Positions 1-64,000 of a stretch of DNA of 64,000 nucleotides are shown here, in pieces. The DNA is from Bacteroides ovatus (lineage in GTDB: Bacteria; Bacteroidota; Bacteroidia; Bacteroidales; Bacteroidaceae): assembly GCF_001314995.1 (NCBI RefSeq), contig NZ_CP012938.1, positions 5,704,001 to 5,768,000 on the forward strand, written 5' to 3'. Position 1 is the stretch's first letter; every line of letters starts with the position of its first letter. The translations under genes were made by a program, and so were the position numbers. A model generated the notes under the pieces. That model was not told the origin of the DNA. It saw only the letters and a list, made by a program, of their open reading frames with translations, and made no database searches.

Positions 1-1903
1 TGATATATCCTTTTTCTTCAAAGAACACGTCCAGTACACCGACTAATGCAGTTCCCTGGCCGGAATAATCATTGAGAGCCAGCAACTGGAATCCCGCATA
101 GTCCGGAGTACGCAAGGTCTTTTCAATCTCATGTTTGTAGCAGAGTGCCTGCAATTTGCCCGAAGCCATCATAAAGTCGTGACTCTGGCTTCCCATGTGG
201 TTATCGTTCAGAATATCCCGGAAGATTTCAAAGTTCTTCGCTTTGTTGACTCCGGTATATTTACGGATCTCATTGAAATTCGGGAATACGCACCATTGAC
301 CTGTTTCGTGTGATACATACGGTTGTTTCACCGTGTCGATTCTTGCACGATAATCCGATTCACTTTCCGGTTGCGCACCTGCCCAACTAAGTCCGCGTGC
401 GCCGGCTTTCACATGATACTCATTGTGAGGTTGCCATTGCCAGCTGTTTCCAACGGAGGCTCCTGTGTATACACGACGCGGATCGGTTGCTTTCCAATAA
501 TCCACGAACTTGCTGACCCATGCCACCCAACGACCGGAAGGTTCATTGCCGCAAGCCAGCATGCAGTAAGAAGCGTAATTCCCATATTCCTTGGTCAGTG
601 CAATGGTTTCGTCCATCAGGTATTTGTCAATCGGTTGTCCGTTACCCAGTCTCGGACCGTGGTTCGGCCAGCTCGGTCCTTCCGGTTGCAGATAGAAACC
701 GACCAGATCGGCAGCGATGAAAGCTGCTTCCGGCGGACAGAAAGAGTGGAAGCGCATGTGATTCAGACCATAGTTACGACAAATGCGGAACACCCGTTCC
801 CAGGAAGCTACATCCATCGGCGCATAGCCTGTCAATGGGAAGTCACAGTTTTCCACCGTACCGCGAAGCATCGTTTTGCGACCATTTACATAGAACCATT
901 TCCCTTCTATCTTGAAATCACGCATACCGAACTGTACTTGTTGTGTGTCAGTTTGCTTGCCGTTGGTCAATTTTGCCGTCAGTTTATAAAGTGCCGGACT
1001 GAATTCATCCCACGTCAGAAACTCTTTTCCCATCGGAAGTTCCATTTCCACCGGATTATCTCCCGGACGGATGTTGAAACTTTGATGTACGGGAGCCACT
1101 TTGTGCTGAATGTCCGTGTTAAAGCTCGCAGCGGAAAGGGTGATCTCTCCCTTGGTGGAAGAAGCAGACCGTATATTCATGCGAACCAGCGCTTTCTGAT
1201 TGCTTAAATCGGGATATACCTGAATATCTTCTAAATGAACTTTGGGAGTGGCTTGTAATTCGATTCGTCCGACGATACCGTTCCAGTTACCTTGTGTCTG
1301 GTCGGTGATGCTGTGAGAATCTGGACCTACGTTGATTTCTTTGATTCTATTATCGATACGGATGGTAATCAGGTACGTTTTTCCGGGGGTGGTTGCAGCA
1401 GTCAGGTCATAGACATGGGGAACACAAAGACTGTTTTGCATACCAAGCTCCTGCTGATTTACCCATACAGTAGTTTCGATGTGCGGACGTTCCAGAAAAA
1501 GAGTGATTCTTTCTCCTTTCCAGTCAGCCGGAATTGTCACTTTCTTTTGATACCAGGCCACACCTACATAATGTTTGTCGGGAGTCAGAAAGAAGGGTAG
1601 CTTTACTTGTCCCTCTATCCTGTATTTTTCCATATATGGGTTGAAGTAGTAAGAACTGTCGTAGAGGCTTCCGGTCCATTGGGTACGGACGGTCACTTCA
1701 TCTCCTTTCAATTTTTCGGGCATGGAGCCGGGTAGGTTGATAGAATCGTCGAGGGATTTTTTGAACCATTGTTCCTTGACGCCGGTATCTTCCCGGTCTA
1801 TCTGGAAATTCCATTTGCCGGATAAACTGAAAGAGTGATTTTGTCCCGCTACGGTCAGTATGGAGATAAATACGATAGCAATACTTACTAAAAGTCGTTT
1901 CAT
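1..1903 (-). CDS. GH2-family glycoside hydrolase, N-terminal 634 residues (cut by window edge)
   Basis: Likely a periplasmic beta-galactosidase-type GH2 enzyme removing galactose (or related sugar) from RG-I side chains. Read on the minus strand from the ATG at 1903, it starts MKRLLVSIAIVF and has a signal peptide ending near AGQ (residue 21). A sugar-binding jelly-roll follows (SLSGKWNFQID), then an Ig-like domain, then a TIM barrel from about residue 330. The acid/base Glu is in CGNEPSGRW and the nucleophile Glu in SHETGQW. The frame is open to the window edge, so the C-terminal part is missing. It is divergent from the GH43 gene, sharing a 242-bp upstream region. GH2 membership is seen; the exact sugar is inferred from the neighbours. 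Confidence 0.85.
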   Translation of the reverse strand, partial: MKRLLVSIAIVFISILTVAGQNHSFSLSGKWNFQIDREDTGVKEQWFKKSLDDSINLPGSMPEKLKGDEVTVRTQWTGSLYDSSYYFNPYMEKYRIEGQVKLPFFLTPDKHYVGVAWYQKKVTIPADWKGERITLFLERPHIETTVWVNQQELGMQNSLCVPHVYDLTAATTPGKTYLITIRIDNRIKEINVGPDSHSITDQTQGNWNGIVGRIELQATPKVHLEDIQVYPDLSNQKALVRMNIRSASSTKGEITLSAASFNTDIQHKVAPVHQSFNIRPGDNPVEMELPMGKEFLTWDEFSPALYKLTAKLTNGKQTDTQQVQFGMRDFKIEGKWFYVNGRKTMLRGTVENCDFPLTGYAPMDVASWERVFRICRNYGLNHMRFHSFCPPEAAFIAADLVGFYLQPEGPSWPNHGPRLGNGQPIDKYLMDETIALTKEYGNYASYCMLACGNEPSGRWVAWVSKFVDYWKATDPRRVYTGASVGNSWQWQPHNEYHVKAGARGLSWAGAQPESESDYRARIDTVKQPYVSHETGQWCVFPNFNEIRKYTGVNKAKNFEIFRDILNDNHMGSQSHDFMMASGKLQALCYKHEIEKTLRTPDYAGFQLLALNDYSGQGTALVGVLDVFFEEKGYI

Positions 1904-2082
1904 GATATATAGAGTTGATATGTTTTTCATTCTTTTTAAAATCTGCCGCTAAAGTAGAGCTTTTTAAGGGTTTAGTAAATAGAAAGATGTACAGATACAT
2001 AGAATATTGTATCAAAATGGACATCTAAAAGCGTTCGTGTACAAAACTACATGGATTTGAAATATTGTCCATGCTCTTTATC

Positions 2083-2113
2083 TTTGAGGAGGGGCGGAGA
2101 TGCCTTATCTTTG
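2083..2113 (+). promoter_or_regulatory. Bacteroides-type promoter of the GH43-GH42-GH28 operon
   Basis: TTTG at 2083-2086, a 19-nt spacer and TATCTTTG at 2106-2113 fit the Bacteroides -33/-7 consensus (TTTG, N19-21, TAnnTTTG). The start codon of the first gene follows 32 nt after the -7 box. A TTGTCCATG stretch at 2065-2073 is reminiscent of the operator core seen at other promoters in the window, but not at the same distance from the -7 box. Confidence 0.75.
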
Positions 2114-2145
2114 CAAGGTAAACTTTTTAATCTTAATAAGGAACC

Positions 2146-4503
2146 ATGAAAAAAGTAGTAATCTGGATAGCTCTAAGTCTTTGGTCGGTGATGACAGTCT
2201 TTGCCGGTGAGACAGCTTACCTCTTTTCTTATTTTATCAATGACAGTAAAGACGGACTGCATTTAGCATATAGTTATGATGGATTGAACTGGCTGCCTTT
2301 ACATGGCGGACGTTCTTATCTTACCCCTGCGGTTGGTAAAGATAAATTAATGCGTGACCCCAGCATTTGCCAGTCGCCGGACGGCACTTTTCACATGGTC
2401 TGGACTTCCAGTTGGACGGACCGGATTATCGGATATGCCTCTTCACGCGATTTGGTTCATTGGAGTGAGCAACAAGCAATCCCTGTGATGATGCACGAGC
2501 CGGATGCACATAACTGTTGGGCTCCCGAACTGTTTTATGATGAACCTTCACAAACTTATTATATCTTTTGGGCAACTACGATTCCCGGCCGTCACAAAGA
2601 AGTGGCTACCAGTGAAAGTGAGAAGGGACTGAATCATCGTATTTATTATGTAACAACGAAGGATTTTCGTACTTTCTCAAAGACGAAGATGTTCTTCAAT
2701 CCAGATTTCAGTGTGATTGATGCCGCTATTGTGAAAGACCCGAAGCGGGAAGACTTGATAATGGTAGTCAAGAATGAAAATTCCAATCCGCCGGAAAAGA
2801 ATTTGCGTGTGACGCGTACAAAGAAGATAGAAAAAGGATTCCCGACCAAAGTATCGGCACCTATTACAGGAAAATATTGGGCGGAAGGTCCGGCTCCTCT
2901 TTTTGTAGGTGATACGCTTTATGTCTATTTTGATAAATACCGTGACCATCGTTATGGAGCTGTTCGTTCTTTGGACTATGGTGAAACATGGGAAGATGTG
3001 TCCGATCAGGTCTTTTTTCCGAGGGGGATTCGTCATGGAACGGCGTTTGCGGTGGATGTCTCCATTGTGGAGTCACTGATTGCCGACCGGAACTATAATC
3101 CGCTTATTCCCGATAATCTGGCGGATCCGTCTGTCTCCAAATTTGGTGATACCTATTATCTTTATGGCACTACCGATCTGGATTACGGACTTGGACGTGC
3201 CGGAACTCCTGTCGTATGGAAATCGAAAGATTTTGTGAACTGGAGTTTCGAAGGTTCCCATATCAGTGGATTCGACTGGTCGAAAGGATATGACTACACG
3301 AATGATAAAGGTGAAAAGAAAAAGGGCTATTTCCGGTATTGGGCGCCTGGAAAAGTGATTGAGCAGGACGGCAAGTTTTATTTATACGTTACGTTTGTGA
3401 AACCGGATGACAAGATGGGAACTTATGTACTTGTAGCTGATCGCCCGGATGGTCCTTTCCATTTTACTGCGGGACAGGGGCTTTTGCCTCCCGGAGAAGA
3501 AGGAACAGATAGCCCGGCTGTCGTTGATGATATTGACGGAGAACCTTTTATTAATGACGATGGTTCAGGATATATCTTCTGGCGTCGCCGGAATGCGGGA
3601 CGGCTTTCTGCGGACAGGCTTCATCTGGATGGTGAGCCGGTAACTCTGGCAACAGCCCGCCAGGGATATTCCGAAGGTCCGGTGATGTTTAAGCGTAAAG
3701 GTATCTATTACTATATTTATACGTTGAGTGGTCATCAGAATTATGTCAATGCTTATATGATGAGTCGCGAGTCTCCTTTGACGGGTTTTGTAAAGCCGGA
3801 GGGGAACGACATTTTTTTATTCTCTTCTCCTGAAAATCAAGTGTGGGGACCGGGACATGGCAACATGTTTTATGACGAGGGAACGGATGAATATATTTTT
3901 CTCTATCTGGAATACGGAGATGGCGGAACTACCCGTCAAGTGTATGCTAACCGGATGGAATTTAATGACGATGGAACGATAAAGACATTAATCCCCGATA
4001 TGCGTGGTGTAGGTTATCTGGCTGCTTCCCAAGAGACCCGGCCGAATCTGGCATTACAGTCGCATTTTTATGCTTCCAGTGAGAAATCTCCCCGTACTTC
4101 CGTGGTCAATATCGAAACGCAACCCAATCAACCGTTGCCGGAAAAAGGTTCGGTGAAGAGCTATACCCGCACGCATACTTATCAGGCTACCCATGTAGCT
4201 GACGAATCGAATGGAACCCGTTGGATGGCGGCTGATACGGATAGCAGTCCGTTTATTACAGTCGATTTAAAGGAAATCCGTAAGGTCGGGGAGTGCCAGC
4301 TCTATTTTACCCGTCCCACTGAAGGATATACCTGGCGACTGGAGAAGTCTATCGACGGAAAACATTGGCAGATGTGTGCCGAACAAGGGAAAGTACAAGT
4401 ATGCTCTCCACATATTGCTAAGGAGATAGGAGAGACACGTTATCTCCGTCTTCATATTCGTAGGGGAGATGCCGGTTTGTGGGAATGGAAAATATATGAA
4501 TAA
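2146..4503 (+). CDS. Two-domain GH43 glycosidase with C-terminal F5/8-type carbohydrate-binding domain
   Basis: Predicted secreted arabinofuranosidase/galactosidase-type enzyme trimming RG-I side chains. The signal peptide ends about residue 20 (TVFAG). Two beta-propeller GH43 modules follow. In the first (about 25-315) the base Asp is in MRDPSI (D71), the second Asp in SVIDAAIV (D192) and the acid Glu in YWAEGPAP (E247). In the second (about 320-640) the equivalents are NLADPSV (D327), DDIDGEPF (about D464) and GYSEGPVM (E510). Residues about 655-785 look like a discoidin (CBM32-like) domain. Both modules keep a plausible catalytic triad, so two activities are possible. It is the first gene of an operon; the next gene starts 31 nt after its stop. 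Subfamily and substrate cannot be fixed from sequence alone. Confidence 0.85.
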   Translation: MKKVVIWIALSLWSVMTVFAGETAYLFSYFINDSKDGLHLAYSYDGLNWLPLHGGRSYLTPAVGKDKLMRDPSICQSPDGTFHMVWTSSWTDRIIGYASSRDLVHWSEQQAIPVMMHEPDAHNCWAPELFYDEPSQTYYIFWATTIPGRHKEVATSESEKGLNHRIYYVTTKDFRTFSKTKMFFNPDFSVIDAAIVKDPKREDLIMVVKNENSNPPEKNLRVTRTKKIEKGFPTKVSAPITGKYWAEGPAPLFVGDTLYVYFDKYRDHRYGAVRSLDYGETWEDVSDQVFFPRGIRHGTAFAVDVSIVESLIADRNYNPLIPDNLADPSVSKFGDTYYLYGTTDLDYGLGRAGTPVVWKSKDFVNWSFEGSHISGFDWSKGYDYTNDKGEKKKGYFRYWAPGKVIEQDGKFYLYVTFVKPDDKMGTYVLVADRPDGPFHFTAGQGLLPPGEEGTDSPAVVDDIDGEPFINDDGSGYIFWRRRNAGRLSADRLHLDGEPVTLATARQGYSEGPVMFKRKGIYYYIYTLSGHQNYVNAYMMSRESPLTGFVKPEGNDIFLFSSPENQVWGPGHGNMFYDEGTDEYIFLYLEYGDGGTTRQVYANRMEFNDDGTIKTLIPDMRGVGYLAASQETRPNLALQSHFYASSEKSPRTSVVNIETQPNQPLPEKGSVKSYTRTHTYQATHVADESNGTRWMAADTDSSPFITVDLKEIRKVGECQLYFTRPTEGYTWRLEKSIDGKHWQMCAEQGKVQVCSPHIAKEIGETRYLRLHIRRGDAGLWEWKIYE

Positions 4504-4534
4504 CGTTTTATAACGCTAATAATCAATCGAATTT

Positions 4535-6685
4535 ATGAAGTATATGGTAAAAAGTAAAATTCTGGCTACTTTCTGTGCCGGTCTATTAACCGTTTCTACC
4601 GGAATACAGGCAGCAGAGAGACTGGCAACCGGAACTCAACAGAAGCAAGCTCAAAAGACTGTAATTGAAACTTCTCCCTGGTTTGATGATAAAGACCTGA
4701 CTTTGACGGGTGTCTATTATTATCCCGAACACTGGGATGAGAGCCAGTGGGAACGTGACTTCAAGAAAATGCATGAATTGGGATTTGAATTTACCCATTT
4801 TGCCGAGTTTGCCTGGGCGCAACTGGAACCGGAAGAGGGACGCTATGATTTTGCATGGCTGGACAGGGCTGTAGCTTTGGCAGCCAAGTATGATTTGAAA
4901 GTTATCATGTGTACTTCTACTGCCACTCCTCCTGTATGGATGAGCCGGAAATACCCCGAAATTCTATTGAAGAATGAGGATGGAACGATACTTGACCACG
5001 GTGCTCGCCAGCATGCTTCATTTGCTTCGCCTCTTTACAGGGAATTATCATACAAGATGATTGAAAAACTGGCGCAACATTATGGCAATGACTCCCGTAT
5101 TATCGGATGGCAACTCGACAACGAACCTGCTGTACAGTTTGATTATAATCTGAAAGCGGAGCTTGCTTTCCGTGATTTTCTCCGTGCCAAATACAATAAT
5201 GACATTCAACTTTTAAATAATGCATGGGGCACTGCTTTCTGGAGTGAGGCTTATTCGTCTTTTGATGAAATAACGCTTCCCAAGCGCGTACAGATGTTTA
5301 TGAATCATCATCAAATTTTGGATTACCGCCGTTTTGCTGCATCACAAACCAATGATTTCCTGAACGAACAATGTCTGTTGATAAAGAAATATGCAAAGAA
5401 CCAATGGGTGACTACGAATTATATACCGAATTATGATGAAGGTCACATCGGTGGTAGCCCCTCGCTTGATTTTCAAAGTTATACCCGTTATATGGTATAT
5501 GGTGATAATGAGGGGATTGGTCGTCGGGGCTACCGGGTAGGTAATCCGTTGCGGATAGCTTGGGCAAATGACTTTTTCCGTCCGATACAGGGAACTTATG
5601 GGGTGATGGAATTACAGCCGGGACAGGTGAACTGGGGCAGTATCAATCCCCAACCTCTTCCGGGCGCAGTTCGTCTGTGGATGTGGAGTGTGTTTGCCGG
5701 TGGAAGTGATTTTATCTGCACCTATCGTTATCGCCAGCCTCTTTACGGCACGGAACAATATCATTACGGAATTGTCGGCACGGACGGAGTGACTGTTACT
5801 CCCGGCGGAAGAGAATATGAGACATTTATAAAGGAGATTCGTGAACTTCGTAAACATAGCTCTTCCCGTGAAACCAAACCTGCCGATTACCTTGCCCGTC
5901 GTACAGCTATTCTTTTCAATCATGAAAACTCCTGGAGCATTGAGCGACAGAAACAGAACCGGACATGGGATACTTTTGCACATATTGAAAAGTATTACCG
6001 TACCTTAAAATCATTCGGAGCACCTGTCGATTTTATTTCCGAAGCAAAGAACTTGTCCGATTATCCGGTTGTTATTGCACCGACTTATCAATTAGCTGAT
6101 AAAGAACTGGTAGACAAATGGATCACTTATGTAAAGAACGGCGGAAACCTCATTCTGACTTGTCGTACGGCACAGAAAGACCGTTATGGTCGTCTTCCGG
6201 AAGCTCCCTTTGGTTCTATGATTACTCCGCTGACCGGAAATGAAATGAACTTTTATGATTTGCTGCTTCCCGAAAATCCCGGTACTGTTGTTATGGACGG
6301 AAAAGAGTATATTTGGAATACATGGGGAGAGATTCTGAATCCTCCGGCAGATGCTCAAGTATGGGCTACTTATAAAAACGAATTCTATGAAGGAAGTCCG
6401 GCTGTGACTTTCCGCAAACTGGGGAAAGGTACGATTACCTATGTAGGAGTGGACAGCCACAATGGAGCATTGGAAAAAGATATATTGAAAAAGCTATATG
6501 TACAGCTGAATATCCCGGTAATGGATTTGCCTTATGGCGTGACAATGGAATACCGGAATGGGTTGGGAATTGTATTAAACTATTCAGATCAGCCTTATAC
6601 CTTCAACTTATCGAAGGGAGCCAAAGCATTGATCGGGACTACAGAGATTCCTACAGCGGGTGTATTTGTGTTTTCAGTGAAATAA
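4535..6685 (+). CDS. GH42 beta-galactosidase
   Basis: Retaining beta-galactosidase expected to cleave beta-galactosyl units from galactan side chains or RG-derived oligosaccharides. Signal peptide at residues 1-26 (ending IQA). The GH42 barrel begins at TGVYYYPEHWDESQWERD; the acid/base is E197 in GWQLDNEPA and the nucleophile E407 in YGTEQYHYG. A trimerisation-like domain (about 450-640, beginning TAILFNHENSWS) and a small C-terminal beta domain complete the usual 680-720 residue length. Exported GH42 proteins are less common than cytoplasmic ones, but the signal peptide here is clear. The GH43 gene lies 31 nt upstream and a small lipoprotein gene 38 nt downstream, consistent with one operon. 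Confidence 0.9.
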   Translation: MKYMVKSKILATFCAGLLTVSTGIQAAERLATGTQQKQAQKTVIETSPWFDDKDLTLTGVYYYPEHWDESQWERDFKKMHELGFEFTHFAEFAWAQLEPEEGRYDFAWLDRAVALAAKYDLKVIMCTSTATPPVWMSRKYPEILLKNEDGTILDHGARQHASFASPLYRELSYKMIEKLAQHYGNDSRIIGWQLDNEPAVQFDYNLKAELAFRDFLRAKYNNDIQLLNNAWGTAFWSEAYSSFDEITLPKRVQMFMNHHQILDYRRFAASQTNDFLNEQCLLIKKYAKNQWVTTNYIPNYDEGHIGGSPSLDFQSYTRYMVYGDNEGIGRRGYRVGNPLRIAWANDFFRPIQGTYGVMELQPGQVNWGSINPQPLPGAVRLWMWSVFAGGSDFICTYRYRQPLYGTEQYHYGIVGTDGVTVTPGGREYETFIKEIRELRKHSSSRETKPADYLARRTAILFNHENSWSIERQKQNRTWDTFAHIEKYYRTLKSFGAPVDFISEAKNLSDYPVVIAPTYQLADKELVDKWITYVKNGGNLILTCRTAQKDRYGRLPEAPFGSMITPLTGNEMNFYDLLLPENPGTVVMDGKEYIWNTWGEILNPPADAQVWATYKNEFYEGSPAVTFRKLGKGTITYVGVDSHNGALEKDILKKLYVQLNIPVMDLPYGVTMEYRNGLGIVLNYSDQPYTFNLSKGAKALIGTTEIPTAGVFVFSVK

Positions 6686-6723
6686 GTGTTGAAAAGAATT
6701 ATGTTACAATTAAATTATTTATT

Positions 6724-7089
6724 ATGAGACTGTTGAACTATTGTTTTTTGATTGGAGGAATATTAATTGCTTCTTGTGTTGGTAATTCGAGTAATAAATC
6801 TCAAAATGATAAGAAAATAAATCCGGCGGATACTATTTATTTAGGAGATTTACGTGAAAAATTTGAAGGAGATTCTGTCTTTTTTGCAAAAGTGGCACCG
6901 GATCTGATATTGACAGATTATCAATATTTCTGGGCGGCAACAGAGTCAGATGCCATAGCCAATGGGTTAACAAAAGATTATTATAAGAAAGTAAAACAAG
7001 AAATTACTGCCACAAATGAAGCAATAAAGAAGGGAGTAATGAAAGGCGCTAATGTGAAACGAATTCCCGATTTTCAGAGTGTGAAATAG
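6724..7089 (+). CDS. Small lipoprotein of unknown function (121 aa)
   Basis: I do not recognise this protein. It has a clear lipoprotein signal, MRLLNYCFLIGGILIASC, with the lipobox Cys at residue 18, followed by a polar Ser/Asn/Lys linker and a mixed, charged C-terminal half with a likely helix (about residues 80-105, DYYKKVKQEITATNEAIKKG). There are no recognisable catalytic motifs. It sits inside the GH43-GH42-GH28 operon (38 nt after GH42, 44 nt before GH28) with normal codon usage, so it is probably a real gene for an outer-membrane or periplasmic accessory protein. A role in glycan handling is only suggested by context. Confidence 0.7.
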   Translation: MRLLNYCFLIGGILIASCVGNSSNKSQNDKKINPADTIYLGDLREKFEGDSVFFAKVAPDLILTDYQYFWAATESDAIANGLTKDYYKKVKQEITATNEAIKKGVMKGANVKRIPDFQSVK

Positions 7090-7133
7090 CTAAGAATGTT
7101 TTATCTTGGTATGTTGGATAATAGAGTAATGAT

Positions 7134-8519
7134 ATGATTAAAAGATATTTTCTAAGTTTAATAACTTGTACTTGTTTTTATTTGTTGGCCGCTTCTTTTA
7201 CTTCGAAAAATGGCAACTATGAAGTGCTTAAAGTAACCGCTCCTTTTCCGATGCAACCTATTAAAGTGTTTATCTATCCTGATAAGGACTTTATAATTAC
7301 AGACTTCGGTGCCGTCAATGGAGGAAGAGTAGATAATACAAAAGCAATTACTAGTGCTATTGAAGCGTGTAACCAATCCGGTGGCGGACGTGTTGTTGTT
7401 CCGGCAGGTACATGGCTGACCGGTCCCATTCATTTTAAAAGTAATGTGAATCTTTATTTGGAGGAGAATGCGGTTTTGAATTTTACGGATAATCCTTCTG
7501 ATTATCTTCCGGCAGTGATGACTTCATGGGAAGGCTTGGAATGTTATAATTATTCGCCATTACTCTATGCTTTTGAATGTGAGAACGTGGCGATTACAGG
7601 TAAAGGGACTCTTCAGCCGAAGATGGATACCTGGAAAGTATGGTTCAAACGTCCTCAGCCTCATTTGGAAGCATTGAAGGAGTTGTATACAAAAGCTTCG
7701 ACTAATATCCCTGTGATCGAACGTCAGATGGCAATAGGGGAGAACCATCTTCGTCCGCATTTGATTCATTTCAATCGTTGCAAGAATGTTTTATTGGATG
7801 GGTTTAAGATTCGTGAAAGTCCGTTTTGGACCATTCATCTCTATATGTGTGACGGGGGATTAGTGCGTAATCTCGATGTAAAAGCACACGGACATAATAA
7901 TGACGGTATTGATTTTGAAATGAGCCGTAACTTTTTAGTGGAAGATTGCTCTTTCGATCAGGGGGATGATGCAGTAGTGATTAAAGCCGGACGTAATCAG
8001 GATGCTTGGCGGTTGAATACTCCTTGTGAAAACATCGTTATCCGTAATTGTCAGATTCTAAAAGGACATACTTTACTTGGTATCGGAAGCGAAATATCGG
8101 GAGGAATACGGAATATTTATATGCATGACTGTACTGCTCCGAATTCTGTGATGCGCCTTTTCTTTGTGAAAACCAATCATCGCAGAGGTGGATTTATAGA
8201 GAATGTTTATATGAAGAATGTAAAGGCAGGAACGGCTCAACGTGTACTCGAAATAGATACCGAAGTGTTATACCAATGGAAAGATCTGGTACCTACTTAT
8301 GAAGAACGAATTACTCGTATTGATGGTATTTATATGGATAAGGTGACTTGTGAATCGGCAGATGCTATTTACGAACTGAAAGGTAACTCCAAACTTCCGG
8401 CTAAGAATGTAATGATTAGGGATGTAAAAGTAGGAGAGGTAAAGGAGTTCGTGAAGAAAGTGAATAATGTAGAGAATGTAGTGGAAAAGAATGTGACTTA
8501 TGATAGGAAAGGGAAATGA
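7134..8519 (+). CDS. GH28 family polygalacturonase / rhamnogalacturonan hydrolase
   Basis: Right-handed beta-helix enzyme that hydrolyses galacturonic acid linkages of the pectin backbone. An N-terminal signal (MIKRYFLSLITCTCFYLLAA) is followed by the typical entry motif FIITDFGAVNGGRVDNTKAI (about residues 53-72). Catalytic-type residues are in NNDGID (D257, D260) and GDDAVVIKAGR (D278, D279, then K and R287). The usual GHG motif appears as GHTLLGIGSE, a variant I associate with the RG-I-type GH28 group rather than classical endo-polygalacturonases. Fourth gene of the operon. Length (461 aa) is normal. Family is confident; exo or endo mode and exact linkage are not. Confidence 0.88.
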   Translation: MIKRYFLSLITCTCFYLLAASFTSKNGNYEVLKVTAPFPMQPIKVFIYPDKDFIITDFGAVNGGRVDNTKAITSAIEACNQSGGGRVVVPAGTWLTGPIHFKSNVNLYLEENAVLNFTDNPSDYLPAVMTSWEGLECYNYSPLLYAFECENVAITGKGTLQPKMDTWKVWFKRPQPHLEALKELYTKASTNIPVIERQMAIGENHLRPHLIHFNRCKNVLLDGFKIRESPFWTIHLYMCDGGLVRNLDVKAHGHNNDGIDFEMSRNFLVEDCSFDQGDDAVVIKAGRNQDAWRLNTPCENIVIRNCQILKGHTLLGIGSEISGGIRNIYMHDCTAPNSVMRLFFVKTNHRRGGFIENVYMKNVKAGTAQRVLEIDTEVLYQWKDLVPTYEERITRIDGIYMDKVTCESADAIYELKGNSKLPAKNVMIRDVKVGEVKEFVKKVNNVENVVEKNVTYDRKGK

Positions 8520-8528
8520 CCCTTTCCT
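8505..8528 (+). terminator. Hairpin overlapping the GH28 stop codon
   Basis: AGGAAAGGG (8505-8513) pairs perfectly with CCCTTTCCT (8520-8528) across a 6-nt loop that contains the TGA stop. There is no downstream T-run, so it may be an RNA-processing or partial termination element before the SGNH gene rather than a full terminator. Confidence 0.5.
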
Positions 8529-8607
8529 GAAAGTAGTAGAAAATTTCATGCTATAATTTTAGTATAATGTAGTATCTTAGCAGCAAAATTGAAAACTTTA
8601 TGCTAAG

Positions 8608-9294
8608 ATGAAGAAATCCTTTTATTTATTACTGCTAATCACTCTATATAGCAGTATCAGCTTTGCTCAAAGCCTGAAATCTATATCTATTTTAGGCGAT
8701 TCGTATTCAACATTTGAAGGATACCTGCAACCCGATACCAATAGCATTTGGTATTATGTTTCTCCGCGACAGCAAACGGATGTAACTTCCGTAAAGCAGA
8801 CCTGGTGGCATAAATTCATCAAAGAGAATAACTACCGCCTTTGTGTCAACAACTCTTTTTCCGGTGCAACGATTTGTAATACCGGTTATAATCAGGCTGA
8901 TTATTCGGATCGTTCTTTTATTACCCGTATGGATAAGCTGGGATGTCCGGATATCATCTTTATTTTCGGTGCAACGAATGATTGTTGGGCCGGCTCACCG
9001 CTTGGGGATTACAAGTATGAAGGGTGGACCAAGGAAGATTTATATACATTCCGTCCGGCTATGGCATATCTGCTTGACCACATGATTGATCGTTATCCTA
9101 ATGTTGAAATCTACTTTCTGCTGAACTCTGGTTTAAAGGAAGAGTTTAATGAATCAGTCAGAGCTATCTGCAATCACTATAACATTGATTGTATTGAACT
9201 GCATGATATTGACAAAAAGAGCGGTCATCCTTCGATAAAGGGGATGGAGCAGATTAGTGAACAGATTAAGATGTTTATGAGGAAGACGAAGTGA
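8608..9294 (+). CDS. SGNH/GDSL-type esterase, probably a pectin-associated deacetylase
   Basis: Secreted serine esterase of the SGNH superfamily, here most likely removing acetyl groups from RG-I or its fragments. Signal peptide ends about residue 20 (SISFAQ). Block I is ILGDSYSTF (catalytic S32), block II NNSFSGAT (Gly/Asn of the oxyanion hole), block III FGATND, and block V has the Asp/His pair near DKKSGHPSIKGM. Length 228 aa matches single-domain SGNH esterases. It lies 88 nt after GH28 on the same strand and is followed by a strong bidirectional hairpin, so it is the last gene of the left enzyme operon. Substrate is inferred from context. Confidence 0.8.
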   Translation: MKKSFYLLLLITLYSSISFAQSLKSISILGDSYSTFEGYLQPDTNSIWYYVSPRQQTDVTSVKQTWWHKFIKENNYRLCVNNSFSGATICNTGYNQADYSDRSFITRMDKLGCPDIIFIFGATNDCWAGSPLGDYKYEGWTKEDLYTFRPAMAYLLDHMIDRYPNVEIYFLLNSGLKEEFNESVRAICNHYNIDCIELHDIDKKSGHPSIKGMEQISEQIKMFMRKTK

Positions 9295-9319
9295 AAAACA
9301 ACGGAAATATAAGAAATAA

Positions 9320-9379
9320 TATTGCCACTTGCTACTCTTTGATTAGGAATACTATTTCAAAGAGTGCCAAGTGGCAATA
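9320..9379. terminator. Bidirectional terminator between convergent genes
   Basis: A long hairpin: TATTGCCACTTG at the left pairs with CAAGTGGCAATA at the right, and CTCTTTG with CAAAGAG inside it, separated by a 3x3 internal loop and a 16-nt apical loop. It lies between the 3' ends of the SGNH esterase gene (+) and the SusD gene (-), and can serve both. Confidence 0.8.
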
Positions 9380-9395
9380 AGTTTAGTTGTTTATC

Positions 9396-11477
9396 TTAAT
9401 ATCCCGGATTCTGCATTGCTTTCTTTTCTTCATTGCTTAGTGCAGAACCATTTGAATTGGTGATACCGTCCAAGAAGGCTTGGGGGATCGGACGATAGTA
9501 ATGTTTCTCCGATTTGAATTCGCCAAGACCTCTGCTGGCACCGTCGTTGAATTTATGCCAGCGGGCGTCTAACGTCTTGGTACGTGCCAGATCTTCCCAG
9601 CGTTGCAATTCGCCACAAAGCTCACGGGTACGTTCATTTAATAGGAAGCACATCATTTTGTCAGCATTGGATGTACATCCCAGTTCGTTGTAGATAGGAG
9701 TGTCGACTGTAGAGTTATAAACGTCTGCCACACTATTTAATTTCATCGTAGTTTTGGTAGAAGCAGTAGTCTCCTGTTCGATATTGTTTGACTCATAATA
9801 GGTGTTTTCTTCCCAGTAAATAGCACCTTCGGAGGAGTGACCGCCTCCTTTCCCGGAACAATAAGGATTATTCTTATAAGCTTGTCCACCATCTACGTTC
9901 TTACTACGGTCTTCACCAGTTTTATAACCGGCACGTTCACGTAGTTTGTTCATCCATTCGACAGCTTTGTCATAATTGGCTTCACCTTTACGAATATATG
10001 CTTCGGCAACCATTAGTACATCATCTGCCGAACGGGCGATGATAGCATCGCGAGTACCGAATTGAGATGCGATGGAAACACGATAACCATCACGGAATTT
10101 AGATAAAGCTACTGAACGCTTGTGAGGTATGATATCGTAATAATTACCTGTTTTCTCATTTATATTCCAGCTGTGTTCCTGTCCTTTGAAATAGCGTACA
10201 TATGTATACGTGTTACACATTTTTCCATCTTTCAAAACAGTATATGCCGGAGCGTTGGGATATTTCTCATAGCGATTGTCTCCCGGGTCATTCACGATGT
10301 ATTTCATACCGAGTTCACCTCCACTGAAACGTTTGTCACCTTCTTTTACACCTGCCGGAGCGTATGGCATATCTTCTGCTGTCCAGGTGGGAGCACTTTT
10401 GGTTTCGTTGGCTCCATAACAGGTGATGAATGATTTCCAGAAACGAGAGTCATTGACACGGTCAAATACCTGCATGGTATACTCTGTAGCACTTACGTAT
10501 GAGAATTCACGTCCTCCGGAGATGTCACGTTTACATCCACCTATATCATTACCTTGGTATACGGCCGGATAATAAAGATGCATCTGGTTTCCATAACGTC
10601 CCCATGTTGATTCATCATTAGAGAATTGAGCTGCTAGAATCACTTCACTTACTTTTTCATTGGCTCCGTTCGGCTGTTCATAGTCCCAAAGTTCTACATA
10701 ATCATTACACAACGGATGTGCGTCTACAACTTCCGAACCATATTGAATAACAGCATCGAGGTCGGATGCTATATAATTACTATTCCAATCGCTGTACAAT
10801 TCGGAGGCACGGAATAAATGTGCTTTTGCAAGGAAATGGGCAGCAGCATATTTGTTAATTCGTCCGATTGATTCACCTTTATCCGGAAGTAGTCTGTAGG
10901 CTTCTCCAAAATCAGATATAACCTGTGTGTATATTTCTTCAGCAGAATTCCGTGTAAAATATGTTTCCGCGCTTGTAGACGGAACTAATTTCAACGGCAC
11001 ACCACCAAATTGCTTCACTAATTCGAAATAAGCATAGGCTCTTAGAAAGTGTGCTTCTCCCAAGCGTGTGTTGTATGTAGGTGAACTTTGGTTATAATAT
11101 TGAGGTATGTTTTGGATCAATATGTTTGCGGGTTCAACCAGTCCGTAGTAATTGTCCCAGATAGGTTGGTTAGCGGCATTTTCAGATGAATTTAAATCTT
11201 GACTATAGTGATTCCATGCTGGAATAACATTATTAGCATCAGTAAATTCATCTACTCCCATGTTGTAGCACTGAATCCCCCATATATAGTTGAATTTGAA
11301 TTTCAGTTTCTGATAGGCTCCAGTCACTAATTCATCAAGACCTTCTTGTGTCTTAAAGCGGTCGGTACTATATTGAGTTGTTAAATTCTCATCAAGGAAA
11401 GATTCACTGCACGAAGTGATCGAGCTTCCTGTTATGCTGGCTATTAAAGCAGCAAATAATATTCTATTTAATTTCAT
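9396..11477 (-). CDS. susD: SusD-like surface glycan-binding lipoprotein (pair 1)
   Basis: Outer-membrane lipoprotein that caps the SusC transporter and captures oligosaccharides. The signal ends in the lipobox SITSC (Cys 23), followed by SESFLDENL, the usual SusD beginning. The N-terminal TPR-like region contains AHFLRAYAYFELVKQFGGVPL, a SusD hallmark, and the C-terminal RagB/SusD part contains LNERTRELCGELQRWEDLARTK. It ends with YRPIPQAFLDG and a final NPGY. Length 693 aa is in the upper normal range. Its gene lies 24 nt after the SusC gene on the minus strand. It is the counterpart of SusD proteins 2 and 3 across the recombinase island. Confidence 0.95.
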   Translation of the reverse strand: MKLNRILFAALIASITGSSITSCSESFLDENLTTQYSTDRFKTQEGLDELVTGAYQKLKFKFNYIWGIQCYNMGVDEFTDANNVIPAWNHYSQDLNSSENAANQPIWDNYYGLVEPANILIQNIPQYYNQSSPTYNTRLGEAHFLRAYAYFELVKQFGGVPLKLVPSTSAETYFTRNSAEEIYTQVISDFGEAYRLLPDKGESIGRINKYAAAHFLAKAHLFRASELYSDWNSNYIASDLDAVIQYGSEVVDAHPLCNDYVELWDYEQPNGANEKVSEVILAAQFSNDESTWGRYGNQMHLYYPAVYQGNDIGGCKRDISGGREFSYVSATEYTMQVFDRVNDSRFWKSFITCYGANETKSAPTWTAEDMPYAPAGVKEGDKRFSGGELGMKYIVNDPGDNRYEKYPNAPAYTVLKDGKMCNTYTYVRYFKGQEHSWNINEKTGNYYDIIPHKRSVALSKFRDGYRVSIASQFGTRDAIIARSADDVLMVAEAYIRKGEANYDKAVEWMNKLRERAGYKTGEDRSKNVDGGQAYKNNPYCSGKGGGHSSEGAIYWEENTYYESNNIEQETTASTKTTMKLNSVADVYNSTVDTPIYNELGCTSNADKMMCFLLNERTRELCGELQRWEDLARTKTLDARWHKFNDGASRGLGEFKSEKHYYRPIPQAFLDGITNSNGSALSNEEKKAMQNPGY

Positions 11478-11501
11478 AATGTCTTTACTTTAATTTGTTT
11501 A

Positions 11502-14500
11502 TTAGAATCCGATGTTGACACCTATTACAAAACTCTTCAAAGTGGTAGGTGAACCAAATGTTTTGGTATTATTGTCATAATTTACCAAGTCTGTATCCAA
11601 AAAGTCACATGCTTTATAGATATTGAATGGGTTCATGGCTTGAACATATAGCTTCAAATTATTGATACCCAAGTTCTTTAATTGTTGTGGGGTAAAGTTA
11701 TAACCCAATGAGATATTACGAACTTTGATGTATGAGCCATCCTGATAGTTCATTGCGCTGTTAAAGGCATCGGCTCCTTCACCGTTGGAACCGGGTGAAT
11801 AGTATTTTGCATTCTCATTTGTACCGGCTACCCAATAGTCTATTTTACGCTGCATATAGCGACCGTCAAGAGTAACAGCTCCCTGTGGAACAGTAAATCC
11901 CCAACGTGATAAAATAAAGAAGGATAGCTCAAAATTCTTATAGCTGAAAGTGTTACTCCATCCACCTGTCCAGCGTGGACGTGTGTGACCTACAATTTTT
12001 TTATCGTCATTGGCATCTATTGTATCATCATTATTTAAATCTTTCACTTTGATTTGTCCCGGTTTACGTCCGTATTTGGCAGCTTCTTCGGCTTCTTCTG
12101 TTTTCCAGATGCCATCATATACCCAGTCGTAATAAACACCGATTTCCTCACCGACAAACCATTTATTGTTCACATCTTCTGTTCTACCATTAGACAATTC
12201 GTCGATTCTGTTTCTATCCATTGACCATGTTAAAGTAGTGCTCCACGAAAAATCTTTTGTTTGTATAGGTATTGCATTTACTTGTAGGTCAATACCATAT
12301 CCGGATGTTTTACCTACATTGGCATAAGTAGAAACATAACCCGTTAGTGAAGGAATTGACATTTCTAGTAACAAATCATCAGTTTTCGTTTTGTATGCAT
12401 CGATACTACCAGTAAGTCGGTTATTAAAGAAACCATAGTCAACACCGACATTGTATTGTGTAGTTCTTTCCCAGCCTAGAGTTGGATTAGCCATTTTGGC
12501 GGGTTCCTTCTGTGAAGGATCTGAAGGTACATAGCCCAAGGATGACTCATTCTGTCCCCAGTTATAGTATAAGCCTGTGATAGCGCCTTTAGTTGCATAT
12601 GCTTTGATTGCCGCATTACCTGTAACACCCATACCTATACGAAGTTTCAACTGATTCAGCCAACTGATGTCTTTCAGGAAATCTTCCTGATCCATTCTCC
12701 ATGCGATAGCAGCAGAAGGGAAACTTGCCCATTTGTGCCCTTCGGCTAATTGAGAGGCGCCGTCCCAACGCATAGATGCTGTCAATAAGTACTTATCTTT
12801 ATAACCATAGTTTAGACGAATCATATAAGATGCCATTTGAGTCTCGGTCAGACCTGTGCCAAAAGAGTTTAGTGTACCGGCAGATCCTATATTATACCAG
12901 AGCTCATCTGATGAGGCTACATTAGTAGCTCTCATATCTCCCATCTCGTAATGGTAGGCAGAAGCGGATTGCATCAATGTCATGCCTAAATTATGTTGAC
13001 CCAGGGCTTTGTTATAATAGATCAGGTTATCCAATGTCCATGCACGTTTTTGTTCGTTCTTGTATTGTGCGCCATTGTTACCATCTCCATTAATACCATC
13101 TGCTGCATTAGCGACTCCTAAAGTGTAGAATTGGAATTCAGGACCAAACTGAAGACGATAAGATAAGCCTTCCAGTGGTTTCCAGATTTTACCGAAATCA
13201 ATTTGCGAATACAAACTGGCAGAAGCACGGAAAGTGCGGCGTTGGTTGGTGTTGTAGTCTAATTCACGAATAGGGTTGATGATATTTACATCCCCACTCG
13301 GATAACGGACATATTCACCGTTTTCGTCATAAGGTACTGTCCACGGAATCATACTTCTTAATGCGCTATAGAAATCACCCGAACCGGTTACAGACTTGGA
13401 GAAACTATATCCATAGTCTTGAGTGGAATAAGATGCATTAATTGAAGATCCCATTTTGAACCAATTGACAGGAGTCACATCAAATGAGGTTTTTAACGTA
13501 TAACGTTCATATGCTTGCCCTGGTTGTGTACCTTTCTGATCCAAATAACCGAATGAGGCATAGCCTTGGAATTTGTCAGACCCTCCGGATGCACTTAAGG
13601 TATGTTCGTGAGTGATCCCCGTCTGTTTACCGTGCGAAGCCCAGTCATATGATCCTACTAAAGATGGATCGTAGACTCCATTTACCCATGCTTTTTCGAT
13701 GTTTTTCCATGAAGCAGTTACGCTACCAAATGCAGCTTTATCGGCTTCATAAGTTGGAGTGGCAGAAGCATAAGAACCTGCATTGTATTTGGCTAAGCGG
13801 GCATAATCCAACCATTCGGCGGCAGACATCATTTCTGTAACATCGTGTAGCGTTTCAAAAGTGACAGTACCGGAATAGTTTAGGGTCACTTTACCTTCTT
13901 TTCCTTTTTTGGTAGTTACAAGAATCACACCGTTGGCACCACGTGAGCCATAAATAGCTGTGGCTGAAGCATCTTTTAAAATGTCAATAGCTTCAATGTC
14001 GGAAGGATTGATATTTTCAATGCCTCCATTTTGAATTACCATACCGTCTACCACATACAGTGGACCCTGTTCCGCATTAATAGAGCGTTGTCCACGAATA
14101 TTAATGTTGCCCACCTCTCCGGGACGCTGACTGGATGTAATATCTACACCGGCTGTTTTACCTTGCATCCCTTCTAGTGCATTTCTTACAGGCATTGCTT
14201 TCAGTTCTTTTTCACCTATGCGAGCCATAGCACCGGTTACGTCACTTTTTTTCTGTACTCCATAGCCTACAACTACTACTTCGTCTAAGGTCTCGGTATC
14301 TTCTTGAAGAGTAATTTTAAAGTTGGTATTTCCTGCTACGGATACTTCTTGTTTTTTATATCCTATATAAGTGATAGTGATTGTACCTTTGGTTGGTACA
14401 TTGGAAAGAGAAAACTTGCCATTTAAATCAGTAATTGTACCATTAGTAGTACCATTAACCAACACACTGGCACCAATAACCGGTTCTCCGGTAAAATCTG

Positions 14501-14633
14501 TAACTGTGCCCGAAATTGTCTTATTCTGGGCATAAGATTCTACTATTAAAAAGGAGAACAAAGTGAGAAGAAATAGCCGTCGGATAGTATCCTTATAGGC
14601 ATACAGGTGATTACCTTTTTGGTTGCTTTTCAT
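11502..14633 (-). CDS. susC: SusC-like TonB-dependent transporter (pair 1)
   Basis: Outer-membrane TonB-dependent importer of oligosaccharides (1043 aa). A signal peptide ends at SYAQ (about residue 36), then a carboxypeptidase-D-like domain (ISGTVTDFTGEPVIGASV), the TonB box region (ETLDEVVVVGYG), a plug (LYVVDGMVIQNGG, SDIEAIDILKDASATAIYG, RGANGVILVTTKKG) and a beta-barrel ending in an aromatic residue (VIGVNIGF). The start codon lies 186 nt from the inner-facing 38-bp inverted repeat of the recombinase island, and no canonical TAnnTTTG box was found in that leader. This suggests that its transcription starts in or across the repeat and may be phase variable. Confidence 0.96.
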   Translation of the reverse strand: MKSNQKGNHLYAYKDTIRRLFLLTLFSFLIVESYAQNKTISGTVTDFTGEPVIGASVLVNGTTNGTITDLNGKFSLSNVPTKGTITITYIGYKKQEVSVAGNTNFKITLQEDTETLDEVVVVGYGVQKKSDVTGAMARIGEKELKAMPVRNALEGMQGKTAGVDITSSQRPGEVGNINIRGQRSINAEQGPLYVVDGMVIQNGGIENINPSDIEAIDILKDASATAIYGSRGANGVILVTTKKGKEGKVTLNYSGTVTFETLHDVTEMMSAAEWLDYARLAKYNAGSYASATPTYEADKAAFGSVTASWKNIEKAWVNGVYDPSLVGSYDWASHGKQTGITHEHTLSASGGSDKFQGYASFGYLDQKGTQPGQAYERYTLKTSFDVTPVNWFKMGSSINASYSTQDYGYSFSKSVTGSGDFYSALRSMIPWTVPYDENGEYVRYPSGDVNIINPIRELDYNTNQRRTFRASASLYSQIDFGKIWKPLEGLSYRLQFGPEFQFYTLGVANAADGINGDGNNGAQYKNEQKRAWTLDNLIYYNKALGQHNLGMTLMQSASAYHYEMGDMRATNVASSDELWYNIGSAGTLNSFGTGLTETQMASYMIRLNYGYKDKYLLTASMRWDGASQLAEGHKWASFPSAAIAWRMDQEDFLKDISWLNQLKLRIGMGVTGNAAIKAYATKGAITGLYYNWGQNESSLGYVPSDPSQKEPAKMANPTLGWERTTQYNVGVDYGFFNNRLTGSIDAYKTKTDDLLLEMSIPSLTGYVSTYANVGKTSGYGIDLQVNAIPIQTKDFSWSTTLTWSMDRNRIDELSNGRTEDVNNKWFVGEEIGVYYDWVYDGIWKTEEAEEAAKYGRKPGQIKVKDLNNDDTIDANDDKKIVGHTRPRWTGGWSNTFSYKNFELSFFILSRWGFTVPQGAVTLDGRYMQRKIDYWVAGTNENAKYYSPGSNGEGADAFNSAMNYQDGSYIKVRNISLGYNFTPQQLKNLGINNLKLYVQAMNPFNIYKACDFLDTDLVNYDNNTKTFGSPTTLKSFVIGVNIGF

Positions 14634-14819
14634 ACTTTAATTATTAAGTTATAAATATTGGTTTATAGATCCTTTATTGTTGATTTATCTTTTTATCCTC
14701 TAATGAAGACTCTTTGTTTCTTTTTATATGGATATTCCTGTAACGTAGTACTTTATAGAGGTTTAGTAGTATAATATATTGTATGATATTAATATATTTA
14801 CATAGCGTATTTATTATAG

Positions 14820-14857
14820 AGTTAAACAAAAGTTAGATTCTCTTTTTAAACATAACT
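14820..14857 (-). repeat. Left copy of the 38-bp inverted repeat flanking the recombinase gene (putative inversion site)
   Basis: Begins AGTTAAACAAAAGTTAGATT and ends AAACATAACT. It is an exact reverse complement, over all 38 positions, of 16526-16563; identity stops abruptly on both sides. Read towards the SusC gene it contains TAACTTTTG, a near-match to the Bacteroides -7 box with one extra base. Confidence 0.9.
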
Positions 14858-14973
14858 ACCTGCGCATCAAACGACTACATACAGCTAGCAATCAATTGAG
14901 GATAAGATTTGAACAATTAGTACCATTAATATCTTTTTTACCTATTATGAGTTATCCGGTATGCGAATCTTTC

Positions 14974-15063
14974 TTCGTTCCACTATAGTTATCTTTGCGT
15001 TTGACTATAGTTATCCGCAAGGGTAACTATAGTGTACTTTGCGGATAACTATAGTGGAACGAA
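14974..15063. repeat. Array of four ACTATAGTTA motifs forming nested inverted repeats
   Basis: TTCGTTCCACTATAGTTATC (14974-14993) is a perfect 20-nt inverted repeat of 15044-15063. Inside, CTATAGTTATCCGCAA (15004-15019) is a perfect inverted repeat of 15039-15054, and a fourth, inverted copy (TAACTATAGTG) lies at 15024-15034. Two left arms therefore compete for the same right arm. It sits just after the recombinase stop codon, so it could end that transcript before SusC; it could also be a protein-binding or recombination site. Confidence 0.8.
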
Positions 15064-15136
15064 AAAAGGATAGCGATCGGAATGGAATCGATTAGCAAAA
15101 GAAGGAACTAAAAATAGCAGTGAAAAACTATCTATA

Positions 15137-16315
15137 CTATAGCAATTGGTCAAGTACGGCACGGAACACCTTATCGGCATGTTCTTGCATAATCTTAATA
15201 TAATTAAAGATAGGACGGTTATTTTTCATACTGTGTCCGATACAGTATTCTATTTTTTCAATTTGAATGCCTAAATCATATCCGTGTTGTGCAAATGTCT
15301 TTCGGGCGGAATAGTAAGTAACCTTTTTCTTTACCCCCGAAAGTTCTGTTACCTTATTTATATGTCGGAAGACTAAACTATATATTTGTTTATAAGATGA
15401 ATATTTACCAAACTGCAAATGCCCATTTCTCGACATATATTTATCTATGAGCACTTTTGCTTCAGGCTGCAAAGTAAATACAATTTCATTTTCTCCCTTC
15501 TTGCTATTACGTGTTTTGTGACGCACATAACGCATATCGTTCTTATTTTTAAAATCATATACTAATAAATCTCTCAGGTTGATACCGCCTAAATAATAGG
15601 TAAGCATAAAAATATCTCTCACCATGGATAAAGAAGGCTTTAAAAGCCGGACATCAAGTATTCTCTTCAGTTCATCTATTGACAAATCAAGTTCCCGCAC
15701 ATTACTTGCCGGCATCTTAAAGAGGACAAAAGGATGAATGGAGTAAGATACATAATTCATCTTACCGGCATAATTTAATATCACCTTTATCAAAGTCAGA
15801 TATATTCTGATAGTTGTATCTGCCAGATTCTCCTCGTGAAGAACTTTGGCAAATTCTTGGATATGTATAGGTGTCAATTGAATTAAAGGAAAATCCCCTT
15901 TCATATATTTGACTAATCTTTCGGAAGCTATCTTATAAAGTTTATAAGATTTCTCCCGCTCTTCTCCTTTCATGAAATTCATGTATTCTTTTGCAACAGC
16001 TTGAAAGGTTATACCTTTTTTCTTTTGTTCATAAGTAATTATACGTATAAGCTCGGTACATGAAATTGCTGGTAAATAGCTGATCGATGTAATAATTTCT
16101 TCATACTCATTGATTAGTTTCCGAAGACAAGCATTCATATTCGCTGCATTCTCATGCCTTACTACTCGACCATTTTTTAGTTGACTGGCAGAATCCAAAG
16201 TAAATTGGGTAGATATATATCTGGTTTGAGAATGATGTGCTACGGCTATCCTTATTCGATGTCTGCCATTTGATAATTTTTTAGTTGGAACAACTACAAT
16301 TGAAAAATTCGCCAT
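15137..16315 (-). CDS. Tyrosine recombinase (site-specific integrase/invertase family)
   Basis: Catalyses strand exchange at short DNA sites through a tyrosine nucleophile. I start it at the ATG at 16315 (MANFSIVVVPTKKLSNGRHR), a typical Bacteroidetes integrase beginning, rather than at 16450; this gives 392 aa. An N-terminal arm/SAM-like domain (about 100-190) precedes the catalytic domain with R248 (INLRDL), K267 (VRHKTR), R338 (TYYSARKTFAQHG; the usual HxxR His is Tyr, as in many Bacteroidetes enzymes), H361 (CIGHS) and nucleophile Y372 (FNYIKI). The gene is completely enclosed by 38-bp perfect inverted repeats between two divergent SusC operons. This fits a DNA invertase of phase variation rather than an integrase of a mobile element, since no other mobility genes are present. 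Confidence 0.92.
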   Translation of the reverse strand: MANFSIVVVPTKKLSNGRHRIRIAVAHHSQTRYISTQFTLDSASQLKNGRVVRHENAANMNACLRKLINEYEEIITSISYLPAISCTELIRIITYEQKKKGITFQAVAKEYMNFMKGEEREKSYKLYKIASERLVKYMKGDFPLIQLTPIHIQEFAKVLHEENLADTTIRIYLTLIKVILNYAGKMNYVSYSIHPFVLFKMPASNVRELDLSIDELKRILDVRLLKPSLSMVRDIFMLTYYLGGINLRDLLVYDFKNKNDMRYVRHKTRNSKKGENEIVFTLQPEAKVLIDKYMSRNGHLQFGKYSSYKQIYSLVFRHINKVTELSGVKKKVTYYSARKTFAQHGYDLGIQIEKIEYCIGHSMKNNRPIFNYIKIMQEHADKVFRAVLDQLL

Positions 16316-16714
16316 ATCATTTTTAGGTTTATAAATTACTATTTTCCATACAATAAAATAGAAACAAAAAGGTTCATAGTCCTTAGGAACTAATCGAAAA
16401 TCGCTCCCACAGCATGGAATATCGTGCAAAAGACGGTATTTTCCATGCATTTGTACGATTCTGCATTGCTATATCTTGATTAAGTCGTTATGTTTGCAAC
16501 ACTTTTTCACAGGTAGAGTGTGAAAAGTTATGTTTAAAAAGAGAATCTAACTTTTGTTTAACTTAACAGATATAACTAATGAATATGGAAAACAACAAAA
16601 AAAAGGCTTCATTTATTTCAATTGCTGGTTGGAAAAGAATGCAGCCATTGTCTTTTTTACTTTACGACGATTTTACTAATCAACAAAAATATGTTTAACT
16701 TTAAAAAACATGGT
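16316..16714. other. 399-bp gene-free region upstream of recombinase and fimbrillin operon
   Basis: Contains the upstream region of the recombinase gene (16316-16525), the right 38-bp inverted repeat (16526-16563) and a 151-nt leader of the fimbrillin/SusC operon. An imperfect hairpin (ACTTTTTCACA with TGTGAAAAGT, 16501-16528) abuts the inner edge of the repeat. Reading frames extending upstream from 16315 and 16715 begin with unlikely starts and were not accepted as coding. Confidence 0.7.
16526..16563 (+). repeat. Right copy of the 38-bp inverted repeat (putative inversion site)
   Basis: Begins AGTTATGTTTAAAAAGAGAA and ends CTTTTGTTTAACT. Exact reverse complement of 14820-14857. The TAACTTTTG part faces the fimbrillin/SusC operon, 151 nt before its first start codon. 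No canonical TAnnTTTG box is seen between the repeat and that start. Confidence 0.9.
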
Positions 16715-17728
16715 ATGAAAAAAAACTATGTCACAACTGCTGTTGCCTTACTACTTTTAGCAGGATGTAGCAACGATATTAAAGAAACTGATATTCAGTT
16801 TACCGGTGATACGGGAGCGAAAGTTTCTTTTAGTGCAGTAATAAACAATCATGAGGCTAGCAATCTTGTTACAAGAGCTACGGAAACAAACTGGGAGGCA
16901 GAAGACTCGGTAGGAATCACTTGTGGTACGGAACAAGTGAATATTCATTACAAATACAAGGGCAATGGTCTTTTTGCAGCAAAAGGAGGAAATGCAGAAG
17001 AAATTTGGGTATTAGGTTCCGGAGAGTATGATGTAGTGGCATACGCTCCATTTTCTGGTACATCAGGTGAAGAACAACCTGCATTAGAAGTGACTACAGC
17101 TAGTGAAAATCAAGCTACAGCAGAAGAACGTGCGAAGATAGATTTTCTTTTTGCCAAAGGGAAGGCTACATCACAAACCCCGAACGTGACATTAGCATTC
17201 AATCATGTGATGAGTCGTATTAGATTGGAGTTTCAAGCTGGCGAAGGTGTGGACTTGGCAGATATAACTTGTTATCTTATTGGGCTTAAGAATAATGGTA
17301 CATTTAATCCTAAAACAGGGGAGACAACAGTCAGTGAAGACCCTGTTACGGATAAAGATGATATTTATTGGGATAAAATAGGAGAGCAGGATAATTATAC
17401 AGTACAAGCTATTTTACTGCCACAGAAGGTGCAAGGCAAAGTAACTATCCAAGCTAGAATGAACGGTTATCTTTATGAAGCCGAGTTTGCTAACTTGACA
17501 GAATTGAAATCAGGATTTTCTTATAATTACATCATCAAGACAAATAAATACGAGGACAATAATTATGTGTTGACAATTACAGAACAAACGCAAATAATAG
17601 GATGGGAGGATGAAAACCACGATCCTATAACATCCGACCCGAGTATAGCTGAAACTGGAACAGAGATAACTAATCCTAGTTGGAATATTACAGAAGAAAC
17701 CGTAACTCCACAGCCTGTTGTGAAGTGA
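16715..17728 (+). CDS. Fimbrillin-family lipoprotein
   Basis: Surface lipoprotein of the fimbrillin-like (Mfa2/FimB-related) class that is widespread in Bacteroides. In this context it may act as an extra glycan-binding protein for the SusC/D pairs that follow. Start chosen at 16715 because MKKNYVTTAVALLLLAGCSN gives a clean lipobox (LLAGC); an upstream extension to 16622 would begin with TTG and bury the signal. Typical features are RATETNWEAEDSVGITCG, VVAYAPFSG, FAKGKATSQTPNVTLAFNHVMSRI (split here: FAKGKATSQT, then FNHVMSRI) and a late GFSYNYIIK. It is the first gene of the right operon, 151 nt downstream of the right inverted repeat. Family assignment is by pattern; ligand unknown. Confidence 0.8.
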   Translation: MKKNYVTTAVALLLLAGCSNDIKETDIQFTGDTGAKVSFSAVINNHEASNLVTRATETNWEAEDSVGITCGTEQVNIHYKYKGNGLFAAKGGNAEEIWVLGSGEYDVVAYAPFSGTSGEEQPALEVTTASENQATAEERAKIDFLFAKGKATSQTPNVTLAFNHVMSRIRLEFQAGEGVDLADITCYLIGLKNNGTFNPKTGETTVSEDPVTDKDDIYWDKIGEQDNYTVQAILLPQKVQGKVTIQARMNGYLYEAEFANLTELKSGFSYNYIIKTNKYEDNNYVLTITEQTQIIGWEDENHDPITSDPSIAETGTEITNPSWNITEETVTPQPVVK

Positions 17729-17773
17729 TCTGTTTACCAATCTAATATAGATAAAAATGCTAAAAATATAAAC

Positions 17774-19399
17774 ATGAGATTTATGAAAATATATAATTAT
17801 ATATCAATGCTTTTTCTGGCTGGCGCAGCCATAGTTGCGTCTTGCTCGCAAAATGAAGAACTCACCGGAGAAACACCGGATTCTTTGCAGGGATTTCAGA
17901 TTAGTGTGTCTGATGAAGGATTTATGGACGAAAGTGGTAAGACACGTGCTACAGAGAATGGATATACTACCCGATTTTCTAACGGAGATGCTATCGGTAT
18001 ATTTGCGGTAAGAGGAGAAACGGTGGTAGAGGATATCAAGAATCGGAAATTCACACTGACAGATGGCTATTGGGAATTGACTGATGGAGGGGATCCTATT
18101 GAATACAAAGGTTCACAATTTCAGCGGATGACTTTTTATGCATACTATCCGTATAATGCGAATGTGACTTTTGATCCGACGAAGGTGGATCCTTTTGAAA
18201 CATACGTCAACAATTGGAAAATAGGCAGTGAACAAAATGAAGGAAATTATACACAATATGATTTGATGACGAGTACGGGTAGTGTTCAGGGGGATCGTTT
18301 GAAAGGACAGATCGCTTTTACTATGCAACATCGGATGGCTCTTGCGGTAGTGAAGATGCCTAATTTGACCTATAGCTTTACAAATGGCGGTATAGATGAT
18401 TATTTGTTACCATTAACAGCCGGTTCGTTTACAGTGAACAATACTCAAGCAACTCCTTATTATCAGGAAAGTACGGATACATACCGTTTCTTGGTTAATC
18501 CGAAGAAGGAATTCTCAATTAAGGGTACTTATTCTGGAGTAAGTGAGATGGAATATGAAGCTAAAGGTACGCTGGAAGGAGGAACGGCGAAAATGTATAC
18601 CATCGAAGATAAAAGTAAAATCAACCATACTTTGCAGGTAGGAGACTATTTTTGTGCAGATGGAAAAATAGTTTCAGTAGATGCGGAAACGGTGCCGGAG
18701 AATGTGATTGGTATTGTATGTTATGTAGGAAATTCACAACCCAGTGTAACACATACTGAACTCTATTCAGCAGAAGTTGATGCTTTGCGTCGCGATTTCC
18801 CTGCATGTACGCACGGTATAGTGCTATCTATTAAGAATTCTGTGGTAAAAGATAGTGAACAAAATGATGTTGCTTTGAAAATGTTCCATTCAAGTAAGTC
18901 CGGTTATTATTCAGACTGGTTTACTTCAGATGAGAATTGGGCAAACAAGTTTGTAGGTTGTAACACAGAGAAGGATGTTAACAAGAATGATGCTTCATTG
19001 GTTTTCCCAGCACTAATGGGATACAATAATACACAGTTACTTACTATGTGTTACGAAGGTATGGGTAGTCCTTCTACTTGCGACCATGCTTATGCGTATA
19101 TCAAGGCTTATCGTGAAGCGGAAGCTATTCCGGCAAATGTGACTCCTTGGTATTTGCCCTCTATAATGTGTTGGGATACAGTCGCTAAGAATTTGAGTGT
19201 TATTAACCGTTGTCTCAAGAATGTAAATGGTGATGAGATGACCTCTGTCGAGTCAGGAACTAACAGTGGACACTATTGGAGTAGCACACAGCGTTCTCCA
19301 GCCAACCAATGGACACACGGTATGGCTGGTGGAAGATATCACATAATTTGTGAACGTGATTCGCGTGCCGGTTATTTCCGTATGATGCTTGCATTCTAA
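17774..19399 (+). CDS. Fimbrillin-family lipoprotein with C-terminal YWSST-type domain (541 aa)
   Basis: Surface lipoprotein: signal with lipobox IVASC near residue 33 (start at 17774 or 17783 both possible), then a fimbrillin-like domain (RFSNGDAIGIFAVRG; FYAYYPYNANVTF; MQHRMALAVVKMP). Residues about 280-541 form a second domain with VGDYFCADGKIVSVDAE, CTHGIVLSIKNS and a late GHYWSSTQRSP, ending in a beta-rich LAF tail. The same two-domain plan occurs in the 534-aa protein at 53170-54774, so the two are paralogues in separate operons. It lies between a shorter fimbrillin-like gene and SusC pair 2, the place where surface glycan-binding proteins are often encoded. Function in glycan binding is inference. 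Confidence 0.75.
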   Translation: MRFMKIYNYISMLFLAGAAIVASCSQNEELTGETPDSLQGFQISVSDEGFMDESGKTRATENGYTTRFSNGDAIGIFAVRGETVVEDIKNRKFTLTDGYWELTDGGDPIEYKGSQFQRMTFYAYYPYNANVTFDPTKVDPFETYVNNWKIGSEQNEGNYTQYDLMTSTGSVQGDRLKGQIAFTMQHRMALAVVKMPNLTYSFTNGGIDDYLLPLTAGSFTVNNTQATPYYQESTDTYRFLVNPKKEFSIKGTYSGVSEMEYEAKGTLEGGTAKMYTIEDKSKINHTLQVGDYFCADGKIVSVDAETVPENVIGIVCYVGNSQPSVTHTELYSAEVDALRRDFPACTHGIVLSIKNSVVKDSEQNDVALKMFHSSKSGYYSDWFTSDENWANKFVGCNTEKDVNKNDASLVFPALMGYNNTQLLTMCYEGMGSPSTCDHAYAYIKAYREAEAIPANVTPWYLPSIMCWDTVAKNLSVINRCLKNVNGDEMTSVESGTNSGHYWSSTQRSPANQWTHGMAGGRYHIICERDSRAGYFRMMLAF

Positions 19400-19458
19400 A
19401 ATAATGACGGTATATAAAGTCCGTTAAAATTATACTTATATCATGAACATATACATAT

Positions 19459-22400
19459 ATGAATAAGAAAAACTTTATAAAGGGGACAACCTTACCTGTC
19501 GCTCTGTTTTTCACTATAGCAACTTTTGCACCTGCATGGGGATTGCAAACAGCTTCGGCAGCCATCGAAGTTGTACAGCAGCAAAGTACTATAAAAGGAA
19601 CAGTAGTAGATAGCCAAGGCGAACCGATAATTGGAGCAAGTGTACTTGCGGAAGGAACATCTAATGGTACAATTACCGATATTGACGGTGTATTTAGAAT
19701 AAATGTACGTCCCGGTGCGAAATTGAAAGTATCTTTTATAGGTTATACCGATAAAAAAGTAGTAGCGAAAAATGACATGAAAGTCATTCTGGTAGAGGAT
19801 GTGACAGCACTTGAAGAGGTGGAAATCGTAGCTTATGGTACGCAGAAGAAAGTGACCATGACAGGAGCTATCGCTAGTGTGAAGGGAGAAGAATTGACCC
19901 GTGTATCTGTAGGTTCGGTTTCCAATGTATTAGGAGGGCAGATGACAGGTTTGACTACCGTACAATATTCCGGTGAGCCGGGAGCGGATGCCGCTGAAAT
20001 TTTTATTCGTGGTAAAGCTACTTGGGAAAATTCTTCACCGTTAATTCAGGTAGACGGTGTGGATCGTGAAAGTATGAGTGATATCGACCCGAATGAAATT
20101 GAATCCATTTCTATCTTGAAAGATGCTTCGGCAACAGCCGTATTTGGTATTCGTGGAGCAAATGGGGTCATTTTGATTACAACTAAACGAGGAAAGGAAG
20201 GAAAGGCGAAAATTTCGTTTACTACTTCTGCTTCTGTATTGATGCCTACAAAAATGGTAGAACAGGCAAGTTCCTATGACTATGCCCGTTTTCATAATCA
20301 AATGATGTCCGGTGATGGCAAATCTGCCTTATTTAGTGATGGCGTGATTCAAAAATTTGCAGATGGTTCCGATCCTATTCGTTTCCCAAATATACAATGG
20401 GCTGACTATATTATGAAAAGCTCTACGCTTCAGAGCCAGCATAATCTGAACATCTCGGGAGGAACAGATAAAGTACGTTATTTCATCTCTGCAGGTGCTT
20501 ATACGCAAGGAGGACTTTTTAGTGAGTTTGATCTTCCTTATAATTTAAGCTATCAGTACCGTCGGTTTAACTATCGTACAAACTTGGATATGGATGTCAC
20601 TAAAACGACTACTTTGTCATTCAATATTAGTGGTAATGTGAATAATTCAGATCAACCGCGTACGAGTCAGGGATCTTCCGGATTGATTAAAAATATGTAT
20701 TATGCTACTCCTTTCTCCAGTCCGGGAATCATAGATGGAAAATTGGTAAATTCGAGCGATGAGACTTATTCAGACGGACTGAAATTACCATTTACAGGAG
20801 GTACAGGTATGGGATATTATGGAAATGGGTTCAGCCAGACCAGCAACAATTCGCTGAATGTGGATGTGATTCTGGATCAAAAAATGGACTTCTTGACTAA
20901 AGGACTTTCTTTTAAAGTGAAGGGATCTTATAACAGCTCGTTTACAGTTAATAAAGTCGGTTCTGGTGGGTCTATTGCTACATACACTCCTGTATTGATG
21001 GATGACGGTAGTATTGCTTATCGTAAGTTTGGAGAGAATACAGATGTGAAGTATTCGTATACTACAGGCAAAGCACGTAATTGGTATATGGAAGCCAGCT
21101 TTAATTATAATCGTACTTTTGGTGATCATACGGTGACAGCCTTAGTTTTGTATAATCAACAGAAAGAGTATTATCCGAAATTATATTCGGACATTCCTCA
21201 TGGATATGTCGGATTAGTCGGACGTGTCACTTATGATTGGAAGAGCCGCTATATGGCAGAGTTTAATGTGGGTTATAACGGTTCGGAAAACTTTGCGTCC
21301 GATTTGCGCTTTTCTTATTTCCCGGCTGGTTCTATAGGTTGGGTGATGAGTGAAGAGAAGTTTTTCCGTCCTTTGAAGTCGGTGGTTAGCTTCTTGAAAT
21401 TACGTGCCAGTGTCGGTTTGGTAGGTAACGATAATATTGGAGGATCGCGGTTTATGTATATGGCTGATCCATATAATGTCGGTTTAGGTGACTTGGCAAA
21501 TCGTGTAACGGCAAGTGGAGGAGCAACTAACGCCTGGGGATATGGATTCGGAACAGATAATGGTACTGTTAGTCTGGGTGCGCGTGAGGTAGCTAAGAAT
21601 AACCCTGCTGTGACATGGGAAAAAGCTCTGAAACGGAACTATGGTGTTGATATTAACTTCCTTGATGACCGTCTGAAAACAACCTTTGAATATTATAAAG
21701 AACGTCGTAATGACATCCTTTTGCGTGACGGTACAGCTCCGGGAATGTTAGGGTTCATTACTCCCTATTCAAATTTAGGAAGTGTAGACAGTTGGGGCTG
21801 GGAACTTTCTTTAAAATGGAACGATAAGATTGGCGATAATTTCCGTTATTGGGCGGGTATTAACCTTTCTTATAATCAGAATGAGATTCTTGAAAAGAAG
21901 GAAGCACCGCAGAATAATTTATATCAATATCAGAAGGGACACCGTATCGGTTCGCGTAGTCAATATGTTTTCTGGCGCTTCTATGATGAGGATACACCTG
22001 CGCTATATGAGCAGACATTTAATCGTCCGTTCCCCACTCACGAGAGTATTCTTCAAAATGGAGATGCAGTATATGTTGACTTGAATGGTGACCGTAAGAT
22101 TGATGCAAATGATGCAAGTTATGACTATGGCTTTACAGACGATCCTGAATATATGCTAGGTATTAATTTAGGATTCAGTTGGAAGAATCTGGAAATAAGT
22201 ACTCAATGGACAGGGGCCTGGAATGTAAGCCGTATGATTTCGGATGTATTTCGTCAGCCGTTCTATTCATCTTCCAATAGCGAGCAGGGAGGATTGTTGG
22301 CATACCATCTGGATCATACATGGACACCGGAAAATCCGTCACAATCTTCGGAGTATCCGAGAGCTACCATTGATAATGCAAAGAATAATTATGCTACCTC

Positions 22401-22638
22401 CACTTTATATGAGAAAGATGCCAAATACTTGCGTTTGAAAACTCTTCAGGTGGCATACAATTTTCACTTCCCATTAATGAAGAAACTTGGACTGAATACA
22501 TGTCAGTTGGCTTTTGCAGGATATAATTTGTGGACGATTACACCTTATTTGTGGGGTGATCCGGAGGCAAGAGCTACTAATGCACCTTCTTATCCATTGT
22601 CCAAGACTTATACGTTGAGCTTGAAATTAGGATTCTAA
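19459..22638 (+). CDS. susC: SusC-like TonB-dependent transporter (pair 2)
   Basis: Outer-membrane oligosaccharide importer (1059 aa). Signal region up to about residue 34, a carboxypeptidase-D-like domain (IKGTVVDSQGEPIIGASV), TonB box-like segment (TALEEVEIVAYGTQKK), plug (LIQVDGVDRESMSDIDPNEI, then SILKDASATAVFGIRGANG) and a beta-barrel ending LSLKLGF. It follows two fimbrillin-type genes and precedes its SusD by 21 nt. Its plug sequence differs clearly from pair 1, suggesting a different ligand or oligosaccharide size. As a member of the right operon it would be controlled by the putative inversion switch. Confidence 0.96.
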   Translation: MNKKNFIKGTTLPVALFFTIATFAPAWGLQTASAAIEVVQQQSTIKGTVVDSQGEPIIGASVLAEGTSNGTITDIDGVFRINVRPGAKLKVSFIGYTDKKVVAKNDMKVILVEDVTALEEVEIVAYGTQKKVTMTGAIASVKGEELTRVSVGSVSNVLGGQMTGLTTVQYSGEPGADAAEIFIRGKATWENSSPLIQVDGVDRESMSDIDPNEIESISILKDASATAVFGIRGANGVILITTKRGKEGKAKISFTTSASVLMPTKMVEQASSYDYARFHNQMMSGDGKSALFSDGVIQKFADGSDPIRFPNIQWADYIMKSSTLQSQHNLNISGGTDKVRYFISAGAYTQGGLFSEFDLPYNLSYQYRRFNYRTNLDMDVTKTTTLSFNISGNVNNSDQPRTSQGSSGLIKNMYYATPFSSPGIIDGKLVNSSDETYSDGLKLPFTGGTGMGYYGNGFSQTSNNSLNVDVILDQKMDFLTKGLSFKVKGSYNSSFTVNKVGSGGSIATYTPVLMDDGSIAYRKFGENTDVKYSYTTGKARNWYMEASFNYNRTFGDHTVTALVLYNQQKEYYPKLYSDIPHGYVGLVGRVTYDWKSRYMAEFNVGYNGSENFASDLRFSYFPAGSIGWVMSEEKFFRPLKSVVSFLKLRASVGLVGNDNIGGSRFMYMADPYNVGLGDLANRVTASGGATNAWGYGFGTDNGTVSLGAREVAKNNPAVTWEKALKRNYGVDINFLDDRLKTTFEYYKERRNDILLRDGTAPGMLGFITPYSNLGSVDSWGWELSLKWNDKIGDNFRYWAGINLSYNQNEILEKKEAPQNNLYQYQKGHRIGSRSQYVFWRFYDEDTPALYEQTFNRPFPTHESILQNGDAVYVDLNGDRKIDANDASYDYGFTDDPEYMLGINLGFSWKNLEISTQWTGAWNVSRMISDVFRQPFYSSSNSEQGGLLAYHLDHTWTPENPSQSSEYPRATIDNAKNNYATSTLYEKDAKYLRLKTLQVAYNFHFPLMKKLGLNTCQLAFAGYNLWTITPYLWGDPEARATNAPSYPLSKTYTLSLKLGF

Positions 22639-22659
22639 AATAGATAAAGGAAAGATACA

Positions 22660-24672
22660 ATGAAATTACAAAATAAATGGTTCATCGGTGCGATGTTGGG
22701 AGCGGCGGTTTGTTTGGTTTCCACTTCATGTGTGGACGAAATTAAATTCGGAAACTCTTTTTTGGATAAGGCACCGGGCGGAAATGCTACTATTGACACA
22801 GTGTTCAATAGTGCGGAATATACGCGCCAATTTTTGAATACCTGTTACAGTAGACAGTATTACGGATTACCTTATAATACGGACAGTAACGGTAATATTC
22901 CTGATTCTTCCAGTCCTTATTTAGGAAAGAAGGATGCGCTAACAGACTGCTGGTCACTTTATTTTAGTGACGCAACTGTATATCAGCAGTATTATTTGGG
23001 TTCTCTCAATGCCAACTATGGCACGCGTGGTAATATTTTCCCATATACACGGGAAATGGTATGGGAAGTAGTGCGCTGGTGCTGGTTGTTAATGGAAAAT
23101 ATAGATAGAGTGCCGGGCATGGATAGCACTGAAAAAACTCAGTTGGTGGCAGAAGCTAAATGCCTGATTGCGGCACGCTATTTTGATATGTTCCGTCATT
23201 ATGGAGGTCTTCCATTGTTATATGCTTCATTCACCGGTACGGAGTCAGGTTATGAAATCCCCCGTGCTACGGTAGAGGAGACTGTTAACTACATGATAAA
23301 GATGTTGGATGATGCTATCAATTCCGGTGGATTGGTGTGGGCTTATGCTGATGCCGATCTTGCCAGCAAGGCCGGACACTGGACAAAGGCCGGTGCGATG
23401 GCATTGAAATGCAAAATCTGGCAATTTGCCGCTTCTCCGTTGTTTAACGATGTCAACGGATATGCAGGAGGAAACTCAGAGGCTGAACAGCAGCATCTGG
23501 TATGGTACGGCGGCTACCATGCGGAACTTTGGGATAACTGTTTGAAGGCTTGTGAAGCATTCTTTAAAGAGCTGGAGAGTCAAGGCGGATATAGCCTGAA
23601 TAAGGCTTCGGAAGAAACACCGGAACAGTATCGGCAGGCATATCGTATGGGATATATTCGTCAGAACAGCAAGGAGGTCTTGCATTCTGTCCGCACGAAT
23701 ATGTCGGACGCTTTCAACTCAAGTTCTTATATGTGGCATTCCTGGGCTGTTCCGTCACTTTGTCGTACCGAATATCCGCCTACACAGGAATATGTGGAGA
23801 TGTTCCCATGGGCCGACGGTACTCCGTTTGACTGGAAAAAGACGGAAACAGAAGGTAAGTTGGATGCAATGTTCCTGACCGGAACATTCAAAAATGGAGA
23901 ACAACTATTGTCGGAAATCGTATTAACCCGTGATCCTCGTCTGTATGAGCATTGCATGGTAAACGGATTGCCGAAGATGTTAGACTGGAGTGCAGGAACA
24001 ATGTCCGGTTTACCTTATGAATTGTGGGTCGGAGGATACGATGAAGGACAAAATGCTGCACTTGAATCAGGTAACTATGCGACTGGTTATAAAAATATGA
24101 AATATTATTTGGGAACAGAGTACCAACGTCAGTATACGCATTGGGTATATCTTCGTTTATCTGACATTTATTTAACTTATGCAGAGGCCTTGCTTCAAGC
24201 CAAGAATGATCACCGGGGTGCTATTGACCAAATGAATATAGTACGTGCCCGCGTAGGATTGAAGAAAGATTTGGCGGAGTGTGTTACAGATAAGAATTTA
24301 CTTTCTGACAAAGCAGCCTTATTGGAAGAATTGCTGTGCGAGCGTGTTCGGGAATTGGGGCTTGAAGATAGCCGTTACTTTGATCTTGTCCGTTACAAGC
24401 GTGCCGATCGTTTCGAGAAGCGCCTGCACGGGTTGCTCGCCTATCGTTTGGATGATACCGGTAATCGTATAACGGGAAATGCTAAATGGAATGAAGGAGA
24501 TAAGAACAAGGGGGCATTGCAGCCTACTCGTTTTGAATATGAAAGGTTTGAGTTATCCAAGCCGGTCCGTCGGTGGTGGACATACGGATTTGATCCCAAA
24601 TGGTATCTTTCTCCATTCCCGCAAACGGAAATTAACAAAGGATATGGATTGATTCAGAATCCGGGTTGGTAA
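22660..24672 (+). CDS. susD: SusD-like surface glycan-binding lipoprotein (pair 2)
   Basis: Partner of the preceding SusC. Lipobox STSC (Cys 24) followed by VDEIKFGNSFLDKAPGG. Helical repeats include EAKCLIAARYFDMFRHYGGL and the C-terminal part contains LSDIYLTYAEALLQAKNDH, LLCERVRELGLEDSRYFDLV and a final QNPGW. Length 670 aa. A 38-nt gap separates it from the next SusC gene. Confidence 0.95.
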   Translation: MKLQNKWFIGAMLGAAVCLVSTSCVDEIKFGNSFLDKAPGGNATIDTVFNSAEYTRQFLNTCYSRQYYGLPYNTDSNGNIPDSSSPYLGKKDALTDCWSLYFSDATVYQQYYLGSLNANYGTRGNIFPYTREMVWEVVRWCWLLMENIDRVPGMDSTEKTQLVAEAKCLIAARYFDMFRHYGGLPLLYASFTGTESGYEIPRATVEETVNYMIKMLDDAINSGGLVWAYADADLASKAGHWTKAGAMALKCKIWQFAASPLFNDVNGYAGGNSEAEQQHLVWYGGYHAELWDNCLKACEAFFKELESQGGYSLNKASEETPEQYRQAYRMGYIRQNSKEVLHSVRTNMSDAFNSSSYMWHSWAVPSLCRTEYPPTQEYVEMFPWADGTPFDWKKTETEGKLDAMFLTGTFKNGEQLLSEIVLTRDPRLYEHCMVNGLPKMLDWSAGTMSGLPYELWVGGYDEGQNAALESGNYATGYKNMKYYLGTEYQRQYTHWVYLRLSDIYLTYAEALLQAKNDHRGAIDQMNIVRARVGLKKDLAECVTDKNLLSDKAALLEELLCERVRELGLEDSRYFDLVRYKRADRFEKRLHGLLAYRLDDTGNRITGNAKWNEGDKNKGALQPTRFEYERFELSKPVRRWWTYGFDPKWYLSPFPQTEINKGYGLIQNPGW

Positions 24673-24709
24673 TGTGAGACAGCGAAATAGATTAAAACAA
24701 TATTGAATA

Positions 24710-27700
24710 TTGATTTATATGAGAAAAAATAAGATTCTGATACTGGCTTTACTGGTTTGTTTGAGCATTCCGGTCAGAGCACAGAATACAGACAACAACA
24801 TTATAGGTATTGTTGTTGATAAATCGGGAAACCCAGTCTATGGAGCGTCCGTTAATGTGGAAGGTGGCGCAGTGGAGACCCGGGTTGAAACTGATAAAGA
24901 TGGTAAATTCGAGATTGCGGTCGAGAAAGGACAACGTTTGAGTGTCGTTTCTGTCGACAAAGGCTCTACCACAGTTGTGGCAAAGACTGATGGTCCGATG
25001 ACTATTGTGATGGGATATGCAGCTCAGACTATTGATGTGGGAGCTAACCGGACATTCAGTCGTCATGAATCAACAGCAGCTGTTTCTACCACCTATAACG
25101 AAGAGTTTAATAAGCGGTCTTCCCGGAATATATCCAATTCTTTATATGGATATGGATTGGGCCTTACTACTTTGCAGAATGCGGCCAGTACCGGGTTAAT
25201 GGCAGATCCTACCTTTTATGTACGTGGTTTGCAGAGCTTGTCAAGTAGTACACCGCTTGTGCTGGTTGACGGTTTGGAACGAGACATGAGCTTGGTGAGC
25301 CCAGAAGAAGTAGAATCCGTTTCCATCCTGAAAGATGCCGCGGCTGTGGCATTGTACGGATACAAAGGGGTGAACGGTGCGATCTTGATTACTACAAAGC
25401 GTGGTAAGTACAAAACAAAAGAGATAACTTTTACGTATGATCATATCATTAACACTCAGTCTCGACGTCCGGAATTTGTAGATGCAGCTACGTATGCTTC
25501 TGCAGTGAATGAAGCGCGTGGATATGAAGGTTTGGGAGCTCGGTATACTCCGGAAGAAGTCGATGCTTTCCGTAATGGAGTAGGTAGTGGAGGGGCTTCC
25601 CGTATGTACCCTTATCTCTATCCTAATGTGAACTGGATTGATGAAACCTTTAAAGACAGAGGAGTTTCTAATAAATATACGATCGAATTCCGTGGGGGAG
25701 GAGCAAAGTTCCGCTACTATACTATGGCGAATTTATTAACAGACAAAGGGTTTATCAAAACCCCGAATGCAAATGACGGATATTCTACACAGAATATGTA
25801 TTCACGTGCTAATTTGCGTACAAATCTGGATATTGATTTAACCGCCACTACCAAATTGAAGTTGAATCTTCTCGGTACCTTGTCCGAATCTCGGATTCCG
25901 GGGGCTTCGGTTAACCTATGGGATATGATTTATTCGATTCCTTCTGCAGCTTTTCCGGTTCGTACGGAAGATGACAGTTGGGGAGGAAGTACTACTTGGG
26001 CGGGAACATCGAATCCTGTCGCACAATCGCAGGGAGCTGCTTATTCTAAAGGACACTCTCGCAGTTTGTTTGCCAACCTTACCTTGTCACAAGATTTATC
26101 TGGTTTGCTGAAAGGATTGGGAGCAAACTTTCGTTTAGCTTATGACAACTATTCCAATATTCTGGAAGACCATAGCAAGACTTATACGTATGCCGGTTAT
26201 GCAACAAGCTGGACAACTAACGGTCCGTTTTATACTGCCATTTCAGGTGGCGAATCCAGTGAAATGGGTTCGGGTGCAGGTATTGACAACTGGGCGCGCC
26301 AATTTAACTTTGCAGGTAGTGTCGATTACAATCGCTCGTTTCGGAAGTGGGATGTGTATTCTCAATTCAAATGGGATTATGAGTATCGTGATTCATACGG
26401 ATTGAACACTACTATTTATCGGCAAAATGTATCCTGGTATAATCATGTAGGTTTCTCTAATCGCTATTATTTGGATCTGGCATTGGTTGGCTCGGCCTCC
26501 AGTTTATTGGCACCGGGGCATAAATGGGCTTTCTCGCCTACCATTTCTGCTGCTTGGGTGCTTTCGGAAGAAAAATGGTTGAAAGATGTGTCTTGGGTGA
26601 ACTTCCTGAAATTGCGCGCTTCGTTTGGAGTGATCAATGTTGATTATCTGCCTAAAGACGGAAGTACTACCGTATATGACTATTGGGATCAGATTTATAC
26701 GACTACCGGTACGCAATATAAGTTTAACAGTAGTTACGACTCTGAATTCGGAAGTACTATTATCGGGCGCCTGGCAACTGCTAATTCGACACATGAGAAA
26801 GCGTATAAATACAATGTTGGTGTTGATGCCGTGTTGTTCAATGGACTGGACGTGACGGCAGAAGGCTATTACCAACGGAGAAAAGATATTTGGGTCTCTT
26901 CCGAAGGAAAATATACCGATGTGTTGGGCGTAGATGCTCCGTTCGAGAATGCCGGAATCGTTGATAGCTATGGCGTGGAACTAGGACTTAACTATACGAA
27001 ACGGTTAGGAGATGTAGTGTTCAACCTTGGCGGTAATTTTGCTTGGAATAAGAATGAAATTAAGGAACAACTGGAAGAACCGCGTTTGTATAAGAATCTT
27101 GTGCAAACAGGAAATCGGTTGGGACAAGTATATGGAATGGTAGCTGAAGGTTTCTTCAAAGATAAAGAAGATATAGCAAACAGCCTTCCGCAAAACTTTA
27201 GTACGGTAGTGCCGGGAGACATAAAATATAAAGATGTGAATGGAGACGGAATCATTGATGCCAATGATAAAACAGCTATCGGTTATAGTACGACGGCTCC
27301 GGAAATTTATTATTCTTTCCATTTGGGAGCCGAATGGAAAGGGATTGGAGTAGATGTAATGTTTCAGGGAACAGGTAACTATTCTGCTGTCTTGAATACG
27401 AAGAGTATGTTTTGGCCGTTGATAAATAATACGACACTTTCTACTCATTATTATGAGAATCGTTGGACACCGGAAAATCAAAATGCCAAATATCCTCGTT
27501 TGAGTTCACAGAGTAATGCCAATAACTATCAGGCTAATACAGTTTGGTTGGCGGACCGGTCATTCTTGAAGTTACGTAACGCGGAGGTGTATTACAGATT
27601 TCCGGAAGAATGGATGAAGAAGACTAAGATATTGGGGAGTGCCAAGTTATATGTCAGAGGAACAGACTTGTTCTGTTCAGATCATATTGATGTGACAGAT

Positions 27701-27769
27701 CCGGAATGTTATGGTGTAGCGACTCCGCTGAATAAGAGTGTAGTAGTCGGTGTTACGATTGGTTTTTAA
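24710..27769 (+). CDS. susC: SusC-like TonB-dependent transporter (pair 3)
   Basis: Outer-membrane importer (1019 aa). Signal peptide ends about residue 24 (VRAQ), start chosen at 24710 or 24719 (MRKNKILILALLV, the more likely one). The carboxypeptidase-D-like domain (IIGIVVDKSGNPVYGASVNV) is present, but the usual DEVVVVGYG TonB-box segment is replaced by a divergent AAQTIDVGANRTFSRHES, so this subtype differs from pairs 1, 2 and 4. Plug: LVLVDGLERDMSLVSPEEV, then SILKDAAAVALYGYKGVNG. Barrel ends GVTIGF. Its own SusD starts 21 nt downstream. Two SusC/D pairs in one operon suggest import of more than one fragment type. Confidence 0.94.
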   Translation: MIYMRKNKILILALLVCLSIPVRAQNTDNNIIGIVVDKSGNPVYGASVNVEGGAVETRVETDKDGKFEIAVEKGQRLSVVSVDKGSTTVVAKTDGPMTIVMGYAAQTIDVGANRTFSRHESTAAVSTTYNEEFNKRSSRNISNSLYGYGLGLTTLQNAASTGLMADPTFYVRGLQSLSSSTPLVLVDGLERDMSLVSPEEVESVSILKDAAAVALYGYKGVNGAILITTKRGKYKTKEITFTYDHIINTQSRRPEFVDAATYASAVNEARGYEGLGARYTPEEVDAFRNGVGSGGASRMYPYLYPNVNWIDETFKDRGVSNKYTIEFRGGGAKFRYYTMANLLTDKGFIKTPNANDGYSTQNMYSRANLRTNLDIDLTATTKLKLNLLGTLSESRIPGASVNLWDMIYSIPSAAFPVRTEDDSWGGSTTWAGTSNPVAQSQGAAYSKGHSRSLFANLTLSQDLSGLLKGLGANFRLAYDNYSNILEDHSKTYTYAGYATSWTTNGPFYTAISGGESSEMGSGAGIDNWARQFNFAGSVDYNRSFRKWDVYSQFKWDYEYRDSYGLNTTIYRQNVSWYNHVGFSNRYYLDLALVGSASSLLAPGHKWAFSPTISAAWVLSEEKWLKDVSWVNFLKLRASFGVINVDYLPKDGSTTVYDYWDQIYTTTGTQYKFNSSYDSEFGSTIIGRLATANSTHEKAYKYNVGVDAVLFNGLDVTAEGYYQRRKDIWVSSEGKYTDVLGVDAPFENAGIVDSYGVELGLNYTKRLGDVVFNLGGNFAWNKNEIKEQLEEPRLYKNLVQTGNRLGQVYGMVAEGFFKDKEDIANSLPQNFSTVVPGDIKYKDVNGDGIIDANDKTAIGYSTTAPEIYYSFHLGAEWKGIGVDVMFQGTGNYSAVLNTKSMFWPLINNTTLSTHYYENRWTPENQNAKYPRLSSQSNANNYQANTVWLADRSFLKLRNAEVYYRFPEEWMKKTKILGSAKLYVRGTDLFCSDHIDVTDPECYGVATPLNKSVVVGVTIGF

Positions 27770-27790
27770 TCATAAAAACAAAGCGAAAGA

Positions 27791-29512
27791 ATGAAACTGA
27801 AAAACATTATCTACGGAATGATGTGTGTAGCCGCACTCGGTTCCTGCTCAGATAAGATGGAATATCATGAGTACAATAATTATGATGAGGATTTTGTGAA
27901 GCTCAACTTCGGTAATGTAGGAGGGCTGATAACAAATATCTATTTGTCCATGGATGTGGACTTTGGAAACTATAGCGGGGCAATTCTTGGTTCTGCTACC
28001 GATGAGTCCGAATATGCTTATTCGGGAAATCAGATTGAAGACTTTTACAATGGTTCTTGGAGTCCGTCGAATGCTAAAAGTAGCATGTGGACGTCCTGTT
28101 ATGAAGGGATAGCCAATTGTAATTTATATCTGGAGAAGTTTACCGGACTGACATTTCCCGAGTTGGCTTTGAACAGTGATTATGCACAACAGATGTTCCG
28201 CTATACCAATTACCAGTATGAGGTACGTTTCCTTCGTGCATATTTCTACTTTAACTTGGTACGGCAATATGGAGATGTGCCGTTTAGCGACCATATATTA
28301 ACAGCCGAAGAATCGAATACGTTATCGCGCAGACCGGCACAGGAGATTTTTGATTATATCATAGCCGAATGTGATGATATTAAAGATAAGATTATCGTCG
28401 ATTACAGTAAACTGGGAGATATGGCATTGCCTAGTAGTCCGGCGGAAACAGGACGTGCCAACCGTAAAACGGTATTGGCCTTGAAAGCTCGTGCAGCATT
28501 GTATGCGGCAAGTCCTTTATTTAATCCGACTGATAATAGAGAACTGTGGTATCGTGCAGCTAAAGCCAATAAGGAAATTTTAGATGACAGTAATGGGTTT
28601 GCTGAAAAGGCAAAACTCTTAGTGGAGGATTATTCATCACTTTGGAGCAAGGACAATTACAATGACGCTACTAATGAATTGATTTTTCTCCGTCGTGCCA
28701 CTACTACCACTAATTCTTTTGAGGGATATAACTTCCCGGTAGGGTTGGAAAATTGTAAAGGTGGAAACTGTCCCACACAGACACTGGTGGATGCGTATGA
28801 GATGAAGGATACAGGGTTGCGTCCGGACGAGTTGGATAACTATGATCCTGCTAATCCTTATTATACCAACCGCGACCCTCGTTTCTATCTGACTATTGCC
28901 AAGAATGGGGACGAAAAGTGGCCTAACTGGAATACTGTTCCTCTGCAAACCTATCAGGGCGGACTAAATGCGGAGCCTTTGAGTGGCGGAACTCCGACTG
29001 GCTATTATCTGAAGAAGTATTGTCAGACGGCAGTAGACTTACGTGCCGGTACAGCTTCAAAGACCTATCATTCATGGATTACATTCCGTTTTGGAGAGTT
29101 CTATTTGAATTATGCGGAAGCTGTATATAAGTATCTGGGTAGTCCGTATGCAACGGATAATGAATTTACAACTTCGGCTGTGGATGCTATCAAAGTAGTT
29201 CGTACGCGTGCCGAGATGCCCGGATTCCCTCAAGGGATGACCAATGATGCTTTCTGGAAGAAATATCAGAATGAACGTATGGTAGAATTGGCCTTTGAAG
29301 GACATCGTTTTTGGGATGTACGTCGTTGGAAGGAGGGTGACAAACATTTCAAGAACATTGTTGAAATGAAGATTACGAAGAATGGGGATGATACTTATAC
29401 GTATGAACGTAAGGTAAAAGAAAGAAGTTGGGATGATAAGATGTATTTCTTCCCGATTCCGCAGAGTGAAAAATCTAAGAATCCTAATTTGGAGCAGAAT
29501 CCGGGGTGGTAA
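27791..29512 (+). CDS. susD: SusD-like surface glycan-binding lipoprotein (pair 3)
   Basis: Lipobox ALGSC (Cys 19) with SDKMEYHEYNNYDED after it. SusD hallmarks: VRFLRAYFYFNLVRQYGDVP, RFGEFYLNYAEAVYKYLG, ERMVELAFEGHRFWDVRRWK and the end YFFPIPQSEKSKNPNLEQNP then GW. Length 573 aa. Followed after 80 nt by the lipoprotein PL11 on the same strand, so import and surface lyase are produced together. Confidence 0.95.
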   Translation: MKLKNIIYGMMCVAALGSCSDKMEYHEYNNYDEDFVKLNFGNVGGLITNIYLSMDVDFGNYSGAILGSATDESEYAYSGNQIEDFYNGSWSPSNAKSSMWTSCYEGIANCNLYLEKFTGLTFPELALNSDYAQQMFRYTNYQYEVRFLRAYFYFNLVRQYGDVPFSDHILTAEESNTLSRRPAQEIFDYIIAECDDIKDKIIVDYSKLGDMALPSSPAETGRANRKTVLALKARAALYAASPLFNPTDNRELWYRAAKANKEILDDSNGFAEKAKLLVEDYSSLWSKDNYNDATNELIFLRRATTTTNSFEGYNFPVGLENCKGGNCPTQTLVDAYEMKDTGLRPDELDNYDPANPYYTNRDPRFYLTIAKNGDEKWPNWNTVPLQTYQGGLNAEPLSGGTPTGYYLKKYCQTAVDLRAGTASKTYHSWITFRFGEFYLNYAEAVYKYLGSPYATDNEFTTSAVDAIKVVRTRAEMPGFPQGMTNDAFWKKYQNERMVELAFEGHRFWDVRRWKEGDKHFKNIVEMKITKNGDDTYTYERKVKERSWDDKMYFFPIPQSEKSKNPNLEQNPGW

Positions 29513-29592
29513 CCCACAACCGGAATGCTGATGAATAGTGATAGGATATTCTTGCATAGAACGGATGTTTATAGAATAAAAAAACGAAAGAA

Positions 29593-31677
29593 ATGAAGAA
29601 ACATTATATAATACTGGGGCTGTTTTGTCTGCTGGCCATAGTTGCCTGCTCGGATAATGACCCCGTCGTTGAAGTGAACAATGGCAATCAGACGGAAGAG
29701 GAGTTGCCGCCTCTGCCTACTGAAGTTATAACGGGTAGCCGTGCAATGTGGGTTAGTTACGACCCGGCACCAAATGTTGACGCCAATAACTCTTCCGGCA
29801 TATCATCCGCATTGATTAGCTGGAGATTACTGAAGACCGATCCGTCTAATGTTGCTTTTGATATTTATAAGTCGGTAGACGGCGAGACGGAAGTGAAATT
29901 GAATGAGAAACCTATTTCGAATACTACTTCTTGGGTGGATGCGGATATTGATGTATCAAAAACGAATGTATACCGGGTCACTCTTGCCAATCAGGCTGAA
30001 ACGCTTTGCGATTATACCTTTACCTCTGAAATGGCAGAAAAGTTTTATCATGAGATTAGATTAAACATGAATGTACCCGATGCGTCGATTACATATTCTC
30101 CTGATGATATTCAGCTAGGTGACTTGGACGGTGACGGTGAATTGGAGATTGTGGTGAAGAGAGAACCGTATGATGGTGCCAACCAGGGGGGATGGAATAA
30201 TGGTTCGACCTTGTTGGAAGCTTATAAGATGGATGGTACTTTTTTGTGGCAAATTGATTTGGGAATCAATATTCGTTCCGGTTCACATTATACTTCATAT
30301 ATTTTATACGATTTTGATGGAGATGGTTTATGTGAAATAGCTTTCCGCTCTTCAGAAGGTACAAAGTTTGGGGATGGTAAGGGCATTACCGATGCTTATG
30401 GTAATGTGAACGATTATCGAATTCGTCAGACTGACGCTGTGGGCTGGTATTCGGGAGCAAGTATTAATACAATTTGCGGTTTGATAATGGAAGGTCCCGA
30501 ATATATCTCTATTTGCCGTGGATATGATGGACGTGAAATTACCCGGGTGGATAATATTCCTCGTGGTGGAAGTGGTTCAAAAGCGTCGCGTGCTAAATAT
30601 TGGAGTGAATATTGGGGAGATGATTACGGAAACCGCATGGACCGTTTCTTTATCGGGGTGGCTTATCTGGATGGTATACCTGACGAAGCGACCGGAGTGA
30701 GAACAAGCAACCCCAGTCTGATCATCAGTAGAGGTATTTATCATAATTGGCAAGTATGGGCACTCGATTTGAAAGGGAATAAACTGGAAACCCGTTGGAA
30801 GTTTGATACAGCCGAACATTCTTCAAAATGGTTGTCCATGTGTTCGCATAGTTTTCGTGTAGCGGACTTGGACGATGATGGAAAAGATGAAATCTTGTAT
30901 GGTTCTGCGGCTATAGATGATGATGGAAGCGAATTGTGGTGTACCGGAAACGGTCATGGTGACTGTTTATGTGTTGGCAAATTTATAAAAGACCGTTCAG
31001 GATTGCAAATTGTTGCTTCATTTGAAGAACCGGGCAATTATAATGGACAAGGACACGGTTATGGATGTCAAGTGATTGATGCAAGAGATGGTGGCTTGAT
31101 TACCGGCCATGGAGCGGGTTCGACTACTGATGTCGGTCGTTGTATTGTGGCAGATATCGATCCGGATAGCCCGAATTTTGAGTACTGGTCTTCTTTGCAG
31201 GAAGGGGTATTCAGTTGTAGTGGCAGTGGATTGGTATCCAGTACATATCCTACAGGTATTGGTGGTGGAGTTTTGTATAATGTAGCCATTTATTGGAGCG
31301 GGCAGCCGACAAGAGAAATGCTGGACCGTGCTTGTGTCGTGAGCTATAAAGAGAACCCTGATGTAAACAAGACGAATAAGACTCGTTTGGTATATTTTGG
31401 AACTTACGGTAGCAATGACGGTAACCATAGCACCAAATACAATCCTTGTTACTATGGTGATTTTCTCGGTGACTATCGTGAAGAAGTAATAATGGGTTCA
31501 AGTGACATGAAATCTATTTATATATTCTCCACGAATCATCCTACCGAATTCCGTCTTCCTCACTTGATGACCGATCATAATTATGATATGTCTCAAGCGA
31601 TGCAGAATATGGGATATAACCAGGGAACTAACTTAGGTTACTATGTAGGTGCTGAAACTTTGAAAAAAGCAGAATAA
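29593..31677 (+). CDS. PL11 rhamnogalacturonan lyase, lipoprotein form (probably surface endo-lyase)
   Basis: Cleaves the rhamnose-galacturonic acid backbone of RG-I by beta-elimination. The signal LFCLLAIVACSDNDP has a lipobox (Cys 19) followed by acidic residues, compatible with export to the cell surface. PL11 is shown by the N-terminal module (VSYDPAPNVDANNSSGISSA, LISWRLLKTDPSNVAFDIYK) and calcium-binding blade motifs LGDLDGDGELEIVVK, YDFDGDGLCEIAFRSSEGT and ADLDDDGKDEILYGSAAIDD, ending HNYDMSQAMQNMGYNQGTNL. It has an extra acidic/Pro-rich linker (about 20-45) and is longer than the second PL11 at 40862-42703. Last gene of the right operon, followed by a terminator. Endo activity is inferred from the location signal. 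Confidence 0.93.
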   Translation: MKKHYIILGLFCLLAIVACSDNDPVVEVNNGNQTEEELPPLPTEVITGSRAMWVSYDPAPNVDANNSSGISSALISWRLLKTDPSNVAFDIYKSVDGETEVKLNEKPISNTTSWVDADIDVSKTNVYRVTLANQAETLCDYTFTSEMAEKFYHEIRLNMNVPDASITYSPDDIQLGDLDGDGELEIVVKREPYDGANQGGWNNGSTLLEAYKMDGTFLWQIDLGINIRSGSHYTSYILYDFDGDGLCEIAFRSSEGTKFGDGKGITDAYGNVNDYRIRQTDAVGWYSGASINTICGLIMEGPEYISICRGYDGREITRVDNIPRGGSGSKASRAKYWSEYWGDDYGNRMDRFFIGVAYLDGIPDEATGVRTSNPSLIISRGIYHNWQVWALDLKGNKLETRWKFDTAEHSSKWLSMCSHSFRVADLDDDGKDEILYGSAAIDDDGSELWCTGNGHGDCLCVGKFIKDRSGLQIVASFEEPGNYNGQGHGYGCQVIDARDGGLITGHGAGSTTDVGRCIVADIDPDSPNFEYWSSLQEGVFSCSGSGLVSSTYPTGIGGGVLYNVAIYWSGQPTREMLDRACVVSYKENPDVNKTNKTRLVYFGTYGSNDGNHSTKYNPCYYGDFLGDYREEVIMGSSDMKSIYIFSTNHPTEFRLPHLMTDHNYDMSQAMQNMGYNQGTNLGYYVGAETLKKAE

Positions 31678-31722
31678 AAAGGTTTTTGAATAAGAAATCT
31701 CTTATTTGATATGAGTTTGTTG

Positions 31723-31763
31723 AAAAAGAACAATCCGGCTAACTGTCGGGTTGTTCTTTTTTT
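31723..31763 (+). terminator. Rho-independent terminator after the PL11 gene
   Basis: AAAAAGAACAA pairs with TTGTTCTTTTT, with a partly paired GC-rich top and a T-run, 46 nt after the PL11 stop. It separates the right SusC operon from the PL26-like gene. Confidence 0.85.
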
Positions 31764-31791
31764 CATAGTTGAACGAATCGCCATATATATG

Positions 31792-31834
31792 GATAATATT
31801 CTATTTCTTAATTGATCGGCTCTCCCTACCTTTG
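31792..31834 (+). promoter_or_regulatory. Promoter with candidate HTCS operator, PL26-like gene
   Basis: Operator-like core GATAATATTCTATTTCT (31792-31808), then TACCTTTG (31827-31834) as -7 box. The reference base of the core (31802) is 24 nt before the -7 box, the same distance as at the promoters near 40.7, 40.8, 48.9 and 51.2 kb. The ATTT of the core falls at the -33 position (spacer 20). Confidence 0.7.
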
Positions 31835-31858
31835 TAAGGTGAGATAGCAAATATACAT

Positions 31859-34800
31859 ATGAAAAAACTCTTTATCCTTTTGTTCCTCTTCATCACTTTA
31901 GGAACAAACGCACAAAACAATAAAGTTTCCGGCCTCAACGCCCGCCAGTTTCATAAATATTGGAAGGTAGAGTCGGAATCTCCGGATTATAAAGTGACAT
32001 TTCAGGGTGATACCGCTGAAATACTATCTCCTAAAGGCCTTACCTTATGGAGGAAAGAAAAGATGAGCGGGCGGGTAACCATTGAATATGATGCGTGTGT
32101 AGTTGTAGAAAAAGAAGGAGACCGTTTGAGTGACCTGAATTGCTTTTGGATGGCTTCGGACCCCAAGCATCCTGATAATATATGGAAACGTGAGAAGTGG
32201 CGTAGCGGAATCTTTCTGAATTGTTATTCTTTGCAACTCTATTACATGGGATATGGTGGAAATTATAACTCTACTACACGCTTCCGTCGTTATGACGGCA
32301 ATGAAGCAGGAATCACAGATCCCAAAGTACGTCCTGCCATATTGAAAGAATATACAGATACCGAACATTTGCTAAAAGCGAATCACTGGTATCACATTAA
32401 GATAACAAATGAAAATAATAGGGTTAGTTATTACATAGACGGCAAGCGACTGGTGGACTTCCGCGATGCCGAACCTCTGACAGAAGGATGGTTCGGCTTT
32501 CGTACCACCTTATCCCGTACCCGCATTACAAACTTCCGCTATGAATGTTTGCCGCCCCAAACGTCTACTGTTCCTTTACATTGGATCGGCAATACTCCTG
32601 AACAAGACAAAGCTGTAAGCTTCGGAGTTCCTTTTGATGAAGGCTACCTATTTCCAGAAACTTCATTGCGGTTAAAAACAGATAGAAATCAAGAGATTCC
32701 GGTAGATACTTGGCCATTGGCTTACTGGCCGGATGGTTCCGTGAAATGGAGCGGAGTTGCCGGAGTCATTCCTGCCGGAACAGAAAGACTGACATTAGAA
32801 AAAGCCCCCCGGAAAGCAAAAACTATCAATAAACAGCCTAATACTTCTATTGCAATCACTGAAACGCCTGAAGATATTCAAATTGAAACAGGGCTAATTT
32901 CCGTATTTATTCCCCGACGCGGAGATTTCCTGATTGATAGCCTATTATATAAGGGAACTAAAGTAGGAGAGAAAGCGCGTCTGATTTGTAATACGCAAAA
33001 CGAGCCGATTCAAGAAAATACATCTCAAATATCTTTTACTCATTACATAGGAGAAATAAAATCAGTAACCATAGAACGTCTGGGCTCTGTACGGGCACTT
33101 GTAAAGTTGGAAGGGATACATCGGAACAGGAATAAGAAGATTGATACGAATCACTCTGAAGGGGAAGGGAACTATGCGAATAACTCTGATATGAACAAAC
33201 GGAATAACCGTGAGTGGCTTCCTTTTGTGGTACGTCTCTACTTTTATGGTGGTAGTGAACAGATCAAAATGGTACATAGCTTCATCTATGACGGAGATCA
33301 GAAGAAAGATTTCATTCGTAGTTTGGGTATCCGTTTCGATGTTCCTATGCGTGAAGCTCTGTATAATCGTCATATTGCTTTTTCGTGTGCAGATGGAGGA
33401 GTGTGGAGCGAGCCGGTACAACCATTGGTAGGGCGTCGCATACTCACTTTAAATAAGACAGATAATAAGAAAAACAGTAATGAAAAGAAAGATGCACAAC
33501 AGATGCCGACTGATGAACCCTCCCTGCAACAGCAGCAAATGGAAGGCAAACGTATTCCGCCTTATGAATCTTTCGATGAAAAGAACCGCTCTCTGCTCGA
33601 TAACTGGGCTTCATGGAATGACTACCGTCTGTCTCAACTCACTGCCGATGCTTTCTCCATTCGTAAACGTGCCAATAACGATAATCCCTGGATAGGAACC
33701 TTTTCCGGCACACGTAGCGATGGATATATTTTTGTCGGAGATATTACCGGAGGATTAGGACTTTGTATGCATGACTTTTGGCAGTCTTATCCCTCTTCTA
33801 TTGAAATTTCAGACGCACGAACCCCGGTAGCTACCCTTACCGCCTGGTTGTGGAGTCCGGAGTCCGAGCCTATGGATTTACGGCATTATGATCGTATAGC
33901 TCATGACCTGAATGCCAGCTATGAAGATGTCCAGGAAGGTATGAGCACGCCATACGGCATTGCCCGTACAACTACGTTGACACTGATCCCACAAAGTGGC
34001 TATGCCGGAAAAAAGGCTTTTGCTGATTATGCCAAACAATTTTCTAGCCCTAGTCTGTTAATGCCAACCCCGAATTATCTTCATGCCCGCCAGGCTTTCG
34101 GGATATGGAGTCTCCCCGACCGTACTACTCCATTCCGTACTCGTGTAGAAGACCGCTTGGATGCTTACATTGACTTCTATCAGAAAGCAATCGAACAAAA
34201 CAAGTGGTACGGTTTCTGGAATTATGGTGATGTGATGCACGCTTATGACCCTGTTCGTCATACCTGGCGTTACGATGTCGGAGGATTTGCCTGGGACAAT
34301 ACGGAACTGGCTTCTAATATGTGGCTATGGTATAATTTCCTCCGTACCGGGCGTATTGATATTTGGCGTATGGCAGAAGCTATGACGCGTCATACAGGCG
34401 AAGTGGATGTCTATCATATCGGTCCCAATGCCGGATTAGGCAGTCGGCATAATGTAAGTCATTGGGGATGCGGAGCTAAAGAAGCGCGAATCAGCCAGGC
34501 CGCCTGGAACCGTTTCTACTATTACCTTACTACAGACGAACGTTGCGGTGATTTAATGACTGAAGTGAAGGATGCCGACCACAAACTCTATGACTTGGAC
34601 CCTATGCGCCTGGCCCAACCTCGCAGTGAATATCCTTGTACCGCTCCCGCCCGTTTGCGTATCGGTCCCGACTGGCTGGCTTATGCCGGTAATTGGATGA
34701 CAGAATGGGAGCGCACAGGTAACACTGCTTATCGTGATAAAATAATAGCAGGAATGAAAAGCATTGCCGTCCTGCCTAACCGCCTCTTTACCGGCCCCAA

Positions 34801-35257
34801 AGCTCTAGGATTTGATCCGTCAACAGGAATCATCACAACCGAATGTGACCCCAAATTGGAAACAACCAACCATTTAATGACGATCATGGGCGGATTTGAG
34901 ATAGCCAATGAAATGATGCGTATGATTGATATACCCGAATGGAAAGACGCCTGGCTTGATCATGCTGCACGTTACAAGAAGAAAGCATGGGAACTTAGCC
35001 ATAGCCGTTTTCGTGTCTCCCGTCTGATGGCTTACGCAGCTTATCACTTGCGCAATACCCAAATGGCTGAAGAAGCCTGGAAAGATTTGTTTACCCGGTT
35101 GGAACATACACCTGCACCGCCTTTCCGCATCACTACCATACTTCCGCCGGAAGTACCGTCTCCATTAGATGAATGTACGAGCATTAGCACGAATGATGCT
35201 GCTCTTTGGAGCTTGGATGCTATTTATATGCAGGAAGTTATTCCGAAGGATGAATAG
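31859..35257 (+). CDS. PL26/YetA-like exo-rhamnogalacturonan lyase family protein with N-terminal LamG-like (DUF6250-type) domain
   Basis: Probably removes unsaturated disaccharides from RG-I fragments in the periplasm. Signal peptide ends about residue 19 (GTNAQ). Residues about 35-235 form a jelly-roll domain (MSGRVTIEYDACVVV; YYIDGKRLVDFRDAEP; GWFGFRTTLSRTRI). From about 245 the protein resembles the PcRGLX/YetA family: VPFDEGYLFPETSLRL, YWPDGSVKWSGVAGVI, then beta domains and a C-terminal alpha-rich toroid (GSRHNVSHWGCGAKEARISQ, TNHLMTIMGGFEIANEM). Its stop overlaps the convergent ATPase gene by 20 nt. It stands alone behind its own promoter. The family assignment rests on remembered motifs; a profile search would settle it. 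Confidence 0.72.
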   Translation: MKKLFILLFLFITLGTNAQNNKVSGLNARQFHKYWKVESESPDYKVTFQGDTAEILSPKGLTLWRKEKMSGRVTIEYDACVVVEKEGDRLSDLNCFWMASDPKHPDNIWKREKWRSGIFLNCYSLQLYYMGYGGNYNSTTRFRRYDGNEAGITDPKVRPAILKEYTDTEHLLKANHWYHIKITNENNRVSYYIDGKRLVDFRDAEPLTEGWFGFRTTLSRTRITNFRYECLPPQTSTVPLHWIGNTPEQDKAVSFGVPFDEGYLFPETSLRLKTDRNQEIPVDTWPLAYWPDGSVKWSGVAGVIPAGTERLTLEKAPRKAKTINKQPNTSIAITETPEDIQIETGLISVFIPRRGDFLIDSLLYKGTKVGEKARLICNTQNEPIQENTSQISFTHYIGEIKSVTIERLGSVRALVKLEGIHRNRNKKIDTNHSEGEGNYANNSDMNKRNNREWLPFVVRLYFYGGSEQIKMVHSFIYDGDQKKDFIRSLGIRFDVPMREALYNRHIAFSCADGGVWSEPVQPLVGRRILTLNKTDNKKNSNEKKDAQQMPTDEPSLQQQQMEGKRIPPYESFDEKNRSLLDNWASWNDYRLSQLTADAFSIRKRANNDNPWIGTFSGTRSDGYIFVGDITGGLGLCMHDFWQSYPSSIEISDARTPVATLTAWLWSPESEPMDLRHYDRIAHDLNASYEDVQEGMSTPYGIARTTTLTLIPQSGYAGKKAFADYAKQFSSPSLLMPTPNYLHARQAFGIWSLPDRTTPFRTRVEDRLDAYIDFYQKAIEQNKWYGFWNYGDVMHAYDPVRHTWRYDVGGFAWDNTELASNMWLWYNFLRTGRIDIWRMAEAMTRHTGEVDVYHIGPNAGLGSRHNVSHWGCGAKEARISQAAWNRFYYYLTTDERCGDLMTEVKDADHKLYDLDPMRLAQPRSEYPCTAPARLRIGPDWLAYAGNWMTEWERTGNTAYRDKIIAGMKSIAVLPNRLFTGPKALGFDPSTGIITTECDPKLETTNHLMTIMGGFEIANEMMRMIDIPEWKDAWLDHAARYKKKAWELSHSRFRVSRLMAYAAYHLRNTQMAEEAWKDLFTRLEHTPAPPFRITTILPPEVPSPLDECTSISTNDAALWSLDAIYMQEVIPKDE

Positions 35258-36998
35258 CAGAAGCATTTATTTCTTCACATTTCACCATATCCCAACCTTG
35301 GAACTGAATTAATAATAGGTGAAGTGTCGTTCCAGTAGCCAGTTTCTGCACAACTTTATCCTTACTGTATCGCAACAGTTGCTGTCTTCCTTCTTCTGCT
35401 TGGGCTTCAAGTTCAGCATTGGTAGCTGTACGTGTAGCGTATTTCAACTCCAGGATATAGCTGTGTTCTATATCGGAATAACGCATTTTGTCCGGCAATA
35501 GGAAGAAGTCACAATAGCCATAGTTCATTTCCAGTTCCGGCTGTACGAGATAATAAGAAGCAATGGCAAGATAGGCTTTTAGGAAACCTTGCAGGTTTCT
35601 TTCCCCTTCTATCGCATCACGTATGGAAGAGTTCTCCCGATAGGCACGGGCGATGGTTTCGAAGAATGGTTGCCAATGACCATCGAAGGCGAAATCATCT
35701 ATCAAGTCTTTCAGATGTGAAAGATTCAGGGTATGGGCCTGTTGATAGTAGTCGCGCAAGAATCCAAGGTACTGCTCGCGCACACAATTGTTAGGTATGC
35801 ACATTTTCAGACGGTCGCCACGGGTGCCGCACATGGTAAGTAAACCATAATAATAGAGCAGGCTTCGGAAGTTCTCTATATCTGCTATCTTTTCTGACGG
35901 GAACGAAGTATGTAAGTCTACCAGTATTTCACCTTTTGCCGCAATTTCTTCGATAGTACTCATGCGGCTTCCCTCATGGGTGTTGTCGTGGTCAATGCGT
36001 GCCAGCATTTTCAGTTTACTGTAATCCGTACGGATATTCTTGTCTACCATATTTTCGGGTGGACGGTGAAAATCAATTTGGTTACGTAAATAGTATAAAG
36101 TCATATCGCAATTAAACACACGGTCGTTGTCCAAAGATGTTCTGGCGAAGCAATAATTGTCATACCACGGTTTCATTTCTGTAATCATCGCTTCTACATC
36201 ACCGACCAGCTTTCCATTTTGTTGGTAATAACGGAGCATTTCACGTACTTCAGTTTCATCAAATCCTATCATGGCATTAAAACGGGAATCAGTCGATATA
36301 TTCCAGTCAATATTATACCCGCTAGATAAATCATCCAGTGTGATAGGGCTGACTCCCATTAGGAAAATTCGGTCAAACATACCTTTGAACTGCTTGAAGT
36401 ATTCACGGTAGAAGCCGCTGGCATGAGTCAGGTCATGGAACATTTTCTGTCCGTGTTCGCTCAATATGACGTTGGTAAAGTTGTCATATTCGTCAATTAT
36501 CAGATAGAGAGGATATCCTTTTTCTTTAGCCTTTACTTCTATATATGATAATTTTGCTTTAGCGCTTTCAATGCTTTCTACTGTTGACTTGAAATCTTCA
36601 TCATAATAAGATGCGTATGCATGGGCAAACTGGTTGATGATGATACTGCAATATTCATTAAAGCTACTCATCAAATCTGCTCCCGGCAGTGAGCAGCCTG
36701 CTTTTGAGAAGTCGAAGAAAAGGACTTGGAAACTGTTATGTTGTTTGGTTGGACGGCTTCCTATCCATAAGTCACCGAAATACTTGTCGAAGTTATCCTT
36801 CTGTATTATGTCGTAATAAGTACGCATCATGCTTAGGAATAAGCTTTTTCCGAAACGTCTCGGACGAATAAGGAAAAGGTAACTGGGCATTTCCTCGATA
36901 AGGGGCAGATACATGGTTTTATCGACGAAATAGAAGTTTTCGTTCCGCATCCGGTTGAAGTCGGATATTCCGTATGGTATTCCTTTCACTTGGCTCAT
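35238..36998 (-). CDS. AAA-ATPase-like protein with C-terminal PD-(D/E)XK nuclease-like domain (DUF1703 type)
   Basis: Member of a large Bacteroides family of unknown role. It starts with GIPYGISDFNRMRNENFYFV and a Walker A-like FLIRPRRFGKSLFLSMM, then YLIIDEYDNFTNVI (Walker B-like) and MGVSPITLDDLSSGYNI, a signature of the AAA-ATPase_like family. The C-terminal part (about 480-560) has YCDFFLLPDKMRYSDIEHSY and ILELKYATR, the Asp and Glu-x-Lys of a PD-(D/E)XK fold. There is no signal peptide, so it is cytoplasmic. A -7 box TAACTTTG lies on the minus strand at 37025-37032. It breaks the pectin gene series and seems a passenger; no link to RG-I is visible. Confidence 0.88.
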   Translation of the reverse strand: MSQVKGIPYGISDFNRMRNENFYFVDKTMYLPLIEEMPSYLFLIRPRRFGKSLFLSMMRTYYDIIQKDNFDKYFGDLWIGSRPTKQHNSFQVLFFDFSKAGCSLPGADLMSSFNEYCSIIINQFAHAYASYYDEDFKSTVESIESAKAKLSYIEVKAKEKGYPLYLIIDEYDNFTNVILSEHGQKMFHDLTHASGFYREYFKQFKGMFDRIFLMGVSPITLDDLSSGYNIDWNISTDSRFNAMIGFDETEVREMLRYYQQNGKLVGDVEAMITEMKPWYDNYCFARTSLDNDRVFNCDMTLYYLRNQIDFHRPPENMVDKNIRTDYSKLKMLARIDHDNTHEGSRMSTIEEIAAKGEILVDLHTSFPSEKIADIENFRSLLYYYGLLTMCGTRGDRLKMCIPNNCVREQYLGFLRDYYQQAHTLNLSHLKDLIDDFAFDGHWQPFFETIARAYRENSSIRDAIEGERNLQGFLKAYLAIASYYLVQPELEMNYGYCDFFLLPDKMRYSDIEHSYILELKYATRTATNAELEAQAEEGRQQLLRYSKDKVVQKLATGTTLHLLLIQFQGWDMVKCEEINASAIHPSE

Positions 36999-37710
36999 AT
37001 TGGCAGGCTTTTAATTTGTACAGGCAAAGTTAATCTATTCCGTGGAATAAATCAATGATTTGCGACTGTATTATGTTGGATACGAACATTCATTTTTCCC
37101 TTGAATGGGGATGAACATATCCTGTCCAGATGTTCTGTTTTTAAGATTATATTAGAAAATAACCGTTGCGAAATTGATGAATCAGAGAAAAAACTGCATA
37201 AATAAGTGCAATAATATGCAGAAATATAGGCGAAAAGTGAATAATATCAGACAGAATATGCGTCTTTTCTAACGGAAAAAGAGTTCGTTAGGTTTAAACC
37301 AACAGGGTGATCCTCACCGATGAACGCTATCTTCCTCACCGATGAACTTGTCCTTCATCGGTGAGGAAGATATAAATGTGCTTTTTTAAGCTAGTTTTTC
37401 TCTGATTTACCTGGACTTTTGAATAAGAAAATAATAACATAATGGAAGATTAATCCCTGAATCGATATCGACTTGCAAGTGTTGTAGGATAAAATAGGTG
37501 TGAAATGCTAGATAAACTCTATAAATGATAAGAATGAGGATTTGCGTGTTGACAAATGTCGGAGCTTTTTTATTCTTCTTCATCTGCTATGCTGTTTTCT
37601 CCATTCTGCACTGCTTAAATATTCCTTTTTTAAGATAGAATATTTAAACAGTCCGGATAGTCTATATTTCCCTTTAGTCCTTTGCTATCTTTACAGGATT
37701 CTCTTTCGTA
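36999..37710. other. 712-bp gene-free region with hairpin repeat
   Basis: Holds the ATPase promoter at its left end and the hairpin repeat at 37311-37372. The remaining 340 nt up to the CE12 stop are AT rich with only short, unsupported reading frames (for example 37542-37760). Confidence 0.7.
37311..37372. repeat. Perfect 19-nt inverted repeat plus an extra direct half-copy
   Basis: TATCTTCCTCACCGATGAA (37328-37346) pairs perfectly with 37354-37372 over a 7-nt loop. A further copy of its core, TCCTCACCGATGAAC, lies at 37311-37325 in the same orientation as the left arm. The layout (two left arms, one right arm) is the same as in the array at 14974-15063, with a different sequence. Confidence 0.8.
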
Positions 37711-39345
37711 TTATTTCAAATACTCTTTTAATGGACAATCGGTCTTTTTCAACCCTTTAGCAATGCTTTTCGCATTCATGTGCGCTCCTTTCAAGGAAGT
37801 GTGCGTATGATCATGATTATAGTAGGTAATCGCTTTCTTGATACCAACCTTTTCCAATTTATCGGCACTAATTTTATTTAAATCAATGAAATAAGCCCCG
37901 GTAGCTTCAGCTGCTTCACGTGTCCATTTACCGAAAGACTCTGTGTTGCGTTCTATCTTTCCCTCTTTCCATTTGTTGCGTGGAGTATGGCTTAAAACGA
38001 TGGGAATGGCGCCTTTCTCCTGAACGTCCATGATGAACTTCCGAAGATACCAGCCAAACGTATAAATAACCTGATACTTACTGGTCTTTTCCATTAAAAA
38101 TACTTTGCTCTCGTCACCGGAACCACGTAATTCGGCACGGGCCTTTCCTACATTAATATCTCCTGCATCATTATGTCCGAACTGAATCAGAACGAAGTCT
38201 CCCGGTTGCAAAGCATTATATACCTTATCCCAACGACCTTCGTCCAGGAAAGTGCGGGCACTGCGTCCTGCCATGGCACGGTTTTCTACAGATATTTTAT
38301 TCAGATTGAACTCGTCGGCGATTACGCTTCCCCAACCCCACATACCATTTTTGTCTTTATCCTCATTTCGGACCGTACTGTCTCCGATGGTAAACAATAC
38401 CGGACGTCCATCTTTACGGCTGGAACCTGTTACAGTATCTTTCTCAATGGGCTTTAGATAATTGGCCAATTCCAGTCCCTCATAAGCACGTATTCCATCC
38501 GCAGCAGATTCCGCATTGACTTTAGCACCGAAAGCACTTGTGTGTATACGGTCGATGTAGAACATATATTTCACCTTATTCTTACCGAACTTCTCGAATT
38601 TGCGGGCACTGATATCATTCAAATCAATAAAAGGAACCCCCTGTTCTTCGGCTACTTGCTTTGCCCACAATCCGAAAGTCTTGTTGACACGTGTGATGAT
38701 GGTGCTGTCTTTATCTTCCCAGGCATTGCGGGGAGTAAGCGAGAATAGGATCGGATGAGCACCTTTTGCTTTTACATCCTGAATAAAACGGCGCATATAT
38801 TCCCCGTATGTATATACGGTTTCTTTCACTCCGGTCTCTTTGATGGTTACGTTCAGCGTATCTTTGCCGATTCCCGGAATAGAGGCGCGGGCACGTCCGC
38901 TGTCATAAGGACCATTGTCATTGTGTCCCAATTCGATGATAACCCAGTCTCCGGGGCGTACACCTTTGATTACATCCGGCCAAAGACGGTTGTAGAAAGT
39001 ACGGCTGCTGGTACCTCCCAACGCATGATTCTCAACAGTAATCCGGTTGGAATCGAAATATTCACCAGCAAAATAGCCCCATCCCCATTGTCCGTTGTTG
39101 CCATTGCCTAAAGTTCCGGTACGCATGGTCGAATTACCTACCAGAAACAGAACAGGGTTGTCACCTTTCCGGCTGGAACCGGCTTCCGGTCGCGAGGTAC
39201 GTGCTTTATTCAGGCTATCCAGCGTGTTGTCAACCACCTGATTGACATCTGCCATGGGAGCGGAAACTTTATTTTGCGCTTGCAGTTGCAAACTGAACGT
39301 AATGGCTGTCAGCCAACATATATACGGGAATAATTTGTTTTTCAT
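37711..39345 (-). CDS. Tandem two-domain SGNH rhamnogalacturonan acetylesterase (CE12-like)
   Basis: Removes acetyl groups from galacturonic acid in RG-I, as known for the CE12/RhgT group. Start chosen at 39345 (MKNKLFPYICWLTAITF), which begins the signal peptide; an in-frame ATG at 39372 would add nine charged residues in front. Two SGNH units follow. Unit 1 (about 60-270): LVGNSTMRTG, ENHALGGTSSRTF, ELGHNDNG, DRIHTSAFG. Unit 2 (about 310-540): TIGDSTVRNE, ENRAMAGRSARTF, QFGHNDAGD, DHTHTSLKG. Both units keep Ser and the Asp/His pair; in unit 1 the Asp of GDS is Asn. It follows GH105 on the minus strand after a hairpin, so the two are probably one operon. Duplicated domains in one chain are an unusual form. 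Confidence 0.88.
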   Translation of the reverse strand: MKNKLFPYICWLTAITFSLQLQAQNKVSAPMADVNQVVDNTLDSLNKARTSRPEAGSSRKGDNPVLFLVGNSTMRTGTLGNGNNGQWGWGYFAGEYFDSNRITVENHALGGTSSRTFYNRLWPDVIKGVRPGDWVIIELGHNDNGPYDSGRARASIPGIGKDTLNVTIKETGVKETVYTYGEYMRRFIQDVKAKGAHPILFSLTPRNAWEDKDSTIITRVNKTFGLWAKQVAEEQGVPFIDLNDISARKFEKFGKNKVKYMFYIDRIHTSAFGAKVNAESAADGIRAYEGLELANYLKPIEKDTVTGSSRKDGRPVLFTIGDSTVRNEDKDKNGMWGWGSVIADEFNLNKISVENRAMAGRSARTFLDEGRWDKVYNALQPGDFVLIQFGHNDAGDINVGKARAELRGSGDESKVFLMEKTSKYQVIYTFGWYLRKFIMDVQEKGAIPIVLSHTPRNKWKEGKIERNTESFGKWTREAAEATGAYFIDLNKISADKLEKVGIKKAITYYNHDHTHTSLKGAHMNAKSIAKGLKKTDCPLKEYLK

Positions 39346-39365
39346 GAATCTGTTTTCTTTGAAAT

Positions 39366-39400
39366 CCCTCACTGACCGGTGTCTAAACAGTCAGTGAGGG
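39366..39400 (-). terminator. Hairpin between GH105 and CE12 genes
   Basis: CCCTCACTGAC pairs perfectly with GTCAGTGAGGG over a 13-nt loop. No T-run follows on the minus strand, so within this operon it more likely tunes mRNA stability or gives partial termination before CE12. Confidence 0.55.
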
Positions 39401-39474
39401 AACTAGCTACTAACTAACCTCTAACTAAACCTAATGAATGATTATCTTTAAACCTAATGAAAAAACTGTGTATG

Positions 39475-40617
39475 TTATTTTAATTTATAAACTTCTGTTC
39501 CGGCAAGCAGGAAACAACCGACTCCGTAGTCTTCAAAGTCGGGCACACTCTTATAAGTAACCGGCTGTCCGTCTTTAGGCTCTTTGCCTGTTCCCTGCAC
39601 ATATCCCAGGAATCCGTTCGGATGTACGGCATCTTTCACCATAGCGTTCCATGCTTTTAAAAGGACGGGAAGATACTCTTTACGGTCGAGCAATCCGTTG
39701 CGGACTCCCCAAGCCATACCATAAACAAATAAGGCTGTACCGGAAGTCTCTTTTCCTCCGAAGTTCGTCGGGTCGTGAAGACTGACATTCCAGAAACCAT
39801 CTTCACGCTGACATTTCTTCAAAGCCTTGCTCATGGTCAGGAAATCATTGATATAGTCCTGACGGTGTTTCTCATCAGAAGGAATCTCATCCAATACACG
39901 TACCAAGGCAGCATATACCCATCCGTTTCCACGACTCCAATAGCAATCTTCGCCATTCGGCTCTTTATATGGAGGATTAAAATCCTGATCGCGCCACCAC
40001 AGGCCGTCTTTGGGGTTGAACATACCCGTTTTATCGTGTTGGCTGCGTGTGTAGTAGTACATATCCCACATCTTATCGTAGTATTTCTGTTCTCCGGTCA
40101 TCTTTCCGAATTTAGCGAAGATAGGCATTGCCATTTGCACAGCATCAATCCACCACCAGTCGTTCACCTGCGGGGTGTTCACCACCATATCGATACTTGC
40201 TTTGATATTCCGAATCATGTTCGGGTCTGACGGGCAGATTTTATAGATATCAATGTACGCCTGTCCGCAACAATGGTCGTCCGCATTACGGGTAGTATTG
40301 CCGTTGCGCATTCCCCATTTGTGGAAATCGGCCCAGTCGTAAGTATACTTATAATAATCCTCACGCGGATAAATAGAATAGAGAGCCATCAATCCTTCAT
40401 AATATACACCACGCGTCCATATATTGCTGGGACGTACACGACCGTAAAAACTGGGAGTAGTGTAATCGGCATACTTTTTCATAAAGTAGTCATTAACCTT
40501 TATGATATTCTCTAAAGTCTCTTTTTGTGTCGGGAGTTCTTGTGCTGCGACCGTATGGACTGGTATCAGACAAGAAAGAAGCAATCCTGTAAAGAGTAAG
40601 AATAGTGGTTTCTTCAT
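39475..40617 (-). CDS. GH105-type unsaturated uronyl hydrolase (copy A)
   Basis: Removes the 4,5-unsaturated galacturonic acid left at the end of oligosaccharides by RG lyases. The start at 40617 (MKKPLFLLFTGLLLSCLIPV) gives a signal peptide; the reading frame extends to 40713 but with no signal. Alpha/alpha-barrel motifs: RPSNIWTRGVYYEGLMALY, NDWWWIDAVQMAMPIF (catalytic-type Asp), CYWSRGNGWVYAALVRVL, and a late GYVQGTGKEP. The mature protein differs from the copy at 49966-51102 at only about a dozen positions, while the signal peptides are unrelated in sequence. Transcribed from a promoter with the shared operator core. Periplasmic location predicted. Confidence 0.9.
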   Translation of the reverse strand: MKKPLFLLFTGLLLSCLIPVHTVAAQELPTQKETLENIIKVNDYFMKKYADYTTPSFYGRVRPSNIWTRGVYYEGLMALYSIYPREDYYKYTYDWADFHKWGMRNGNTTRNADDHCCGQAYIDIYKICPSDPNMIRNIKASIDMVVNTPQVNDWWWIDAVQMAMPIFAKFGKMTGEQKYYDKMWDMYYYTRSQHDKTGMFNPKDGLWWRDQDFNPPYKEPNGEDCYWSRGNGWVYAALVRVLDEIPSDEKHRQDYINDFLTMSKALKKCQREDGFWNVSLHDPTNFGGKETSGTALFVYGMAWGVRNGLLDRKEYLPVLLKAWNAMVKDAVHPNGFLGYVQGTGKEPKDGQPVTYKSVPDFEDYGVGCFLLAGTEVYKLK

Positions 40618-40667
40618 GGTACAATAGTTCTGTTTTATTAATTTGCTGTTTATACTAATTTCTATGG

Positions 40668-40710
40668 CAAAGGTAAGAGACGTTCTTTTCTTTTTCAATG
40701 GATTTCCGTG
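40668..40710 (-). promoter_or_regulatory. Promoter with candidate HTCS operator, GH105-CE12 operon
   Basis: On the minus strand: operator-like core with ATCCATTGAA (40694-40703 region), 24 nt, then TACCTTTG (40675-40668). An ACGTCT hexamer lies just before the -7 box, as it does at the 51.2-kb promoter. The core matches the consensus less well (about 10 of 17 positions) than at the other sites, but the spacing is identical. Confidence 0.6.
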
Positions 40711-40790
40711 CAAATGTCTTTAAATTCGTTCACGAGACGACAGAAAATAGTGTTAAAAGTACGTCTAATGATGATTTCTACATATATCTG

Positions 40791-40833
40791 TACAATATTC
40801 TATTTTATCAATGGGCTGCGTCCTTTACTTTTG
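40791..40833 (+). promoter_or_regulatory. Promoter with candidate HTCS operator, PL11-GH105-RhaM operon
   Basis: Core TACAATATTCTATTTTA (40791-40807), 24 nt from its reference base (40801), then TACTTTTG (40826-40833). Only three of 17 positions differ from the core upstream of the deacetylase gene. It is divergent from the GH105-CE12 promoter, so one intergenic region of 244 nt drives both operons. Confidence 0.75.
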
Positions 40834-40861
40834 TGTTGTAATTTGATTAATCGATAAAACT

Positions 40862-42703
40862 ATGAAGTGCATAACTCTTTTTTTTAGTTTCTGCCTGATA
40901 GCTATCTTCTCGATAGCCCAGCCAAACTATGACTTTTCGAAGTTGAAACGCGAACGTCTGGGACGTGGTGTAATTGCTATCCGAGAGAATCCGTCTACTG
41001 TGGCTGTTTCCTGGCGTTATTTGTCTTCCGACCCGATGAATGAATCTTTTGATATTTATAGGAACGATGAAAAGATAAACAAACACCCGTTGAAGGATGC
41101 CACTTTCTTTCAGGATGCCTATGCAGGGACAGAATCTGTACTTTATACCGTGAAAGCAAGGGAAGGTAAAACGGAAAGTAGCTATCAATTACCGGCAAAT
41201 GCCCCATTGGGTTATCTGAATATTCCGTTGAACCGCCCCGAAGATGGTACGACTCCGTCAGGGCAAAACTATTTTTATGCTCCGAATGATGCCAGTATCG
41301 GTGACGTGGACGGTGATGGCGAATATGAGATTATTCTGAAATGGGACCCGAGTAATGCACATGATAATTCACATGACGGCTATACGGGAGAAGTATATGT
41401 TGATTGCTATAAGTTGAGCGGAAAACTATTATGGCGTATTAATCTGGGACGTAACATACGTGCCGGTGCACACTACACCCAGTTTATGGTGTTCGATTTC
41501 GATGGTGACGGCAAAGCGGAAGTAGTGATGAAGACCGCGGACGGAACGGTGGATGGAACAGGAAAAGTGATTGGGGATGCGCAGGCTGACTATCGGAATG
41601 AACAAGGACGTATCCTGACCGGACCGGAATATCTGACAGTTTTTAACGGATTGACAGGAGAAGCGATGCAAACAATTGATTATGTGCCCGTAAGAGGAGA
41701 CTTGATGGGTTGGGGAGACAGTCGTGGTAATCGCAGCGACCGTTTTCTGGCCTGCGTTGCCTATCTCGACGGCATACACCCAAGCGTAGTGATGTGTCGT
41801 GGATATTATACACGTACTGTTTTGGCTGCTTTTGACTGGGATGGAAAGGAGCTGAAACAACGTTGGGTATTCGACAGTAATAATCCCGGTTGTAAAGATT
41901 ATGCCGGACAAGGAAACCATAACCTGCGGGTAGGTGACGTGGACGGTGACGGATGCGATGAGATCATCTACGGTTCATGCGCCATAGACCATAACGGTAA
42001 AGGACTCTACACCACGAAAATGGGACACGGCGATGCCATTCATCTGACTCATTTCGACCCCTCTCGTAAAGGGCTGCAAGTATGGGATTGTCATGAAAAT
42101 AAACGTGATGGTTCTACCTATCGGGATGCAGCTACCGGAGAAGTTCTATTTCAGATTAAAGACAATACAGATGTAGGGCGTTGTATGGCAGCTGATATTG
42201 ACCCGACTCAACCGGGCGTTGAAATGTGGTCTGTTGCTTCCGGAGGAATAAGGAATGTGAAAGGAGAGGTGGTAAAAGACCGGGTAAGAGGTTTATCCTG
42301 TAATATGGCTGTTTGGTGGGATGGAGATTTGTTGCGTGAATTGTTGGATAGAAATATGGTCAGCAAATATAATTGGGAAAAAGGAGTGTGTGAGCGCATA
42401 GCCATTTTTGAGGGAACTCTTTCCAATAATGGAACCAAAGCGAATCCTTGCCTTCAGGGAGATATCGTAGGTGACTGGCGCGAAGAAATACTGATGCGTA
42501 CAGCTGATAATACAGCTTTACGGCTTTACGTCTCCACTATTCCTACCGACTATCGTTTTCATACTTTCCTCGAAGATCCGATTTATCGTATAAGTATCGC
42601 TACCCAGAATGTGGCTTATAATCAGCCTACACAGCCCGGATTCTATTTCGGACCGGAGCTTCAGGGCACTGTATTCAGAGGATGTAAAATACCTAAAAAA
42701 TAG
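40862..42703 (+). CDS. PL11 rhamnogalacturonan lyase, periplasmic form
   Basis: Second PL11 (613 aa), cleaving the RG-I backbone by beta-elimination. It has an ordinary signal peptide (CLIAIFSIAQ) with no lipobox, so it is predicted to be periplasmic and to act on imported oligosaccharides. Motifs: NPSTVAVSWRYLSSDPMNES, IGDVDGDGEYEIILKWDPSN, FDFDGDGKAEVVMKTADGT, VGDVDGDGCDEIIYGSCAID, and the C-terminal ISIATQNVAYNQPTQPG. Only 3 nt separate it from the next GH105 gene, so they are translated together. An exo mode is plausible for such periplasmic members, but cannot be read directly. Confidence 0.93.
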   Translation: MKCITLFFSFCLIAIFSIAQPNYDFSKLKRERLGRGVIAIRENPSTVAVSWRYLSSDPMNESFDIYRNDEKINKHPLKDATFFQDAYAGTESVLYTVKAREGKTESSYQLPANAPLGYLNIPLNRPEDGTTPSGQNYFYAPNDASIGDVDGDGEYEIILKWDPSNAHDNSHDGYTGEVYVDCYKLSGKLLWRINLGRNIRAGAHYTQFMVFDFDGDGKAEVVMKTADGTVDGTGKVIGDAQADYRNEQGRILTGPEYLTVFNGLTGEAMQTIDYVPVRGDLMGWGDSRGNRSDRFLACVAYLDGIHPSVVMCRGYYTRTVLAAFDWDGKELKQRWVFDSNNPGCKDYAGQGNHNLRVGDVDGDGCDEIIYGSCAIDHNGKGLYTTKMGHGDAIHLTHFDPSRKGLQVWDCHENKRDGSTYRDAATGEVLFQIKDNTDVGRCMAADIDPTQPGVEMWSVASGGIRNVKGEVVKDRVRGLSCNMAVWWDGDLLRELLDRNMVSKYNWEKGVCERIAIFEGTLSNNGTKANPCLQGDIVGDWREEILMRTADNTALRLYVSTIPTDYRFHTFLEDPIYRISIATQNVAYNQPTQPGFYFGPELQGTVFRGCKIPKK

Positions 42704-42706
42704 ATT

Positions 42707-44116
42707 ATGAATATTCGTATCATAACCATTGCTTTATTGCTGGCAACTTTGCCGGTTAGTGCACAGAAAAAGAAAACGGTAGTGAATGATTCAAATACTC
42801 CTTTGCATTTGCTGCAACCTGCTTATCAGGGCACTTATGGTGACCTGACACCCGGGCAGGTCAAGAAAGATATAGATCGTGTATTTGCTTATATTGATAA
42901 GGAGACTCCGGCACGCGTGGTAGATAAGAACACAGGTAAACTGATTACCGACTACACCACGATGGGAGAGGAAGCGCAACTGGAACGTGGTGCTTTCCGT
43001 CTGGCAAGTTACGAATGGGGAGTAACCTATTCAGCCTTGATAGCAGCTGCCGAAGCCACGGGCGATCAACGTTACATGGACTATGTGCAGAACCGTTTCC
43101 GCTTTCTGGCGGAAGTGGCGCCTCATTTTAAACGTGTGTACGAAGAGAAAGGTACAACAGACCCTCAACTGCTGCAAATCCTCACTCCTCATGCCCTGGA
43201 TGATGCCGGGGCTGTGTGTGCAGCGATGGTGAAAGTCCGTGTGAAAGACCGCTCACTTCCTGTAGACGGATTAATTGAGAACTATTTTGATTTTATTCAG
43301 AATAAAGAATACCGGTTGGCAGATGGTACTTTTGCCCGCAATCGTCCGCAACATAATACACTTTGGCTGGATGATATGTTTATGGGTATTCCGGCAGTAG
43401 CACAAATGAGTTATTATGACAAGGAGCAAAAAGATAAATATCTGGCAGAAGCGGTGAGACAATTCCTGCAATTTGCCGACCGAATGTTTATCCCTGAAAA
43501 AGGATTGTATCGTCATGGATGGGTAGAAAGCAGTACCGATCATCCTGCCTTTTGTTGGGCGCGTGCCAATGGGTGGGCTATGCTGACAGCATGCGAATTG
43601 CTCGATGTATTGCCGGAAGATTACCCCCAACGTGCGAAAGTGATGGATTATTTCCGGGCTCATGTACGCGGAGTGACTGCCTTGCAAAGTGGAGAAGGGC
43701 TTTGGCATCAATTGCTCGACCGGAATGATTCTTATCTGGAGACGTCTGCTACGGCTATTTACGTATACTGTTTGGCGCATGCTATCAATAAAGGCTGGAT
43801 TGATGCCATTGCTTATGGACCTGTCGCTCATTTGGGATGGCATGCCGTGGCCGGTAAGATCAATGCGGAAGGTCAGGTGGAAGGCACTTGTGTGGGTACG
43901 GGGATGGCTTTCGATCCTGCTTTTTATTACTATCGTCCGGTCAATGTATATGCGGCACATGGATACGGACCAGTGCTTTGGGCAGGTGCGGAAATGATCT
44001 CTCTATTGAAGAATCAGTACCCGCAGATGAATGACAGTGCCGTTCAGTATTATCAGGTGAAACAGAAGACGACTGCACCTATTTTTGCCATCGATACAGA
44101 AGAAAAGAAAGATTAA
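42707..44116 (+). CDS. GH105 unsaturated rhamnogalacturonyl hydrolase (long type, 469 aa)
   Basis: Hydrolyses unsaturated rhamnogalacturonyl ends produced by the PL11 lyases. Signal peptide ends near PVSAQ (residue 19). Glycosyl hydrolase 88/105 barrel motifs: ERGAFRLASYEWGVTYSALI, PQHNTLWLDDMFMGIPAVAQ (catalytic-type Asp), HPAFCWARANGWAMLTACEL, LETSATAIYVYCLAHAINKG. It is a different subtype from the two 378-380 aa GH105 proteins in the window and has extra C-terminal residues ending in a charged DTEEKKD tail. Placed between the periplasmic PL11 (3 nt) and rhamnose mutarotase (18 nt), matching the order lyase, unsaturated-sugar hydrolase, rhamnose metabolism. Confidence 0.9.
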   Translation: MNIRIITIALLLATLPVSAQKKKTVVNDSNTPLHLLQPAYQGTYGDLTPGQVKKDIDRVFAYIDKETPARVVDKNTGKLITDYTTMGEEAQLERGAFRLASYEWGVTYSALIAAAEATGDQRYMDYVQNRFRFLAEVAPHFKRVYEEKGTTDPQLLQILTPHALDDAGAVCAAMVKVRVKDRSLPVDGLIENYFDFIQNKEYRLADGTFARNRPQHNTLWLDDMFMGIPAVAQMSYYDKEQKDKYLAEAVRQFLQFADRMFIPEKGLYRHGWVESSTDHPAFCWARANGWAMLTACELLDVLPEDYPQRAKVMDYFRAHVRGVTALQSGEGLWHQLLDRNDSYLETSATAIYVYCLAHAINKGWIDAIAYGPVAHLGWHAVAGKINAEGQVEGTCVGTGMAFDPAFYYYRPVNVYAAHGYGPVLWAGAEMISLLKNQYPQMNDSAVQYYQVKQKTTAPIFAIDTEEKKD

Positions 44117-44134
44117 CTTTAAATAGATAGAACC

Positions 44135-44449
44135 ATGAAACGAGAAGCTTTTAAAATGTATTTAAAACCCGGATGTGAAGCTGAATATGAGAAAAGACAC
44201 GCTGCCATCTGGCCTGAATTGAAAGCATTGCTTTCCAAAAACGGAGTGTCGGACTATTCGATTTATTGGGATAAGGAGACCAATATCCTGTTTGCTTTCC
44301 AGAAAACGGAAGGTGAGGCCGGTTCGCAGGACTTGGGTAATACGGAGATTGTGCAGAAATGGTGGGACTATATGGCGGATATCATGGAAGTGAATCCGGA
44401 CAACTCACCGGTGTCCATTCCTTTGCCGGAAGTATTCCACATGGATTGA
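44135..44449 (+). CDS. rhaM: L-rhamnose mutarotase
   Basis: Interconverts alpha- and beta-L-rhamnose so that rhamnose isomerase can use it. At 104 aa it has normal RhaM length and no signal, so it is cytoplasmic. Recognisable motifs: EYEKRHAAIWPELKALL with the catalytic H22, SDYSIYWDKETNILFAF, QKWWDYMADIMEVNPDNSP, and the end LPEVFHMD. Its presence at the end of the PL11-GH105 operon directly supports rhamnose, hence RG-I, as product. Rhamnose isomerase and kinase genes are not in the window. Confidence 0.95.
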   Translation: MKREAFKMYLKPGCEAEYEKRHAAIWPELKALLSKNGVSDYSIYWDKETNILFAFQKTEGEAGSQDLGNTEIVQKWWDYMADIMEVNPDNSPVSIPLPEVFHMD

Positions 44450-44476
44450 TTTTTTAGTAATTAGGTGAGCCGTTTC

Positions 44477-44508
44477 TTTCATTATCTCAACTATCTTGAC
44501 TATTTTTG
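44477..44508 (+). promoter_or_regulatory. Promoter of the HTCS gene
   Basis: TTTC at 44477-44480, spacer 20, TATTTTTG at 44501-44508, 32 nt before the chosen start codon. No operator-like core is seen here, so the regulator seems not to be under its own control. Confidence 0.55.
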
Positions 44509-44539
44509 TCCAACATTTATTATTAATCTTGGAATCTAT

Positions 44540-47500
44540 ATGATGCAAAGACACCTTTTGATCTTTACCTTTCTTGTTAGTTTTGTGTTGAATGCTTATA
44601 GTGCAATTGAGCTTCGTTCTACACAAATGAGAACGAGTGACGGCCTTCCCAATAACTCTATTCGATATATTTATCAGGATAGTAAAGGTTTTTTGTGGCT
44701 GGCTACCTTGAACGGGTTAAGTCGTTATGATGGCAACTCTTTTCTCACTTTCCGTCCGGAAATCGGTGATGAGGTATCTTTGGCAGACAACCGTATTTAC
44801 GATCTGACAGAAGATAAAGATGGTTTTTTGTGGATTTCTACTACACCTGAATTATATAGTTGCTATGATTTGCAACGTGCCCGTTTTGTGGACTATACCG
44901 GTTGTGGCGAGTTAAGGCAGAATTATTCAACGGTTTTTGTCGCTGCTAACGGAGATGTCTGGCTTTCCCATTCGGGAAATGGCTGCCGGAAGATGGTACA
45001 TCAGAAAAATGGTGAGATGACATCTACCGTATTCAGGACCGAACGTGGAAATCTGCCGGATAACCGGGTGAAATTTGTGAATGAGGATGCCAGTGGCCGT
45101 ATCTGGATCGGCACTCAATGCGGACTGGTTTCTGTCTCCAACGGACAATATCGGATAGAAGACCGATTAATCCACTTCACTTCTTCGCTGTCCTATAAGG
45201 ACGATATGTATTTCCTTACAGCAGATGGAGATATCTATTATTATCAGGAGGCTACTCAAAAGATGCAAAAGTTGGCTTCTCTTGCCACTGTGGCAGGGGC
45301 GACATCGCCAACCGGAAATTTCCTGTTGAAAGATAAGTGGGTGATCCTGACTACTACCGGAGTATATACTTATAAGTTTGCTACCGGAGAGATGGCCGCA
45401 GATCCTCGTTTGAATATTAAAAAGGGAGAATTGATACGTGATAATCGTGGAGATTATTGGATATACAATCATACGGGACGGCTTACATACGTGCTTGCCG
45501 AAACCGGAGAGAGTAAGGATTTCCAGTTGATTCCCCAGGATAAGATAAGTTATATCGACTTTGAACGTTATCATATCGTCCATGATTCTCGGGGAATTAT
45601 TTGGATTTCGACCTATGGAAATGGGCTTTTCGCTTATAATACCGCCGAAGATAAACTGGAGCATTTTGTGGCGAACATTAATGACCAGAGTCATATCAGT
45701 TCGGATTTCCTGCAATATGTGATGGAAGATCGTGCCGGTGGCATCTGGGTAGCTTCGGAATATTCAGGCTTGTCCCGTATTTCCGTATTGAATGAAGGAA
45801 CTTCCCGTATCTATCCCGAATCCCGTGATTTGTTCGACCGGTCGAACACCATCCGTATGCTTACCAGAATGTCTAATGGGGATATCTGTGTAGGTACGCG
45901 TAAGGGGGGATTATACACCTTTGATTCGAGCCTTCATTCGAAAATGACCAATCAATATTTCCATTCTAATATCTATGCTCTCACCGAAGACAAACAGGGA
46001 CGAATGTGGATGGGAACTCGTGGAAATGGTCTCAAAGTGGGGGACACCTGGTATTATAATAATCCTTCTGATTTGACAGCCTTATCCGATAATAACGTTT
46101 TTGCCATTTATCGCGACCGTAAAGACCGCATGTGGATAGGAACATTTGGCGGTGGGCTGGAACTGGCTGAACCTACTCCCGACGGTAAATATAAATTCCG
46201 TCATTTCTTCCAGCAAACATTCGGGATGAGAATGGTGCGTGTGATAGAAGAAGACGCAAATGGGATGGTGTGGGTAGGAACCAGTGAGGGTATTTGTATT
46301 TTTCATCCGGATTCATTGATTGCAGATGCTGATAATTATCATCTTTTCAGTTATACAAACGGAAAGTTTTGCAGTAATGAAATCAAGTGTATCTATCGGG
46401 ATACGGAAGGGCGGATGTGGATTGGTACGTCCGGTTCGGGACTGAATCTTTGTGAGCCGCAGGATAACTATTGCTCTTTGAAATATGAACATTACGGAAC
46501 TTCCGAAGGATTGGTTAACGATGTAATCCAGTCTATTCTGGGAGATAAAAAGGGGAATCTCTGGGTTGCCACCGAATATGGTATTTCCAAATTTAATCCG
46601 GCTACCCATTCTTTTGAAAACTATTTCTTTTCTTCCTATACATTGGGAAATGTGTATAGTGAGAATAGTGCCTGTATGCGCGAAGATGGAAAACTGCTTT
46701 TTGGCACAAACTACGGATTAATAGTGATCGATCCTGAAAAGATACAGGATAACGAAACTTTCTCCCCGGTTGTTTTCACGGATTTATATGTCAATGGAAC
46801 CCAGATGAATCCGCAGATGGAGGACTCTCCGTTAAAGCAATCGTTGGCTTATTCGGACGAAATAACCCTAAAGTTTTTTCAGAACTCATTCTTGATAGAT
46901 TTCTCTACTTTTGATTATTCGGATAGCGGCCATACCAAATATATGTATTGGCTGGAAAATTACGATCAGGGATGGAGTGCTCCTTCTCCTCTGAATTTTG
47001 CTTCGTTTAAGTATCTTAATCCGGGAACTTATATACTTCACGTCAAGTCGAGCAATGGATCAGGTGTTTGGAATGATAGCGAGACTACACTGAAAATTGT
47101 AATTGTCCCTCCATTCTGGAAAACGACTTGGGCAATGCTGGGTTATGTGCTGTTATTAATCATAGCCTTGTACTTTGCTTTCCGTATCGTTCGTAACTTT
47201 AACGGCTTGCGTAACCGCATCAATGTAGAAAAGCAGTTGACAGAATATAAACTGGTGTTTTTTACCAATATCTCTCATGAATTCCGTACTCCGCTTACCT
47301 TGATTCAGGGAGCATTGGAGAAGATTCAACGTGTGACTGATATCCCGCGTGAATTGATATATCCGCTGAAAACAATGGATAAGAGCACGCAGCGTATGTT
47401 GAGGCTTATCAATCAGTTGCTGGAATTTAGAAAGATGCAGAATAATAAGCTGGCACTCTCTTTAGAGGAAACGGATGTCATCTCTTTCCTTTATGAAATA

Positions 47501-48823
47501 TTCTTGAGTTTCGGCGACGTGGCGGAACAGAAGAATATGAACTTCCGTTTCTTGCCTTCGGTGCCATCTTATAAGATGTTTATTGATAAAGGAAATTTGG
47601 ATAAGGTGACTTATAACCTGCTTTCAAATGCATTTAAATATACTCCTTCCAACGGAACGATTATTCTTTCGGTGAATGTGGACGAAGGGAAACAAACATT
47701 GCAAATTCAGGTTTCGGATACAGGAGTGGGGATTCCTAAAGAGAAACAGAACGAATTGTTCAAGCGGTTTATGCAGAGTAATTTCTCCGGTGACAGTATT
47801 GGGGTCGGTCTGCATTTGAGCCACGAACTGGTGCAGGTACATAAAGGCACGATTGAATATAAAGACAATGAAGGTGGCGGTTCTGTATTTACCGTATGTA
47901 TTCCGACAGATAAGACGGTGTATTCGGAGAAAGACTTCCTTGTTCCGGGCAACGTATTGCTGAAAGAGGCGGATGGTCACGCACATCATTTGTTACAGCT
48001 TTCGGAAGAGCTTCCTGACCCGGAAAAGATGGTTGCTCCTTTGAATAAACGGAAAGTGCTGATTATTGAAGATGATAATGATATCCGTGAGTTTCTACGG
48101 GAAGAAATCGGCGCATACTTTGAAGTGGAAGTGGCTGCCGACGGCACGTCCGGATTTGAAAAGGCCCGTACGTATGATGCCGACCTGATTATCTGTGATG
48201 TTCTGATGCCGGGTATGACCGGATTTGAAGTAACCAAGAAACTAAAAACAGATTTTGATACGAGTCATATTCCCATTATCCTTCTGACTGCGTTGAACTC
48301 ACCGGAAAAGCATCTGGAAGGAATTGAGGCAGGTGCGGATGCATACATCGCCAAACCATTCAGCGTTAAACTGCTGTTGGCACGTGTATTCCGTTTGATC
48401 GAGCAGCGCGATAAATTGCGTGAGAAGTTCTCCAGTGAACCGGGTATTGTGCGTCCGGCTATGTGTACTACCGACCGGGATAAAGAATTTGCAGACCGTT
48501 TGGCTGCCATTCTCGAACAGAATCTTGCCCGCCCGGAATTTTCTATTGACGAGTTTGCGCAGCTTATGAAGTTGGGACGAACTGTTTTTTATCGGAAATT
48601 ACGCGGCGTAACAGGATATTCGCCTAATGAATATTTGCGTGTGGTGCGCATGAAGAAAGCGGCGGAGTTATTGCTGTCAGAAGATAATCTGACGGTTGCG
48701 GAAGTCTCTTACAAGGTAGGCATCAGTGATCCTTTCTATTTCAGTAAATGCTTTAAAGCACAGTTTGGGGTAGCACCATCGGTTTATCAGCGTGGTGTGA
48801 ATAGTGAAGGAGATTCCATGTAG
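44540..48823 (+). CDS. Hybrid two-component system sensor-regulator (HTCS)
   Basis: One-protein sensor kinase and transcription factor activating PUL genes on binding an oligosaccharide in the periplasm. Start set at 44540 (MMQRHLLIFTFLVSFVLNAY, a signal peptide); an upstream GTG at 44465 would put an unlikely leader in front. About 1427 aa: beta-propeller repeats with GLPNNSIRYIYQDSKGFLWL and many WIGT blades, a Y_Y_Y domain (YLNPGTYILHVKSSNGSG), transmembrane segment (about 860-885, MLGYVLLLIIALYFAF), HisKA with phospho-His H913 (NISHEFRTPL), ATPase (NLLSNAFKYTPSNG; DTGVGIP), receiver with D1220 (IICDVLMPGM) and a C-terminal AraC-type HTH (FSIDEFAQLMKLGRTVFYRK, then VAEVSYKVGISDPFYFSKCF). 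The only such regulator here, it probably controls the five promoters sharing an operator core. Confidence 0.95.
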   Translation: MMQRHLLIFTFLVSFVLNAYSAIELRSTQMRTSDGLPNNSIRYIYQDSKGFLWLATLNGLSRYDGNSFLTFRPEIGDEVSLADNRIYDLTEDKDGFLWISTTPELYSCYDLQRARFVDYTGCGELRQNYSTVFVAANGDVWLSHSGNGCRKMVHQKNGEMTSTVFRTERGNLPDNRVKFVNEDASGRIWIGTQCGLVSVSNGQYRIEDRLIHFTSSLSYKDDMYFLTADGDIYYYQEATQKMQKLASLATVAGATSPTGNFLLKDKWVILTTTGVYTYKFATGEMAADPRLNIKKGELIRDNRGDYWIYNHTGRLTYVLAETGESKDFQLIPQDKISYIDFERYHIVHDSRGIIWISTYGNGLFAYNTAEDKLEHFVANINDQSHISSDFLQYVMEDRAGGIWVASEYSGLSRISVLNEGTSRIYPESRDLFDRSNTIRMLTRMSNGDICVGTRKGGLYTFDSSLHSKMTNQYFHSNIYALTEDKQGRMWMGTRGNGLKVGDTWYYNNPSDLTALSDNNVFAIYRDRKDRMWIGTFGGGLELAEPTPDGKYKFRHFFQQTFGMRMVRVIEEDANGMVWVGTSEGICIFHPDSLIADADNYHLFSYTNGKFCSNEIKCIYRDTEGRMWIGTSGSGLNLCEPQDNYCSLKYEHYGTSEGLVNDVIQSILGDKKGNLWVATEYGISKFNPATHSFENYFFSSYTLGNVYSENSACMREDGKLLFGTNYGLIVIDPEKIQDNETFSPVVFTDLYVNGTQMNPQMEDSPLKQSLAYSDEITLKFFQNSFLIDFSTFDYSDSGHTKYMYWLENYDQGWSAPSPLNFASFKYLNPGTYILHVKSSNGSGVWNDSETTLKIVIVPPFWKTTWAMLGYVLLLIIALYFAFRIVRNFNGLRNRINVEKQLTEYKLVFFTNISHEFRTPLTLIQGALEKIQRVTDIPRELIYPLKTMDKSTQRMLRLINQLLEFRKMQNNKLALSLEETDVISFLYEIFLSFGDVAEQKNMNFRFLPSVPSYKMFIDKGNLDKVTYNLLSNAFKYTPSNGTIILSVNVDEGKQTLQIQVSDTGVGIPKEKQNELFKRFMQSNFSGDSIGVGLHLSHELVQVHKGTIEYKDNEGGGSVFTVCIPTDKTVYSEKDFLVPGNVLLKEADGHAHHLLQLSEELPDPEKMVAPLNKRKVLIIEDDNDIREFLREEIGAYFEVEVAADGTSGFEKARTYDADLIICDVLMPGMTGFEVTKKLKTDFDTSHIPIILLTALNSPEKHLEGIEAGADAYIAKPFSVKLLLARVFRLIEQRDKLREKFSSEPGIVRPAMCTTDRDKEFADRLAAILEQNLARPEFSIDEFAQLMKLGRTVFYRKLRGVTGYSPNEYLRVVRMKKAAELLLSEDNLTVAEVSYKVGISDPFYFSKCFKAQFGVAPSVYQRGVNSEGDSM

Positions 48824-48866
48824 AACAGATTTTTATCCATTTCGCTTCCGGACCTTTATATTGAAT

Positions 48867-48928
48867 AATAGTCCTTGTATTTGTGTACAATAGTCCATTG
48901 TACAATAGGGAAGGTACACCTATCTTTG
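48867..48928 (+). promoter_or_regulatory. Promoter with best HTCS operator candidate, deacetylase-GH105 operon
   Basis: AATAGTCC occurs twice with a 22-nt period (48867-48874 and 48889-48896), two helical turns apart. The second is inside TGTACAATAGTCCATTGTAC (48884-48903), an 8-bp inverted repeat around a 5-nt centre. TATCTTTG (48921-48928) is the -7 box, and ATTG of the core is the -33 element (spacer 20). Confidence 0.8.
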
Positions 48929-48989
48929 CAGGGTAAATAGTGTGTGACTATGGCTTTCATATTCATATCTTTAATCATTTAATAGAATC

Positions 48990-49958
48990 ATGAAAACACT
49001 TTCTTTATTTATTCTGACTTCTTTTTTCTATATTTTGGGTATAAGTACCCTATCAGCTGCCAATTGGAAAGTTTACGTTGCCAAATATAAGCAGGACAAA
49101 ACTTGTGCTATCACCTATACTTTTGATGATGGTTTGGCAGAACATTCCACAGTGGCTGCGCCGGAATTGGAAAAGCGTGGCTTTAGAGGAACCTTCTGGG
49201 TTTGCGGTTTTTATACGGAACAAGGGGCATCATCCAAGTTACCTCGAATGACTTGGGATGAACTAAAGCAAATGGCAAAGAACGGACATGAAATCTCCAA
49301 TCATAGCTGGTCACATCAGAATGCGAAGCGTTTGACCTTGGAACAAGTGAAATCTGAAATAGAGAAGAATGATAGTGCGATTTTTGCCAATATAGGTGTG
49401 ATGCCTGTCACTTATTGTTATCCATATAACTATAAGACAGATGAGATCGTTGCGCTGGCTTCTAAAAACAGAGTGGGAACACGTACCAAACAGATTTCGA
49501 TTGGCGGAAAATCTAGCCCTCAACGATTTGCCAAATGGCTGGATGATTTAATGACGAAAGAGGAGTGGGGAGTAGGTATGACGCATGGAATCAATTACGG
49601 ATATGATGCTTTTAAGGAACCTTCGTTGTTTTGGGAACACTTGGATAAAGTGAAAAGTCTGGAAGATAAGATTTGGGTAGGTACGTTTCGTGAAGTGGCT
49701 GCTTATATAAGGGAGAGGGATGATATTCGATTAAACGTTTCCACACATAAGAGGGGATTGACGATTACTCCTGAAATGACATTGGACAAGAAAATATATA
49801 CAGAACCATTAACCATGGTGCTTGTGGGAGAAGCAGTAGAAAAGGTGTCTGTGAAACAAGGTAAAAAGCAGCTTTCCGCACATATTTCCGGAGATAAAGT
49901 TCTTTTCGATTTCAATCCGTATGCAGGGAAAATTAAAGTAAGTTTCAACAATAAATAA
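48990..49958 (+). CDS. Secreted NodB-type polysaccharide deacetylase (CE4-like)
   Basis: Metal-dependent deacetylase fold, predicted periplasmic (signal peptide ends about residue 23, TLSAA). The NodB core has TFDDG (D46, D47), the metal-binding HxxxH as NHSWSHQ (H105, H109), RGTFWVCGFY and a late CYPYNYKTDE. The C-terminal 80 residues form a small beta domain (TLDKKIYTEPLTMVLVGEAV). It is the first gene after an operator-type promoter and is separated by 7 nt from GH105 copy B, so it is co-regulated with RG-I degradation. Classical CE4 enzymes act on N-acetyl sugars or xylan; which acetyl group it removes here is unknown. Confidence 0.85.
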   Translation: MKTLSLFILTSFFYILGISTLSAANWKVYVAKYKQDKTCAITYTFDDGLAEHSTVAAPELEKRGFRGTFWVCGFYTEQGASSKLPRMTWDELKQMAKNGHEISNHSWSHQNAKRLTLEQVKSEIEKNDSAIFANIGVMPVTYCYPYNYKTDEIVALASKNRVGTRTKQISIGGKSSPQRFAKWLDDLMTKEEWGVGMTHGINYGYDAFKEPSLFWEHLDKVKSLEDKIWVGTFREVAAYIRERDDIRLNVSTHKRGLTITPEMTLDKKIYTEPLTMVLVGEAVEKVSVKQGKKQLSAHISGDKVLFDFNPYAGKIKVSFNNK

Positions 49959-49965
49959 TCTAAGA

Positions 49966-51102
49966 ATGTACATGAAAAATAAATTAGTACTATTACTCTT
50001 TTTCATATTGACAGGTGCTGTCAGTGTAAATGCTCAAAACTTGCCCGATCAAAAGGAAACATTGGAGGTCATGAAGAAAGTGAACGGTTACTTTATGAAA
50101 AAGTATGCCGATTATACTATCCCCAGTTTTTATGGTCGTGTACGTCCCAGTAATATCTGGACACGTGGCGTATATTATGAGGGGCTGATGGCGCTCTATT
50201 CTATTTATCCGCGTGAGGATTATTATAAGTATGCCTACGATTGGGCTGATTTTCACAAATGGGGAATGAGAAACGGCAATACCACCCGTAACGCCGACGA
50301 CCATTGCTGTGGACAAACGTATATCGACTTATATAATATTTGTCCGTCAGACCCGAACATGATCCGGAATATCAAAGCAAGTATCGATATGGTAGTGAAC
50401 ACCCCGCAGGTGAACGACTGGTGGTGGATTGACGCTGTACAGATGGCAATGCCTATTTTTGCTAAATTCGGAAAGATGACTGGGGAACAGAAGTACTACG
50501 ACAAGATGTGGGATATGTACTATTATACACGCAGTCAGCACGATGAAACCGGTATGTTCAATCAGAAAGACGGTCTGTGGTGGCGCGATCAGGATTTCAA
50601 TCCTCCCTATAAGGAGCCTAATGGAGAGGATTGCTATTGGAGTCGTGGAAACGGATGGGTATATGCTGCTTTGGTGCGTGTCTTGGATGAAATTCCCTCT
50701 GACGAAAAACACCGTCAGGACTATGTCAATGATTTCCTGACCATGAGCAAGGCATTGAAGAAGTGTCAGCGTGAAGACGGTTTCTGGAATGTCAGCCTTC
50801 ATGATCCTACGAACTTCGGAGGCAAAGAGACTTCCGGCACAGCACTGTTTGTTTACGGTATGGCTTGGGGAGTTCGTAACGGACTGCTCGACCGTAAAGA
50901 ATATCTTCCCATCCTTTTAAAAGCGTGGAACGCTATGGTGAAAGATGCCGTACATCCGAACGGATTCCTGGGATATGTACAAGGTACGGGTAAGGAGCCC
51001 AAAGACGGTCAGCCGGTTACTTATAAGAGTGTACCCGACTTTGAAGATTACGGTGTAGGTTGTTTCCTGCTTGCCGGAACGGAAGTGTACAAGCTGAAAT
51101 AA
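49966..51102 (+). CDS. GH105-type unsaturated uronyl hydrolase (copy B)
   Basis: Same enzyme type as the gene at 39475-40617: removes unsaturated uronic acid from lyase products. The signal peptide (LLLFFILTGAVSVNAQ) differs from copy A, but the mature proteins are the same length and differ at about a dozen residues, concentrated near the N-terminus (for example ENIIKVNDY against EVMKKVNGY). Silent nucleotide differences are frequent, so the duplication is not brand new; protein conservation implies purifying selection or gene conversion. Oriented opposite to copy A. Motifs: RPSNIWTRGVYYEGLMALY, NDWWWIDAVQMA, CYWSRGNGWVYAA. Co-transcribed with the deacetylase gene. The start at 49966 or 49972 (MKNKLVLLLF) cannot be separated. 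Confidence 0.92.
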   Translation: MYMKNKLVLLLFFILTGAVSVNAQNLPDQKETLEVMKKVNGYFMKKYADYTIPSFYGRVRPSNIWTRGVYYEGLMALYSIYPREDYYKYAYDWADFHKWGMRNGNTTRNADDHCCGQTYIDLYNICPSDPNMIRNIKASIDMVVNTPQVNDWWWIDAVQMAMPIFAKFGKMTGEQKYYDKMWDMYYYTRSQHDETGMFNQKDGLWWRDQDFNPPYKEPNGEDCYWSRGNGWVYAALVRVLDEIPSDEKHRQDYVNDFLTMSKALKKCQREDGFWNVSLHDPTNFGGKETSGTALFVYGMAWGVRNGLLDRKEYLPILLKAWNAMVKDAVHPNGFLGYVQGTGKEPKDGQPVTYKSVPDFEDYGVGCFLLAGTEVYKLK

Positions 51103-51166
51103 TAGAATAATATACACTTCTCCATGGGTAATTATACTCCGGTAGCCTTACTTCCCTTGAATGGAT

Positions 51167-51228
51167 AATTGCCAAGGTATTTGCGTACAATCGTCCATTG
51201 TATACTTCAATAAGTACGTCTACATTTG
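51167..51228 (+). promoter_or_regulatory. Promoter with HTCS operator candidate, fimbrillin-CE12 operon
   Basis: Core TACAATCGTCCATTGTA (51186-51202), -7 box TACATTTG (51221-51228), spacing 24 nt from the reference C. A weaker upstream half-site (AATTGCC, 51167) is 22 nt before the main one. GTATTTGCGTACAAT is shared almost exactly with the deacetylase promoter. Confidence 0.8.
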
Positions 51229-51263
51229 CAGGAGTAAAAAACTAAAAAAAACAATAACTTAAA

Positions 51264-52226
51264 ATGAAGACATCAATGAAAAACATGTATTTAGCTGCTG
51301 CTATGGTAGTGTCATTAGCTTTTTCTGCTTGTAGTGATGAAGAGTCGGGAAAGGCGGATCGCGCTTATAAACCCATCGAAATTTATGGAAATATCAATGA
51401 AGTGGTGAATAATGTACAGGAAACTCGTGCTGTCGGTGCGGCATGGGGCTCGGACGACCGGATTGGAGTGACTGTTGAAGCGGATGAGGATAATGCGACC
51501 GCTAATGCAGTGGATACCTATATTAATATCCAATATCGCAATGAAACCGGAGGTTCGTTCCGTGTTGTGAACGAAGGCTCAACAGACAATAATATCCGTT
51601 TGAAAGGAGAAGGTGAGTTTACTTTGAATGCTTATTATCCGTATCAGGGAGCGAATGGTACATTGCCGGGTACAGAAGGAGTGATTGCAAAAACAATCAG
51701 CGGAGCAGACCAGACAACCGACAAACAGCCACAAATAGACTTTCTATTTGCCCAGGCTACCGGAGTTCGTGCAGAGTCTCCTGTTACCTTCGACTTCTCA
51801 CATAAAATGACTAAAATCATATTGAAGTTTAAAGCAACCAACGGAGCTACATTAAATAATATGAAAGTCTATTTGAAAAGCCTGCAGTTGGAAGGCTCTT
51901 TTAATGTGACTACCGGTGAGGCTGTTGCCAAAAGCGGTGCTACTCCAAATTCAGAATTAAGCATGGATATTGCTAAACCGGCAGAAGGTGAAATGACTGC
52001 ATCCATTATTTTATTCCCACAGGATATGCCGGAGAAAGTTTTGCTGGAAGTGAGAATGAATGATGAGACCTACACGCAATACATGCCTGTTCAGAATCTG
52101 GAGAGTGGACATGCCTATCCTTATAATGTGACCTTCGAAAATCCTGCAATGACAATCACCAAAGCGGAAATAGAAGACTGGATCGTAGAAGATGATAAAG
52201 ATGTAACTGCTTCGGTTACTGAATAA
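51264..52226 (+). CDS. Fimbrillin-family lipoprotein (320 aa)
   Basis: Surface lipoprotein with lipobox FSAC (Cys 23) followed by the acidic SDEESGKAD. The fimbrillin-like plan is seen in RAVGAAWGSDDRIGVTVEAD, GEFTLNAYYPYQGANG, QIDFLFAQATGVRAESPVTF, FSHKMTKIILKF and a final GHAYPYNVTF. It resembles the 337-aa protein at 16715-17728, so the two operons carry related sets. First gene of an operon of five behind an operator-type promoter. Likely a surface glycan-binding or adhesive protein; direct evidence is lacking. Confidence 0.8.
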   Translation: MKTSMKNMYLAAAMVVSLAFSACSDEESGKADRAYKPIEIYGNINEVVNNVQETRAVGAAWGSDDRIGVTVEADEDNATANAVDTYINIQYRNETGGSFRVVNEGSTDNNIRLKGEGEFTLNAYYPYQGANGTLPGTEGVIAKTISGADQTTDKQPQIDFLFAQATGVRAESPVTFDFSHKMTKIILKFKATNGATLNNMKVYLKSLQLEGSFNVTTGEAVAKSGATPNSELSMDIAKPAEGEMTASIILFPQDMPEKVLLEVRMNDETYTQYMPVQNLESGHAYPYNVTFENPAMTITKAEIEDWIVEDDKDVTASVTE

Positions 52227-52257
52227 ACGACTGACAAGGATTCAAAAAAAGAATGAT

Positions 52258-53148
52258 ATGAAAAGAAATGAATTATGGCTCGGCTGTTTATTGGCAGTAG
52301 CAGGTTTCTTCGGAGCTTGTACCAATGTAGTGGAAGACGAGTCTCAAAATAATAAATATCCGATGGAGCTAATGGCGGAAAAGTCAGCTATAACTTTCAC
52401 GCGTAGCATCGGGGAGAAGACTGAATGGGATGGAGGAGAGCTTGTTTCCCTATACGATGGTTTCTCACAAAAGTTGTATGAGGTTTCTCAATCAGGAGAA
52501 ATGAGTGCTAAAAATAACGATCCTCTTTATTGGTATACAACGACGGAAGAAGAGACTTTGTTTGCCTGGTATCCTTCTTCGGAAACTTTGTTGACAGAGT
52601 GGACCGTAGCTTCCGATCAGACTATTGAAGAATCATATAAAAACTCGGATTTCCTTTATGCCTATGAGAAAATGAAATTCCGTAGCGAGCGGAAGCTTAA
52701 ATTCCATCACGGAACGGTGAAGCTGATTATCAACGTGAAAGGTGACGGAGACACTGTATCGGAAGAAGATTTGAAGGATATTGTGTTCACTGTAAGTGCT
52801 GTAACAAAGGGCAGTATGGCAGAAGGCAAATTACAGTCTGCCGCAGGAGTTGAAGCGACAGTGATGAAACCTTATTTGTTGGAAAATGCCAGAGAAGGAT
52901 ACGCTTATTCTTTTCAGTTGCTGATGATTCCGCAGGATATGTCCGGCAAATTATTCTTTAAAGTTGCGTTGAAAGACGGCAGGAATTTCGGTCATACGCC
53001 GGGCAATGGTGAAGGCATATTAGAAGGTGGACACCAATATACATACAATGTAGGAGTTGGTAAACCGGGATTGAAAGTGACAATAGAAAAAGATTCTGTT
53101 TCGTGGGACGGTGATGACGAAGAGGTTGAAGGAACTGATAGAGAATAA
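52258..53148 (+). CDS. Fimbrillin-family lipoprotein (296 aa)
   Basis: Signal MKRNELWLGCLLAVAGFFGA with lipobox Cys 21, then acidic residues (TNVVEDESQ). Middle motifs are fimbrillin-like: GEKTEWDGGELVSLYDG, LFAWYPSSETLL, FLYAYEKMKF, KLKFHHGTVKLIINVKG, and a GGHQYTYNVGVGKPG end. It lies 31 nt after the previous gene and 21 nt before the next, so it is translated as part of the same mRNA. No counterpart of this middle protein occurs in the 16-19 kb operon. Confidence 0.75.
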   Translation: MKRNELWLGCLLAVAGFFGACTNVVEDESQNNKYPMELMAEKSAITFTRSIGEKTEWDGGELVSLYDGFSQKLYEVSQSGEMSAKNNDPLYWYTTTEEETLFAWYPSSETLLTEWTVASDQTIEESYKNSDFLYAYEKMKFRSERKLKFHHGTVKLIINVKGDGDTVSEEDLKDIVFTVSAVTKGSMAEGKLQSAAGVEATVMKPYLLENAREGYAYSFQLLMIPQDMSGKLFFKVALKDGRNFGHTPGNGEGILEGGHQYTYNVGVGKPGLKVTIEKDSVSWDGDDEEVEGTDRE

Positions 53149-53169
53149 TATTCAAAATTTGAAGCGAAG

Positions 53170-54774
53170 ATGAAACAATATAAACTTATGCAAGTGGCCT
53201 TGCTGGCAATCCTATTGTTCGGTTGGGCTGGTTGTTCTCAAAATGAGGAAGAAGTTCCGGGAAATGTACGGAATGGGATTGTACTGAACGTGACTGATAC
53301 AGGGATAATTAGCAATGAACCGTCTACGCGTACAGAAGATACGGGATTCGTCACGACCTTTACACAAGGCGACCAGATTGGACTGTTCGCCGTGAAAGAC
53401 GGTGCGATATTGGACGAAATCAATAATATGCCTTTCACTTTCAATGGTTCGAGCTGGTCGGGTAAACCGATATTGTATGATGATCGTCTGGTGGGAGTGA
53501 ATTTCTATGCTTACTATCCTTATCAATCGGAAATGACAGGAAAAACGGATTTGATAGGTGATGATTTTTTTGCTCCTCTGGCAGCCGGTTGGGAATTGAC
53601 AACAGAACAAAGTGATCAGAAAGCATATGCGAAACAGGATTTGATGACCTCAAATGCAACTGCATTGATTGGTGAGAACGGAAACTACTCATTGAGCTTT
53701 CAGTTAACACACCGTATGAGCTTGGTTGTTGTGAAGTTGCCTTCCACTCGTTATATCTTTACAGATGCCGAAGGAGTGGCAATGCCGGAAGAAACTCCTT
53801 ATGTTGCTATGTCTGTCGATGTAGCTTTTTATCTTGATAATGTGGAGGAAGGAACTAAAATTTCTCCTTATTATGACGCAAAGAAAGATGAATATCGTTT
53901 GCTAAGAAAACCGTCTTCGGAAAATCAGATTATCGGTCATTATAATGATAAGCAATGTACGCTTGATACGGCTGAAAAGATGAAAGAAGGAAAATACAAA
54001 CGTTTTGTTGTCGATGGTGGATATAAAGAGGTGACCCATCATCTGCAGGTAGGCGATTATTATTATGCAGATGGAAGTGTGGTAAGTGGCAATGAAGCAG
54101 AACCTGCAAAGGATAATTGTATTGGAATCGTTTGTTGGGTGGGAAATCCGATGCCTTCTGTGTTGTATAAAGATGTGGCGGGAACTCCCTATACTGCCAC
54201 TAATGATGCATTGCTCCGTTCGCATCCCAATTGTGTTCATGGGTTAGTTATGAGCCTCTATACAGAAACGGGCAAATTCTCTCCTGCTCTTACTCAAAGT
54301 ATACACGACTGGTTTATGACTACTTCGTTTACTTCTTCTTATGTATCTGTTACCGGATATTATGATGCAAATGAAAATAATAAAAACAAACCTCTTCGCT
54401 TTTTGGGATATAACAACTCGGAAGTATTAGATTTGTACTACGATACTTTCAAAACAGATTTTGAATGTTTCCAATATCAGGATGATTGTGAAAGTAGCTT
54501 CCCGTCTCCGTCTATAACTACCGGTTGGTATGTGCCTTCCAGTGGGGAACTTGTTGCTTTGCAGGATAAAGATAATTCTTTAGAGAGTAAGCTGAATACT
54601 AAGTTGATAAAAGTATCGGATAAAACAATGGATATATCTGCTACCTATTGGAGTAGTACGGAACGGAATAATAAGAATATGTACATTGTTACTTATTCTA
54701 AAACAGCTGGCTCGGCAGGAACCGGTGGTGTCAAGACCAATACTTACACTTATCGTTTTTTCCTGGGATTCTAA
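53170..54774 (+). CDS. Fimbrillin-family lipoprotein with C-terminal YWSST-type domain (534 aa)
   Basis: Paralogue of the 541-aa protein at 17774-19399. Lipobox WAGC (Cys 22) then SQNEEEVPGN. N-terminal half: FVTTFTQGDQIGLFAVKDG, VNFYAYYPYQSEMTG, QLTHRMSLVVVKLPS. C-terminal half: VGDYYYADGSVVSGNEAEPA, CVHGLVMSLYTETG, GWYVPSSGELVALQDKD, ATYWSSTERNNK, ending RFFLGF. The WYxPSxGE...YWSST arrangement resembles a surface domain often found in Bacteroidetes secreted proteins. Its preservation in two RG-I operons suggests a role in binding the polymer, but this is inference. Confidence 0.75.
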   Translation: MKQYKLMQVALLAILLFGWAGCSQNEEEVPGNVRNGIVLNVTDTGIISNEPSTRTEDTGFVTTFTQGDQIGLFAVKDGAILDEINNMPFTFNGSSWSGKPILYDDRLVGVNFYAYYPYQSEMTGKTDLIGDDFFAPLAAGWELTTEQSDQKAYAKQDLMTSNATALIGENGNYSLSFQLTHRMSLVVVKLPSTRYIFTDAEGVAMPEETPYVAMSVDVAFYLDNVEEGTKISPYYDAKKDEYRLLRKPSSENQIIGHYNDKQCTLDTAEKMKEGKYKRFVVDGGYKEVTHHLQVGDYYYADGSVVSGNEAEPAKDNCIGIVCWVGNPMPSVLYKDVAGTPYTATNDALLRSHPNCVHGLVMSLYTETGKFSPALTQSIHDWFMTTSFTSSYVSVTGYYDANENNKNKPLRFLGYNNSEVLDLYYDTFKTDFECFQYQDDCESSFPSPSITTGWYVPSSGELVALQDKDNSLESKLNTKLIKVSDKTMDISATYWSSTERNNKNMYIVTYSKTAGSAGTGGVKTNTYTYRFFLGF

Positions 54775-54789
54775 ATTAAAGATATTTGT

Positions 54790-56076
54790 ATGATGATGAA
54801 GAGAATACTATTTCTTATTAGTCTTTTGTTGGTAACCGGTTGCCTTTTAGTACGTGCGCAAGTCTATAAATTCGACTTTACTTCCGACAAAAAGGTAAAA
54901 GAGGGATATACTAAAGTGACACCCGAAACCTTGTTCAATGACGAACAAGGTTACGGATATGATTTGCAACCGGCATGGGATGGAAAAAGTAATCAGCCTT
55001 TCTTCTTCTCCGTCAATGTTCCCGATGGCAATTATAAAGTAACCGTCACCCTTGGCAGTAAGGATTCAGCCGGAAATACTACGGTGCGTGCCGAGTCCCG
55101 CCGACTGTTTATTGAAAATCTTCCGACTAAAAAGGGAGAAATGATTACCGAATCTTTTACTGTCAACAAGCGGAACATGAAAATCAGCGAAAGAGAGAAA
55201 GTCAAAATCAAGGCACGTGAAAAGAATAAACTGAACTGGGATGAAAAACTGACTATTGAATTTAATGGTGATGCGCCCCGTATCACTTCTCTGGTCATTG
55301 AACGTGCAGATAAAGTGCCTACCATTTTTCTTTGCGGCAACTCCACCGTGGTTGATTATGATAACGAACCTTGGGCCGCTTGGGGACAAATGTTTCCACG
55401 GTGGTTCACCGATCAGGTAGCTATTGCCAATTATGCTGAATCCGGAGAATCTGCTAATACCTTTATCGGTGCCGGACGTTTGAAAAAAGCCCTGACACAG
55501 ATGAAGAAGGGCGATTATCTCTTTATGGAGTTCGGACACAACGATCAGAAACAGAAAGGACCCGGCAAAGGAGCTTTCTATTCTTTCATGTATAATCTGA
55601 AGATTTATATTGATGAAGCCCGTTCCAGAGGTGCGTATCCTGTATTAGTGACTCCGACGCAACGTCGTCGTTTTGATAAGAACGGTAAGATTGTAAACAC
55701 TCACCTTGATTATCCTGATGCGATTCGTTGGTTGGCAGCCAAAGAAAACGTACCTTTGATTGATTTGAATGAAATAAGTCGTACACTTTACGAGGCAATG
55801 GGCGAAGATGGCTCTAAACATGCGTTCGTGCATTATCCGGCTAATACTTATCCGGGACAGACAAAGGAACTGAAAGATAATTCCCACTCCAATACTTTCG
55901 GTGCTTATGAACTGGCTAAATGTATTATTGAAGGAATGAAGAAAGCTGATTTGGATGCGGTGAAGTTCTTGAGGAAGGATTATAAAGGATTCAATCCAGA
56001 CCATCCCGACAGATTCGAAGACTTTAAATGGAATCTTTGCCCGTTTACGGAGATAGAGAAACCGGATGGTAATTAA
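54790..56076 (+). CDS. CE12-like rhamnogalacturonan acetylesterase with N-terminal beta-sandwich
   Basis: SGNH esterase of the RhgT/YesT kind, removing acetyl groups from RG-I. Signal peptide ends near LVRAQ (residue 24). Residues about 25-175 form a galactose-binding-like sandwich (FSVNVPDGNYKVTVTLGSKD). The SGNH domain starts at IFLCGNSTVVDYD (catalytic Ser), with NYAESGESANTF, MEFGHNDQKQKG and the Asp/His pair in KDNSHSNTFG. It is the fourth gene of the fimbrillin operon (15 nt after the previous stop). It differs from the tandem CE12 protein at 37711-39345 and probably acts at another site or on another fragment length. Confidence 0.9.
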   Translation: MMMKRILFLISLLLVTGCLLVRAQVYKFDFTSDKKVKEGYTKVTPETLFNDEQGYGYDLQPAWDGKSNQPFFFSVNVPDGNYKVTVTLGSKDSAGNTTVRAESRRLFIENLPTKKGEMITESFTVNKRNMKISEREKVKIKAREKNKLNWDEKLTIEFNGDAPRITSLVIERADKVPTIFLCGNSTVVDYDNEPWAAWGQMFPRWFTDQVAIANYAESGESANTFIGAGRLKKALTQMKKGDYLFMEFGHNDQKQKGPGKGAFYSFMYNLKIYIDEARSRGAYPVLVTPTQRRRFDKNGKIVNTHLDYPDAIRWLAAKENVPLIDLNEISRTLYEAMGEDGSKHAFVHYPANTYPGQTKELKDNSHSNTFGAYELAKCIIEGMKKADLDAVKFLRKDYKGFNPDHPDRFEDFKWNLCPFTEIEKPDGN

Positions 56077-56158
56077 TAAATGGAAATATAATAGCGGATT
56101 ATTCCGGTTCAATATCAATAAATAACGTAGATTAAAAACATAAAATAGAAGAGGGATT

Positions 56159-56932
56159 ATGAAAAAAGTGTTTGTATCAATGGCGTTGGCAGTTCTTGCA
56201 TTGGGAAGCCAGGCACAAGTTTTGAAGAATGACCTGTTGAAAGGTTATAAGGTAGGCGATACTTTGGAGAAAACGGTTTATGATGATAAACGGGCTCCTA
56301 TTAACGTAGATACTTGGTGTGGAGCATTTACTACGACATCGGTTGAAGGAGTGGTAAGTCCTACTGTTGGAAAGGCTTTGACTTATGACGGATATAGTGA
56401 GGCGGGATCATCTATCAATTTTGGTTTTCCGCAAGGTGTGAAAGGTTCCCGTGTCAGCGTATATTCTTTGGTAGAATCAGGAAAAGTTTACTCTAAAGGA
56501 ACTTATTACCTGGCTTGTCTGGTGAACTTTGCTAAAGTCGGTTCAAGTAATTTGGCAGATATCTTGGCTGCCAGTGCCAGTTATGTTGGCGGAGGAAATC
56601 GTGGTCAAGTATATGTCAGACGTGAAGGAAATGATAAAATCAAATTTGCTGTAGGCTTGATGAAAGAACGTAACGAAGCTCCTATGGTATATGATTATAA
56701 TACAACGCATCTGCTGGTATTGAAAGTTGATTATGACAAGAATGAAGTTTCTTTATTCGTTGATCCTGATTTAAATCAGAATGAACCGAAAGCCGATGTT
56801 GTAGTGGCTGGTGAAGAAGGTGCATTGAAAGCTGGTCTGAAAGCTATTTCGTTTAGAAATCGCAGTGGCTTTAAAGGAAATATCGGTAATTTCCGCTTTG
56901 CCAGAGATTGGGCTGGCGCTATAGGAAAATAA
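56159..56932 (+). CDS. Secreted LamG/concanavalin-like protein of unknown function
   Basis: Predicted periplasmic or secreted beta-sandwich protein of 257 aa. Signal peptide MKKVFVSMALAVLALGSQAQ. The rest is beta-rich with GKALTYDGYSEAGSSINFGF, YYLACLVNFAKVG, LLVLKVDYDKNEVSLFVDPD and LKAISFRNRSGFKGNIGNFR, a pattern seen in LamG-like jelly-roll domains. No catalytic residues are recognised. Last gene of the fimbrillin-CE12 operon (82 nt after CE12) and followed by a terminator. A glycan-binding role is plausible, not shown. Confidence 0.65.
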   Translation: MKKVFVSMALAVLALGSQAQVLKNDLLKGYKVGDTLEKTVYDDKRAPINVDTWCGAFTTTSVEGVVSPTVGKALTYDGYSEAGSSINFGFPQGVKGSRVSVYSLVESGKVYSKGTYYLACLVNFAKVGSSNLADILAASASYVGGGNRGQVYVRREGNDKIKFAVGLMKERNEAPMVYDYNTTHLLVLKVDYDKNEVSLFVDPDLNQNEPKADVVVAGEEGALKAGLKAISFRNRSGFKGNIGNFRFARDWAGAIGK

Positions 56933-56957
56933 TAGAATATATTAATCTATTAAATAG

Positions 56958-56999
56958 AAGAGGGGGAGAGTTGCATTGTAGACAACTTTCCTCCTTTTT
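56958..56999 (+). terminator. Terminator of the fimbrillin-CE12 operon
   Basis: GGAGAGTTG pairs with CAACTTTCC (one G-T wobble) over a 9-nt loop, followed by CTCCTTTTT, shortly after the stop of the LamG-like gene. Confidence 0.8.
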
Positions 57000-57030
57000 G
57001 AGTTGTGGTAAGCTATATTATATTCTTGAA

Positions 57031-57237
57031 TCACTGCTTGTCTTGTAATTCACGTAATACATCATTTATAATATAAGTATCGCTCATTAGATGCAGACCG
57101 TAACGGGAGTCATGTAACATGGCACATACATTTGTTTCATAAAACAGATTTAATGCTCGTTCCGGGCTTATCTCCAATCGGACCGATAATAATAGGATGA
57201 TACGACTTATTTTTCTCCAAAGTACTTGTTCTCTCAT
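57031..57237 (-). CDS. DUF3791-type small protein (68 aa)
   Basis: Small cytoplasmic protein resembling the DUF3791 family that accompanies DUF3990 in many Bacteroides. Features: REQVLWRKISRIILLLSVRL, SPERALNLFYETNVCAMLHD, GLHLMSDTYIINDVLRELQD. Its ATG overlaps the TGA of the remnant upstream reading frame (ATGA at 57237-57234), so it was translationally coupled to the decayed middle gene. No function is known to me with certainty. Confidence 0.65.
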   Translation of the reverse strand: MREQVLWRKISRIILLLSVRLEISPERALNLFYETNVCAMLHDSRYGLHLMSDTYIINDVLRELQDKQ

Positions 57238-57412
57238 TTATTACCTCCTTTTCTGTCCATTGTATCCAGTGGAAAACTCTTATCAAAATGTAGCTGTGTA
57301 TCAATGAGTTGCTGATTGAGCAAACATTACCGAAATCTAAATCGGCACGTCCCACTTTGGCTAAAGGATGCTCTATAGAAAGGGTGGAACCATGATAAAG
57401 TGTTATTTTCAT
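57234..57412 (-). pseudogene. DUF3990-type gene with large internal deletion
   Basis: DUF3990 proteins are usually about 150-170 aa and are thought to relate to ADP-ribosyltransferase folds. Here the N-terminus is intact (MKITLYHGSTLSIEHPLAKV, then GRADLDFG), but the sequence then jumps, out of frame, to a typical DUF3990 C-terminus. In another frame, after the join, one reads CLLNQQLIDTQLHFDKSF then PLDTMDRKGGNK and a TGA that overlaps the next ATG. About 100 middle codons are missing. The original frame runs on to 57137 as a chimeric ORF of 91 aa overlapping the next gene, which is unlikely to be functional. Confidence 0.75.
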
Positions 57413-57663
57413 ACTTTTCCGCCCTCCTGTGCTTCCCAGTTTTTCAAAGCTTCAGCCACATCCTCGCCTACATGTTTTAGGCTTTGTGTGTGCATCACTT
57501 CGTAATTGTCCAGTAGAAGACGTTTGATTAGGTTCATTTTCTCTAAACGTCGGCGCATTTCCATAGGAGAAATTCCCATTTCGCGTGCTCCGGCTTCTAT
57601 CGCCATGACTGCAAAGTGAATCTTTTCACTTTCTAGGATATCTGGTTGTTTACACATAAGCAT
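57409..57663 (-). CDS. DUF3791-type small protein (84 aa)
   Basis: First gene of the small cassette. MLMCKQPDILESEKIHFAVM and ARLEMG-like helix region (AREMGISPMEMRRRLEKMN), then LLLDNYEVMHTQSLKHVGED match the DUF3791 pattern. Its stop overlaps the start of the decayed DUF3990 gene by 4 nt. A minus-strand -7 box TATCTTTG lies at 57682-57689, giving a very short 5' leader. It is intact, although its partner is broken. Confidence 0.7.
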   Translation of the reverse strand: MLMCKQPDILESEKIHFAVMAIEAGAREMGISPMEMRRRLEKMNLIKRLLLDNYEVMHTQSLKHVGEDVAEALKNWEAQEGGKV

Positions 57664-57681
57664 TAAAATTCAGTTTATAAA

Positions 57682-57689
57682 CAAAGATA
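57682..57689 (-). promoter_or_regulatory. -7 box of the DUF3791 cassette
   Basis: CAAAGATA on the plus strand reads TATCTTTG on the minus strand, 18 nt before the DUF3791 start codon. No clear -33 TTTG at the canonical distance. Confidence 0.5.
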
Positions 57690-57743
57690 CTTGATGGCAG
57701 GCAAATAAACAACATTGCCGGAACTTTTTTGTATATACAAGTA

Positions 57744-57774
57744 AAAGTCCTCCAAGCTGCCGCCGGAGGACTTT
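57744..57774 (-). terminator. Terminator of SusC/SusD operon 4
   Basis: AAAGTCCTCC pairs perfectly with GGAGGACTTT over an 11-nt loop, 44 nt beyond the SusD stop. The arms are almost the same as those of the hairpin at 63709-63745. Confidence 0.8.
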
Positions 57775-57817
57775 CACTACTAACCTTCAAACAAATTTAT
57801 AAATAGTATTATGTCGC

Positions 57818-59422
57818 TTAATTATATCCTTTATTCTGTTCGTACAATCCTTCTTTTACTTTCATTTGTGAATCCGGTATCGGGTAGATGTATGAGTCTT
57901 TGGTGACCAGTTTGTATAATTCGTACGTTTCCGGCTTGGTGATTACTCCGTTGGCATCGGAACCATTGCGCTTGAACATATCCTGCAATACACCTACATA
58001 TCGGTTCTGACGTACCAAATCGTGCCAGCGGATTCCTTCAGATGCCAGTTCACGGCGGCGTTCAATATCTACAGAGTCTGCAAAATTCTCGATGGTAATA
58101 TCATCATCCAAAGCATCCAGTCCGGCGCGTGTACGAATCTTATTCACCATTTCTTTCCCTTTGCCGGTAGGTCCTACAATTTCAGCATACATCAACATCA
58201 CATCTTCCAGGCGAATTAGTGGATAATTGATGGGGAAATAGGTGCGGTCGGCAATCTGGTCATCGATGTCTTCGTATCCTAAAAGTTTGCGTTTCATTTT
58301 GTGCTCGAAGAATTTCAGGAAGAAATCCCCTCCTGTATATGGAGTTCCGTCTTCGTCGACAAATTCACTTGTATTGATAGTTCCTGCACAACGTTTGTCA
58401 ATGAAAGCACCTGTTTCGTCGGTTTGCTTGAAAATACCGTCCAATTGGTTCTCACACCATATTCTGTTACCGGACATTTGTATCTTCGTATAAGAATCGT
58501 TGACAGCCGGTACAGAGTTGAATACCATTGGATTACCATAGTTCTTGGCTGCAATATACTGGATCTCGAAAATATGATATTTGTTGTCGTTGTCACTGAT
58601 CCATATTTTAATCCATTCGTCGGCTGTGCTCGCCCAATATTTATTGTTGGCGAAAGAATAATCGATCACCTCGCTAAATAGTTCCTCGGCCAACGCCTTT
58701 TTAGATGCATCCTGTACGGGATATCCTGCCATTGTCAGATAAACGCGTCCTAATAAAGACTTTGCAGCCACTTGGGTAGCACGCCCGGCTGAAGCGCTGT
58801 TTCCCATATAATTCAGCGGAGTGTCTACCAGTTTCTTTACTGCGTCCTCCAAATCCGGGACGATTGCTGTCTCATATACCTCCACCGGTTCAGACTGTTT
58901 GATCGTCATCGCTTCATTCACAGATACCGGTTCCAATACGATAGGAATACGTCCGAAGTAGCGTACTAAGTCAAAATAAGCCAATGCTCTAAGGAATTTG
59001 GCCTCGCCGATAAACTGGTTTTTGATAGCTTCTGAAGAGAAAGTAACCCCGTCGGTTTTGCTAAGAAACATATTGGCACGGGCTATAATCTCGTACAGAT
59101 TATTCCAGGCTCCGGAAAGGGTACTGATGGTAGAAATGTTGGGATTGAAAGTTCCTATATCGATATAGTCACGTTGTTTATCCGTCGTTTTATCCACCCA
59201 CGCATTGTCTGAACGAACTTCCGACATAAGCCAGGAATAGTCCGAAATAGGAAGCAGGCCGTTGTAGATACCGATAATGGCTTGTTCCATTTCACTGGGA
59301 GTTGAATAGAAATAGTCCGTGGTACGTGTGTCGTTAGGCTCCACTTCCAGCCAACTTTCACAAGAGGACAGTGACAATGTCAGCGCTAATCCTCCACTTA
59401 TAAGATATTTATATAGTTTCAT
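57818..59422 (-). CDS. susD: SusD-like surface glycan-binding lipoprotein (pair 4)
   Basis: Lipobox SLSSC (Cys 21) then ESWLEVEPNDTRTTDYFY. SusD hallmarks: EAKFLRALAYFDLVRYFGRI, YPLIRLEDVMLMYAEIVGPT, ERRRELASEGIRWHDLVRQN, YIYPIPDSQMKVKEGLYEQN and a final KGYN. Length 534 aa. It lies 19 nt after its SusC. This pair is in a separate unit with a SASA esterase upstream, so it may belong to a neighbouring PUL rather than the RG-I core. Confidence 0.96.
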   Translation of the reverse strand: MKLYKYLISGGLALTLSLSSCESWLEVEPNDTRTTDYFYSTPSEMEQAIIGIYNGLLPISDYSWLMSEVRSDNAWVDKTTDKQRDYIDIGTFNPNISTISTLSGAWNNLYEIIARANMFLSKTDGVTFSSEAIKNQFIGEAKFLRALAYFDLVRYFGRIPIVLEPVSVNEAMTIKQSEPVEVYETAIVPDLEDAVKKLVDTPLNYMGNSASAGRATQVAAKSLLGRVYLTMAGYPVQDASKKALAEELFSEVIDYSFANNKYWASTADEWIKIWISDNDNKYHIFEIQYIAAKNYGNPMVFNSVPAVNDSYTKIQMSGNRIWCENQLDGIFKQTDETGAFIDKRCAGTINTSEFVDEDGTPYTGGDFFLKFFEHKMKRKLLGYEDIDDQIADRTYFPINYPLIRLEDVMLMYAEIVGPTGKGKEMVNKIRTRAGLDALDDDITIENFADSVDIERRRELASEGIRWHDLVRQNRYVGVLQDMFKRNGSDANGVITKPETYELYKLVTKDSYIYPIPDSQMKVKEGLYEQNKGYN

Positions 59423-59441
59423 AGTTTCTTTCTTTTTTTAT

Positions 59442-62400
59442 TTAGAATGTAACATTCACTCCTAACGTAATGACTCTGGCTTGCGGATATGAACCGTAGT
59501 CATAGTCTCCCGTTGAACCGCCATTGTTAGCTTCAGGTGAGAAACCACCTTCGTATTTATCCCACATCAGAAGATTTTCCCCTGTCAGATAAACACGGGC
59601 ATTCTGTATGAACTTCTTTTTGAATGGAATACGGTATCCCAATGTTACGTTTTTGAGTTTTATGAAATCTGTACTGTATAACCATCGGCTGTCATAGAAC
59701 TGTCCCGTATTGGCGTTGTCGATACCCGGAGTTTTTCCGTCGCCCGGTTCTGCTTCCGATTTCCACATATTTTTCCAATGAGACAATACATTACCGTTGG
59801 CTCCCATACCCGGACGGTCCATGGCACGTCCCAGGACGCTGTAAATCTGGCCTCCTGTCTGTGCGGTAATCAGGAAAGATAAGTCGAAGTTTTTATACTT
59901 GAAGGTGTTTGTTATACCGAAAGTATAATCCGGATCGGGTTTGCCCATCAAGGTGCGGTCGCTGTCATTGATAACTCCGTCGCCATTTGCGTCCCGGTAG
60001 CGTACGTCGCCCACTTTGCTGTTCTGCATTACAGGATATTTTTGTAAGTCAGCTTGTGTCTGATAGACTCCGACAGCATCGTACATATAAAAAGATCTCA
60101 ATGGCTGGTCCACCATAAACACCTGTGTGGTGCTGTCATATCCTGTAAATACAGTGCTGTTATCATCTCCCAGGCTAAGTACTTTGTTCTGATTGTAAGA
60201 AACGTTCAGAGAAGTGCTCCATTTCAGTCTGCCTGTCAGATTCTGCGTAGTTACTTCCAGTTCGAAACCTTTGTTACGGATAGAACCGATGTTTCCCCAT
60301 GCTTTGGTAAAGCCGAGCAATGCGGGAACAGTCACCTGGTATAACAAGTCTTTGGTTGTTTTCACATAATAGTCGGCAGAAAGGAAGATACGGTTGTTGA
60401 ACAATCCCATATCGAAAGCAACATTCCAGCTTTCAGTCTTTTCCCAGCCAAGATCAGGATTGGCGAGCGATGTCGGTGCAAAACCGTTGATAATACTTCC
60501 GGATGAATAATTGGCACTGCTTAGTTTGGCAAGCGCTGTATTTGTAGGAATGGAGTTGTTACCATTTGTTCCCCAGCTGGCACGCAGTTTTAATGAATTC
60601 ATGACGAAATTTTTCGGCCAGAATTTTTCGTTTGAGATACGATAAGCACCGGAAACAGCCGGGAAGATACCCCAACGGTTCGCTTTTCCGAAACGGGAAG
60701 AGCCATCACGGCGGATACTTGCCGTCAGCAGGTAGCGATCGTCATATTCGTATTGTAAACGTCCGAAGTAAGACATCAGGCGGGATGGAGTTGATAAGGA
60801 CGCTGTAGCAGCAGTGAGTACGACGTCGGCCATATCGATCACTTCCAGAGAGTTGTCCGGAAATTGAGTGGCTGATAATCTCATGGAAGAACCACCGGAA
60901 CTTTCCATAGAATAACCGGCCATTGCTCCAACAGTGTGCCGGCCAAATGTCTTGTTGTAATGCAACACCCCTTGGAGAAGGAATTTATTACCACGTGATT
61001 CGGTACGACTTGCTGTCGTTCTGTAGCCTTCCACATCCGTCCGGTATTTGGTGATGGTGCTCGGTACGAAAGAACGGCTTTGGGCACTATTAAAATTATA
61101 CGAACCGGTCACTTCTGCTTTAATGCCATTCCATATATCCGCTTTAATATAGGCAGATGAACTGAATTGCACCTTTTCTCCTTTGTTTTGTACATGTTCC
61201 ATATAGGCAACAGGACTGATTTTGCTGGAACTGGTCCAACGATAGTAGCCGTAAGCCCCTGCACCGGTATAGATGCCATCTTCAGGTTCTGCAACCGGAG
61301 CCATGGTAAGTACGTTCGTTGCCTGACGGTCTTTACCATCTACACGTCCTCCTTCATTCCAACTGGCAGATGGTGCCAGATTAACTCCGACAGTAATCCG
61401 GTTGAATACTTTCGATTCTACATTGGCACGGAAATTCAAGCGCTTATAATTACTTTCGATAGCGATACCCTCCTGATCTGTGTATCCCATTGATACACGA
61501 TATTTAGTGTTACCGCGACCACTTGAAAGAGAGAGTTGATAATTCTGTATCGGAGCCAGACGGAAGAATTCATCCTGCCAGTCAATCAATTTCAGATTGC
61601 CGTAACCGGGTTCTGTCCAGCGGGGGTCATTCAGGAAATAATAACTTTCCTTTCCACCGATCATTGCCAGACGGGTAGCGTAATCATCTTCAATCGTTGC
61701 CCCTTTACTCCCGTATTGAGAAATATATCTGTTATTATTATATGCGGTACGGAATTCAATCCATTCTTCGGGCGACAGTACATCTACTTTTCTTTCCAAT
61801 GACTGAATACCGAAAGAGGCCTGGAACTGTACTCTCACTTTTTCATCAGTACCGGCTTGTTTGGTGGTAATCAAGACAACCCCATTGGCACCGCGGGAAC
61901 CATAGATAGCCGATGAGGAAGCATCTTTTAATACTTCAATAGACTGTATGTCTCCGGGGTTGAGGCTACCGAGGTCATCGACAGGAATACCGTCTACTAC
62001 ATATAAAGGAGTAGCATCTGCGTTGATAGAAGCAGCTCCACGTACACGAATCTGTAATTCGGAACCCGGTTCACCGGTGGTGCTACGAACTTCCACACCT
62101 GCCAGTTGTCCTTGCAGGGAAGAAGCGATATTGGTTGATGCCCGGTCTTCCAGCTTTTCGGCATTTACTTTGGCGATAGCTCCGGTCACATTTCCTTTCT
62201 TGGCACTACCGTAGCCGATTGCTACGACTTCATCCAGTGCGATAGCGGATTCCGACAGTTTGATTTGCAGCGTTTTATCGGTAATGGTTACTGTTTGAGT
62301 GTTATATCCGATAAAAGACACTTCCAGCAGTTTGGCACTTTTGGGAGCGGAGAGTACGAATTTACCGTCTAAATCAGTAATCGTTCCTTTGGCGGTTCCT

Positions 62401-62573
62401 TTCACAGTGACGTTTGCACCGATAATCGGTTCATCTTTCTCATCTACGACTACACCTGTCACCGTCCGGTTTTGTGCGAACGACAGGGTAGATTGTACTA
62501 CGAACAGAGTCATTAAAAGGAGATATTGAATCTTCCTTCCCAGACTGCCATTTCCATGCAAAATGTTTTTCAT
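59442..62573 (-). CDS. susC: SusC-like TonB-dependent transporter (pair 4)
   Basis: Outer-membrane importer (1043 aa). Signal peptide ends about residue 34 (LSFAQ); carboxypeptidase-D-like domain (VTGVVVDEKDEPIIGANVTV); TonB-box region (IALDEVVAIGYGSAKKGNVT); plug (LYVVDGIPVDDLGSLNPGDI, then VLKDASSSAIYGSRGANGVV); barrel ending VITLGVNVTF. Its 211-nt upstream region has a TTCCTTTG near-match to a -7 box and a TTTGTACG inverted repeat, but not the operator core of the RG-I promoters. This suggests separate control. Confidence 0.96.
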   Translation of the reverse strand: MKNILHGNGSLGRKIQYLLLMTLFVVQSTLSFAQNRTVTGVVVDEKDEPIIGANVTVKGTAKGTITDLDGKFVLSAPKSAKLLEVSFIGYNTQTVTITDKTLQIKLSESAIALDEVVAIGYGSAKKGNVTGAIAKVNAEKLEDRASTNIASSLQGQLAGVEVRSTTGEPGSELQIRVRGAASINADATPLYVVDGIPVDDLGSLNPGDIQSIEVLKDASSSAIYGSRGANGVVLITTKQAGTDEKVRVQFQASFGIQSLERKVDVLSPEEWIEFRTAYNNNRYISQYGSKGATIEDDYATRLAMIGGKESYYFLNDPRWTEPGYGNLKLIDWQDEFFRLAPIQNYQLSLSSGRGNTKYRVSMGYTDQEGIAIESNYKRLNFRANVESKVFNRITVGVNLAPSASWNEGGRVDGKDRQATNVLTMAPVAEPEDGIYTGAGAYGYYRWTSSSKISPVAYMEHVQNKGEKVQFSSSAYIKADIWNGIKAEVTGSYNFNSAQSRSFVPSTITKYRTDVEGYRTTASRTESRGNKFLLQGVLHYNKTFGRHTVGAMAGYSMESSGGSSMRLSATQFPDNSLEVIDMADVVLTAATASLSTPSRLMSYFGRLQYEYDDRYLLTASIRRDGSSRFGKANRWGIFPAVSGAYRISNEKFWPKNFVMNSLKLRASWGTNGNNSIPTNTALAKLSSANYSSGSIINGFAPTSLANPDLGWEKTESWNVAFDMGLFNNRIFLSADYYVKTTKDLLYQVTVPALLGFTKAWGNIGSIRNKGFELEVTTQNLTGRLKWSTSLNVSYNQNKVLSLGDDNSTVFTGYDSTTQVFMVDQPLRSFYMYDAVGVYQTQADLQKYPVMQNSKVGDVRYRDANGDGVINDSDRTLMGKPDPDYTFGITNTFKYKNFDLSFLITAQTGGQIYSVLGRAMDRPGMGANGNVLSHWKNMWKSEAEPGDGKTPGIDNANTGQFYDSRWLYSTDFIKLKNVTLGYRIPFKKKFIQNARVYLTGENLLMWDKYEGGFSPEANNGGSTGDYDYGSYPQARVITLGVNVTF

Positions 62574-62743
62574 GTTAATATCTCTAAGTGATTAAATTAG
62601 TAAATAACGGAAGATGCAGACATGGTTTGTTTTTCCATTTGTCTGACTTCCTCTGCAAAGGAAGTGTATTAGGAGAAATTACGCTCAAGTATTCGTACGG
62701 AAAAGATGTAATTTCATACTAATTGCTAAAAAACACATTTGGC

Positions 62744-62775
62744 ATTTGTACGCCACCCCCTATGAACGTACAAAT
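62744..62775 (-). promoter_or_regulatory. Inverted repeat upstream of SusC pair 4
   Basis: ATTTGTACG (62744-62752) is a perfect inverted repeat of CGTACAAAT (62767-62775) with a 14-nt C-rich spacer. It lies 171 nt before the SusC start and 10 nt after the SASA stop. It could be a regulator site or a weak terminator of the SASA gene. Confidence 0.5.
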
Positions 62776-62784
62776 ATAGCCTTT

Positions 62785-63663
62785 TCAACGGATTGCCTTT
62801 ATCTGTTCATACATCTGTTTGCCCAAATATTCGGCAGAATTTTGGTTGAAATGCAAACGGTCGCCCATCAATTCCGCATCCGACATGTCTATCAAATATG
62901 CGTTCTTATCTTCTTTAGCAAAACGTTTCATGGCGGCTTCCACTTCGCTGCCATACTGTTTGTTCTTCTTGGCTACCGTACCGAAAATAAAAGGTAGGTT
63001 GGAGTAATCTTTTCCTGTTTTTTCGCTTAGATGGTTGCGTACATAAGTGACTACTGCTTTCAGGTTTTCATAATATTTATCTCCATGTGCATGGTCACTT
63101 TCTCCCTGATGCCATAGGAATGCATCAATCTGATAACCGTTTTTCAACTTGGATAATGTATTGTCGATGCAGCCGTCTATGTCATTGATGAAGGACAGAA
63201 GTAAAGAACGTCCTTTCTCACTGGTTGCCGTATTATTTGCCAGCCATTCGGGATTTGCCGACCAATGAATTGATTTGTCCGAAGCATTGGAAGGCTCGAT
63301 AGAAGTTCCGCCGATTGCCCATTTGATAACATAGAAAGGCTCTTGCCACCATTGTTCCAGCCAATAGTAGGTAATAGCATCGTACCCCCAGGTATTGGGT
63401 TTGGCTCTTCTTTTACTCTTAGGCCAGAAGGGACGGAATTTCCCGTCTGTACGGTTCTGGGCAATTCTGCAATACTTGTAGGCTCCTGTCGTAAAAGCCG
63501 TATCTGTTGCCATTGTTTTGATGTAATCCGGCAAACGGTCGTTGGGTACACGTCCGTCGGTATTCGATTGTCCGGCGGTGATAATCACATGGGCAGGTTC
63601 GTTGTTGCCCGCCATACAGTTGCAGCTGAATGCAAGTATGAAAAGGATCAGTAAATTCTTCAT
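62785..63663 (-). CDS. SASA/CE6-like carbohydrate acetylesterase
   Basis: Secreted SGNH-type esterase of the sialate O-acetylesterase (SASA, DUF303) group, which includes CE6 xylan acetylesterases. Signal peptide ends near NCMAG (residue 19). Motifs: IITAGQSNTDGRVP (catalytic S33), KWAIGGTSIEPS, AFLWHQGESDHAHGDKY (GES block), and DRLHFNQNSAEYLG (catalytic His). Length 292 aa is normal. It precedes SusC/D pair 4 on the minus strand. Substrate unknown; acetylated plant polysaccharide is likely. Confidence 0.88.
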   Translation of the reverse strand: MKNLLILFILAFSCNCMAGNNEPAHVIITAGQSNTDGRVPNDRLPDYIKTMATDTAFTTGAYKYCRIAQNRTDGKFRPFWPKSKRRAKPNTWGYDAITYYWLEQWWQEPFYVIKWAIGGTSIEPSNASDKSIHWSANPEWLANNTATSEKGRSLLLSFINDIDGCIDNTLSKLKNGYQIDAFLWHQGESDHAHGDKYYENLKAVVTYVRNHLSEKTGKDYSNLPFIFGTVAKKNKQYGSEVEAAMKRFAKEDKNAYLIDMSDAELMGDRLHFNQNSAEYLGKQMYEQIKAIR

Positions 63664-63708
63664 GATAGAAATATGCTTTATGATTTTATAAACTATGGAG
63701 GTAATAAA

Positions 63709-63745
63709 AAGTCCTCCTCACGTTTATTATCGCTCGGGAGGACTT
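63709..63745 (-). terminator. Terminator after the partial gene at the right edge
   Basis: AAGTCCTCC pairs with GGAGGACTT over a 19-nt loop with partial pairing, followed by TTTTT on the minus strand. It lies between the partial gene ending at 63796 and the SASA gene. Confidence 0.75.
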
Positions 63746-63795
63746 CTTATCAAACTAACAATCGTGTGAGAAATCTAATACCTGTTGAGAACTAT

Positions 63796-64000
63796 TTATT
63801 TGATTGTTTCGAGAAACTCTACTTCGATGATTCTTAACTGGTTTTTGCTGCTGCTTTTTTCCAGTTCCATTTTATTGGCGGCCTTAGCCTCTACTTCGAT
63901 AATCTGTCCGAAAGCATCTTTGTCACTAGTGTTTCCTTTCAAGCGGATGGTTATCGTATTGGCACGTACGGGCTTTTCTATATTGAGATGAATATATCCC
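63796..64000 (-). CDS. C-terminal end of a large secreted enzyme, possibly GH2 (partial)
   Basis: Only the last 67 codons are visible. The reading frame ends at a TAA (63796-63798) and reads GYIHLNIEKPVRANTITIRL, then KGNTSDKDAFGQIIEVE and a late LRIIEVEFLETIK. This resembles the beta-strand-rich discoidin-like tail found on Bacteroides GH2 enzymes with DUF4982, but the fragment is too short for a safe assignment. It is on the same strand as the SASA gene, separated by a terminator hairpin. Confidence 0.55.
   Translation of the reverse strand, partial: GYIHLNIEKPVRANTITIRLKGNTSDKDAFGQIIEVEAKAANKMELEKSSSKNQLRIIEVEFLETIK

Follow-up and report, generated by a model that had tools for sequence, protein, structure and literature searches.

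Several systems are known in which inversion of a DNA segment changes which surface genes are expressed. The gene for the Salmonella recombinase Hin lies within its invertible segment beside an outward promoter that drives only one flanking operon, whereas for invertible promoters of capsule/EPS loci other than that of Tsr19 the DNA that inverts does not include the recombinase gene, which is found close by. Tsr0667 is a tyrosine recombinase with the site motif AGTYYYN4GDACT, and enzymes of the IntDOT type are missing the first catalytic arginine. It is established that Tsr0667 inverts DNA at SusC/SusD clusters in B. fragilis (PMC4747536) and that Mpi and Tsr19 invert promoters in the same species (PMC4747536, PMC12632263), with the gene for the Tsr19 (BF2766) recombinase placed near, not within, the inverted DNA (PMC4747536). 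Other reports indicate that recombinase genes often lie upstream of invertible promoters (PMC13114119), that in gut strains certain inverton groups are enriched for neighbouring TonB-receptor/SusD and fimbrillin genes and some invertons overlap genes (PMC11892184), that disease is associated with a different orientation of invertible regions close to SusC/SusD (PMC10939037), and that B. xylanisolvens nanopore data contain recombination hotspots near TonB receptor and SusD genes and a site-specific integrase (PMC8042965).

In a 64,000-nt stretch of the Bacteroides ovatus genome (hereafter, the window), comparative sequence analysis makes it highly likely that positions 14820-16563 are a site-specifically invertible selector between two operons, and that, very probably, its orientation selects the one of two gene sets for pectin import that is switched on. 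A perfect 38-bp inverted repeat had been claimed at its borders and was borne out, with arms 1668 nt apart. The left arm (14820..14857) is at the recombinase-3' end on the SusC1 side and contains the conserved site GTTAAACAAAAGTT (14821-14834); the right arm (16526..16563) is at the recombinase-5' end on the fimbrillin side and contains the conserved site AACTTTTGTTTAAC (16549-16562). As predicted, one tyrosine recombinase gene lies between them, the sole ORF of at least 90 aa inside the segment. Under the settings used, the 38-bp pair is the second-longest inverted repeat in the window (the longest is a GH88 gene pair), and rough arithmetic puts a perfect 38-mer pair in 64 kb far beyond chance (1e-11 or less); a chance repeat was ruled out by length and conservation. 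The 38-bp sequence has no further occurrence in the whole single-contig 6,472,489-bp genome with up to 3 mismatches allowed. A genome search for the 20-nt site with up to 2 mismatches, which would miss more diverged sites, returned both arms and one lone place, which precedes a 227-aa ORF matching no window protein. Trans targets of the window recombinase in its own genome were rejected, given only this one lone site beyond the arms and no TAnnTTTG near it. The segment also holds a dispersed, MITE-like palindromic element (core 14969..15068) with three further copies in the genome.

To the left, on the minus strand, lie SusC1 (11502..14633) and SusD1 (9396..11477). The right operon, on the plus strand, opens with the fimbrillin-like lipoprotein 1 (Mfa_like_1; 16715..17728) and continues with fimbrillin-like protein 2 (17774..19399), SusC2 (19459..22638), SusD2 (22660..24672), SusC3 (24710..27769), whose Plug-domain match is weaker than those of SusC1 and SusC2, SusD3 (27791..29512) and a rhamnogalacturonan lyase of family 11 (PL11, RGL11_C; 29593..31677), whose strand and short gaps suggest that it shares one operon with the genes before it. 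The neighbourhood also encodes a second PL11 protein, a PcRGLX-type protein, three GH88 proteins and GH43, GH42 and GH28 proteins, and these protein families support the label of an RG-I locus. A hybrid two-component regulator in the same neighbourhood (44465..48823, plus strand) is a candidate activator of the promoter described below.

The arrangement resembles the Tsr0667 system in that a tyrosine recombinase and inverted repeats are associated with SusC/SusD outer-membrane importers switched by inversion. The Tsr0667 motif, AGTYYYN4GDACT, is absent from the window arm on both strands. Unlike Tsr0667, which in B. fragilis acts at nine regions in addition to three shufflon-type SusC/SusD clusters (PMC4747536), the window recombinase lies inside one segment with one site pair in the genome, and here the genes would stay in place while the promoter moves. 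The capsule/EPS promoters inverted by Mpi and Tsr19 likewise lie between inverted repeats and are ON or OFF by orientation, but they switch a downstream operon on or off (PMC4747536, PMC12632263), whereas the window segment faces an operon on either side. Like that of Hin, the segment encloses the recombinase gene beside an outward promoter; Hin, however, is a serine recombinase with different sites, and the window enzyme is not a serine recombinase by profile search. With an outward promoter motif at one end and both orientations represented between species or assemblies, the segment resembles a Bacteroides invertible promoter. It differs from the inversion systems described for Bacteroides in the recombinase within the inverted DNA, the dedicated site pair and the proposed two-operon output. 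A literature search returned no description of this locus in the portions of the sources that were retrieved, and published surveys may already list it.

Searches with the recombinase matched 44 of 158 genus genomes at E 1e-30 or better (56 places), 11 of 399 family genomes at 1e-110, and 33 loci in a named genome collection. Thirty of the 56 genus places were made into loci, the 26 others being left out of the inverted-repeat scan, and 12 of the 30 have an inverted repeat around the gene. Within the named collection, 12 of 33 loci have a switch-type inverted repeat; a thirteenth repeat, of 18 nt in L089, is unrelated in sequence. After duplicate removal there are 19 distinct loci in Bacteroides, Phocaeicola and Mediterranea (the window, L040-L050, L054, L103-L106, L065 and L067), among them B. 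acidifaciens (L040), B. congonensis (L042), Bacteroides sp. GM023 (L044), B. faecis (L045), B. oleiciplenus (L046), B. stercorirosoris (L047), P. vulgatus ATCC 8482 (L104), P. intestinalis (L106) and the Mediterranea massiliensis MAG SIG138 (L054). The module is present in named strains such as B. stercorirosoris DSM 26884, B. oleiciplenus YIT 12058, B. faecis MAJ27 and P. vulgatus ATCC 8482. The site AAC[T/A]TTTGTTTAA occurs at both ends in 17 loci, and a variant, AACTTTGGTTTAA, at both ends of L105 and at the single end present on the L106 contig. The exact 19-nt site was found in 17/158 genomes and its reversed control in 0/158, and recombinase and paired sites occur together in the genus loci examined. 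Most of the 19 loci lie between two divergent SusC/SusD operons. Exceptions are L045, where a gene of 775-777 aa precedes SusC/SusD on each side, and L047 and L048, where one side consists of a 427-aa gene and, behind it, PL11-like genes; in L067 and L106 one side is cut off by the contig end.

The enclosed gene is on the minus strand (15137..16315; 392 aa from the conserved start, full ORF 15137-16450), and its start is most likely 16315 because relatives begin there. Pfam profiles Arm-DNA-bind_5 and Phage_int_SAM_5 match the protein above cut-off, and Phage_integrase matches below its cut-off. In an alignment of 11 recombinases (the window protein, nine switch-locus relatives and one other relative), all members carry R338 and the nucleophile Y372, and 10/11 keep H361 (Gln in L055); in a profile alignment to XerA, Asn246 stands in the first catalytic Arg position. 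On its profile and catalytic residues, the first Arg excepted, the protein is a tyrosine recombinase, and, in common with Bacteroides phage integrases and IntDOT-like enzymes, it has the layout of Arm-DNA-bind_5, Phage_int_SAM_5 and catalytic domains and lacks the first catalytic Arg, which is Asn here. The predicted structure is of moderate confidence (mean pLDDT 72.5, pTM 0.44, C-terminal 47 residues <50). In contrast to the phage integrases, the switch recombinases cluster in the tree and sit between paired inverted sites beside importer genes: the tree of 40 recombinases, which leaves out the split genes of L050 and L054, places 17 switch members on one side of one branch (support 90/99), recovered in 92% of 200 bootstrap trees and to be read with caution given the long branches flagged. 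None of the examined full-length recombinases of up to 51% identity to the window protein has a switch-type inverted repeat around the gene, nor is there such a repeat at G077 and G147, which carry partial or interrupted recombinases. Identity alone does not mark the switch group, since the C-terminal stretches of these two are 54-56% identical to the window protein yet are without the repeat.

These relationships bear on the possibility that the segment is a mobile element, that is, an integrase gene that has inserted between the operons and is bordered by terminal inverted repeats. The recombinase does match phage integrase families, and phage genomes hold relatives at 34-42% identity. However, there is no cargo gene, the 19 loci are all in the same kind of place beside importer genes, the internal promoter motif aims at flanking genes, and relatives differ by inversion. 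No relative was found in the viral contigs searched, and 27 phage and 13 plasmid records contain relatives only at <60% identity. An integrative mobile element, which would be expected to bring cargo or transfer genes, copies at unrelated places or a close viral or plasmid relative, was therefore rejected and is in our view very improbable.

The proposed selector depends on a promoter carried by the segment. An outward motif, ATTG-N20-TATGTTTG (16465-16496, plus strand; TTG at 16466-16468, TATGTTTG at 16489-16496), reads into the fimbrillin operon, in this orientation, and TTG-N20-TATGTTTG, which matches the Bacteroides promoter consensus, is presumably a promoter of that type. Immediately upstream is a conserved box, TTTTCCATGNNTTTGTACRATTCTNCATT (16439..16467, plus strand), a candidate activator site on which the hybrid two-component regulator may act; elsewhere in the genome this box has two matches with 3 mismatches. 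Of the 17 scored loci, 16 carry TAnnTTTG at a distance of 59-62 nt inward from the recombinase-5' site and none carries it at the opposite end, compared with a chance per end at that distance of 0.0035 in shuffled sequences, these counts being less independent than they look because of near-duplicate loci. The exceptions without TAnnTTTG at the usual place are L067, within the 17, and L105 and L106, which were scored apart. At the opposite end, L054 and L104 do have a TAnnTTTG, but deeper in the segment (at 575 and 163 nt, respectively). In the window segment TAnnTTTG is found at one end only, and promoters at both ends were rejected for the window because this motif is confined to the recombinase-5' end. 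The suggestion that both operons may take their promoter from the segment is thus supported by the conserved outward motif, with the correction that a single promoter, at the recombinase-5' end, would serve them. A single promoter implies that the two states should be mutually exclusive, and as that of the window faces the fimbrillin operon, this operon should be ON and SusC1/D1 OFF. A scan of 14600-16800 for sigma-70-type promoters and terminators, a type of scan that is uninformative for this phylum, returned approximately the level of shuffled sequence.

A competing possibility is that the segment inverts but that both operons own regulated promoters outside it, so that inversion merely modulates expression or has no regulatory role. 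The window leaves room for a promoter of another type: as the original prediction correctly stated, SusC1 (start at 14633) begins 186 nt from its repeat and the first fimbrillin gene (start at 16715) 151 nt from the other. The SusC1 leader outside the arm (14634..14819, minus strand) is long here and in GM023 and is 15 nt in L040-L043, and the leader beyond the right arm (16564..16714, plus strand) includes a small ORF of ~39 aa. Neither leader contains TAnnTTTG, again as had been noted. Moreover, in 14/17 loci a flanking gene begins 15-18 nt beyond the site at one or both ends (both ends in 9), so close that an outside promoter would not fit there. Only the window, L044 and L045 depart from this pattern, all with long leaders on both sides, and in these three a non-canonical outside promoter is therefore possible. 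The GM023 leader also has an apparent half of an old site beside the SusC1 start codon. Considering in addition that the promoter end persists as the lead-in of an operon where the recombinase is missing (see below), we regard regulation from outside promoters as improbable.

Comparison of related genomes, a check suggested with the original prediction, identified the segment in opposite orientation against matching flanks. It should be noted that every orientation contrast is between species or assemblies. There are four such pairs: the window clade and GM023 (L044), L047 and L048 (B. stercorirosoris and a MAG), L049 and L050 (G115 and G112), and L105 and L106 (G437 and G315). When GM023 is turned with SusC1 to the left, window positions 14001-14651, 14747-14850 and 16534-17800 align plus/plus, but 15165-16569 matches in the minus direction (83% over 1408 bp), and the breakpoints coincide with the arms. 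In L047 and L048 the segments are 97.8% identical and opposite to an 8.8-kb flank at 99%; the SusC-side flank is 65-77% identical near the switch and 99% further out, and the two SusC proteins are 59% identical. L049 and L050 have flanks at 78-81% and an opposite segment at 68%. L105 and L106 have SusC genes 99% identical, of which one is preceded by the recombinase-3' end and its counterpart by the promoter end; their outer sequence is the same up to the site (junction-exact), and this comparison covers one flank. A fifth contrast is provided by the end of a G134 contig, where the recombinase-3' end (84% over 141 nt) is joined to an operon 96-98% identical to the B. faecis operon that lies at the promoter end there. 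In bin G139, two contigs break within the segment and the promoter end, 170/174 nt identical, is joined to two different SusC genes; this pattern may reflect both orientations in a population, two copies, or two strains, and no recombinase of the switch group was found in the bin. Among the five loci with the window's two operons, L040-L043, which include the near-duplicates L040/L041 and L042/L043, have the window orientation and only L044 is opposite, so that the GM023 assembly should represent the state opposite to that predicted for the window. L103 and L104 have their common SusC at the same end.

The presence of both orientations at matching loci, together with the one-end promoter motif, supports the earlier proposal that an inversion of ~1.7 kb would swap the transcribed importer set. 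According to this model, the enclosed recombinase would join the sites of both inverted arms, with crossover within TAACTTTTGTTTAA, and so flip the 1.7-kb segment. From the recombinase-5' end, a single regulated promoter would then fire outward across the arm into the operon currently faced. A cell would transcribe from this promoter either the fimbrillin/SusC2/D2/C3/D3/PL11 operon, as in this assembly, or SusC1/D1, not both. Catalysis by the enclosed recombinase, promoter activity, reversibility in the strain and the import of different glycan fragments are what we infer from these comparisons. The usual view is that diet, acting via regulators, sets the nutrient importers; here, the diet signal would combine with a heritable random choice. 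Cells of one clone could thereby become specialists for different fragments of pectin, or present different SusC surfaces to phages or antibodies. The module is also compact, with a defined site and enzyme.

Versions of the locus without the recombinase are found in relatives. The promoter motif and site are fused to SusC in G006, G098 and G153 (in the stretch compared, 82%, 82% and 55% identical to SusC1) and to the fimbrillin operon in G015 and G156 (Fim1 58%). None of these five genomes has a switch-group recombinase, their best matches being at 24-33%, located elsewhere, or lacking altogether, so that the same promoter end occurs fixed on either operon. In G027, the adjoining importer operons are gone and the promoter motif, one site and recombinase fragments persist. 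In addition, the recombinase is broken into two reading frames in L050 and L054, and hence some switches may be dead. The same may be asked of the window, where a once-active switch could have inverted during species divergence and now be frozen, with the recombinase unexpressed or inactive and the orientation fixed. Such an outcome would be in keeping with the recombinase-free versions and split genes of the relatives, as well as with the repeat element inside the window segment and a SusC1 leader longer than that of L040-L043. The window recombinase, however, is intact and can be aligned along its full length to ten relatives, all but one of which come from switch loci, and the arms are still identical over 38 bp. 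A frozen switch is thus unlikely, though less so than the other alternatives considered here. Returning to an active selector, we would like to emphasize that its broader form stands at about even odds: a family of two-way selectors in gut Bacteroidaceae, in which an integrase-descended recombinase lies inside the segment and one promoter with its own activator box would let orientation wire one nutrient input, probably the PUL hybrid two-component regulator, to either pectin-import surface, recombinase-less lineages being fixed.

The arms themselves bear on which activity would invert the segment. The arms agree more within than between loci, and the observed value was reached by 0/5000 re-pairings of the 17 loci, this value being partly due to locus relatedness and shared SusC 5' ends. 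Identity shared by the arms ranges from 18 bp (GM023) to 442 bp (P. vulgatus, perfect), where the arms cover the 5' ends of both SusC genes. The P. vulgatus arms are long enough for homologous recombination, and two reports describe Bacteroides invertases that can act on distant regions (PMC4747536, PMC13114119), so that inversion by homologous recombination or by another invertase in trans, rather than by the enclosed recombinase, might be considered. Homologous recombination is difficult to reconcile with GM023 arms identical over only 18 bp; likewise, the coupling of recombinase and paired sites in the genus loci examined, and a genome of the window strain without another site pair, argue against action in trans. 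We judge both routes together to be improbable, to a marginally greater degree than outside promoters, and favor the enclosed recombinase. Single site changes are found in both arms of the same locus, with AACATTTG in L040 and L041 and AACTTTGG in L105.

The promoter end of the switch module, that is, the end at the 5' side of the recombinase gene, is linked to two different SusC operons within a single genome bin (G139), on two contigs (L157 and L158) that both end within the segment. Fixed versions of the switch, in which the recombinase is absent, are found in five genomes (L160, L161, L162, L163 and L164): SusC has the fixed promoter end in three, the fimbrillin operon in the other two.

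In B. faecis (L045/L060), the same module sits between two divergent operons, each of which opens with a protein of 775-777 aa, without a match among the proteins of the window, followed by SusC/SusD. A link to RG-I may therefore not be a general property of the module. In P. vulgatus ATCC 8482 (L064/L104), a perfect 442-bp inverted repeat takes in the 5' end of each susC, and the promoter-end susC is broken into pieces of 531 and 593 aa. This Bacteroides-type module, with SusC/SusD, also lies on a contig assigned to an uncultured Bacilli MAG (L067), which is probably misbinned.

Between the arm and fimbrillin 1 (16564-16714), the window holds a small ORF of ~39 aa, possibly the remnant of a SusC start. 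Partly similar ORFs occur at three other switch loci (L040, L041 and L044), and the counterpart in L042 is disrupted. Past the recombinase stop codon lies a MITE-like palindromic element (14940-15110, core 14969-15068), which contains four ACTATAGT-like units and is present in three further copies in the genome (L002, L003 and L008); its position there could influence read-through into SusC1.

Elsewhere in the window, two GH88 genes form an inverted repeat (39475-40527 and 50050-51102; 1053 bp, 89% identical) enclosing a PL11 gene, a further GH88 gene and the hybrid two-component regulator. Homologous recombination between the two copies could invert 10 kb.
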